A DNA stretch of 40,558 nt. It comes from Balneolales bacterium (GTDB taxonomy: Bacteria > Bacteroidota > Rhodothermia > Balneolales > Cyclonatronaceae). The DNA is taken from positions 1 to 40,558 of the forward strand of contig JAFIET010000030.1 in assembly GCA_020832405.1 (NCBI GenBank). Direction: 5' to 3'. Numbering within the stretch: position 1 is the first letter of the stretch; each line of letters starts with the position of its first letter. Below the pieces are notes generated by a model. It was not told the DNA's origin, did no database searches, and worked only from the letters and a program-made list of their open reading frames with translations. Below are positions 1 to 40,558 of the stretch, in pieces. The translations under genes and the position numbers were made by a program.

Positions 1-270
1 CACAAGAAATTCTGCAAAAATGCGGGCTTCATCAGTAACAGCTAAAGTTGGAATTCTTTTTAAAATTTGTAATCGCCTTTTTGCCGCGATTGAATCTCCT
101 CCAGCGGCTTCAATTAATACAGGCTGCGAAATATATAGTTTATAGTTTTGCCGATACTCTTCCCACCAATCCTGAGTAAGTTGCTGTCGTGCAGCTGTCA
201 CGAGGTCTCTTGAACTTCTGCTCGTCAGGTAACTTACAAAAGAAGTTTCAATATAAATGGAATGCTTCAT
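1..270 (-). CDS. PIN-domain protein, VapC-like toxin family (partial, 3' end outside window)
   Basis: This frame starts with ATG at 268-270 on the minus strand and stays open to the left edge, giving 90 residues. It begins MKHSIYIETSFVSYLTSR, which matches the start of PIN-domain nucleases: a hydrophobic strand followed by the first acidic residue (E8) and an S-Y-L-T segment. The stretch with DWWEEYR and LYISQPVLIEAAGGD fits the second conserved acidic region of the family, which normally coordinates Mg2+ or Mn2+ for RNA cleavage. The third acidic cluster would lie beyond the edge. No antitoxin-like frame lies between its start and the terminator at 395-430, so the antitoxin would have to be downstream (outside) or absent. 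The DNA here is visibly richer in A+T than the genes that follow, which is compatible with transfer. The family call is fairly secure; toxin activity is inferred. Confidence 0.75.
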   Translation of the reverse strand, partial: MKHSIYIETSFVSYLTSRSSRDLVTAARQQLTQDWWEEYRQNYKLYISQPVLIEAAGGDSIAAKRRLQILKRIPTLAVTDEARIFAEFLV

Positions 271-394
271 CAGAACTTAGTAAGATTCCGTTCATGCCAG
301 GTGCTTTGGTTTTTTGCCTGCTTTGAAATTAGATGGACTTAGCCAACTATGCAAAAGAAAGTTGATTATATCCGGAGATACATAATCCAATAAC

Positions 395-430
395 AAAAGC
401 CCGCAGGAGACAGACTCCCGGCGGGCTTTT
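395..430 (-). terminator. Rho-independent terminator, probably bidirectional
   Basis: A perfect 10-bp stem (AAAAGCCCGC at 395-404 with GCGGGCTTTT at 421-430) flanks a 16-nt loop. It has T-rich tails on both strands. It lies about 70 bp downstream of the malate dehydrogenase stop codon and is the likely end of the nadK-mdh transcript. Confidence 0.8.
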
Positions 431-498
431 ATATTTTTGGTCGGGATGGATTCAGGCGCTGAGGCCATTAACTCCCGCTCAGCAGACTAAGGATGAAT

Positions 499-1458
499 TT
501 AGTCTTCCTTCAGAATGCGCTTGAGGTCTTCGAGACCGCTGCGTACGGCTGCAACTGAATCGTCGAACAGCTTCTGCTCATCGGCATCGAGATCGATTTT
601 AACGATTTCTCTGATGCCTTCACGGTTCAGCTTCACAGGCACGCCGATGTAGATATCTTCGTGACCGAATTCGCCGGTGAGCCATGCAGAGCACGGGAAG
701 ATGCGGTTTTCATCGAGGGCGATCGCTTCTGCCATTTGGGCAGCTGCTGCACCGGGGGCATACCAGGCTGAGGTGCCCATAAGGCCAACGAGTTCGCCGC
801 CGCCTACTTTGGCGCGCTCGATGATGGCGTTGAGCTTCTCATCGCTGATCAGCTGACGCACAGGGATACCGGAAACGGTAGTGTAGCGCGGCAGGGGCAC
901 CATGGTATCGCCGTGACCGCCCAGAATCTGGCACTGAATGTCTTTCGGGGAAACTTCGAGCTCTTCGGCGAGGAAGGCACTGTAGCGGGCGGTATCAAGA
1001 ATACCGGCCATACCCATAACCTTGCTTGAGGGCAGCCCTGAAGCTTTCCATGCTACGTAGGTCATGATATCAAGCGGGTTGGAAACCACAATGATGATGG
1101 TGTTTGGCGAGTAGGCTACAAGCTGCTCGGTTACGCTTTTCACGATATTGGCATTGATGCTCAGCAAATCGTCGCGGCTCATACCGGGACGGCGCGGCAC
1201 GCCGGCAGTGATGATACAAATGTCAGAATCTTTGGTGTCCTCATAGTTGCTGCTGCCGAAAAGATGGGTGCTGAACCCGTGAATCGGGGCAGTCTGCCAC
1301 TGATCAAGGGCACGGCCTTTGGCCGGGTAAAAGGTTTTCTCGCCGTCTTTTCTTTCAAGGTCGATTGCTACAACCTGCTTGGCAAAGTTACGCTGGGCAA
1401 TGGTGAGGGCTGCTGTTGAGCCTACGTTTCCGCCGGCTCCGACTACTGTGATTTTCAT
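499..1458 (-). CDS. mdh: Malate dehydrogenase (NAD-dependent)
   Basis: This 319-residue protein should catalyse reversible oxidation of malate to oxaloacetate in the TCA cycle in the cytoplasm. The Rossmann motif GAGGNVGST is at residues 7-15, and D33 at the end of the second strand predicts NAD rather than NADP use. The substrate loop reads PRRPGMSRDDLL, with the arginine typical of malate rather than lactate enzymes. VSNPLDIMTY is the following conserved block. The catalytic histidine is H182 in GGHGDTMVPLP. Length is normal for the LDH-like MDH family. The start ATG at 1456-1458 fits the family N-terminus exactly. It lies 71 bp after the NAD kinase stop codon on the same strand, so the two genes may be co-transcribed, linking NAD(P) supply and a central dehydrogenase. 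The terminator at 395-430 follows it. Confidence 0.96.
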   Translation of the reverse strand: MKITVVGAGGNVGSTAALTIAQRNFAKQVVAIDLERKDGEKTFYPAKGRALDQWQTAPIHGFSTHLFGSSNYEDTKDSDICIITAGVPRRPGMSRDDLLSINANIVKSVTEQLVAYSPNTIIIVVSNPLDIMTYVAWKASGLPSSKVMGMAGILDTARYSAFLAEELEVSPKDIQCQILGGHGDTMVPLPRYTTVSGIPVRQLISDEKLNAIIERAKVGGGELVGLMGTSAWYAPGAAAAQMAEAIALDENRIFPCSAWLTGEFGHEDIYIGVPVKLNREGIREIVKIDLDADEQKLFDDSVAAVRSGLEDLKRILKED

Positions 1459-1529
1459 AATATTAACTAAGGTTTAAGGTAAATACTTTGGTTGAAGGGT
1501 TGTATTGACATATTGGCCGCCTGCCGGGC

Positions 1530-2405
1530 TCACTCGCGAAGGTCCATACCCCACATGAGTTTTTCCCGAAGGGTTTCGAAATAGCTGCGGCCGGGAAGTT
1601 TAACGAGCTGAATATCAAAATCGCTTCGCTCTATTTGAATATCCAGCGGTTTATTTTCATTAAGGTTAGAAATTTTACCGTCATTCGAAAATAAAATCTG
1701 CTGATCTGCGGGCACAGCCGTGATGCGTACGCTGCGGTTGGCAGGCAGCACCAGCGAGCGGGTTGTGAGCGCGTGCGGACAAACCGGCGTGATCACCATT
1801 ACCGGAACTTCCGGCAGGAGGATGGGTCCGCCGGCCGACAGGTTGTAGGCCGTTGATCCGGTAGGGGTGGCCACAATAAGGCCGTCTGCCCAGTATTTGT
1901 TTACTTTCTCGCCGTCGAAGTACACTTCGAGCGTAATCATCGAAACGGCCGACTGCCGCGTGAACAAAAACTCGTTCAGGGCAAAAACAGGTTCGCAATC
2001 GTCATCCCCGTTTGTAGCTTTCAGGGTGAAGCGTTTCTCGGTTTGCCAGTTACCGGTGATGAGCTGCCGGATAGCCGCTTCCGCTTCCGGAAGCTGTGTA
2101 TCGGCAAGGAAGCCGAGCTTTCCGACATTGATGCCGAGAATGGGTTTACCGAGCGGACCGGTGAGGCGTGCCGTGTGCAGAATGGTACCGTCGCCGCCTA
2201 CCGAAATCACCACATCGCAGGCTGCGATGGCCTGCTGTTCGGTTTCAAAAGCCTGTACCTGATCAGATGGCGGGGCATCGAGCAGCGTGATGATGCCTTG
2301 CTGCGCAAACACCTGCTGACCCTCGCGAACCAGAATATCCCGAATCTGACGCGTCGCGGTGAGGCGCTCAGGCAGGTTCGAGTTCACGATCAGGCAGATG
2401 TTCAT
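1530..2405 (-). CDS. nadK: NAD kinase
   Basis: NAD kinase phosphorylates NAD to NADP with ATP or polyphosphate and is the only route to NADP in most bacteria. The 291-residue frame shows the diagnostic GGDGT motif in VISVGGDGTILHTAR, with D72 as the catalytic aspartate. It also has GINVGKLGFLAD, the NAD-binding block DGLIVATPTGSTAYNLSAGG, and PVCPHALTTRSLVLP near the C-terminus. Length and motif order are those of ordinary bacterial NadK. The ATG start at 2403-2405 immediately precedes MNICLIVNSN, a plausible first strand. It is the first gene of a probable two-gene unit with malate dehydrogenase. The upstream 439-bp gap separates it from a divergent polysaccharide export gene. Confidence 0.95.
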   Translation of the reverse strand: MNICLIVNSNLPERLTATRQIRDILVREGQQVFAQQGIITLLDAPPSDQVQAFETEQQAIAACDVVISVGGDGTILHTARLTGPLGKPILGINVGKLGFLADTQLPEAEAAIRQLITGNWQTEKRFTLKATNGDDDCEPVFALNEFLFTRQSAVSMITLEVYFDGEKVNKYWADGLIVATPTGSTAYNLSAGGPILLPEVPVMVITPVCPHALTTRSLVLPANRSVRITAVPADQQILFSNDGKISNLNENKPLDIQIERSDFDIQLVKLPGRSYFETLREKLMWGMDLRE

Positions 2406-2844
2406 TTCAAAGCTTTATATTGTAATATGAATTGTGGGAATATACGGAAAAATAAGAGCCTGCGAAAACAAATGGGGCACGAAGGTATTTAAAGAATGCA
2501 GCTGCGCTTGAGCTTTAACACAGCTATATGCTGCAACTTCATACCTCAATTGGGGATAATCGTGCAGACTGCATAAACAGGGTGCTAAAGCCTGAAACCG
2601 GGGCTCGCGGAAACCGGTTAACTTATTTACTGATAATTATCCGGATTCCGCCGGCAGCACAGCTGGGCCAACTTAAGTTTTTATGAAAAATTGAGTTTGG
2701 GTATATTTGTAAGCTTAATCTGTTTCCGTAACAATCCCTAAAATGCCATTTAGGCCGGAACTGTTAGATGCCTGTGGAAGTGAAACGAACCTGATGTTAT
2801 TCTGCTCCTGCTGATCTTCTGTAACCACAACACCTTTTATTTTA
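2406..2844. other. Divergent intergenic region (nadK / polysaccharide export gene)
   Basis: No convincing gene is seen in this 439-bp gap. Just upstream of the nadK start is a small palindrome, ATATT-GT-AATAT, at 2417-2428, which could be part of a promoter or operator. On the plus strand, TATATTTG at 2702-2709 matches the TAnnTTTG form of the Bacteroidota -7 element, but a clear -33 TTG partner at the expected distance was not found. No tRNA-like or riboswitch-like structure was recognised. Confidence 0.5.
2702..2709 (+). promoter_or_regulatory. Possible Bacteroidota-type -7 promoter element
   Basis: TATATTTG fits the consensus TAnnTTTG and lies about 135 bp upstream of the polysaccharide export gene start. 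The matching upstream element is not clear, so this is only a candidate. Confidence 0.25.
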
Positions 2845-4701
2845 ATGACTACGTTCTATTCTGCCGCTCTTCATACCCGGTTTATTTCCTTTTTTGCCGT
2901 ACTTCTTTTTATGCTGCCCCTCGCCGAACCCATGCAGGCCCGGCAAAATCAGGATCTGATGCAGCGGCGGGCTCAGCAGGTTAACCCGGTTCAGACACCC
3001 TCTTTCGATATGAGCGGCGTAGCCGGCAGCTTTTATTTTCTGGATCAGTTCGGCATTAACCTGGGTATGAGCCGGATGTCGGGCGACGCCATCGACCCGG
3101 CAACCTACCGCGTGGGTCCCGGCGATCTGGTCACCATTGTGCTTACAGGCAACCAAAGCGGCACCTTTCGTGGTTTGCACGTGAACCCTCAGGGAATGGT
3201 AACCCTGCCGAATGTTGGTTCGGTGCTGGTGAATAATATGCTCATAGAAGAAGCACAGGCCGCTGTTAACGAGCTCGTGCGGCGCTCCTTCCGGGATACG
3301 CAGGCTACCTTCACGATTGAGCGCCCCCGGCAGATCACCGTTCACATTGCCGGTGACGTTCCCAATCCCGGCTCTTACTTTATGCCGGCACACACGCGGC
3401 TCGATCAGGCTGTGCTGCCCGCCTTTTTTGAGCGGGAGCAGGATGGTGAGGAAGGATCAGCATCAGCTTCACCGGCTGCCCCTTCCTCATCACGGATCAG
3501 CACCAGGCCTCAGCCCGATGCAAGCCGGGTGAATGTGCGCAACCCGGCCGAGCTGCCGAACCTCAGCCGCGATTTCATCCTGAACGGGCGGTTTGCCTTC
3601 CGAAACATTGAAATCCGCCGGGCCGGCGGCGATACCGTGCATGGCGATCTGGTTTCCTACACCGTAGGCGGCCTGCTCACCGGCAACCCCGAGCTCAAGC
3701 ACGGTGATGTCGTTCTGGTTCGTAAAAAGCAGGAGTTTGCCCCGCAGGTTTCCGTTTCAGGATCGGTTGTGAGTCCGTTTACAGCTGAATTCCGCACTGA
3801 CGACACCATCGAAAGCCTCATCGCCATTGCCGGCGGCTTCACCTTCGATGCCGATACCGAAGCCGTTCAGGTGCACCGCTTCACCATGAACGGCATGCAG
3901 CGGATAGAAGTCCGCGACCCCGCTGGTTTCCCGCTGCTGCCCAACGACCGTATCGTAGTGGGTTTCGATGCGGACCGCCGTTCTAATTTCTCGGCCCGTG
4001 TTGAGGGGGAGGCCAATCTGCCCGGCGTGTTCCCGATTGAGCGTGGGGTAACGACCGCTGCCGATCTGCTTGAACTTGCCGGCGGACTCAGCCCCAAAGC
4101 CAATGCCGGCGCGGCCCGCCTCACCCGAAACAGAGCCTCATGGGAGCGCCTGCCCGACGAACTCAATCCTTTCGCGTACAATGCTGACCGCATCCGCAGG
4201 GCTTCTGATCAGCTCGTCGAAGGCTTCGAGTACCTTGAGTTCGAAGACCGCCTGGGGCAGAATTTTGTATTTATTGACCTCTCCGACCCGGAGCAGCTTG
4301 CGACCGTAAAGATTTACGAAAACGATGTGCTGCACATCCCGCGTGATCAGCAGAGTGTTTTCGTGTTCGGTCAGGTAATGAATTCCGGCTTTTACACCTT
4401 CACTGAGGGCATAAGCGTGCAGGAGTACATCCGCCGGGCGGGCGGCTTGGCACTGGCTTCCGATCCCGACAGGGTGTTTGTAATCAAAGCCGGCAGCAAC
4501 GCATGGATGCGGCCTTCAGAAACCACGCTTCAGTCGGGCGACCTCATCTTTGTGGACCGTCAGCCGTTCGAATCGCTCGATATGGTTCGCGATCAGGAAT
4601 TCCGCCGCCGTGAGCTCCGGAACCGGAATATTCAGCTGGTATTTAGCGGGCTCGCTACTGTTGCGAGCATCATTACGGCCTATGTTGCCGTAACCCGTTA
4701 A
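2845..4701 (+). CDS. Polysaccharide export protein, Wza-like with several SLBB domains
   Basis: The 618-residue product looks like an outer-membrane polysaccharide export protein. A signal peptide covers roughly residues 1-33. The Poly_export domain follows at about 90-185, with the recognisable entry YRVGPGDLVTIVLTGNQ and VHIAGDVPNPGSYF. At least three SLBB-type repeats follow, each ending in an AGG motif: VSVSGSVVSPF...IAGGF (about 305-345), ARVEGEANLPGVF...LAGGL (about 378-415) and VFVFGQVMNSGFYTF...RAGGLA (about 505-545). A serine/proline-rich linker (about 203-230) sits inside. The last 25 residues form a hydrophobic segment that may be a membrane-spanning helix, as in Wza-family channels. 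No glycosyltransferase, Wzc-like kinase or flippase gene lies next to it, so its polysaccharide is unknown. It is separated by 142 bp from the downstream barrel gene. Confidence 0.9.
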   Translation: MTTFYSAALHTRFISFFAVLLFMLPLAEPMQARQNQDLMQRRAQQVNPVQTPSFDMSGVAGSFYFLDQFGINLGMSRMSGDAIDPATYRVGPGDLVTIVLTGNQSGTFRGLHVNPQGMVTLPNVGSVLVNNMLIEEAQAAVNELVRRSFRDTQATFTIERPRQITVHIAGDVPNPGSYFMPAHTRLDQAVLPAFFEREQDGEEGSASASPAAPSSSRISTRPQPDASRVNVRNPAELPNLSRDFILNGRFAFRNIEIRRAGGDTVHGDLVSYTVGGLLTGNPELKHGDVVLVRKKQEFAPQVSVSGSVVSPFTAEFRTDDTIESLIAIAGGFTFDADTEAVQVHRFTMNGMQRIEVRDPAGFPLLPNDRIVVGFDADRRSNFSARVEGEANLPGVFPIERGVTTAADLLELAGGLSPKANAGAARLTRNRASWERLPDELNPFAYNADRIRRASDQLVEGFEYLEFEDRLGQNFVFIDLSDPEQLATVKIYENDVLHIPRDQQSVFVFGQVMNSGFYTFTEGISVQEYIRRAGGLALASDPDRVFVIKAGSNAWMRPSETTLQSGDLIFVDRQPFESLDMVRDQEFRRRELRNRNIQLVFSGLATVASIITAYVAVTR

Positions 4702-4843
4702 AAATCACAAAAGGGCTTCATACTTTTCACAGCACCCGGGCTGTTATAAGTCCGGTTGCTGTATTTGTGCAAACCTTTGTGTACCTTTCCTAAGGTATGT
4801 GATTCGAAAACAGCTTAGCTATCATCCATTAAAATAAACTGTT

Positions 4844-5404
4844 ATGAAAAAAATAGTTACGATTCTGCTTCTCCTTGGTGCATTCGGCTACTCTCAGGCG
4901 CAGGCACAGTACATTCTTGGCGCTTCCTACGAAGTGCGCAGCGACGAGCCCACAACCGGCTTTGGCCTGCACTTTCAGAACAACTTTTCTGTCATTCCGA
5001 TGCTGCTTGATGTCGGCATTCGCTTTCAAACAAGCTTCTACAATGAGAAATACAGCTTTAGTACCGAAAGTATTTCCTTTGAAAGAGAAGACACTTCCTA
5101 CGATTTTGGCCTCGGCCTGATTGCAACGGTTGGTGTCGGACTCATCGCGCCGTATGCCGGCGTAGGGCTTGGCTATGAAGTTTTCGACCGCACAAGTACC
5201 TTGTTAGGTGCACCCGGTGTCGGGATAGAAGATCCCGACGGTGATGATTCCGGCCTGTATTACTACGGTGCGATTGGCGCCGGTATCTCGGCCATCCCCT
5301 TTGTGCGGCCTTTTGTGGAGTACCGCTACCGTGGCATTTCCGGCAGCGATTTCATGCCAAGCAACTACGGCACCTGGGCTTTCGGCTTGCAGCTGCGCTT
5401 CTGA
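4844..5404 (+). CDS. Small outer-membrane beta-barrel protein
   Basis: This 186-residue protein starts MKKIVTILLLLGAFGYSQAQAQ, a clean signal peptide with a probable cleavage after AQA. The mature part consists of alternating hydrophobic and polar residues rich in G, Y, F and V, in segments such as TTGFGLHFQNNF, DFGLGLIATVGVGLIAPYAGVGLGYEVF and GAIGAGISAIPFVRPFVEYRYRG. It ends in WAFGLQLRF, with the terminal aromatic typical of barrel insertion signals. It resembles the eight-stranded OmpA/OmpW-like 'outer membrane beta-barrel' families, but no specific function can be assigned. It lies downstream of the polysaccharide export gene and is followed by a strong terminator at 5449-5484. Confidence 0.8.
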   Translation: MKKIVTILLLLGAFGYSQAQAQYILGASYEVRSDEPTTGFGLHFQNNFSVIPMLLDVGIRFQTSFYNEKYSFSTESISFEREDTSYDFGLGLIATVGVGLIAPYAGVGLGYEVFDRTSTLLGAPGVGIEDPDGDDSGLYYYGAIGAGISAIPFVRPFVEYRYRGISGSDFMPSNYGTWAFGLQLRF

Positions 5405-5448
5405 CCGCTGTTTCCGGCTGAAGGAACCTTAGCAGCCGATTTTTTTGG

Positions 5449-5484
5449 AGCCGCGCTTCCGTGTTTTTGGGGCGCGGCTTTTTT
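5449..5484 (+). terminator. Rho-independent terminator after the barrel gene
   Basis: AGCCGCGC at 5449-5456 pairs with GCGCGGCT at 5472-5479, and the stem is followed by a run of T up to 5484. It separates the barrel gene from priA. Confidence 0.85.
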
Positions 5485-5544
5485 ATGTTTAGGGTGATGG
5501 CTTTCTGCCCCGAAATGCCTCCCCCGGCCAATTAAACTTACCGC

Positions 5545-8022
5545 ATGTCATCTCCTGAAATACAACCCCAAACCGGCTCCTCAGCAGAGCGCTACGCCGA
5601 CATCGCCCTGCCGATAGCGGTGCGGGAAGTGTTTACCTACGCGCTGCCGCCTGCTTTTGCCGCTTCGGTACAGCCGGGGATGCGGGTGTGGGTGCCGCTC
5701 AGAGGGCGGATGAACATCGGCATGGTGGTGAAGGTGCACGGCGAAAAACCCGCATTCAAGACCCGGCCCGTAGCGCGCGTGCTCGATACCGAACCGGTGC
5801 TCGATGCCGGGCTGCTTTCCCTCACGGAATGGATGCAGCGTTTTTATGTGTGCGGCTGGGGTGAAGTGATTCAGGCGGCGCTGCCCTCCGGGCTCAACTT
5901 TTCGGCACAGACTTTTGTGCGGGCCGTGCCACCTCAGGAAAAAGCCGTGATCCCCTTAACGCGGCAGGAGCAGCGGATTTATGATGAAATCCGCGAGGTA
6001 AAGCGCCTGAGCTGGCGTGAAGCGCGGCAGCGGTGGTCGAATGAGGAGCGTGCCCTCGATTCGGTGAAAAAGAAAGGACTGCTGCAGCTGTGGGATGAGC
6101 CCTCGCTCGATCTGCAGCCGCGCATGGAAAACTGCTGGATATGGGCCAACCCGCAGCGGGAGGAGATTACGCACCGGGCGGCAACGGGCCGGCTCAACAA
6201 ATGGGAAGAAGCCTGGCTGCAGCTGCTCGAGGCCGATCCGCTTCCGGCAACGACCGCCGCCCTCACGGCCGCCATGCCCGAGGTGCTTACTGCCTACACC
6301 CTCAGCCGACTGCAAAAAGAAGGCGTGCTGGGCCGGGAGATGCGGGAAGTGCGGCTGCCCGAGCCGGCGTTCGCCTACCGCCCGGAGCAGATTTCCGCCC
6401 TCAATGAAGAGCAGCAGCAAATGACCCAAACCCTGCTTGAACCGCTGGAAGCAGGGCAGTATGCCAAGTTTCTGCTGTTTGGCGTAACCGGCAGCGGGAA
6501 AACGGAGGTGTACATACACCTGATAAAGCGCGCGCTCGAGCTGGGTCGCGGCGCCCTGGTGCTGGTTCCCGAGATTGCCCTTACACCGCAGACGGTCCGC
6601 CGCTTTTATCTTATTTTTGGGCCGAAAATCGCCATCCTGCACAGCCGGCTCAGCGACCGCGAGCGCTACGAAGCCTGGCAGGCGCTGCGGCGCGGGGAGA
6701 AGAACATCGTGATCGGCGCCCGCTCTGCGGTTTTTGCACCGATTGAAAAGCTGGGCGTCATCATCATGGATGAGGAGCACGATACTTCCTACTATCAAAG
6801 CGACCCTGCGCCCCGCTACCATGCCCGCGAAGTGGCCGCTATGCGTGCCTACCGGGCCGGTGCCGTGCTGGTGCTGGGCTCGGCTACGCCAAGCCTGGTG
6901 AGCCTGGTGGAAAGCGGCAGGGGCAGGAGCCGCATGCTGAAACTCTCAGCCCGCCATGCCGGTGCGGTGCTGCCCGAAGTGAAGGTGCTCAACCTCACCG
7001 AGTACCGCTTCGCCATGAAAGGTCCGCTGGCCGTGCCCCTGTACAATGCCATCCATGAAGCGGTTGGCCGGGGCGAGCAGGTTATTCTGCTGTACAACCG
7101 CCGCGGCTTTGCCAGCTTCATGCAGTGCGAAGCCTGCGGGGAAGTGCCGCAGTGTCCGCACTGTTCGGTGAGCCTCACCTACCACAAGGCACAGCAGCAT
7201 TTACGTTGTCACTACTGCGGTTTCGCAGCCTCTGTGCCGGGCAGCTGCCGCTCCTGCAGCGAACCGGGCGGGCTGAAAATGCAGGGCAGCGGCACGCAGC
7301 AGGTGGAGGAAGAGCTGGGGAAACTCTTCCCGAAGTTTCGGGTGATGCGCATGGATCAGGACACCACAAGCCGGAAGAACGCACACGATCAGCTGCTTAC
7401 AGCTTTTGGCCGGGGCGAAGCAGACATCCTCATCGGCACGCAGCTCGTAGCCAAAGGGCTGGATTTCCCGAATGTGACCGTGGTGGGTGTGGTGAACGCC
7501 GATACCGAACTCGCCTTCCCTTCCTACCGAAGCAACGAGCGTATGTATCAGCTGCTGAGTCAGGTCGCGGGCCGCAGCGGCCGGGCAGGGAAAAAAGGCA
7601 TCGTGTACTTGCAGACCAAGCAGCCGGATCATGTTTCTATCCGCCATGCTAAGAATCATGATTATGAAGGCTTTGCGCGCGCCGAGCTGGCCGGCCGCAA
7701 ACCGCTGCACTATCCGCCCTATGCGCGGCTGCTGCAGGTCAGTTTTAAGGGGAAGGATGCAACCTACACCCGCCGCACCGCCGAGCATTTTACCGCTGTA
7801 ATGCAGGGCGCAAAGACCGGTTGGCCCGTGCTCGGCCCTGCCCCTGACGCCATCGAGCGCATGAACGATGAATTCCGCTGGCTCACGCTCATGAAGCTTC
7901 CGCCGGGCATCGGCACGGCGCAGCTGGAGAAAGTGTGCGGCTATTTTTGGGAGTGGTTTGAAAAAAACAGGCCCGAAGGTTCGAGCACGGTACGCATCAC
8001 ACTAAGTCATGAGATGCTCTGA
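5545..8022 (+). CDS. priA: Primosomal protein N' (replication restart helicase PriA)
   Basis: PriA recognises stalled or repaired replication forks and reloads the replisome; it is a 3'-5' superfamily-2 DNA helicase. The 825-residue frame shows the N-terminal fork-binding region (about 17-115; ADIALPIAVREVFTYALP...). The helicase core has Walker A GVTGSGKT at 313-320 and the DEEH box at 409-412. The zinc-binding region runs from C528 to about C570 with the pattern CEAC...CPHC...CHYC...CRSC, a hallmark of PriA. Later motifs include GTQLVAKGLDFPNV and QVAGRSGRAGKKG. It is about 90 residues longer than the E. coli protein, mainly in the linker between the DNA-binding region and the helicase core (about 120-285). 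The start at 5545 matches the usual PriA N-terminus; no strong ribosome-binding site precedes it. Confidence 0.96.
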   Translation: MSSPEIQPQTGSSAERYADIALPIAVREVFTYALPPAFAASVQPGMRVWVPLRGRMNIGMVVKVHGEKPAFKTRPVARVLDTEPVLDAGLLSLTEWMQRFYVCGWGEVIQAALPSGLNFSAQTFVRAVPPQEKAVIPLTRQEQRIYDEIREVKRLSWREARQRWSNEERALDSVKKKGLLQLWDEPSLDLQPRMENCWIWANPQREEITHRAATGRLNKWEEAWLQLLEADPLPATTAALTAAMPEVLTAYTLSRLQKEGVLGREMREVRLPEPAFAYRPEQISALNEEQQQMTQTLLEPLEAGQYAKFLLFGVTGSGKTEVYIHLIKRALELGRGALVLVPEIALTPQTVRRFYLIFGPKIAILHSRLSDRERYEAWQALRRGEKNIVIGARSAVFAPIEKLGVIIMDEEHDTSYYQSDPAPRYHAREVAAMRAYRAGAVLVLGSATPSLVSLVESGRGRSRMLKLSARHAGAVLPEVKVLNLTEYRFAMKGPLAVPLYNAIHEAVGRGEQVILLYNRRGFASFMQCEACGEVPQCPHCSVSLTYHKAQQHLRCHYCGFAASVPGSCRSCSEPGGLKMQGSGTQQVEEELGKLFPKFRVMRMDQDTTSRKNAHDQLLTAFGRGEADILIGTQLVAKGLDFPNVTVVGVVNADTELAFPSYRSNERMYQLLSQVAGRSGRAGKKGIVYLQTKQPDHVSIRHAKNHDYEGFARAELAGRKPLHYPPYARLLQVSFKGKDATYTRRTAEHFTAVMQGAKTGWPVLGPAPDAIERMNDEFRWLTLMKLPPGIGTAQLEKVCGYFWEWFEKNRPEGSSTVRITLSHEML

Positions 8023-8026
8023 GACC

Positions 8027-8053
8027 GCAGCCCCCGCCCCCGCATCGGGCTGC
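8027..8053 (+). terminator. Weak hairpin after priA, possible terminator
   Basis: GCAGCCC at 8027-8033 can pair with GGGCTGC at 8047-8053 around a C-rich loop. No T-run follows, so it may act as a pause or RNA-processing hairpin rather than a full terminator. Confidence 0.35.
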
Positions 8054-8134
8054 TATTCCCGCTTTGAAAGATGCCCGTAAGCCTTATATTTAGGCCAAAT
8101 TATTAACACCCGGAACCCGATTCTTCAAAAGTAA

Positions 8135-8872
8135 ATGTACAAGAGCAGTATTTCCGTATCCCTTGTTTTTGTGCTGTTTATCAGCAGCATGTTTTTTTTC
8201 GGATGCCGCAATGCCGAAGTTGACCGCCTCACACAACAGGTGAGTCAGCTGGGGCGGCAGAATGCCGAGATGCGCCGCAGCTATGAGCGGCAGCTGGCCG
8301 AAATGCAGGCCGAAGTGGATCAGGCACGCAGTGATGTGGCGGTGCTCGACGAGCTTGGTGATTTTCTGCATGGCGTCCGGGCCCGGCTGCACACCAATCA
8401 GGGCGTGATTGAGGTGGAGTTTTATCCGCATGCTGCGCCCATACACGTGCTCAATTTTGTAGCCCGCGCCGAAAGCGGATTTTATAATGGCACACGCTTC
8501 CATCGCATCATCCCCGGCTTTATGATTCAGGGCGGGGACCCGAACAGCCGTGATGGCGATTTGCTGCAGATGGGTTTGGGCGGGCCTGTAAACGCCATCC
8601 CTCATGAATTCAATGAAATCAGCCACACACGCGGGGTGCTTTCAATGGCCCGTGTAAGCGATAAGAGTATGGGTGCAGGCTCGCAGTTTTTTATCATGCA
8701 CGCCGATACGCCTCGCCTCGACCGTGAATACACCGTGTTTGGCAAGGTCGTTACCGGTATGGAGGTTGTTGATGCCATCGCAGCGCAGCCGACACACCGC
8801 GACGACCCGCGCCTTTCCAATCATCCCCTTGAGCCGATGATTATTGAGCGCATTGAAGTTTTCCGGCAATAA
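8135..8872 (+). CDS. Lipoprotein peptidyl-prolyl cis-trans isomerase, cyclophilin type
   Basis: The product (245 residues) should isomerise X-Pro bonds in the cell envelope. A lipoprotein signal peptide ends in MFFFGC with the lipidated cysteine at C24. A short alpha-helical, heptad-like segment follows (about 28-75, DRLTQQVSQLGRQNAEMRRS...), probably a coiled-coil spacer that lifts the catalytic domain from the membrane. The cyclophilin domain covers about 83-243, with FHRIIPGFMIQGGDPN holding the catalytic arginine and phenylalanine, GAGSQFFIM, and YTVFGKVVTGMEVVDAI. The scpB start is 6 bp beyond its stop codon, so the two are almost certainly co-transcribed. The combination of coiled coil plus cyclophilin on a lipid anchor is plausible but its clients are unknown. 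Confidence 0.92.
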   Translation: MYKSSISVSLVFVLFISSMFFFGCRNAEVDRLTQQVSQLGRQNAEMRRSYERQLAEMQAEVDQARSDVAVLDELGDFLHGVRARLHTNQGVIEVEFYPHAAPIHVLNFVARAESGFYNGTRFHRIIPGFMIQGGDPNSRDGDLLQMGLGGPVNAIPHEFNEISHTRGVLSMARVSDKSMGAGSQFFIMHADTPRLDREYTVFGKVVTGMEVVDAIAAQPTHRDDPRLSNHPLEPMIIERIEVFRQ

Positions 8873-8878
8873 ACGCCT

Positions 8879-9505
8879 ATGGAAGCCGATATTGAATTAG
8901 CACATGTTATTGAGGCCCTGGTTTTTTCAAGTCCGGAGCCCGTTTCGACGGAGAGTATCCGCAGTATTGTTGCGGCTAAGGCCGAAGGCCTGGAAGTGAG
9001 CGATGAAGAAGTGCGTGAAGCAATTACCGGGCTGAATGCAGTTTATGATGAAACCGGCCGCGTTTTCCGTATCAGGGAAATTGGCGGCGGTTTCGCTTTT
9101 GCCACCCAAAGTGCCTATCACCCCTGGCTCGAACACATTCAGCACGAAAACACGCTGCGCAAAATTTCGCAGACGGCCCTTGAAACCCTGGCCATTATCG
9201 CCTACAAGCAGCCGATCACCAAGCCGGAAGTGGATCACATCCGCGGCGTGGATTCAGGATACGTGGTGAAGCAGCTCCTGGAAAAAGGGCTGATTGCGAT
9301 TGCCGGCCGAAACGACGGCCCAGGCAGGGCGCTGCTCTACAAAACAAGCAACGGCTTCCTCAGGCATTTCGGGCTCACTGCCATCAGTGAACTCCCGAAA
9401 CCGCGCGAAATTGAGGAAATTTTGCAGGATGATGATATGGCTAAGCACAGACAGCTTATATTGGAGCTGAAAGCCGGGATGGAAGATGATGACGATAAAT
9501 CTTAG
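8879..9505 (+). CDS. scpB: Segregation and condensation protein B
   Basis: ScpB is the winged-helix (kite) subunit that dimerises and, with ScpA, binds SMC to form the bacterial condensin. The 208-residue sequence shows the two family winged helices: HVIEALVFSSPEPVSTESI at the N-terminus, then QTALETLAIIAYKQPITKPE and IRGVDSGYVVKQLLEKGLI, with GRALLYKTSNGFLRHFGL near residue 145-162, all highly typical. An acidic tail (MEDDDDKS) ends the protein. No scpA or smc gene is in the window. It follows the cyclophilin gene by 6 bp and precedes the pseudouridine synthase gene by 59 bp; scpB next to an RluB-type gene is a common bacterial arrangement. Confidence 0.95.
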   Translation: MEADIELAHVIEALVFSSPEPVSTESIRSIVAAKAEGLEVSDEEVREAITGLNAVYDETGRVFRIREIGGGFAFATQSAYHPWLEHIQHENTLRKISQTALETLAIIAYKQPITKPEVDHIRGVDSGYVVKQLLEKGLIAIAGRNDGPGRALLYKTSNGFLRHFGLTAISELPKPREIEEILQDDDMAKHRQLILELKAGMEDDDDKS

Positions 9506-9507
9506 AT

Positions 9508-9528
9508 GAAGCCCTTACAGGGGGCTTC
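9508..9528 (+). other. Intergenic hairpin between scpB and the pseudouridine synthase gene
   Basis: GAAGCCC at 9508-9514 pairs with GGGCTTC at 9522-9528, only 2 bp past the scpB stop codon. The T-run (about 9543-9549) is separated from the stem, so partial termination or mRNA processing is more likely than full termination. Confidence 0.4.
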
Positions 9529-9564
9529 AATCTGTAATGTAATTTTTTTAAAAGGTGAATTAGT

Positions 9565-10542
9565 ATGGATGAAAAATCCCCGAGAGGTTCCGGCAACAGA
9601 ACCCGAAAATCAGGTCCCAAGCCCGGACCTAAGAAAGCAGGGGGAGGCACGAAGCGGCAAAGCGCTGACCGGAAACGGGTATTTAAGCGGGATGATGACG
9701 AGCCCCAGATGCGCCGCCGGGGCGATTCCAAGGCCGGTAAAAGCCGCGGCCGCAAGCATGAACCGGTGCCAATCTACGACCACGAGGTCCGCTTCGACAA
9801 AAACGAGCCCGTACGTCTGAACAAGTATATCGCCGCTGCCGGCGTATGTTCCCGCCGGGAAGCCGATTCCCTCATTGAGCAGGGCAAAGTAACCGTTAAC
9901 GGCGTGGTAATCCGTGAGATGGGCCAGAAAGTGATGGTGAAAGACAAAATTTTGGTTGACGGCCAGGAAGTGCGGCCGGAAGAGTTTGTGTACATTCTGC
10001 TCAACAAGCCGAAAAACACCATCAGCACCACCGACGATGAGCGCGACCGGCGTACCGTGCTCGATGTAATTGAAAAAGCCACCGGCAAGCGCGTGTACCC
10101 CGTGGGCCGCCTCGACCGCAACACAACAGGGCTGATGCTGCTCACAAACGACGGCGAGCTCGCCCACCGGCTGATGCACCCCAGCTACAAAATCCGCAAG
10201 GTGTATCAGGTTGAAACCAACATGGTTTTATCGGATGAGCAAATCACGGCCTTACGCAACGGCGTGCAGCTCGAAGACGGCCCGGCAAGGGCTTATCGGG
10301 TTGATCGTCATCCCGTACTTGCAAATGTCATACGAATGTCTATTATTGAAGGACGCAACCACCAGGTTAAGCGCATGATTTCGGCTGTTAACGCGGAAGT
10401 AATTTCCCTTAAAAGAGTTATATATGCCGGCCTGGAAATAGATGACCTCAGATCAGGTAAATGGCGCAGTCTTTCCCGCAAGGAAATATTTCAGCTGCGT
10501 CAGCTGGTTAAATTACTGGATAAAAAAACGCTGAATTTATGA
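9565..10542 (+). CDS. rluB: RsuA/RluB-family rRNA pseudouridine synthase
   Basis: This enzyme family converts specific uridines in rRNA to pseudouridine. The 325-residue protein begins with about 80 residues that are strongly basic and low in complexity, probably an RNA-binding tail. An S4 RNA-binding domain follows at about 87-135 (VRLNKYIAAAGVCSRREAD...). The catalytic domain contains GRLDRNTTGLMLLTNDGEL with the nucleophilic aspartate at D184. Further family blocks are HRLMHPSYKIRKVYQV and IIEGRNHQVKRMISAV. The S4-plus-catalytic order and neighbouring scpB favour RluB (23S rRNA, U2605-type site) over RsuA, but the exact target cannot be proved. A good ribosome-binding site, AAAGGTG, lies just before the ATG. 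The stop codon overlaps the start of the next gene by four bases (ATGA). Confidence 0.92.
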   Translation: MDEKSPRGSGNRTRKSGPKPGPKKAGGGTKRQSADRKRVFKRDDDEPQMRRRGDSKAGKSRGRKHEPVPIYDHEVRFDKNEPVRLNKYIAAAGVCSRREADSLIEQGKVTVNGVVIREMGQKVMVKDKILVDGQEVRPEEFVYILLNKPKNTISTTDDERDRRTVLDVIEKATGKRVYPVGRLDRNTTGLMLLTNDGELAHRLMHPSYKIRKVYQVETNMVLSDEQITALRNGVQLEDGPARAYRVDRHPVLANVIRMSIIEGRNHQVKRMISAVNAEVISLKRVIYAGLEIDDLRSGKWRSLSRKEIFQLRQLVKLLDKKTLNL

Positions 10543-11423
10543 AATATAGCTCGATAAAAAAGGAATCAGGCGCAATAACCGCAGCAGACGGCCTGAAGAT
10601 TGCTTATGATATGTATCTTCCTTCAAACGCAGTTAACTCTCTGCCCGTAGTTTTACTCCTTCACGGTTTCAAAGGCTTTAAGAGCTGGGGCGCTTTCCCG
10701 GATGCCTGTTTTGAAATGGCCAGAAGCGGTTGTGCGGTAATTGCCTTCAACTTTTCGCATAATGGCACAGAAGGGCACTCCGATGAGTTTACCCGGCTTG
10801 ATTTATTTGCAAAAGAGACTTTCTCGCGGGATCTCGAAGATGTGCGCGCTATTATTGATGCGCTTCAGACCCAAAAAATTAAAACCGGCTCAGCTACTCT
10901 CGAAACGGATGAAGTAGCCATTATTGGTCATTCCAGGGGCGGGCACACCGCCATTGCCGCCGCTGCCGAGTTTACGGAGGTGAGCACAGTGATAACCTGG
11001 GCCGCTGTAGCCGATTATACCAAGCATTTCACCGAAGAAATGAAAAAAGACTGGCAAACCAAAGGGTACACGGAGGTTCTCAATACGCGGACCGGGCAAA
11101 CCATGCGGGTTGATAAAATTGTTTTTGACGACCTCATGGAAAATTCCGGTCAGCTCGTGGCGTCAACCCGGGTGCAAAGCCTGATGATTCCCTGCTGTTT
11201 CATACACGGTACGCAGGATCAGGCGGTGCCCATGCGTAACAGTGAGCTGCTGTATCAGGTGTGCCGCAGCCCTGAAAAAGAGCGCATTATGATAAACGGT
11301 GCCGACCATACCTTTGGTTGCAGCCACCCCTGGAATGAAGACGACATCCCGGCGCACTTCCTCACGGTAGTCGATAAAACGGTGGAATGGCTGGAAACCT
11401 ATTTTATCAGCCACAACCTGTAA
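10539..11423 (+). CDS. Alpha/beta hydrolase (dienelactone hydrolase / acyl esterase-like)
   Basis: The 294-residue protein is a cytoplasmic alpha/beta hydrolase without a signal peptide. The oxyanion-side motif LLLHGFKGFKSWG is near residue 44, and the nucleophile elbow GHSRGG carries S132. A plausible triad is completed by D227 in HGTQDQAVP and H257 in GADHTFG. It resembles the broad group of serine hydrolases annotated as dienelactone hydrolase-like or 'alpha/beta fold hydrolase'; the substrate cannot be told. Its ATG overlaps the TGA of the pseudouridine synthase gene (ATGA), so translation is probably coupled. No functional link with rRNA modification is obvious. A GC-rich hairpin follows the stop codon. 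Confidence 0.85.
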   Translation: MKYSSIKKESGAITAADGLKIAYDMYLPSNAVNSLPVVLLLHGFKGFKSWGAFPDACFEMARSGCAVIAFNFSHNGTEGHSDEFTRLDLFAKETFSRDLEDVRAIIDALQTQKIKTGSATLETDEVAIIGHSRGGHTAIAAAAEFTEVSTVITWAAVADYTKHFTEEMKKDWQTKGYTEVLNTRTGQTMRVDKIVFDDLMENSGQLVASTRVQSLMIPCCFIHGTQDQAVPMRNSELLYQVCRSPEKERIMINGADHTFGCSHPWNEDDIPAHFLTVVDKTVEWLETYFISHNL

Positions 11424-11425
11424 AC

Positions 11426-11448
11426 CAGCCGGGCAGGCACCCCGGCTG
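11426..11448 (+). terminator. GC-rich hairpin after the hydrolase gene, possible terminator
   Basis: CAGCCGGG at 11426-11433 pairs with CCCGGCTG at 11441-11448. The T-run is short, so termination efficiency is uncertain. Confidence 0.4.
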
Positions 11449-11500
11449 TTGGTAAGCCGGCATTGCCGCGCCCGGCGGCACCTGTACCGGAGACGTCCGC

Positions 11501-12730
11501 ATGTTTCTGAAACCTGTACTGATTTTCCTGCTGCTATCAGCACCGGCTGAATGGCAGGCAACGCTGTCCGGCCCGCTTGTGCCTGCTGCGGCTGCCGGAA
11601 TACCCCATGTTGTTGCTGAAGCAGTGCAGCCCATTCAGGAGAAAGAACCTGATCAGTACCGCTTTCTGCTGCTCAGGCAGGATTTTATCAGTGATGTACA
11701 GCAGGCAACGCAGCTGCTGTACAATCAGCAGTTCGATGAAGCATCCTCCCTGCTTTCTGCGTGGTTCGCATCGGAACAGGCCCGGCCGCTTGCCCTGCTT
11801 TGGGATGCGCTGCCGCTGTGGTGGCAAATCCTCTCCGACCTTGAAGCACAACAACACGACGATGCCTTTGTCGGGAAGATGGAGCAGGCTATCCGGGCTT
11901 CAGATCTGATGCTGCGCCGGGACCGGCATAACCTCGATGCCCTGGTTGTGAAAACGCTTGCCAATGGTTTTCTTGCTCGTCTTCACGCAAACCGGGGCTC
12001 ATGGTACCGCTCGCTGGTACACGGCAGGCAGGCCATCAATCTGCTGAACGGTATTGAACAGCTTTACCCCGAACTGCCGGACATACAGTTCGGCTTAGGG
12101 CTTTACAGCTATTTCACCGCGTATTTCCATGAACAGTACCGCCTTGTGCGGGTTGTTTCATGGATGGTTCCTGCCGGTGATATGCAGGAAGGGTTAAGCC
12201 GTTTGAAAACGGCTGCGGACGAAAGTGCCTTTATGATTCCGGAAGCCGTTTATTTTCTGGCTCATATTTACCTGCACTACGAGCAGCAGCCTGAAGTGGC
12301 AGAGCTGTACCTGAACCGCCTTTTAGAGGAATACCCGCACAACCTGTTCTTTAACCGGCTCTTATTACGCAGCTATTACCGGCAGGGGCGTCTTTATGAA
12401 GCCCTGCAGTTCAGTGAGCAGATCCTGGAGCGCGCCGACCCCTCTACGGCACCCGCAACACTCGAAGAAGTGTACACCATGCGTGGTTTTATCTACTACC
12501 GAAGAGGGCGCCTTGATCTTGCGGAGTCCTGTTTCCTGAAAACGCTTGCGTTAGCGCCGCAGCTTGAAAAAGGCGATACCCGCGCGCAGCAGCTGCGTGC
12601 ACGTTATCAGCTCGGGCGGCTGTATGAACGGCTGGGCCGCCGCGACGAGGCGCAGCAGCAGTTCCGCCATATTGTTTCGCTCCGAACGGATTCACCGGTT
12701 AAAAAGCAGGCCCGGCGCCATCTTGATTGA
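11501..12730 (+). CDS. Exported tetratricopeptide-repeat protein
   Basis: A 409-residue protein with an N-terminal signal peptide (about 1-28, MFLKPVLIFLLLSAPAEW). The N-terminal half is helical with no recognised enzyme motif. The C-terminal half has TPR-like helical pairs: EAVYFLAHIYLHYEQQPEVAELYLNRLLEEYP (about 246-278), a second pair ending at LYEALQFSEQIL, EEVYTMRGFIYYRRGRLDLAESCFLKTLALAP (about 322-353) and QLRARYQLGRLYERLGRRDEAQQQFRHIV (about 363-391). Such proteins usually hold together periplasmic or outer-membrane complexes; nothing here identifies the partner. A GGAG at 11488-11491 lies at good distance from the ATG. It converges on the large hybrid kinase with only 30 bp between the two stop codons and no clear terminator there. 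Confidence 0.8.
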   Translation: MFLKPVLIFLLLSAPAEWQATLSGPLVPAAAAGIPHVVAEAVQPIQEKEPDQYRFLLLRQDFISDVQQATQLLYNQQFDEASSLLSAWFASEQARPLALLWDALPLWWQILSDLEAQQHDDAFVGKMEQAIRASDLMLRRDRHNLDALVVKTLANGFLARLHANRGSWYRSLVHGRQAINLLNGIEQLYPELPDIQFGLGLYSYFTAYFHEQYRLVRVVSWMVPAGDMQEGLSRLKTAADESAFMIPEAVYFLAHIYLHYEQQPEVAELYLNRLLEEYPHNLFFNRLLLRSYYRQGRLYEALQFSEQILERADPSTAPATLEEVYTMRGFIYYRRGRLDLAESCFLKTLALAPQLEKGDTRAQQLRARYQLGRLYERLGRRDEAQQQFRHIVSLRTDSPVKKQARRHLD

Positions 12731-12760
12731 TCTTGCTTCCGGTGTGTATCATATTTCCTT

Positions 12761-15700
12761 TTACCTTACATCCGGCAGCCACATTTTTAGCACTTTGCTA
12801 AGTTCGGCGGTTTCTATCGGTTTGCTCAGGAAGTAGTTCATCCCGCTTTCCATTGTATAGGCCTGCTCATCTTTCAGTACGCGGGCCGTGAGGGCGATAA
12901 TCGGCACCTTGCTGTTATATTTGCGGATAGTGCGGGTGGCTTCCAGGCCGTCCATTTCCGGCATTTGCACATCCATAAAAATGATATCCGGCTTGTGCAG
13001 GGCGGCAAGCTCCACCCCTTCACGGCCGTTGCCTGCTTCTATGATGGCGGCATTCGGGTATAAGCCGCTTATCAGTGATCTGAGCAGGATGATGTTCATT
13101 GGTACATCATCAACAATCAGGATTTTTGTTTTCCCCGATACTAAAGTTGCCTCACCGTACAGATCCGGATCCCGGGGTGCTTCAGCCGCAGCTGTTTTTG
13201 CGGCTATGCCTGAAACGGGCGAATCTGTGGCTTCGTTTTCGTTTTCAATGCGCAGCAGGATATCAAGCAGTTCCTGCTTTTTAACGGGCCGGCTCAGATG
13301 GTAGCGGATTCCAAGTTCCTGCTGCTGCTGCTCATTTTCCGGGCCAAGGGGACCGTTGTAAAGCATCACAACAATAAGCTTGTCCGCGTCTATATTCATT
13401 TTGTGGCGTATGATGCGAACCGTGTCGAAGCCGTCTATGTACGGCATGTCGTAATCCACAAACAGCAGGCCGAAATTTTTGCTTTCAATCATGTTCATTG
13501 CCTCGAAACCGTTTGGGGAACATTCAGCATCAATATTCCAGTACTGCAGGTACTGCTGTAACAGGCTGCGGTTGGCTGAATGCTGGCACACAACCAGAAC
13601 GTTTTTGTATATAGTGTTCCCGAATACCGCCTTTTGGTACATCTCAGGCAGGGAGCAGCTGCTTTCGAAGGTGAAGAAAAACCTGCTGCCCTTGCCGGCT
13701 TCGCTTTCCACTTTAAGAGAGCCGCCCAGTTTTCCGGCAAGCAGTGCGCTGATTTTGAGGCCCAGACCGGTGCCGCCGTATTTGCGCGTGGTTGAGGTAT
13801 CGGCCTGTGAAAAAGCTTTGAACAGCTTTTCCTGTTGTTCAGGGCTGATGCCAATACCGGTGTCGCGAACGGATATTTCGAAGCGGGCACGACCGCTCCC
13901 TGTTGGTTCATGGGTTACAGTAAGTTCGATTTCCCCGCTTTCCGTAAATTTGACCGCATTGTTGAGCAGGTTGATGCAGATCTGCTTCAGGCGAACCGGG
14001 TCGGTTTCGATCATTTCCGGAAGACCGGGCTGAATGTTGAGAATGAGTTCGAGCTTTTTGGCAGCAGTCTGATAACTGACGATATCACAGCTTTCTTCCA
14101 CACATCTGCGCAGGCTTGTTTTGATGATTTCGAGCTCAAGCTTGCCGGCTTCGATTTTCGAAAAATCGAGTATGTCGTTGATAACTTCCATCAGAGCTTT
14201 TCCGGAAAGCTGTACGTTCCGGGCGTACTGCTGCTGTACGGTATCCAGCGTTGTGCGCTGCAGCAGTTCGGTGAAGCCGATAATACCGTTGAGAGGAGTA
14301 CGTATTTCGTGGCTCATATTGGCCAAAAACTCGGATTTGGCTTTGTTTGCCACTTCTGCAAGCTTGCGCGATTCCTGAAGGCTTTCCAGCAGGCGGCTGC
14401 GCTGAAGTGCGCTCGCGATACTGCCTGCAAAGCTCAGCAGCAGGGCCTGCTCGTTCCGGTTCCAGAGCTCACTCACATGAAGCCGGTCGAAACCAATAAT
14501 GGAAATGGTTATGCCGTCGATCACGATTGGTGCCAGTATCATCGCTTTGATACCCTGCTGATCCATCACATCGGCTAAGATGCCATCCCCCTGCAAGCTG
14601 TTTCTGAGTACCTGATAGGTTTTGCCGCTGTTTAGGAGCAGGGCAGCTTCCCCAAGGAGTTTTAGAGGGACCTGCTGCAGATGTGCATGGCCGTTTACCG
14701 GGGGGCGGCCATCGGTGTAGCACTCAAAAGTGTGCCGGGCAAACAGCCCCTGTTCGTTTTCATGGAGGTCAAACACATAGGCCTGCTCTGCCTGTAATGC
14801 TTTGCTCACGAGCATTAAAGAGTCGCGAAAAGCTGTTTTGGTATCCGGGTTGGAGAGCAGTCCGGCTGTGGCTAAAGCAATAGCCTGCAGCATTTCCTGA
14901 TTGCGGATCAGATTACGCTCGTCTTTTTTCTGTTGGGTAATATCTGTAAGAATCAGCAGGATGTTTCCGCTGTCGAGGGCTACAGCAGAAACAGAGAGTG
15001 TTTTTACAGCACCGTTTCGGGTGCGGATGTCCAGCTCCAGCATAATCGTTTTATTGCTGAAAACTTCCCTGATGGATTCCGTGATGCGTTCTGCTTCGCT
15101 TTCCGGCAAAAATTCAAATACAGTCAGGCCCGGAATCTTACTGTTTGGGTACCCGGTGATGGATGAAACAGCTGGGTTTACTTCCAGAATTTTACCCTGC
15201 CGGCTGATAACCACAATGCCATGTGCCGCCGACTGTATGTAGGATTTCCATTTCTTTTCTTTGGCTTCGAGGGCCGTTTCATACTGTTTTCTTTCGGTGA
15301 TGTCGCGGATGTTTGCAAAGGTAAATCGCACCCGGTTTTCCCTGTCGGTGAGCTTACTGAAAGAAACGAGTACCGGAAACTGACTTCCGTCTTTTCGGCA
15401 AAAGCTGAGTTCAAACGTTTTGCCGCTGCTGTGTGGTACCAGGGTTTGCTGCAGTACGGCCGTAATGTGCTCTGTGTGCTCTTGCGGCCAGTAAGGGAAG
15501 GGCTGTGTTCGGCCGATGAGCTCATCACGGCTGAATCCGGTCATTTCACAAAAAGCTTTGTTCACTTCAAGCTGAACCCCGCCGGCATCAACGAGCGAAA
15601 AACCGTCTGACATATTTGCCAGTACCTGCTTGGAAAATTGCTGTTCCTGCCTGATGCGCTCCTTATCGGCTTCAAAATCGGTTACGTCCTGAAAGGCGCC

Positions 15701-18700
15701 GATCAGGTGCGTTACGTTGCCGTCTTTTACGATCGGATAGCCGGATGCCCGTACCCAGCGCTCGCGGCCTTTAGCCGTAATAAACCGGCATACCTCGTCG
15801 TAGGGCTCCATTTCTTCAATGGCCTTGCGCACACATTCGCGGATTCGGGGCTGATAATCCGGATGATAAAAGCTGATGCCGTCCAGCAGCATGATGTCGG
15901 TGCCCTTTTCTACTTCATGAATCCGGTACACTTCGTCGGTCCATGAAAGCCGTTCACTTTGCAGGTCCAGCTCCCAGGCACCGAGGCCTGAAAGCCTTTG
16001 TGCATCATTAAGTAAAATGGAGGTGCGCTCAAGCTCGCGCATGGCAGCTTTTTTCTCGGTGAAATCGAGCCCGTTACACTGAATTTCGAGTACTTTTCCT
16101 GCTTCATCCTGAATGCAGGAAAACTCCCACAGGATGGAAGCCTTGCCTGAATCCGAAAGGGATTTGGCAAGCTCGAGCTGAATCACGCTGTCGGGTTTTT
16201 GCCGGAGTGTTTCCAAAGCTTCGAGATATTTCGGGACATCTTCCTCAACAACGGACACTCTGAATTCCTGCCCCGCCACTTGCTGAGCTGTTTCGGATAC
16301 GCGGTACTGATTGCCGAATACGGCCATGAATTTCCGGTTTGCATAGGTGATGCGCCCCGAGGCATCCATGCGCACGATGAAGCTGTTCTGTGTTTCAAGC
16401 AGGGCTTTGAGGCGGCGTTCGCTTTGCAGCGCTTTCTCTTCGGCATCTTTGAGCGGGCTGATGTCTGAAATAATGCCGTCGAGCCGCAGGGCCTGCCCGT
16501 GCCCGTCCAGAATGATCCGCCCCTGATTCCGGACCCATTTTACCGCTCCGCTCTTTGTTTTTATGCGGTAGGTTTGGTCGTAGGTACCCCGCTGCTCCAG
16601 GTCTGCCATGATGCGGCTATGGGCTTCATCATCTTCCGGGTGAATGCACTCGGCCCAGAGCTGCGGGCGGCTGTACCAGGTGTCGGTACTGTAGCCAAAT
16701 AATGCTTCCGCAGAGGGGCTGATCATGCGCAGACTGTAGTCGGGCAGGGTTACAGACCATACCACATCGGTCAGTTCATTGAAAACACTTCGCAGCTTTT
16801 CACGTGAATCAGCCAGCTCAAGCAGCAGGCGTTTGCTTTGGTCGATATCCTGAACGATGCCGTAATAGCGTACAATCCGGCCGTTTTCCGTAACCGGTGT
16901 GCCGGTTGCCCGAACCCATTTTGTTTCACCGGTTTTTTGTGGAATGATCTGAAGCTCCAAATCGTAAGACACGAGCTCGGCAGCGGACTTCTCAGAGGCT
17001 TTCAGTAGCCTTTCCTGACTTTCCGGGGTGAATAAGGAGAGCATGAAAGGCTGATCGATAAGGGTGTCCCTTTCGAGTTCGAACAGATCATAAAGGGTTT
17101 CATTCCAGATGATGGCATCATGCTCCGGCAGGAATTCCCAGCCGCCAACCCTTGCAACGCGGTTGGTTTCATTCAGAAAGCGGCGGGTGCTAAGCAGCTC
17201 TGCCTCAGATTTTTTCCGGGCCGTAATAACTTCTGTTGTACCGATAACGCGGCTGAATGCTCCTTCCTGGAAAATTTTAATCGCTTTACTGTGGTGATAT
17301 TCTTTGGAACCGTCGGGTAAAAGAACCCTGTATTCGATGTCGAAGGGCACATTATCAGAGAGGAATTTTTCAAGAGCTGTTTCCACAGCGGCCTTGTCGT
17401 CAGCATGGAGCATGGAAACCCAGTTTTCATACTGAAAGCAAGGTTTATTATCGCTTTGAAGTGTTTTTAGCAGGTAATCACTCCATACGATGTTTCGGGT
17501 TTTGGCATCCATTTTCCAGATACCGATACCGGTTCCCTGAAGTACAGCGTCAAGTTCTTCGTTTACCTGCCTTACCTGTTCCCTCACCATATCCAGTTTT
17601 TTGCTGTCGTTGTGCTGCCGGGTGATGTCGAACAGGATGCCGTCTGTGATAAGCGGGCCGTTGCTCTGTGGCTGCAGCACCCTGCCTTTTTCAAGCAGCC
17701 ATCTGATGCTGCCATCTTTATGCATTACGGGATAACTTATTTCGTAGCTGCCGCCGGCCTGTACGGCCTTGTGTAATTTGATTTGTGTGGCTTCAAGCGA
17801 ATCAGCGGGGATGAGGGTGTCGAAAGCGCTGCGATTTGCGCCTAAGAAAACTTCCTGATCAACTCCGACGAGTTCCTGCATGCCGTCGCTGAGGAAGAGA
17901 AACTCCCGCGGCTGATCGTACCGGCAGCGGAACGCTACCCCGGGGATGTTTTCCATCAGGGAGTGAAGCTGATCCCGGCTTGCCTGAAGCTCGTTTTCGG
18001 TTTTTACCCGATCGCTGATATCTTCGATAAACGACCATATCTGCTTTTTCCCGTCTTCATTTTCGGTTACAAAGCCCCTCAGCTCGACCGGGTAGCGGCT
18101 GCCGTCTTTCCGGATGTATTCTTTGCGAAAGGTTTCATAGCGCCCGCTTTCTTTCATCTGTTCCAGCGCACGTTCTTCCAGCGGGCGGTATTCCGGAGGG
18201 GTTGTATCCCAGTAAGAAAGCTTCAAAAATGCTTCGCGGCTGTAGCCGGTGGGTTCGAGCAGTTTGTCGTTCACAAATATGAATGCACCGGTCTCAAAAT
18301 CATTGAGCGCAATGCCGATGGGGGAGGCAGCATAAAGGGTTTCAAAAAGCTGCAGCTGCTTTTGTGTACCGGGTGTTGCGGCACCGCGGTCGGTTGCCTT
18401 ACGTACACAGCCGATCAGCTGTGGCGCGTTTGGGTCAGCTGTGGGGTGCATCCTGCCTTTAAAGCTGAAACGCTGCCAAACCTGATCAGCGGAAATGAAA
18501 GCGGCTTCAAAAACGAAAGGTTTACCTGCATCCGGAGCGTACAGGAATGAATCAAGAGCAGCCTGTAAAATTCGGCGGTCGTTCGGATCAATAATATCGG
18601 TCCATTCCGGAAGGTCCTGTTCTTCAGCAGCCTCACCGTATCCAAGCCACTGCCAGAAGGTGCTGCTGAACCGGAGGTCGTTTTTGTTTTCAGGATTCCA

Positions 18701-18796
18701 AATCCAGATACCGTCAAAAGTAAGGTCGAACAATAAGGAGGTAATGTCGCTGCAATCAGTGCTGAGGTGTGCAGGCTCTTTATCCGGGTGATTCAT
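12761..18796 (-). CDS. Giant soluble multi-PAS hybrid sensor histidine kinase with two receivers
   Basis: This 2011-residue protein has no signal peptide or transmembrane helix, so it should sense cytoplasmic signals. About ten PAS domains, mostly PAS_3/PAS-PAC type, lie in tandem: roughly 18-140, 148-265, 272-400, 410-528, 530-660, 663-790, 793-915, 920-1045, 1050-1172 and 1178-1295. A GAF domain follows (about 1300-1470). The HisKA domain has MSHEIRTPLNG with phosphorylatable H1496, and the ATPase domain shows the N box (INLLNNAVKF), DTGIGI and GGTGLGL. The first receiver keeps the acceptor aspartate (D1781 in VDYDMP) but has VVCQHS where the acidic pair should be and SRPV instead of KP. 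The second receiver is canonical, with VDD, D1942 and SKP. No Hpt domain or partner regulator is adjacent. Ligands are unknown; some PAS domains could bind haem or flavin, but this cannot be seen. Confidence 0.95.
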   Translation of the reverse strand: MNHPDKEPAHLSTDCSDITSLLFDLTFDGIWIWNPENKNDLRFSSTFWQWLGYGEAAEEQDLPEWTDIIDPNDRRILQAALDSFLYAPDAGKPFVFEAAFISADQVWQRFSFKGRMHPTADPNAPQLIGCVRKATDRGAATPGTQKQLQLFETLYAASPIGIALNDFETGAFIFVNDKLLEPTGYSREAFLKLSYWDTTPPEYRPLEERALEQMKESGRYETFRKEYIRKDGSRYPVELRGFVTENEDGKKQIWSFIEDISDRVKTENELQASRDQLHSLMENIPGVAFRCRYDQPREFLFLSDGMQELVGVDQEVFLGANRSAFDTLIPADSLEATQIKLHKAVQAGGSYEISYPVMHKDGSIRWLLEKGRVLQPQSNGPLITDGILFDITRQHNDSKKLDMVREQVRQVNEELDAVLQGTGIGIWKMDAKTRNIVWSDYLLKTLQSDNKPCFQYENWVSMLHADDKAAVETALEKFLSDNVPFDIEYRVLLPDGSKEYHHSKAIKIFQEGAFSRVIGTTEVITARKKSEAELLSTRRFLNETNRVARVGGWEFLPEHDAIIWNETLYDLFELERDTLIDQPFMLSLFTPESQERLLKASEKSAAELVSYDLELQIIPQKTGETKWVRATGTPVTENGRIVRYYGIVQDIDQSKRLLLELADSREKLRSVFNELTDVVWSVTLPDYSLRMISPSAEALFGYSTDTWYSRPQLWAECIHPEDDEAHSRIMADLEQRGTYDQTYRIKTKSGAVKWVRNQGRIILDGHGQALRLDGIISDISPLKDAEEKALQSERRLKALLETQNSFIVRMDASGRITYANRKFMAVFGNQYRVSETAQQVAGQEFRVSVVEEDVPKYLEALETLRQKPDSVIQLELAKSLSDSGKASILWEFSCIQDEAGKVLEIQCNGLDFTEKKAAMRELERTSILLNDAQRLSGLGAWELDLQSERLSWTDEVYRIHEVEKGTDIMLLDGISFYHPDYQPRIRECVRKAIEEMEPYDEVCRFITAKGRERWVRASGYPIVKDGNVTHLIGAFQDVTDFEADKERIRQEQQFSKQVLANMSDGFSLVDAGGVQLEVNKAFCEMTGFSRDELIGRTQPFPYWPQEHTEHITAVLQQTLVPHSSGKTFELSFCRKDGSQFPVLVSFSKLTDRENRVRFTFANIRDITERKQYETALEAKEKKWKSYIQSAAHGIVVISRQGKILEVNPAVSSITGYPNSKIPGLTVFEFLPESEAERITESIREVFSNKTIMLELDIRTRNGAVKTLSVSAVALDSGNILLILTDITQQKKDERNLIRNQEMLQAIALATAGLLSNPDTKTAFRDSLMLVSKALQAEQAYVFDLHENEQGLFARHTFECYTDGRPPVNGHAHLQQVPLKLLGEAALLLNSGKTYQVLRNSLQGDGILADVMDQQGIKAMILAPIVIDGITISIIGFDRLHVSELWNRNEQALLLSFAGSIASALQRSRLLESLQESRKLAEVANKAKSEFLANMSHEIRTPLNGIIGFTELLQRTTLDTVQQQYARNVQLSGKALMEVINDILDFSKIEAGKLELEIIKTSLRRCVEESCDIVSYQTAAKKLELILNIQPGLPEMIETDPVRLKQICINLLNNAVKFTESGEIELTVTHEPTGSGRARFEISVRDTGIGISPEQQEKLFKAFSQADTSTTRKYGGTGLGLKISALLAGKLGGSLKVESEAGKGSRFFFTFESSCSLPEMYQKAVFGNTIYKNVLVVCQHSANRSLLQQYLQYWNIDAECSPNGFEAMNMIESKNFGLLFVDYDMPYIDGFDTVRIIRHKMNIDADKLIVVMLYNGPLGPENEQQQQELGIRYHLSRPVKKQELLDILLRIENENEATDSPVSGIAAKTAAAEAPRDPDLYGEATLVSGKTKILIVDDVPMNIILLRSLISGLYPNAAIIEAGNGREGVELAALHKPDIIFMDVQMPEMDGLEATRTIRKYNSKVPIIALTARVLKDEQAYTMESGMNYFLSKPIETAELSKVLKMWLPDVR

Positions 18797-18873
18797 TTTT
18801 AATTTCTTTATAGCAGGATGCTACGTATAAACCATTATTTTTGGAGAAGAAGCTGGTCTTAAATAAAAAAAGA

Positions 18874-18977
18874 GGCTTGTTTAGTCTATCTAATCTAAGT
18901 AAAAGCACTTAAATATTCATGCTTGTAAAAATCGGATTCGGAAAATAATTCGTTTAGCATAGAGCTGTAAACAAGCC
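18874..18977. repeat. Distant 10-bp inverted repeat upstream of the hybrid kinase
   Basis: GGCTTGTTTA at 18874-18883 has its exact reverse complement TAAACAAGCC at 18968-18977. The span lies between the kinase start and the terminator of the transporter gene. It may be a pair of regulator sites or chance. Confidence 0.35.
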
Positions 18978-18982
18978 CAAAA

Positions 18983-19018
18983 AAAAGGCATCCGCGCTTT
19001 GTTGCGCGGATGCCTTTT
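18983..19018 (-). terminator. Strong terminator of the AbgT-family transporter gene
   Basis: A perfect 15-bp stem (AAAAGGCATCCGCGC at 18983-18997 with its complement at 19004-19018) encloses a 6-nt loop. On the minus strand it ends in a run of T. It lies 24 bp downstream of the transporter stop codon. Confidence 0.9.
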
Positions 19019-19041
19019 GTGTTTCGTTGTGGTTAGGGCGC

Positions 19042-20613
19042 TCAGGGTGCCGGATACACAAAACTTGCCTGCAAGCCGAGTGGTATGCCGATGGCCCAGT
19101 ACGCCAGCAGGAAGATGGTCCAGGTTACCAGAAAGATGAAGAAGTATGGCAGCATCATCGAAACCAGGGTGCCGATACCGGTTGACTTCACGTATTTTTG
19201 GCAGAAAACCACCACCAGCGGGAAATACGGCAGCAGCGGAGTGATGATGTTCGATACCGAATCACCCACGCGGTAGGCGGCCTGTGTAAGGTCAGGCGAG
19301 ATGCCAAGACCCATGAGCATGGGCACGAAAATCGGAGCAATCAGCGCCCATTTGGCCGAAGCCGAACCTACGAGCAGGTTCACAAAAGCTGTAAGTAAAA
19401 TGATGCCCACAATAGTGATTGCTCCCGGCAGCTGAAGCTCCTGGAGGAAATTGGCGCCTTTCAGGGCAATCAGAATTCCGATGTTGGATTGCGCAAAAGC
19501 GTCGATAAACAGGGCACAGAAAAAGGCCATTACCATGTAGTAGGCCATAGTACCCATCGCCTTGCTCATGCTGTCAATCACGTCTTTCGATTTGGTGAAG
19601 GTGCCCGACATGTAGCCGTAAACAATACCGGGCAGGGCAAAAAAGATGAAGATAAGCGGCACAATCATCTGCATGAGGGGCGCTGAGAAAGAAACCAGCG
19701 ACATCTGATCGGGGTTGGCCATATCAGGGCCGCGCAGGGCGGAGTCGCCGGGGATAGCCCAAAAAACCAGCACGGCAATAGCAGCAAGCATGGCAAAGGT
19801 CGCCGCCCAGAACGCACGGCTTTCTTTCGGCGAAACGGATTCCAGTTTTGGGAGGTCATCTTCGTCCGCATCAACCTCAACGCCCTGAAGCCGGGGCTCC
19901 ACAATTTTATCGGTGATATACCAGCCCACACCTACAATAAGGAAAGAAGAAAGCCCGGTAAAAAAGATGTTGTTGAGCGGGTTGAGCTGAATGTTGGGGT
20001 CAAAAATCTGTGCGGCACTTTGAGTGAACCCCATCAGCAGCGGATCAATGCCGGAGGGTACAAAGTTGGCGCTGAAGCCCCCGCTCACCCCGGCAAAGGC
20101 GGCGGCAATACCTGCCAGCGGATGGCGCCCGGCAGCGTAGAAGATCACGGCTCCAAGCGGAATTACAAGTACATAGCCCGCATCGGCAGCGGTATGGCTC
20201 ACAATCGCTACGAGAATGAGCATAGGGGTGAGCAGCGCTTTAGGAGTGATACCCAGCAGCTTTTTGAGCGCTACGTTGATATAACCGGAGTTTTCGGCCA
20301 GCCCGACCCCAAGAATGGCGACAAGCACAATGCCGAGCGGTGCAAAAGTCACAAAGGTATTAACCATGCCCGCCAGAAATGCCGCAAGCTGCATGCCGGT
20401 AATCTGACTTTGAACACGAAGGGCTTCACCTGTGCGCGGATCTATCTCCGCGAAGTTAATCGGAGACAGTATCCAGGAGAAAAACCATACAATAAGCAGC
20501 AGAATAAAGAATAAAGCAGCCGGATCAGGCAGTTTGTTTCCGGCAACTTCTATAAAATCCAGAAAGCGTTGAAGGGTACTTTTTTTTCCGGATGAGTCAG
20601 TTTGATTGTTCAT
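19042..20613 (-). CDS. AbgT-family transporter
   Basis: The 523-residue protein is an integral membrane transporter of the AbgT family, whose members import p-aminobenzoyl-glutamate or export antimetabolites such as sulfonamides. The N-terminus reads LDFIEVAGNKLPDPAALFFILL, the family's usual entry to the first helix. Further matches are the long hydrophilic-hydrophobic alternation with PLGIVLVAILGVGLAENSGY, SHTAADAGYVLVIPLGAVIF, GGFSANFVPSGIDPLLMGFT, and NLLVGSASAKWALIAPIFVPM near residue 410-430. About eleven or more membrane segments are visible. A charged cytoplasmic loop (about 235-265, EVDADEDDLPKLESVSPKES) interrupts them. The substrate cannot be decided from sequence, and no folate gene is adjacent. 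The start at 20613 agrees with the family N-terminus. Confidence 0.93.
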   Translation of the reverse strand: MNNQTDSSGKKSTLQRFLDFIEVAGNKLPDPAALFFILLLIVWFFSWILSPINFAEIDPRTGEALRVQSQITGMQLAAFLAGMVNTFVTFAPLGIVLVAILGVGLAENSGYINVALKKLLGITPKALLTPMLILVAIVSHTAADAGYVLVIPLGAVIFYAAGRHPLAGIAAAFAGVSGGFSANFVPSGIDPLLMGFTQSAAQIFDPNIQLNPLNNIFFTGLSSFLIVGVGWYITDKIVEPRLQGVEVDADEDDLPKLESVSPKESRAFWAATFAMLAAIAVLVFWAIPGDSALRGPDMANPDQMSLVSFSAPLMQMIVPLIFIFFALPGIVYGYMSGTFTKSKDVIDSMSKAMGTMAYYMVMAFFCALFIDAFAQSNIGILIALKGANFLQELQLPGAITIVGIILLTAFVNLLVGSASAKWALIAPIFVPMLMGLGISPDLTQAAYRVGDSVSNIITPLLPYFPLVVVFCQKYVKSTGIGTLVSMMLPYFFIFLVTWTIFLLAYWAIGIPLGLQASFVYPAP

Positions 20614-20842
20614 GTGGGATTGGTAAGAGAAGGTTTAGGCCGATGCTTTTGAGTGCATCTTACAAGCCTGTGAAATACTGAAAATCTGCCACACTTTTCA
20701 AGTATTATTTTTTGTGTACAGGCTTTTGAGCCTAAATAAATTAATTGCCCTTTTCTGCCAACAGGGATGGAAGCGTACAGGCACCTGCCCGTAAAGCGCC
20801 GGCCCGATAACGCTCCGTGCACACCGGGGGAAACATCACGGC

Positions 20843-20880
20843 AAAAAAAAGCCGCATACAGTAAACTGCAGCGGCTGTTA
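20843..20880 (-). terminator. Terminator of the 86-residue membrane protein gene
   Basis: AGCCGC at 20850-20855 pairs with GCGGCT at 20871-20876, with an inner CAGT/ACTG pairing, and on the minus strand the stem is followed by eight T residues (20843-20850). Confidence 0.75.
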
Positions 20881-20899
20881 TCCGGAAAAGGCTCAACGC

Positions 20900-21160
20900 T
20901 TAATTAACCTTTTCTTTTAAAGTTTTGAGCTCATCAGCCAGTTTTTCGGCTTCCCGGTCGTAACCGAGTTCTTTGAGTTTGAGCATATAGATACCCAGGA
21001 GAAAAAAAGTCGGAGCCCAAAGCCCCACAAAGTTACCGAATCGCTCGGCATGAGCGCGCTCCTGTTCTGATTTCCCTTTCTCCCTTGCCCAGGTTGCAAC
21101 GGTAAGTCCGATAGAGGCAAAGCCAAGTCCCATTGATATATGCGCGAGTTTCTCTAACAT
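20900..21160 (-). CDS. Small two-helix membrane protein of unknown function
   Basis: The 86-residue product starts MLEKLAHISMGLGFASIGLTVATWA, a first membrane helix, followed by a charged stretch rich in K, E and R (about 27-43). A second hydrophobic helix (FVGLWAPTFFLLGIYML) follows, and the protein ends in a charged amphipathic tail, KELGYDREAEKLADELKTLKEKVN. The start ATG and a strong terminator directly downstream support a real, monocistronic gene. No family is recognised. The layout would suit a membrane-anchored accessory or stress protein. It is divergent from the AarF-like kinase gene, with 250 bp between the starts. Confidence 0.75.
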   Translation of the reverse strand: MLEKLAHISMGLGFASIGLTVATWAREKGKSEQERAHAERFGNFVGLWAPTFFLLGIYMLKLKELGYDREAEKLADELKTLKEKVN

Positions 21161-21361
21161 AGTGTCCTTTTATTTTATGAATAAACGGTTCAGTTAAAAC
21201 AATGGGATACGACAGGCGATCGTTCCGGTTTGTTTTCCTTACAACCGCTAAGTCCTAATGCCGGCCGGGCTAAAACGTGGTATTTGATGGGGTTAGAAGG
21301 TATAAAATCAGGAATACTGCGGGGCTGTAACTCAAAGAACAGCGTCTGTTTTTTTTGTATT

Positions 21362-21433
21362 ATGGAGTCATCACTTTACTTTCACGATCCATTCAGGGAA
21401 CAGCCGCTATTTGAGCTTACGTATCTTAAATAA
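21362..21433 (+). CDS. Possible 23-residue leader ORF overlapping the AarF-like gene start
   Basis: An ATG at 21362-21364 opens a short frame (MESSLYFHDPFREQPLFELT..., ending at TAA 21431-21433) that overlaps the TTG start at 21411 in another frame. Terminating 22 nt after the downstream start would allow translational coupling. The frame may equally be chance; there is no homology evidence. Confidence 0.25.
   Translation: MESSLYFHDPFREQPLFELTYLK
21395..21400 (+). promoter_or_regulatory. Ribosome-binding site candidate for the TTG start
   Basis: AGGGAA at 21395-21400 lies 10 nt before TTG 21411 and supports that codon as the start of the AarF-like kinase. No in-frame ATG occurs in the nearby upstream sequence. 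Confidence 0.45.
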
Positions 21434-23174
21434 AAAACAGCAGCATACGGAAAACGGAAGCAGCCCTGCCGACCCCGACGAAGCCTACATAGAAGAGCTC
21501 AAGCGGCAGGCCAAACAGCACCGGGAGGGCCGCAAGAAATCACCCTACAAGATTGATCCGCTTGCACCCTACAAGGGCGTAATCCCGCGGTTTTTCCTGA
21601 TTAACCGGCACGTGATCGGGTTGCTGCTCGGCGGGCTCCTTGCCTTCCGGAATAGTTTGCCGCGTGACCGAAAGCGCGGGCTGCGCTCGTTCTGGCTCCG
21701 GTTTTTTTCGCTGCTGGTAACGCCCTTCGTAAAGAAAGACCTTCGCAATCAGGAGTTTCCGGTGCAGCTGCGGCGGCGCCTCGAGATGCTGGGCCCGACC
21801 TACATCAAGCTGGGTCAGGTGCTGTCGCTGCGGGAAGACATCCTTCCGAAAATCATAACCGAAGAGCTCAAAAACCTGCTCGACCGCCTTCCGGAAGTGC
21901 CATTTGAGGTGATGGAGGAGCTCATCCGCTACAACCTGAGCGAGCCGCTGGAGCAGGTTTTCACCTACATCGATCCGGACGCCCTCGGCTCGGCATCCAT
22001 CGGGCAAACCCATGTGGCCGGTTTGTTTAACGGGGAGAAGGTCGTCATCAAAGTTGTGAAGCCCGGTATCCGCGACACCATCCTCACGGATATTAACCTG
22101 CTGAAAATGCTGGGCTACTTCCTGGAGCTCATCATCCCGCAGTATCAGCCGAACCGGCTGATCGAAGAGTTTTGCAGCTTTACCGCCAAGGAAGTGGACC
22201 TGGTGAATGAAGCCGATAACGCCGATACCTTTGCCGTAAATTTTGCCGATTTCCCGGATGTGGTTTTCCCGAAAATTTACCGGGAGTACAGCAACGAAAA
22301 CATGCTGGTGATGGAGCTGCTCGAAGGCTTCAAGCCAGGTGATTCCCGCATGGAGTACCTCACCGATACGAACCGGCAAAAGCTGATTTACAACGGCGCG
22401 GCGGGTATCATCAGAATGCTGTTTAAGGATGGCTTTTTCCATGCCGACCTGCACCCGGGCAATCTGTTTATTCTGCCGGAGGGCAAAGTCGGATTTATTG
22501 ATCTTGGCATGGTGGGCCGTTTCGAGGAGAAAACCCGGCGGCAGATGCTCTATTATTTTCACGCCCTCGTAAGTGGCGATATTGAGGGGGCGGCCCGCTA
22601 CCTCTCGGCTATGGCGAGCGTGGGCAAGGGCGGCAGCCTGCAGGCCTTCAGGCGGGGGGTGAGCGATTTGCTGCGGCGCTTTTTCCAGCAGACCAAAAGC
22701 GGGCGTTTCAGCATGGGCAAGCTCATCGTGGAATCGCTGGGCATAGGCGCCCGGCACCGCGTGTTTTTCCCGGTTGAAATGACGCTCATGGTTAAGGCCC
22801 TCATCACCTTTGAATCCGTCGGGCAAATGCTCGATCCGAAAATGGACGTCACTGAGGTTTCCGAAGGGCATGTAGCGCGCATTTTTGAGGAGCAGTTCAG
22901 CGTGAAAGCCCTCACCCGTGAGCTGATGCGAGGCGCGCCCGAGTTTATCGATATGGCCGTGCGCCTGCCCAAAATTTTCGCTGACGGCATGCGTCAGCTC
23001 GATTACAACCTGAACAACCCCCGGAATGAAAACCCGCTCGAGGGCCTCAAAAGCGCCATCATTACCGGCTCCTGCATTGTGGGCGGCGTAATTGCCATTG
23101 TGATGAACGGCCCCATCATTCTGTGGCTGCTGCTGTTTGGCGTGGGTTTTCTGTTTTATTTATTTGGAAAGTAG
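21411..23174 (+). CDS. AarF/ABC1/UbiB-family atypical kinase
   Basis: A 587-residue protein of the UbiB (ABC1/ADCK) protein-kinase-like family, whose members support isoprenoid quinone synthesis or lipid metabolism at the membrane through an ATPase-type activity. The family-specific KxGQ motif is KLGQ near residue 133 (GPTYIKLGQVLSLRED). The alanine-rich loop replacing the glycine-rich loop reads LGSASIGQTHVAGL, followed by VVIKVVKPGI. The catalytic loop HADLHPGN is near residue 344, with the DFG equivalent in FIDLGMVG. Two hydrophobic segments at about 548-586 anchor the C-terminus, as is usual. The start is TTG at 21411. No quinone-biosynthesis gene is adjacent; bacteria of this group generally use menaquinone, so its target is open. 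The next gene, thiamine pyrophosphokinase, starts 90 bp downstream. Confidence 0.9.
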   Translation: MSLRILNKKQQHTENGSSPADPDEAYIEELKRQAKQHREGRKKSPYKIDPLAPYKGVIPRFFLINRHVIGLLLGGLLAFRNSLPRDRKRGLRSFWLRFFSLLVTPFVKKDLRNQEFPVQLRRRLEMLGPTYIKLGQVLSLREDILPKIITEELKNLLDRLPEVPFEVMEELIRYNLSEPLEQVFTYIDPDALGSASIGQTHVAGLFNGEKVVIKVVKPGIRDTILTDINLLKMLGYFLELIIPQYQPNRLIEEFCSFTAKEVDLVNEADNADTFAVNFADFPDVVFPKIYREYSNENMLVMELLEGFKPGDSRMEYLTDTNRQKLIYNGAAGIIRMLFKDGFFHADLHPGNLFILPEGKVGFIDLGMVGRFEEKTRRQMLYYFHALVSGDIEGAARYLSAMASVGKGGSLQAFRRGVSDLLRRFFQQTKSGRFSMGKLIVESLGIGARHRVFFPVEMTLMVKALITFESVGQMLDPKMDVTEVSEGHVARIFEEQFSVKALTRELMRGAPEFIDMAVRLPKIFADGMRQLDYNLNNPRNENPLEGLKSAIITGSCIVGGVIAIVMNGPIILWLLLFGVGFLFYLFGK

Positions 23175-23264
23175 CGCCCGTTCTGCAAATCAAAATTTAC
23201 GGCCGCAGAGGTCAGTACATCTGACCAAGACACCTTACACCTGTCATAATTATTTAATGAAGCT

Positions 23265-23906
23265 ATGAAAATTCTCATTTGCTGTAACGGCGAGCCCCCC
23301 TCGCTGCCGCTGCTGCACAGGCTGGAAAGCTGGAGCGAAAAAGTGATAGGAGCCGACGGCGGCGTTTTCACCCTGCGGGATGCGCAGATTGCTCCGGATT
23401 ACATCATCGGGGATATGGACAGCTTTAACCCGCTGCAGGATGTGGTGGATGCGGGCGCGACCCTGCTGCGGATGGGCGATCAGGAAACCAACGACCTCGA
23501 AAAAGCCCTCAGCCTGAGCAAAAACCTGCAGGCCACAGAAGTGATCGTTGTCGGCGGCACCGGTTACCGGCTCGATCATACCCTCAAAAACCTGAGCTGC
23601 ATGCAACGCTTCAACAATGCTTTTGAGCGCATTGTGCTGATTGATGATCACTGCATCACGATTGTGTTGCCCCGCGAGTTCCGGTTCAGCATTGCGGCCG
23701 GAACCATCGTTTCGCTGTTTCCGCTGTCGGGCCGGGTGGATGGCATCACAACCCGGGGCCTGAAATACGAGCTCAGCAACGAGCCGCTGGAAAACGGCCT
23801 GCGCGACGGCTCCTCCAACGAAGCGGTTGAGACCGAGGTACACATCACCCATGAAAACGGCAGCCTGCTGCTGATGCTCCCCTCGCAATGGCCTTTGCCC
23901 TTTTAG
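23265..23906 (+). CDS. thiN: Thiamine pyrophosphokinase
   Basis: The enzyme transfers pyrophosphate from ATP to thiamine, giving thiamine diphosphate directly; it is a salvage enzyme for imported thiamine. The 213-residue sequence shows the family's pieces in order: ADGG in VIGADGGVFTLRD, GDMDS in YIIGDMDSFNP, QETNDLEKAL, and GGTGYRLDHTLKNLS. The C-terminal thiamine-binding region includes GTIVSLFPLSG and GLKYELSNEPL. Length is normal. No THI-box riboswitch sequence was recognised upstream. Its last 19 bp overlap the start of a sodium:solute symporter gene, suggesting coupled expression of uptake and phosphorylation. Confidence 0.93.
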   Translation: MKILICCNGEPPSLPLLHRLESWSEKVIGADGGVFTLRDAQIAPDYIIGDMDSFNPLQDVVDAGATLLRMGDQETNDLEKALSLSKNLQATEVIVVGGTGYRLDHTLKNLSCMQRFNNAFERIVLIDDHCITIVLPREFRFSIAAGTIVSLFPLSGRVDGITTRGLKYELSNEPLENGLRDGSSNEAVETEVHITHENGSLLLMLPSQWPLPF

Positions 23907-25306
23907 ACTGGCTTCCGCTTTTCGTTTACTTTGCGCTACTGGGTGTGCTCACGCTGCGGCGCAAGTATGCCGGCCATCACGCGGGGGATGAGGCCGGCTT
24001 TTTGCTTTCCGGCCGCCGCCTCACCCTGCCCGCTTTTGTGGCTACGCTGGTTGCCACCTGGTACGGCGGCATACTCGGGGTAGGCGAGTTTACCTATCTC
24101 GCCGGGATCTCGCAGTGGCTGATGTTCGCCTTCCCCTACTATGTTTTTGCCGTGCTCTACGCGGTATTCATAGCAGGGGAAATCCGCGAAGGCAGCGCCC
24201 TCACCCTGCCCGAAGCCCTGAGGCAGCAGTACGGCCCCAAAACCGGCCTCGCCGGTGCGTTCGGGGTGTTCCTGCTGGTGAATCCGGCACCCTATATTCT
24301 GATGTTAGGCATCATCGCGCAGCTGGTTACCGGCGCCGACAGCTGGTTCTGGTTTGCCGCGGCCGTTGCGCTGTTTTCCACGGTTTATGTGAGCCTTGGG
24401 GGATTTGCTTCCGTGGTGCGGACCGACCTGCTGCAGCTGGTGCTGATGTATGGCGGCTTTGTGATGCTGCTCGCATTCGCCTGGCAGGCCGCCGGTTCGC
24501 CGGCTGAAATGTGGACACAGCTGCCGGAATCGCACACGGACATCACCGGCGGGTTTTCGGCGGTCTATATTCTGGTTTGGTTTTTTATTGCGATGTGGAC
24601 CTTCGTAGATCCGGGCTTTCATCAGCGGTCGGCGGCTGCGGCGAGTCCGGCCGTGGCCAGGCGCGGCATCCTCATTTCGGTCGGTTTCTGGGCTGTGTTT
24701 GATATGCTCACGGTGCTCACCGGCCTGTACGCGCTGGTGCTGCTCGGGCCGGCACTCGAAAGCCCCGCGGCGGCCTACCCCGAGCTGGCCGCGCTGCTGC
24801 TGCCTGCGGGCCTGTTCGGCCTGTTCATCACCGGCCTGGTAGCGGTGATTATGTCAACCCTGGACAGTTTCCTGTTTATCGCCGGGCAAACGCTCGGGCG
24901 GGATGTGTTCCCCGGCAGCGTGAAAGGGGCCGGCTTTTTGGGCAACCGCATCGCCCGCATCCGTGCCGGGACCTTAGCCGCGGCCCTGCTTGGCCTGGCC
25001 CTCGCCTTCGTTTTCCCGAGCGTGATCGAGCTCTGGTACGTGATCGGCAGCCTGATTATCCCTGCGCTGCTGCTGCCGGTGCTGGGCATCTACCTGCCGT
25101 TTTTCAGGATGCGGCCCGGAGCTGCGCTTGCTGCCATAATCGCAGCTTTCAGCCTCTCGCTGTTCTGGCTGGTAATGGGTGTCGCAACCGGCGACAGCCT
25201 CTTCTCTTACGCCTGGCTGGGCATCGAGCCTTTCTACCCCGGCCTTGCCGCAGCCGTCCTCATTTTTGCCGCTGACCGCATCCAAAAGCAGCCATCAATT
25301 TGCTGA
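23888..25306 (+). CDS. Sodium:solute symporter family transporter, candidate thiamine importer
   Basis: The 472-residue protein belongs to the SSS family (PanF/PutP type) and has about 13 membrane segments. The N-terminal half carries the family features: DEAGFLLSGRRLTLPAFVATLVATWYGG, GGILGVGEFTYLAGISQW and EALRQQYGPKTG, a variant of the usual EFLxxRY element. Another recognisable block is SVVRTDLLQLVLMYGG, like the TDxxQ motif of SSS proteins. It ends IFAADRIQKQPSIC. Substrate specificity is not encoded in an obvious motif. It starts inside the 3' end of the thiamine pyrophosphokinase gene (19-bp overlap), and SSS members (ThiV) have been predicted as thiamine transporters from such associations, so thiamine or a precursor is the leading guess. 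Confidence 0.88.
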   Translation: MAFALLDWLPLFVYFALLGVLTLRRKYAGHHAGDEAGFLLSGRRLTLPAFVATLVATWYGGILGVGEFTYLAGISQWLMFAFPYYVFAVLYAVFIAGEIREGSALTLPEALRQQYGPKTGLAGAFGVFLLVNPAPYILMLGIIAQLVTGADSWFWFAAAVALFSTVYVSLGGFASVVRTDLLQLVLMYGGFVMLLAFAWQAAGSPAEMWTQLPESHTDITGGFSAVYILVWFFIAMWTFVDPGFHQRSAAAASPAVARRGILISVGFWAVFDMLTVLTGLYALVLLGPALESPAAAYPELAALLLPAGLFGLFITGLVAVIMSTLDSFLFIAGQTLGRDVFPGSVKGAGFLGNRIARIRAGTLAAALLGLALAFVFPSVIELWYVIGSLIIPALLLPVLGIYLPFFRMRPGAALAAIIAAFSLSLFWLVMGVATGDSLFSYAWLGIEPFYPGLAAAVLIFAADRIQKQPSIC

Positions 25307-25569
25307 GGTCACTTTTGGTTCGCAACCCTACGCTGGCACGCGAATTTTCCGGATACAGAGGGATCAGCGCGTTTTTTTGAAGGAACTGTTTTTGTGCTTC
25401 TTCAGAAGAAGATGGCGGCTCAGGAATCCCCAAAACCCCGGGCTTATCCGCAGGTTTGGGATCGTTCACAGGCACGAAAGACCGTGATGCCCACGGAAGC
25501 CATACCAAAAAAATACAAAGCGGGCGCGGAAGAGAAGGCCGCTAAGGGGGCGGGAGTGAGCTGCCGGGT

Positions 25570-26928
25570 TTATTTGAGGAGGGTGATGCGGAGGCTGTCC
25601 GTTAGCTGACCGGCCCGGAGCTGCAGCAGGTACACGCCGCTCGGCAGGCCGAAGCCGCTTGCATCGAGGGCGTGCTGATGCGCGCCGGCTGCGCGGGCGC
25701 CTTCGGTGAGGACGCCGATTTGGCGGCCCTGAAGGTCGTGCAGGCTCAGGCTTATTTCTGCTGATTCCGCAAGCTCAAAGCGGATCACGGTGCGGTTGTT
25801 GAAGGGATTCGGGTAATTTTGCAGCAGCATCAGCTGTGCGGGCTGCTCCGGCGCGGCGGGCCCGGCCGATACTGCATCCCCGAAAATTTCCTGGTAAAAA
25901 GCCCAGCCGCCTGCCTGCTGAATCGCGCTGAGCACGGCCGGCGCCTGATGCGCAAGGCCCTCAAATACGTACCACTCGTGGGCTATGCCGAGGGTGAGGA
26001 GGTGCGCATGGAAAGCTTCGTTGGCGGGGAAAACATGGTCGGCGTCGCCCAGGGCAATCCGCAGCCGCACGGGGTATGCGGGGGCGGCTGCGTACTGCTC
26101 GGCGAGCCGCCACGGACTTTGTGCCTCGAAGTACTCCTGATCGCCGCCAAATACTTCGTTGAAGATGCGCAGCCTCACGGGAAAGGGCACGAGGCCGGGC
26201 CCGTCGGCAAGCAGATCGAGCTGAAGCGGTCCGGCGCCGAGCATGGAGCCTGCCGCAAAGAGCTCCGGGAATTTGAAGATGAAGCGGCCCGCCCCGTAGC
26301 CGCCCATGCTCCAGCCCTCTGCGATGCGCGCCTGCCGGTCGGGGATGGCGCGGTAGGCGGCCTCGATGTGCGGAATGAGCTCCTGAATGATGATGGTTTC
26401 GGCGGGCTGTGAGCCGTCTTTGGCATCCACATACATGCCTTCGGGCAGTCCGTTGGGAAAAACGACCAGGGCTTCGGGCATTTCGCCGGAAAGCATGGCG
26501 TTGCGGAACATTTGCGAAACAATGGGGATGCCCGTTGTGGTCGGGGCCCCGCTGCCGTGCAGGTAGTACACGGCGGGATAGCTCCGGCTCAGGTTCGCGC
26601 TTTCATCCCAGCCGGGCGGCAGCAGCACATGGTAGCTTACTGCCTGCCCCGCAGCTTCACTGAAGAAGGTGCCGTACACCACGCCCGGTGCCTCAACCGG
26701 ATTCGTGACCCAGCCGTGCTGCGGCTGCGCGGCTGTGAGGATGGGGCTGATGGCCTGACATGCGATGAAGGCCATTAACACGGCGAACCAGGAAACGATC
26801 CGCGGCAGGGATTCAAATGCGCGGATGAAGCTCAAAGGAAGAGATTTCGGGTTCAGGACTCGCTGATTGAAGCCGGAATTTGGATGTAGCATTTTGCACG
26901 TGTTGTTTTCGGGTACGGGTGTCGTCAT
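25570..26928 (-). CDS. Secreted esterase (esterase D/feruloyl esterase-like) with T9SS sorting domain
   Basis: The protein has a signal segment (SWFAVLMAFIACQAISPIL), an alpha/beta hydrolase domain and a C-terminal sorting domain. The hydrolase part begins after TAAQPQHGW and carries the nucleophile elbow GWSMGG (S207 from the start used here), with plausible partners in GDADHVFPAN and GLAHQAPA. This fits the 'putative esterase' family that includes esterase D and feruloyl esterases; the substrate is unknown. The last ~80 residues begin [19 protein letters not shown] and end in a Lys after a beta-rich stretch, the T9SS type A signal, so the enzyme should be exported and surface-bound or released. 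The start is uncertain: ATG at 26928 or 26892 precedes the signal peptide, whereas the frame continues to a GTG at 27081 that overlaps the upstream gene by 4 bases. Confidence 0.82.
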   Translation of the reverse strand: MTTPVPENNTCKMLHPNSGFNQRVLNPKSLPLSFIRAFESLPRIVSWFAVLMAFIACQAISPILTAAQPQHGWVTNPVEAPGVVYGTFFSEAAGQAVSYHVLLPPGWDESANLSRSYPAVYYLHGSGAPTTTGIPIVSQMFRNAMLSGEMPEALVVFPNGLPEGMYVDAKDGSQPAETIIIQELIPHIEAAYRAIPDRQARIAEGWSMGGYGAGRFIFKFPELFAAGSMLGAGPLQLDLLADGPGLVPFPVRLRIFNEVFGGDQEYFEAQSPWRLAEQYAAAPAYPVRLRIALGDADHVFPANEAFHAHLLTLGIAHEWYVFEGLAHQAPAVLSAIQQAGGWAFYQEIFGDAVSAGPAAPEQPAQLMLLQNYPNPFNNRTVIRFELAESAEISLSLHDLQGRQIGVLTEGARAAGAHQHALDASGFGLPSGVYLLQLRAGQLTDSLRITLLK

Positions 26929-27077
26929 GGCCGGACCGGAATGGTTTCGGATGGTTGCGGAAAATTCAGGAACTAAGACGAACCGGGCGAACCGGGGTTC
27001 GCGGGTTTTTGGCGGGATGCAGCTTTGTTGGAAAAAAGCTGAGTAAAAAACAGCACGCTTGAGTCCCCTAATCATCA

Positions 27078-29969
27078 TCACCGTGTGTTCCCGAATACGT
27101 GCAGCTTGCCGCGGGTGGGCTCCCAGCCGAGGCCGATGCCGAGGTCAATCGGCAGGTTGTAGATGCGGAAGCTGCTGCGGAGTTCGAGTCCGTACACCGC
27201 GCGACCCGCGGTTGAGAGGGGCGCGCCGCCGGTTTCATCCAAATCGAGGATGTAATTGGCCTGCAGCGCCAGGTAAACGCGGTCGGCGAAAAAGGGTACC
27301 GAGATGAAGCCGTCGTCGATGTAGCGCAGGGGCAGTACGTAGCGGGCGCGCAGCACGGCTGCGTTGCGTACCCCGGCCAGGATGTTGGTTTCGTAGCCGT
27401 CGTACACCAGGCCGGAGGTGCCGTAGAGCCGGGTGCGGGTTTGGGTGAGGCCTTCGGCTCCGAGCAGCAGCCCGTGATTGCGGCTCATCCACGGGCTCAG
27501 GTACTGATTCAGCCCAAAGCGCAGGCCTTCCACGCCTTCGTCGCGGTCAGAATAAACGTAGCGCTCGCCCTGCACAAACAGCACCGTGCCGGTGTTGGGC
27601 ATGATGTCGCGGATGTTCTGCTGCCAGCGCCAGTACAGGGCGGCAAAGCCTTTGAGTGAAATATCCGTGAACCAGCCGTCGAAGCCCGGGGCATCGGGAA
27701 TGAGGAACAGATTGTCCGCATAGCGGATTTCCCGTGCGGCGATGCCGGGCCTGAACTGCCAGAAGCTGTTGCGGGAGCGGTGATCGATGCGGCCGAAGAA
27801 GGGCAGGGAGAGTTCGCCCCCGCGCTCTTCGTACAGGCCGATGCTGGTAAACCGCGGCCGGTAGAAGGCATCCAGCTGCCAGCCGGGGTAAAAGGTGGTG
27901 TTGCGGTAGAACATCTCGGTCCAGAGCCGGCTGTCTGTTACGGTCACTTCCGCCTGCCAGGAGTGCCGGCGCAGCACATCGCCGCCTGACATCAGCACGC
28001 CAAAGCGGGATTCGCGCTGCTGTTCCGCGAGCTCGAGCACCGGAACTACTCCCCGCGGCCGCAGCCAGCTGAAGCCGGTGCGGTACGCGCTGAGCGACCA
28101 GTCTTCGAGCTCGTCTTCGCGGTAGTCGGAGAGGCGCGAGGCAGCAAAGCGCTCACGCAGCTCGGGCTGGAAATCGACCGGCTGAAAGCTCCGGCTGCCG
28201 AAATCGGCGGCATCGAGTACGCGCATCACCCGGTTGCTGCCTTCCTGCGCGATGTAGAGCAGGGCCCCGCCATCGGGCCGTAGGTCGGGTGTGGTAGCGC
28301 CGAAGGGCTCGCTCGTGAGCTGCTGCAGTTCGCCCGCTGCGGGAAAATAGCGGTACACCTGAGCGGGTTCCGTGCCGCGCATCCAGCCGCTGAGCAGCAC
28401 CGATTGGCCGTCGGGGGCCCAGGCGGCATCGAGCACCACGCCCTGGCGAAAGCCGACATCCGGATTGCGGCTGAGGGCTGCTTCGAAGTCGTCGCCCTCC
28501 ACCAGCCACAGGGCCTGAATGCCGTTCCGGTTGGCGATTACGGCCCAGCTGCCGGGCTGCACGGGCGAAGGCTCGGCCTGCACCCAGGTGTCGGGCTTCA
28601 GGCTCAGCAGCTCCGTTACGGCTCCCCCTTCGGAAACGCGCACCAGCTGCTGCGTTTCAGATTCGGTACGGAGCGCGGTAAAACCCGGAAACACATCCCC
28701 CGAAAAAAAACGGCCGCTGCCGGCCTGCTGCGCGGGTGCGTGGAGCCGTGCCCCTTCGGTGAGGCGGGTGTGCCGGCGCGTTTCGAGGTCGAGCGCGTGC
28801 ACATCCATCAGGGCGGTGTTTTCGAACCAGGGGTGGCTGTGGTAGCGGCTGTAGAGCAGCTGCCTGCGGTCGGGCGAGAGCGAAAAGCGGAAGTCGCCCA
28901 CCTGCCGGGTTTCGAGCAGCAGCTCGGGCGCGCGCCCCGAAACGTCGGTTACATAAAAACCGGGCCGGCTGTTGTACTGCGTGCCCTGCGCGAACAGGAT
29001 GCGCTCGTTATCGAGCCAAACGGCCCGGCCAATGTGCACCTCTTCGGCGGTTTTGGGCAGGGTATCGGCCGCGGTTACCTCAGCCGCCTGCGTGCTTTCG
29101 GCAATTTCGGCGCGGGTTTCTTCGAGGTAGGCCGCGTAGAGCCGCCGGGGCGCAAGCCCGGTTGCGTGCCGCAGCGCCATGCCGTAGCCAAAAAAGGGGT
29201 AGCGCACGAAGTATTCGATGCTGCGGCGGGTGGTTTCCATGCCGTAGGTGTACTGCAGCCAGCTGATAAATTCGAAACCCGCCGTGTAGTGCCGGTTGCC
29301 GGGGAAGCTGTAAAAGGCCGGGTTGAGGTGCTGCGCCAGCGACCACGGCTGCGGACCCGAGAGCACGGCGCGGGTCTGATCGCGGAACAGGCTGTAGTTG
29401 CCCCGGCCGCCGCTGCCGTACACAATGTTGCTCTCGTGGAAAACCGCAATGCCCTCAATCATGCCAAAAGGGGCCGCACCGTGTATGGCGCGGCCCATGT
29501 CGGGCCAGAAGGTATAAACAAAATGCGGCAGGCTGTTTTGGGGGATATTTGAAAAATGCAGGGCGTGCACGAGCTCGTGCGGGGCCACATTTTCGAGCCA
29601 GCCGCCGGTGCGGGGGTTCAGCGCAGGACCCTTAATGGCCGGAATCTCAATCTCGGTGCGGAAGTGCAGGGGCGTTACATAGCCGTTGGAAAGGTCGTTG
29701 TGCGCGTTCAGCACCACGGGGAAGTGCCGCAGCTCGCCGCCCACCAGCGAGCGGATAATCGGATACTGATCCTCCAGAATCCGTGCCGTGCGGAAAGCCG
29801 CAGACTCCTCCCCGGCCGGGAAAATGACGCGGAAGTGCGGGGTGTCGAGCTGTTTGAGTTCAAGCGCCGGACGGTGCACGTTTTCGTAGATCTGGGCAGA
29901 AGCCACATGCGGCGAAAGACAAACCAAAAGAATGAGGAGGGCGGGCAGGAAAAGCTGACGGATAAACAT
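27078..29969 (-). CDS. Zinc-metallopeptidase-like, beta-propeller, outer-membrane barrel fusion protein
   Basis: From ATG 29969 the product has 963 residues. A signal peptide (MFIRQLFLPALLILLVCLS, cleavage near VASAQ) begins it; the frame extends upstream but those residues precede an internal signal and are probably not translated. Residues about 40-260 form a gluzincin-like peptidase: HELVH has H131, E132 and H135, and E172 in EGIAVFHE is a fit for the third zinc ligand. Residues about 270-640 contain TolB/WD40-like propeller repeats such as SPDRRQLLYSRY, WAPDGQSVLLSGW and RPDGGALLYIAQ. From about 650 to the end, alternating aromatic beta strands with YVLPLRYIDDGFISVPFFADRVYL resemble an outer-membrane barrel. 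A surface-exposed protease anchored by its own barrel is the likely role, though catalytic activity is inferred. Confidence 0.82.
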   Translation of the reverse strand: MFIRQLFLPALLILLVCLSPHVASAQIYENVHRPALELKQLDTPHFRVIFPAGEESAAFRTARILEDQYPIIRSLVGGELRHFPVVLNAHNDLSNGYVTPLHFRTEIEIPAIKGPALNPRTGGWLENVAPHELVHALHFSNIPQNSLPHFVYTFWPDMGRAIHGAAPFGMIEGIAVFHESNIVYGSGGRGNYSLFRDQTRAVLSGPQPWSLAQHLNPAFYSFPGNRHYTAGFEFISWLQYTYGMETTRRSIEYFVRYPFFGYGMALRHATGLAPRRLYAAYLEETRAEIAESTQAAEVTAADTLPKTAEEVHIGRAVWLDNERILFAQGTQYNSRPGFYVTDVSGRAPELLLETRQVGDFRFSLSPDRRQLLYSRYHSHPWFENTALMDVHALDLETRRHTRLTEGARLHAPAQQAGSGRFFSGDVFPGFTALRTESETQQLVRVSEGGAVTELLSLKPDTWVQAEPSPVQPGSWAVIANRNGIQALWLVEGDDFEAALSRNPDVGFRQGVVLDAAWAPDGQSVLLSGWMRGTEPAQVYRYFPAAGELQQLTSEPFGATTPDLRPDGGALLYIAQEGSNRVMRVLDAADFGSRSFQPVDFQPELRERFAASRLSDYREDELEDWSLSAYRTGFSWLRPRGVVPVLELAEQQRESRFGVLMSGGDVLRRHSWQAEVTVTDSRLWTEMFYRNTTFYPGWQLDAFYRPRFTSIGLYEERGGELSLPFFGRIDHRSRNSFWQFRPGIAAREIRYADNLFLIPDAPGFDGWFTDISLKGFAALYWRWQQNIRDIMPNTGTVLFVQGERYVYSDRDEGVEGLRFGLNQYLSPWMSRNHGLLLGAEGLTQTRTRLYGTSGLVYDGYETNILAGVRNAAVLRARYVLPLRYIDDGFISVPFFADRVYLALQANYILDLDETGGAPLSTAGRAVYGLELRSSFRIYNLPIDLGIGLGWEPTRGKLHVFGNTR

Positions 29970-30341
29970 CGCGACACAAAAATTTGGATAAAAAAGAAAG
30001 CTGCTGTTCGATTTAGCAGGGTATGAAAAATCAGGGTGGCGTTTTTTATAATTTAATGCGCAAAAGTTTGTTCCCGCCTGTTTTTTTGGGTGAAACCCCG
30101 TGCGCATCACGGTCTGCCGCGCCAACCCGAAAGCCCCCAAACCTACGGAAAATCCCTTGCTTTTTTTGGGGGAGGCGCTCCATCCCGCTATTTATTTGCC
30201 AAAATCAGAAACAGGCAGCCTGCCGCCAGTGCGGAATTTTGAATCGGTGAAATTTTCTTCAGGCAATTTGTTGTTTAAACAAGTAATTTACGGGAGGAGT
30301 CTTCCCCCGATTACGCTGTTCATCAAACGTCTCAATTTTTT
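29970..30341. other. Divergent intergenic region with a 12-bp palindrome
   Basis: This 372-bp stretch separates the peptidase-barrel gene (minus) and the monooxygenase-like gene (plus). No gene with supporting features is seen. Its main feature is the palindrome at 30271-30282. The left part near 30060-30180 is rich in T- and C-runs, with no clear hairpin terminator. Confidence 0.5.
30271..30282. promoter_or_regulatory. Perfect palindrome, candidate operator
   Basis: TTGTTTAAACAA is a perfect 12-bp inverted repeat 60 bp upstream of the monooxygenase-like start. Its size and position suit binding of a dimeric repressor, but no regulator gene is adjacent. Confidence 0.35.
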
Positions 30342-31409
30342 ATGGAAAAATTTCGCATCAATCCGGCCAACGGCCTTGAATTTGGTTTGTACACCCTGGG
30401 CGATCATCTGCCCGATCCCGCAAGCGGCAGGCGCATTCCGGCGCAGCAGCGGCTGAAGGAAATCATCGAACTTGCCCGGCTTGCTGAGCAGGCGGGCATT
30501 GAATTTTTCAGCGTAGGTGAAAGTCATCAGGCGTATTTCACCACGCAGGCGCACTCGGTTGTGCTTTCGGCCATTGCGCAGGCTACGGAGAAAATCAAGG
30601 TTTCGAGCTCCTCTACCATCCTGAGTACGCTCGATCCGGTGCGGGTTTTCGAGGATTTTGCGACCATCGACCTCATCTCCGACGGCCGCGCGGAAATCAT
30701 TGCCGGGCGGGCCTCACGGGTCGGCAATTTCGGACTGCTCGGCTTCGACCTGATCGATTACGAAGCCCTGTTCGAGGAAAAGTTTGAGCTGCTGCTGCGC
30801 ATCAACGAGGCCGGCGAAACCCCGGTAAACTGGCAGGGCACCTACCGCGCCCCGCTCGAAGACGCCGTGATTCTGCCACGCCCCAAAAACGGAAGCCTGC
30901 CCGTATGGCGCGCCGTTGGCGGCACGCCCGCAAGCGCCGTGAAAGCCGGCATGGCCGGCGTGCCGATGATGCTCGCCATGCTCGGCGGACCCGTGAGCGC
31001 CTTTAAGCGCAGCATCGACCTCTACCGGGAGGCCGCCCGGCGCGCGGGTCACGATCCGGCGCAGCTGCCTGTAGGCACCACCGGCTTCTTCCACACCGCC
31101 CCGACTACGCAGCAGGCCCTGCAGGAAATGCACCCGCACATCAACGAAGGCATGAAGCTCACCAACGGCCGCGGCTTCCACGAATCGGCCTTCATGCAGG
31201 GCGGTCATCCGCAAAACGTAATGTGCGTCGGGAGTCCGCAGGAGGTGATTGATAAAATCCTCTACCAGACCGAAACCTTCGGCAATCAGCGCTACATCGG
31301 GCAGATGGATTTCGGCGGCGTCCCCTTCGACCGGATGATGCGGAATATCGAAACCATCGGGGAGGTCATTCTGCCGGAAATCAAAAAACACACGCGAAAC
31401 CCGGGCTGA
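30342..31409 (+). CDS. LLM-class flavin-dependent oxidoreductase (luciferase-like)
   Basis: This 355-residue cytoplasmic protein resembles bacterial luciferase-like monooxygenases, which use reduced FMN supplied by a reductase. The N-terminal part contains EFGLYTLGDHLPDP and a TIM-barrel pattern: FFSVGESHQAYFTTQAHSVV, EKIKVSSSSTILSTLDPVRVFEDFATIDLISDGRAEIIAGRAS, and VWRAVGGTPASAVKAG. SDGRAEIIAGRAS is a very typical LLM block. The C-terminal part includes GRGFHESAFMQGG and GSPQEVIDKILYQTETFG, also typical. The start codon fits the family N-terminus. The reaction and substrate cannot be told; no flavin reductase lies beside it. A candidate operator palindrome precedes it. Confidence 0.9.
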   Translation: MEKFRINPANGLEFGLYTLGDHLPDPASGRRIPAQQRLKEIIELARLAEQAGIEFFSVGESHQAYFTTQAHSVVLSAIAQATEKIKVSSSSTILSTLDPVRVFEDFATIDLISDGRAEIIAGRASRVGNFGLLGFDLIDYEALFEEKFELLLRINEAGETPVNWQGTYRAPLEDAVILPRPKNGSLPVWRAVGGTPASAVKAGMAGVPMMLAMLGGPVSAFKRSIDLYREAARRAGHDPAQLPVGTTGFFHTAPTTQQALQEMHPHINEGMKLTNGRGFHESAFMQGGHPQNVMCVGSPQEVIDKILYQTETFGNQRYIGQMDFGGVPFDRMMRNIETIGEVILPEIKKHTRNPG

Positions 31410-31598
31410 AAATCCCCCTTTAATTTTGCAATATCGGAAGGAACCCTTGGTCGGGTTGCGCGTCAAAAATATAAGTCTGGTATTATATTATCTGGTGTCA
31501 GTTAATGGGTAACCTCAGCTCAAATCCGAAACTGAAGCTGCCTGTCAGATAAGATCTGTTTTTGATACCGATTCCGATTCATAAAAAAGGGGAGTCAA

Positions 31599-33254
31599 AT
31601 GAGAAATTTTAAGAGTGTATGGTTTGGCTGTTTGCGTGCGTGCGTTTTCATTACCGCTTTTCTTCTGCCGCTTTTGTTGCAGCCGGCGGCTGAAGCTCAG
31701 GTCATCGGGGAAACAGAGGATTTCCCCTTCCGCATTTCGCTGCAGCCGGTTGAAGTGCCCGAAATGCCGCCCATTCATTCGTTTGCTTTTGCCGTATCGG
31801 GTGATGACATCCTGATTGTGGGCGGGCGTATCGACGGACTGCACGCCCGGCAGCCGTTTGCTGCATTCCCGCTGGCATCGAACAATCAGCAGCTGATAGT
31901 GGTCAATCCCGCGCAAGGCATGGTATGGACCGCCCCGCTGAGCGGTCTGCCGGTACCGCAGCGGGAGCAGCTGCAGGCAACCAACATGAATTTTTATCAG
32001 CTCGCCGATACGCTGTATGTTATGGGCGGCTACGCCTACGCGCCCTCGGCAGATAATCACATCACCTTTCCGTACCTCACAACCATTCAGGTTTCACAGC
32101 TGATTGCCGGGGTGAAGGCGGGTTTTGCGGATCCGGCGGCTGTTGGTCAGCTGGAAGACGAGCGCTTCGCCAATACCGGCGGACAAATGGGGAGCCTTAA
32201 CGGGCAGCTGCTTTTGGTGGGCGGCAACACCTTTACCGGAAGGTATAACCCGATGGGTAATCCAACCTATGTGCAGGTATATCAGCCGCACATGCAGTTT
32301 TTTGAAATTGACAACAGCGGCCCCGCACCCGTGCTGGTGAGCCATTCCAAAATCACAAACGAGCAGCACCTGCGCCGCCGCGATTTCAACCTGCTGCCCT
32401 ATCAGTTCACCGACGGCCGTGCCGGCTACCTGGTGTCAGCCGGTGTTTTTCGTCAGGATGCGTTGCTGCCCTATTTGTATCCGGTGGAAATTGATGAGGC
32501 GGGCTTCTTTCCGCATGAGGGCACAGAGCAGCTGCTGAGCCACTACCACAGCCCCAAACTTTCCCTGCTCGATGCGGAAGGTGAGCTGCACATGATTTTC
32601 TTCGGGGGCCTTGCGCAGTATTACTATGAAAACGGTACGCTCATTCAGGATAACCGGGTGCCGTTTGTAAATACCATCAGCCGCTTTACCCGCTACACCG
32701 ACGGCAGTTTTGCAGAGTTTGTGATGCCGGAGCGCATGCCCGACCTGAAAGGTACCAACGCAGAGTTTATTCCGGCAGGCGGTCTTCCGCAAACCGAAAC
32801 GGGCGTGTTTTTGCTCAGCGAAACGGCATCGGAACATTCGCTGCGGCTGGGCTACATCATCGGCGGTATAAACACCCCGGAGCGTAACCCTTTTACCCAA
32901 AACCGCACGCAATTTACCTCGGCTTCCTCTTCTGTTTATGAAGTGATTCTGGAGCGGGAACCGGCTACAACTTTACCGGTATCGCTGCCGCAGCAGATTG
33001 CGCTGAACCAGAATTACCCAAATCCCTTCAACCCGGTAACAACTATTTCCTTTGTTCTGCCGGAACCCGCAGCGGTGCGGCTGGAAGTGTACAACATGCT
33101 GGGGGCAAAGGTCGCGACCCTTTATGATGGTTTTGCAGAGAGCGGGCTGAACAACGTGCGCTTCGACGGCTCAGCTTTGGCCAGCGGCATCTACCTTTAC
33201 CGGCTGCAAACCGCGGAAACAAGCCTGAGCAGGCGGATGCTTCTCGTGAAGTGA
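31599..33254 (+). CDS. Secreted kelch-like beta-propeller protein with T9SS sorting domain
   Basis: A 551-residue secreted protein. The signal peptide spans about 1-34 (MRNFKSVWFGCLRACVFITA..., cleavage near AEA). The body carries repeated double-glycine strands typical of kelch/galactose-oxidase propellers: ILIVGGRIDG (about 71), LYVMGGYAY (about 140), LLLVGGNTF (about 205), MIFFGGLAQ (about 334) and GYIIGGIN (about 419). The blades are irregular, so the exact propeller count is unclear. The C-terminal domain (about 465-551) begins [21 protein letters not shown] and ends in MLLVK, the T9SS type A signal. No catalytic residues were recognised, so binding to other surface molecules or polysaccharide is more likely than enzymatic activity. 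It converges with a lipoprotein gene, leaving only 24 bp between the stop codons. Confidence 0.85.
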   Translation: MRNFKSVWFGCLRACVFITAFLLPLLLQPAAEAQVIGETEDFPFRISLQPVEVPEMPPIHSFAFAVSGDDILIVGGRIDGLHARQPFAAFPLASNNQQLIVVNPAQGMVWTAPLSGLPVPQREQLQATNMNFYQLADTLYVMGGYAYAPSADNHITFPYLTTIQVSQLIAGVKAGFADPAAVGQLEDERFANTGGQMGSLNGQLLLVGGNTFTGRYNPMGNPTYVQVYQPHMQFFEIDNSGPAPVLVSHSKITNEQHLRRRDFNLLPYQFTDGRAGYLVSAGVFRQDALLPYLYPVEIDEAGFFPHEGTEQLLSHYHSPKLSLLDAEGELHMIFFGGLAQYYYENGTLIQDNRVPFVNTISRFTRYTDGSFAEFVMPERMPDLKGTNAEFIPAGGLPQTETGVFLLSETASEHSLRLGYIIGGINTPERNPFTQNRTQFTSASSSVYEVILEREPATTLPVSLPQQIALNQNYPNPFNPVTTISFVLPEPAAVRLEVYNMLGAKVATLYDGFAESGLNNVRFDGSALASGIYLYRLQTAETSLSRRMLLVK

Positions 33255-33278
33255 GCCGGAGAGCATCCCGTAAGTTTC

Positions 33279-34046
33279 TTACTCCCCAACAACGGCGAAA
33301 ACCGCTACGTTATTGAAGGTCACCCGGTCGCCGCTGCTGGCAAAGCCGTCATCATACAAAAAACGCACGCGTACGATAAAATCGGGGTTGTTGGCGGCGG
33401 TTTCAACGCCGGAGAAATCCGCAACGATGCGGCTGTAAGTTCCGGTGATGAGGTTACGGACGGTCTGCGACTGCTCCATCCCGTTTTGTGTCCACAGCTG
33501 AAATCCGCTGGTGACCGAGTAGTCGATCTGAATACCGTCGGCGGCGCCTTCATCCATCATTGCAAAGCTGAGCACCGGAGCCGAGGCGCCGGTCATGGGG
33601 ATATGAAAATACAGCTCGTGCTCGCCGTTGGCCCCGCGGAAGGGCTGCCGGATCTGAACGCCCCGAACGTCGGCTTCTTCAAAAGTGAGATTGTTGTTGC
33701 CTTCAGGCAGGTAGTTGATATCCGTGGGGGAGTTGCGCCGCTCCATAGAACCGAGGCGACCGGTGTTCGGGTAATTGGGAAGCCCTGACTTAAAGAAAAT
33801 ATGCGCGCCGGTTTCCCCGGGATCGAAAGTGGCGTCAATGCGCTCAAGCTCCACATTGTTGGGCACCCGACCGTCAAAAACCCAGAAGAGGTACAGGCTT
33901 GCATCGGCGGGGAGGGGCTCAGGCTCAGGTTGCTGTGTATTGTTACTCGTGTGCGGATCAACCAGTTTTTCGGCACAGGCTGCAAGTAGCATCAGAGAGA
34001 ACAGCAGTACAAAAAGGGGGCGGGTTGAAGCAGAGCATAGTTTCAT
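33279..34046 (-). CDS. Lipoprotein carrying the window's shared beta-rich module
   Basis: The 255-residue protein has a lipoprotein signal peptide ending LLAAC with the cysteine at C24, then a Q/P/E-rich linker (about 34-48). The rest is one beta-rich module with the stretches LYLFWVFDGRVPNN, SMERRNSPTDINYLPEGN, VRGVQIRQPF, VLSFAMMDEGAADGIQIDY, TAANNPDFIVRVRFL and DRVTFNNVAVF. The same series, in the same order, occurs inside the neighbouring giant protein (about residues 949-1155: [49 protein letters not shown]). The two are therefore clear homologues. Its cell location (periplasm or outer surface) cannot be decided. No enzymatic motif is seen. Confidence 0.85.
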   Translation of the reverse strand: MKLCSASTRPLFVLLFSLMLLAACAEKLVDPHTSNNTQQPEPEPLPADASLYLFWVFDGRVPNNVELERIDATFDPGETGAHIFFKSGLPNYPNTGRLGSMERRNSPTDINYLPEGNNNLTFEEADVRGVQIRQPFRGANGEHELYFHIPMTGASAPVLSFAMMDEGAADGIQIDYSVTSGFQLWTQNGMEQSQTVRNLITGTYSRIVADFSGVETAANNPDFIVRVRFLYDDGFASSGDRVTFNNVAVFAVVGE

Positions 34047-34134
34047 AAAAACCGATGTAGCTGGTTTGTGGATAGAAATGGCGGAGGCATAGCTGCGTTG
34101 GACAGCTTTAATAAGGGCATAAAATCCGGAAATA

Positions 34135-34154
34135 ATATTACCAGCATATTACCA
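34135..34154. promoter_or_regulatory. Two tandem ATATTACCA repeats, candidate regulator site
   Basis: ATATTACCA occurs at 34135-34143 and 34146-34154, an 11-bp period that places both copies on nearly the same helix face. The repeats sit in the shared region of two divergent surface-protein genes, as expected of a binding site for a regulator or a response regulator. Confidence 0.4.
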
Positions 34155-34340
34155 ACACAGGAAAATGCAGGCACCCGGAACAATTTCCCGGATGGGCTGA
34201 ACCTAAAAGGGCATGCGTAACATCAGCTTAATATTAAATTGCTAAGTTGTCTGCGAATCCAACATAATTTCATTAAATTCTAATGCCTGTATTTGAATTG
34301 CATCCGTCAGCACGAAAAAACAGACACCTGCAACCTTTTG

Positions 34341-34345
34341 AGGAA
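34341..34345 (+). promoter_or_regulatory. Ribosome-binding site deciding the giant's start
   Basis: AGGAA at 34341-34345 lies 9 nt before ATG 34355. It favours this codon over the earlier in-frame ATG at 34283, whose extra 24 residues would delay the signal peptide. Confidence 0.6.
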
Positions 34346-34354
34346 TACCAGATT

Positions 34355-37300
34355 ATGAAGAAACGACTGTTACGAACCTGTAACCTGCTGACCGTTTTAA
34401 TTGCAGGCCTTGGCCTGTCGTTATTTCCGGGCAACACTGATTTTGCAACGGCCGCCACAGCCGCCGATGACGAGCAGGTACTCATCCACTATTGGAATTT
34501 TAACGATGTGCCTAACCTGCTGAACAGCAGCTTTTCGCTGCTGAGCGGGCAGCTGATCACGACAGAGCTCACCGGCTCAGCCGAAATTGAGGACGGCGGC
34601 GGCAACGATTTCACCGGTGAAAACGCCCGGTTTGGCGATCCGGCCGACCGGCACCTGCGCGTAAATAATCCGCTTGGCGCTACGCTTTTTATCCCGCTGC
34701 CCACGACGGGTTTTGAAGACCCGCTGCTGCTGTACGAAGCCCGGCGCAGCGGTCAAGGCGGAGAGTTCCAGCTCGTCAGCTACACCCTCGACGGGGAAAA
34801 CTACACCCTTTTCGACACCATCAGCATCCCGAACGGCGCGCCGATTCTCTTTTCTTTTGACTTTTCGGGGATTGAAGGCGCAGCGGATAACCCCGATTTC
34901 GGTGTCCGCATCACCTTTGAGCAAGGCAGCGGCGGAACAGCCGGGAATCACCGCATCGATAACCTGACGCTTGAAGGCCTCTCGCTGGCTGTGCCGCTCG
35001 ACTATTTCAGCAAGCCCGAAGGCGAGCTGACCGAGCTGAGCAGCTGGGGCTCGGAGCCCGACGGCAGCGGAACTGCGCCCTCGTCATTTGCCCTCGATAA
35101 CGCGACCTTCACCATTCAAAACCGGGCAGCCGCAAGCATTGATGAGGTCCTTTCTATCTCAGGCCTCGGTTCGCGGCTGGTAGTAGGCAGTGGCACGGAG
35201 CCCGTCATCCTTTTTGTAAACGGCGAAATTGATGCAACCCTCGACCTTGCAGAGCTGGCAATCATACAGTTCACCAACCCGAACTATCCCGTGTTCGGTG
35301 ATTTTGCGCCTTCAGCCCAAGTAATTTTTACGGATGATGCCACCCTCATCCCCTATTTCAGCTATCCCAGCCTTACGCTTTCCGATATTGATCCCGTCTT
35401 TAGCGGGAACGGCACCGTTACGGTTACCGGCAACCTCAGCCTCAGCGGCACGGTCAATATGCCCGATGCCCGCGGTGCAGCTGAGTACACCATTCGTTTT
35501 GCCGGCGACCAAAATCAGCTCATTGCCACGAACGGAAACGTGCTGCGCTCCTGGAATCTGGACTTCATCAAAACTGCGGGCTCGGTTCAGGCTATGCCTT
35601 CAAGCATGTTTTCGTCTGACAATCAGATGAATTTTTCAATCGGTGCCGGTGCTTCCTTTGCGGATAACGGTGCCGTTTTTTATGCCGGTAATTCTCTGAA
35701 TATCGCCGGAAGCGAGGCCTCCTATAATTTCACAGGAACCTTCATCCTTGCCGGTACCGAAGCGGGTATCGTGAACGGGGCCGGAGCGGGCAACAATTTT
35801 AATGTGCGGGAGGGTGCCAACACCAACATCACGGCCGCGCTCAACAATCTGATCATCCGCGTGCCCAATACCGGTGGCGAGTTCCGGTTTCGCGACGGTT
35901 CAACCGATAGTTTCACCATCAAAGGCGATTTCATCGTTGAAAGTGGCGCCGCTGGCCGCCTTCGCTTTTACGACAACGAACTGTTTATTGGCGGAGATTT
36001 TATTGTTGAAGAAGGTTTCAGCGGCAGCATCGATACCTTCGAAGCACTGCACTTCAACGGAGCGGAACCACAGCTGCTGAGCGAAAACATCGGGCTGCGC
36101 ACCGATGTGCTCAATCTTGATAACGCTGCCGGACTCACGATTGAAGCCGGCAATCCGCTGGTCAGGGATGAGCTTATTTTTACCGCAGGCCTGATCTCTA
36201 CCGGCTCCAACGCGGCCCTTTTTGTGGAGGGCGATGCCGGTATCACCGGCGCCTCCGCTGAGCGCTACGTGAACGGACTGCTGGTGCGCGAAACCGAAAC
36301 GGCTGGGGCCGCAACCCTCGATTTCCCCGTCGGAGCAGGCGGCGTGTTCCGCCCCGTGCAGCTCACCCTGGCCCACAGCGACGATGCCGAAAACCTCTAC
36401 GGCGTACGTGCCGTTGCCGAAACCGGTCCCGGGTTTGAGCTGCCTGCCAACCTGAGTGAACTCGTTGAAGGGCATCACTACGTCATTTTCCGGGAGGGGG
36501 ACAATGAGCTGCTTTCGGCTTCCCTCACCCTCACCTACAACGAAAGTGAGTTCGCATTTCCGGCTGAGGAGCTGCAAATCGCCGGAACCGTTGGCGAAGC
36601 CTGGCAGAACTACGGCGGTACGGCCGCTGGAGGAAGCATCAGCAGCAGCTTCAATATCAGCGAATTCGGAGAGTTTGCGCTCGCCCGTTTGTTTGTGGAC
36701 AGCGCGAAAAGCATCACCTCATTTGTCTTTACGGATTTTGATCCGCCGCTTGCCGCCGCCATCGATGAGGCCAATCTGCTCATCACCGCGAGCGTGCCCT
36801 TCGGCACGGATGTGAGCAACCTCACGCCCGAAATCGAAATCACGGGCGTAAGCGTCGATCCCGCCTCGGGCGTGCCTCAGAACTTCAGTGCCCCCGTAAG
36901 CTACACCGTTACCGCCGAGGACAACAGCACCTCGGTTTACTCGGTTGAAGTTACCGTGCTTGATCCGGTGCTCTACACCCTCAGCCTGAGTTCAGAGCCT
37001 GCGGGTGCGGGCGTTCTGAGCGGGGCAGGCAGCTATCAGGCTGGTGAGTCCGTTACGGTAAGCGCGCAGGCGAATGCCGGTTTCAGCATTGTGGAGTGGA
37101 CCGACGGCAGCAGTGTGCTCAGTACCGCGCCGGAATTTGTGTATGAGATGCCCGCTGCCAATACAAGCCTCACCGCTGTTTTTGAACCGGACAGCCGTGA
37201 AGCCCTGGCCTACTTTTTCTTCTTCGGAAATGATCTGCCCAACAATACCCCGCTGACCGAAATCGCCCCGACCTTTTCTGCGCCGGGCGGCGGACGCCTT

Positions 37301-39553
37301 GCCTATGAATCAGCCCTGGAAGGCTATCCGTTTGATTCATCACACCCGAACTGGCGGCTTGCATCCCTGGAGCGCCGCAACGCGCCTACGCCGGTCAACT
37401 ATCGCCCGGAAGGCAACAGCGGCATCCCCTTTGAAAACAGCGTGATGCGCGCCATTCAGGTGAAGCAGCCCTTTGCTGATAACGGCCGCGAGAACACGGT
37501 CATTTTCGAACTCCCGACCCTCGGCTTCGAAGACGTACTGCTTTCCCTGGCCGTGCTTGACGAAGGCGCCGCTCAGGCACTGGTGTTTGACTACTCCGTG
37601 AGCGCCGGTGAGCCGCAGTGGACGACCGAAGGCATGCCGCAAACCGAGTTTGCTATCAGCGGGAGCTATCAGCTGGTGCTGGTCGATTTTGCCGGCATAG
37701 CAGCCATCACCAATAATCCGGACTTCAAAATCCGGATGCGCTTTATCGGGGATGACATGAGCGCGGATAACGGCGACCGGGTGACCTTCAACAATATCGC
37801 GCTTGAAGGCAACGAGGCCGAACTGCCTGAACAGGCTGTTGCGCTTGCATTTACGCAGCTTGCACCGACAGCGCAAACGGGGCTCACGGCGCGTCCGCTG
37901 GTAATCCGCGCCCTCACGGAGAGCGGTTTCACCGATACCGATTACAGCGGTGAAATTACGCTCAGCATTGCCGAAGGCAGCGGAAGCCTCGAAGGAACCC
38001 TGAGCCTGAGCGCCACAGAAGGCGTTGCGGTTTTTGAGGATGTAAGCTTTACCGGTTTCGGAGCCATCACCCTGCAGGCAGCCGCAGAAGACCTGCAAAC
38101 GGCGGTGAGTGCGCCCGTGCAGGTGGTTCAGGTCACCGAAGTGGTGATGCCGCAGTTCATGCAGGGCGAGCAGGATGAAAACGGCGACAACCTCAACCGT
38201 ATCCCGTTTGTGTACCGCATCACCCTTGAGGGCCTCACGCCGGAGGCGACCTACCGCTATGGCAACCGCGTGGTAAATGCGGAGGACGGCCCGGAGAGCA
38301 GCGGTGCCGGAAACGCCGTCTTCGTGAAAACCGACGGAAATGATTTTATCCGCACGACCAACGCACCGCGCTTCCGTCCCACGGATCTCGACGTACGGCA
38401 CTCCGAGTTCACCACCGATGCGGAGGGCAGCTTCACCGGCTGGTTTGTCACCGAGCCGAGCGGCAACGCGCGCTTCACGCCGGGCGGCGAACTGCAGATG
38501 CGCGTCATTCTGAACGATGGTGCAGAAGGGGAAGATTTGTTCTTCTTCCTCACAGCGCCTTCTGCGGTGCAGGTAACTGGCTTTGGTACGGAGGAAGCAG
38601 CATCGACCGGCGTTTATGCGGCTTCTGATTTCGAAGCCAAAAGCGTGATGCTCTTCTTTGATAACGCCGAAGCGGCCGGGCGTCCGCTCACTGCATCGTT
38701 TGTAGAGGCAACCGGCGCTGTAACCGACGACCGCTACGCCGCCTTCTTCGATGAGCTGGTATCAGGCAATGCCGGATTCTTCGGCAGCCTCATCCCCAAC
38801 AACCTGCCCGGCGGCGTTCAGGCGCTGACTGCGCACGAGCTGCTCACCGCTGAGCTGATAGAGCTGCTCGTCCGGGAGGATGGCATCTGGGGCGGCACGA
38901 CAACCGTGAATCCGAACGGCGGACTGAGTCCGCTCTTCCTGCAGCTCACCGATGCTCCGGAACCGCCCGCGGCACCTGAGCTTGTGAGTCCGGAAAACGG
39001 CGCCACCGATCTCGTCGACTTATTCTTCACCTGGCTTGCAGCTGAAGGCGCCGATTTCTACGAAATTGAGTTCAGCTACACCGATGAGCGGGACGGCACC
39101 TTCACCTACACAAGCGATACGACAGAAATTGACCTGAACGATGAAGACATCTTTGAAGGCGGCACCATCTACGCATGGCGCGTCCGGGGTGTGCTGGTAA
39201 CGGATGAAATAGCGATTTCCGGTGAATGGTCGGAAAGCTGGCTGTTTACGACACGCTTATTTGTATCGGTTCCGGGGGAAGAGCTCCCGCTGGAAACGGA
39301 GCTTTCTCAGAATTATCCGAACCCGTTTAACCCCACGACCATCATCCGATTTGCCCTGCCTGAAGCGCAGCAGGTACGGCTGGAGGTATTCAACATTTCG
39401 GGTCAGCGGGTAGCAACGCTCATCAACGGCATGCAGGCCGCCGGCCGGCACAGCGTGACCTTCGATGCATCTCACCTTTCAAGCGGCATCTACCTGTACC
39501 GCATTGAAGCGGGCAGCTTCAGTCAGGTCAAAAAAATGATGCTGGTCAAATAA
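34355..39553 (+). CDS. Giant secreted mosaic surface protein with T9SS sorting domain
   Basis: The 1732-residue product begins with a signal peptide ([20 protein letters not shown]...). Recognisable regions in order are: a first beta-rich module (about 35-210, with [11 protein letters not shown] and [14 protein letters not shown]); a long beta-helix-like stretch rich in G, N, T and S (about 230-780, with VTGNLSLSG and FIVEEGF-type strands); a DUF5018-like domain (about 784-870, [10 protein letters not shown]); an InlB-type bacterial repeat (about 873-946, [20 protein letters not shown]); and a second copy of the shared module (about 949-1155). A bacterial Ig-like domain (about 1162-1260), a further beta domain, a fibronectin III-like domain (about 1537-1634) and the T9SS sorting domain (about 1647-1732, [15 protein letters not shown]) complete it. 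No catalytic residues are seen; adhesion or matrix function is inferred. A terminator follows. Confidence 0.9.
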
Positions 39554-39565
39554 ACCACTTTAATT

Positions 39566-39609
39566 AAGGATGACGGGTTTCGGCCCCGCCGGAATGCGTC
39601 ATCCTTTTT
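39566..39609 (+). terminator. Terminator after the giant surface protein
   Basis: AAGGATGACG at 39566-39575 pairs perfectly with CGTCATCCTT at 39597-39606, and the stem is followed by a run of T. It lies 12 bp after the stop codon and only 37 bp before the next start codon. Confidence 0.8.
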
Positions 39610-39645
39610 GAATTTAACTCCATCCCAATACAACCCATACAAGTC

Positions 39646-40558
39646 ATGCGATTTACCCTACTAAGTGCAGCAATGATGCTGGCGGTTTTCACCCTTTCTT
39701 TTTCTGCGGTTCATGCGCAGGAAAACGGGGAGATTTTCGCGCAGTGGACCTTCGATGAAACCCTTGAACCTTCCCTCGGGGAAGGCAGCGCCATGCTGAT
39801 TGGCGGAACAAGCACCCACTCAACGACCCTGAACGCCGGCTGGCGGATTACCAATTTCCCTGATCAGTTCGAGGGCACAGGAACGGCCGGCGCGCAGTTT
39901 ATGGTGAGCACAGTCGGGCTTGAAGATGTTTTTCTCACATTCGGGCACCGCTCGTCGGGTACGATGAGCCGCTGGGCAGAAGTGCAGTACACCACCGATG
40001 GCGGCGGAAGCTGGAACGTGCTGGCCAACAACGGCGGCGGCCTGAGCCCGCACGATGTTGTGTATGATTTCGAGTTTGACTTCAGCGATGTGGCCGAGGT
40101 GAATAACAACCCGAATTTCGGGGTACGCATTGTTTCGGTTTTCTCGCCGGTAGCCTTCAATCCCGAAGAGCCTGATGAAACATTTGCAGCCAACACGGCC
40201 TACCATCGGGCGCGAACCGAAGGAACCGGCGGCAATGCTTACAGCGGCGACGGCAACTGGCGCCTGCTGAACGTAACCTTTTCAGCCGGTGCGCCGGAAG
40301 ATCCTGATCCGGTGCTGCCGGGCGTAGTGGCCCTGTGGACCTTCGACGGCACTCTTGATCCGGTGCAGGGCAGCGGCTCGGCTTCACTCGTTGGCGGAAC
40401 GAGCACGCACTCGGTAACCCTCGGTAGCGGCTGGCGCATCACCGATTTCCCGGCACAGTTTGAAGCTTCCGGTACGGCCGGGGCTGAGTTTATGGTGAAC
40501 ACTGAGGGCTTTGAAAACATCATGTTCAGCTATGGTCACCGCTCGTCGGGTACGATGA
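39646..40558 (+). CDS. Secreted protein with tandem beta-sandwich modules (partial, 3' end outside window)
   Basis: An open frame from ATG 39646 runs to the window edge (304 codons, no stop codon), so the gene continues beyond. It starts MRFTLLSAAMMLAVFTLSFSAVHAQ, a clear signal peptide, then a module with QWTFDETLEPSLGEGSAMLI, FGHRSSGTMSRWAEVQYTTD and EVNNNPNFGVRIVSVF. A second copy begins 591 bp (197 codons) later with LWTFDGTLDPVQGSGSASLV and ends at the edge on the same HRSSGTM stretch. The module resembles the W-F-[ND] sandwich found at the front of some extracellular nuclease and lamin-tail-type proteins of bacteria (recalled, not searched) and is related to the giant's modules by the NNPxFxVR signature. 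The full product is unknown. The gene lacks a clear ribosome-binding site. Confidence 0.85.
   Translation, partial: MRFTLLSAAMMLAVFTLSFSAVHAQENGEIFAQWTFDETLEPSLGEGSAMLIGGTSTHSTTLNAGWRITNFPDQFEGTGTAGAQFMVSTVGLEDVFLTFGHRSSGTMSRWAEVQYTTDGGGSWNVLANNGGGLSPHDVVYDFEFDFSDVAEVNNNPNFGVRIVSVFSPVAFNPEEPDETFAANTAYHRARTEGTGGNAYSGDGNWRLLNVTFSAGAPEDPDPVLPGVVALWTFDGTLDPVQGSGSASLVGGTSTHSVTLGSGWRITDFPAQFEASGTAGAEFMVNTEGFENIMFSYGHRSSGTM
39946..40558 (+). repeat. Pair of identical 22-bp segments marking an internal 591-bp repeat
   Basis: The 22 bases at 39946-39967 recur exactly at 40537-40558, where the window ends, encoding HRSSGTM in both. They are the most conserved part of two tandem module copies, 591 bp apart, in the last gene. 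Confidence 0.85.

Follow-up and report, generated by a model that had tools for sequence, protein, structure and literature searches.

The window, a 40,558-nucleotide stretch of DNA, carries a Balneolia gene (a 963-aa open frame at 27078-29969, minus strand) whose product combines a probable gluzincin-type zinc peptidase, a TolB-like beta-propeller and an Omp85-like barrel. It is confirmed that these three parts are joined in one chain. We read the product, with about an even chance of being right, as an outer-membrane-anchored zinc metallopeptidase for envelope maintenance, working like BepA. The features of the gene and of the deduced protein are as follows:

27078..29969, minus strand: whole gene, with Met start at 29969 and stop at 27078-27080; 963 aa
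29895..29969, minus strand: probable Sec signal peptide, residues 1-25, read by eye (ASA before Q26)
29070..29891, minus strand: probable gluzincin-type peptidase domain, residues 27-300 (Peptidase_MA_2-type profile match, E 1.1e-11, P 97.4)
29565..29579, minus strand: HELVH (residues 131-135), with the catalytic Glu set between two candidate zinc ligands (131/131 orthologues)
29454..29456, minus strand: E172, candidate third zinc ligand, in GMIEGIAVF (131/131 orthologues)
29286..29288, minus strand: Y228, candidate transition-state tyrosine (131/131 orthologues)
28200..29042, minus strand: TolB/PD40-like beta-propeller, residues about 310-590 (PD40 in 38/45, TolB model in 45/45)
27081..28052, minus strand: predicted Omp85-like outer-membrane barrel, residues about 640-963 (~320 residues; hhalign to Omp85 E 9.3e-5, antiparallel ladders)

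Peptidase and propeller domains

Gluzincins (clan MA(E)) combine HExxH and a downstream Glu as third ligand, near enough to one another to hold a single zinc, with metal-dependent proteolysis, and in working members the catalytic Glu and a later Tyr are expected to be conserved. Residues H131, E132, H135, E172, G173, R189 and Y228 were identical in all 131 aligned orthologues (131 of 154 matches, kept at a score of 250 or more), and the motif in the window protein is therefore not a chance occurrence. E172 was likewise kept in 82 of 82 sequences of a MAFFT alignment, which covered 82 of 88 loci after removal of L008 and L010 as duplicates of L002 and L003, of L031, L055 and L092 (cut or short) and of L081 (odd 5' extension). 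In a recount of 162 matching frames, with those formerly dropped restored except for the duplicates, HExxH was aligned in 158, and the other four, which align only elsewhere, yet carry HELVH; position 172 was E in 155 of the 158 aligned frames, the three exceptions being aligned with a shift. Upstream of this domain, no lipobox cysteine was seen on inspection of the N-terminal sequence of the window protein, and Q26, directly after the signal peptide, was conserved at 0.99 in the 82-sequence alignment.

No peptidase is named in the window protein by Pfam or NCBIfam: Peptidase_MA_2 (PF13485) gave no match to it at E<=1 nor, at E<=0.1, to any of 45 proteins of the family, and M48 (PF01435) gave no match to the window protein either. 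Comparison of profiles aligned the peptidase domain of the family with domains of the Peptidase_MA_2 type encoded in the same genomes at E 1.1e-11 over 222 columns, with HELVHA placed on HELVHA; the best of 20 column shuffles reached E 0.042. The same profile matched the corresponding domains of longer paralogues at E 4.6e-25 and those of Bacteroidota-type relatives at E 3.1e-36, two groups in which 8 of 18 proteins match Peptidase_MA_2 at E<=0.1. Judged from these alignments, the N-terminal domain is probably a gluzincin-type zinc peptidase. AlphaFold models built on three-row alignments were too poor for ligand geometry in the case of the peptidase domain (pLDDT 39), and too poor for either barrel closure or zinc geometry in the case of the full chain (pLDDT 33.1, pTM 0.27); the latter model, which is given no weight, places HELVH in a helix at 125-138 and E172 in a helix at 169-177.

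The propeller is recognized more readily in the family than in the window protein alone, on which PD40 scored 20.2 bits, under its cut-off of 20.9, and the TolB equivalog TIGR02800 scored 20.7 bits against a cut-off of 343. Across family members, PD40 was found in 38 of 45 and the TolB model in 45 of 45 at E<=0.1, and TolB structures were the best matches of a PDB profile search with the propeller (E 5.9e-18). The number of blades is probably six.

The gene is under purifying selection (dN 0.131, dS 0.678 against an 81%-identical orthologue). In the same comparison dN/dS was lowest of the three parts in the peptidase domain (0.090/0.942), with 0.149/0.577 in the propeller and 0.101/0.660 in the barrel.

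The predicted C-terminal barrel

Residues 614-963 of the window protein gave no match to PF01103 (Omp85) at E<=10, and a single one of 45 family members matched it (E 6.8e-7). Aligned by hhalign with the Omp85 proteins of relatives, the barrel profile of the family scored E 9.3e-5 (P 59, 152 columns), compared with E 0.037 for LptD, 0.077 for TonB receptors and 0.27 for FadL-type proteins; barrels of the TonB, FadL and LptD types were accordingly rejected. Twenty shuffles of the barrel profile scored E 0.099 or worse against Omp85. Barrels of the long paralogues matched Omp85 at E 1.6e-10 and the window-family barrel at E 1.9e-6 (63 rows), or more weakly at 5.4e-4 when 131 rows were used. Against this reading, the Bacteroidota-type relatives (PBbar) matched the window barrel at E 4e-16 but failed to match Omp85 (E 0.2), so that the barrel is tied to Omp85 through the long paralogues and the window's own family.

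Covariation among 131 sequences revealed antiparallel ladders between neighbouring segments, at 643/658, 673/686, 718/745, 743/770, 819/839, 835/876 and 920/956. Ladder windows over 5 numbered 15 antiparallel against 2 parallel (14 against 4 in the mean-field version), and segments within 50 residues of each other were joined in nine of the ten top antiparallel ladders against three of the ten top parallel ones. This pattern supports a predicted antiparallel meander in the C-terminal domain; a ladder that would close a 16-strand barrel of the Omp85 kind from first to last strand was not seen in the covariation of these 131 sequences.

The L6 motif of Omp85 proteins is VRGF/Y. In the form [VILMF]RG[FYW] it occurred in 7 of 131 window-family sequences, which is chance level (8/131 in reversed sequences), against 28 of 30 true Omp85 proteins of relatives; a further set of 11 frames (ma2) was invalid for this count, 10 of them being cut by locus ends. 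The L6 motif being gone, the domain is called Omp85-like here and is not filed as a full member of the Omp85 superfamily. Another motif, RD-P-G, present in 124/131 sequences, was dropped as evidence, as it was also found in 54/131 reversed sequences and in just 12 of 30 real Omp85 proteins.

The preliminary description had proposed a signal peptide, HELVH at residues 131-135 with E172 as further ligand, a TolB-like propeller between peptidase and barrel, and an outer-membrane-type barrel at the C-terminus. The signal peptide and both peptidase elements lie in the translated frame where it had put them, the propeller is borne out by the PD40, TolB and structural matches, and the barrel is upheld by the Omp85 profile match together with the antiparallel ladders.

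Distribution, paralogues and gene neighbourhood

The genome to which the window belongs measures 3.96 Mb in 188 contigs. The order is represented here by 128 genomes, of which 116 contain a match to the window gene at E<=1e-30; among the 83 of good quality the figure is 76. In a sample of the phylum, 153 of 296 genomes matched at E<=1e-3, the remoter matches in this set being paralogue-like or diverged proteins. No relative was found in viral contigs scanned with the 45-member alignment, nor was any relative of the window protein found on plasmids.

Three more frames with HExxH before a propeller are encoded in the window genome, namely L079 (1137 aa), L143 (1054 aa) and L144 (1003 aa). L143 joins Peptidase_MA_2 (37.9 bits, cut-off 32.4) and Omp85 (35.8 bits, cut-off 24) in one frame, the Omp85 match being obtained with the C-terminal slice only and absent from the list of the whole-frame scan at E<=0.01. 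Both families exceeded their cut-offs in one frame in 7 of 13 genomes, with matches paired by contig and frame length. Proteins of the L143 type thus share with the window protein the three-part order (Peptidase_MA_2, PD40, Omp85), but the window family has diverged further and stays below the Pfam cut-offs at both ends. The C-terminal slices of L079 and L144 gave no Omp85 match; L144 keeps VRGY, and is borderline for M48 (PF01435), with 20.9 and 18.1 bits in two scans against a cut-off of 20.3. The organism also possesses LptD and, elsewhere in its genome, three frames of the M48 family that clear the Pfam threshold by a wide margin. Given its occurrence in 116/128 genomes of the order, the three similarly built paralogues in one genome and the propeller-Omp85 fusions published in 2014 (PMC4104836), the description of the domain combination as unusual, given at the outset, finds no support.

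In the window's own family no steady neighbour gene was found, and the operon link with TrhA and Nramp described below is absent there. In sister families, a gene of the HlyIII/PAQR type (TrhA), an Nramp-type gene or both directly precede the peptidase gene in the same orientation; this holds for 75 of 131 loci, a count that took all loci, and upstream HlyIII or Nramp genes on the opposite strand occurred in none of the 131. HlyIII/PAQR genes were upstream in 49 of 127 loci (those of the 131 with 300 nt or more upstream), Nramp-type transporters in 53 of 131, and both together in 27. The HlyIII assignment was obtained for five proteins by Pfam, and two proteins scored over the NCBI TrhA equivalog cut-off; the Nramp assignment was obtained for four complete proteins by Pfam and for three of those by NCBIfam; among four further Nramp-like frames, one of 286 aa, cut by the locus end, had no Pfam match. 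Of 48 measured gaps between HlyIII and the peptidase gene, 17 were overlaps of 1 or 4 bases. The HlyIII and Nramp homologues of the window genome are located elsewhere (C2 and C117), and genome G033 keeps an Nramp-HlyIII pair without a window-type orthologue, which counts against a tight functional link. A literature search on a link between HlyIII and Nramp brought up nothing relevant. TrhA has been tied to membrane energetics by a mechanism described as unknown (PMC9017321), and it now gains a candidate partner; the operon link with TrhA/Nramp is the freshest part of the findings.

Coupling to the downstream esterase, which bears a type IX tail, was considered and rejected: a homologue was near the gene in 1 of 12 relative loci compared. 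This homologue (frame L133:10104-11606, locus of G005, 79% identical) is separated from the gene by a Fic gene.

Cellular location and possible function

The near-universal presence of the gene in the order and the TrhA/Nramp operon link of the sister families point to envelope upkeep over feeding or attack. The protein would be exported by Sec and inserted by the BAM machine, its C-terminal domain forming a closed barrel, and the peptidase and propeller would be held at the periplasmic face. There the propeller may hold a partner or substrate near the zinc site. The envelope proteins cleaved would most probably be outer-membrane proteins that are stalled or in surplus, or partners of these, and the whole would correspond, in a single chain, to BepA of E. 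coli acting at the BAM complex. In this scheme we infer the topology, and substrate and activity are proposed by analogy only.

A self-anchoring surface protease had been suggested by the preliminary description. A protease with its own anchor remains the best reading, because signal peptide, gluzincin domain, TolB-like propeller and barrel are all in one chain; its placement at the surface finds no support. In Omp85 proteins the domains at the N-terminus lie on the periplasmic side, and the barrels nearest to that of the window protein are of this type. The enzyme domain of PlpD, once thought to be displayed outside or secreted, is reported to be confined to the periplasm (PMC11116518). By the order of its domains and by analogy with PlpD, the window protein most likely has its peptidase and propeller facing the periplasm too. 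A barrel that passes or displays both of them outside would suit an anchor and enzyme in one chain, and surface delivery has been raised as an option for non-POTRA Omp85 enzymes (PMC4104836); it is nevertheless unlikely, in view of the periplasmic placement just described, of the order-wide retention (116/128), which suits a core task better, and of the sequence itself, where neither a linker for a passenger nor a sorting tail of type IX was noticed.

Distinctly unlikely, in our estimation, is an assembly or translocation factor, that is, an Omp85-type machine whose peptidase trims clients being inserted or exported. It would agree with what Omp85 proteins do in general and with the idea of a BamA-BamB-like fusion put forward for the WD40-Omp85 subfamily (PMC4104836), but the Pfam matches of 45 members included no POTRA model and the L6 motif is lost (7/131), though the paralogue L144 keeps its VRGY. 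The domain might also be a fold without proteolytic activity that binds metal as a scaffold or sensor, the motif being kept for structure or for some other hydrolase activity; members are known here from sequence, and the metal transporter and TrhA beside the genes of sister families make metal sensing conceivable. The conservation in 131/131 of the catalytic Glu and later Tyr, and not of the ligands alone, renders this unlikely. We attach just as little likelihood to the proposal that propeller and peptidase act at the periplasmic face, their targets being proteins of the TolB/Pal network or linked to the cell wall and not those of the outer membrane: the nearest solved relatives of the propeller are TolB, but the likeness is at the level of the fold (20.7 bits against the 343-bit cut-off).

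The BepA-like reading can be carried further, to a one-chain quality-control station of the outer membrane that joins a BepA-like peptidase, a BamB-like propeller and an Omp85-derived barrel, the latter presumably no longer an insertase since its L6 motif is lost. Such a station would be core to the order and ancestrally part of an operon for membrane homeostasis comprising metal transport, TrhA and the peptidase. This extension is possible and on the whole doubtful; if it were true, PAQR/TrhA proteins would gain an outer-membrane partner. Few outer-membrane proteins are as poorly understood as the Omp85 proteins that lack POTRA. With the conserved gluzincin site, the spread over 116/128 genomes and the operon seen in many of them, what had been a vague label, WD40-Omp85, becomes an envelope protease open to testing. 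Taken as a single finding, this amounts to good annotation more than to a surprise.

Among known systems, BepA of E. coli (family M48) is a periplasmic zinc peptidase described as helping or degrading LptD on the BAM complex (PMC8423444). It resembles the window protein as a zinc peptidase at the outer membrane with a similar proposed role, and differs in being periplasmic and working on BAM, whereas the window protein has anchor and propeller in the same chain and no M48 match. PlpD, with its periplasmic enzyme domain before an Omp85 barrel, is alike in layout (PMC11116518), but it is a patatin lipase without a propeller where the window protein has a metallopeptidase. Closest in build is the WD40-Omp85 subfamily of Heinz and Lithgow (2014), likened by them to a BamA-BamB fusion, in which a propeller, TolB-like by their account, precedes an Omp85-type barrel without POTRA (PMC4104836); these proteins were still regarded as not well characterised in the 2024 PlpD paper (PMC11116518). 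In the window frame, too, the propeller stands directly before the barrel, which is merely Omp85-like. The main text of the 2014 study has no use of "peptidase", and "metalloprotease" refers there to another subfamily, with PF00149 (PMC4104836); relative to this main text the window family adds a gluzincin peptidase ahead of the propeller. No description of a peptidase-propeller-Omp85 design was found in the titles and abstracts listed by literature searches.

Gene pair preceding the metallopeptidase gene

In 27 of the 131 loci of the aligned orthologue set, the metallopeptidase gene is immediately preceded by a gene pair encoding an Nramp-type transporter and a TrhA/HlyIII protein, found at similar loci and, for example, at:

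L138, 8708-10654, Nramp-type and TrhA/HlyIII pair
L290, 3666-5960, Nramp-type and TrhA/HlyIII pair

One genome, G033, harbors this pair without a window-type metallopeptidase gene.

Downstream side and type IX sorting frames

Near the metallopeptidase gene, three frames carry a C-terminal sorting domain for type IX secretion:

25570-27081, minus strand, putative esterase with the sorting domain
31599-33254, plus strand, 551-aa frame with the sorting domain, otherwise unnamed
34283-39553, plus strand, 1756-aa frame carrying both the sorting domain and an InlB-type repeat domain

The metallopeptidase gene and the esterase frame are immediately adjacent in the window. The orthologue and the esterase homologue of the closest species are separated by a gene of the Fic/DOC family (L133, 8800-9975). 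In genome G004, the orthologue is immediately followed by a 1731-aa open frame (L134, 8268-13460), for which a Pfam scan at E<=0.001 returned no match.

Paralogue in the same genome

One paralogue (L144, 1981-4989, minus strand) retains a VRGY motif in its C-terminal part, and its peptidase domain is borderline against Peptidase_M48, scoring 20.9 and 18.1 bits in two scans (cut-off 20.3).

Other genes of the window

Further genes comprise:

12761-18796, minus strand, hybrid histidine kinase of 2011 aa with many PAS, a GAF and response-regulator domains
23265-23906, plus strand, thiamin pyrophosphokinase, overlapping the start of the next gene
23888-25306, plus strand, sodium:solute symporter

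The closest species retains the latter two as a pair (77% and 80% identity), and the symporter is a candidate transporter of thiamin or a precursor.
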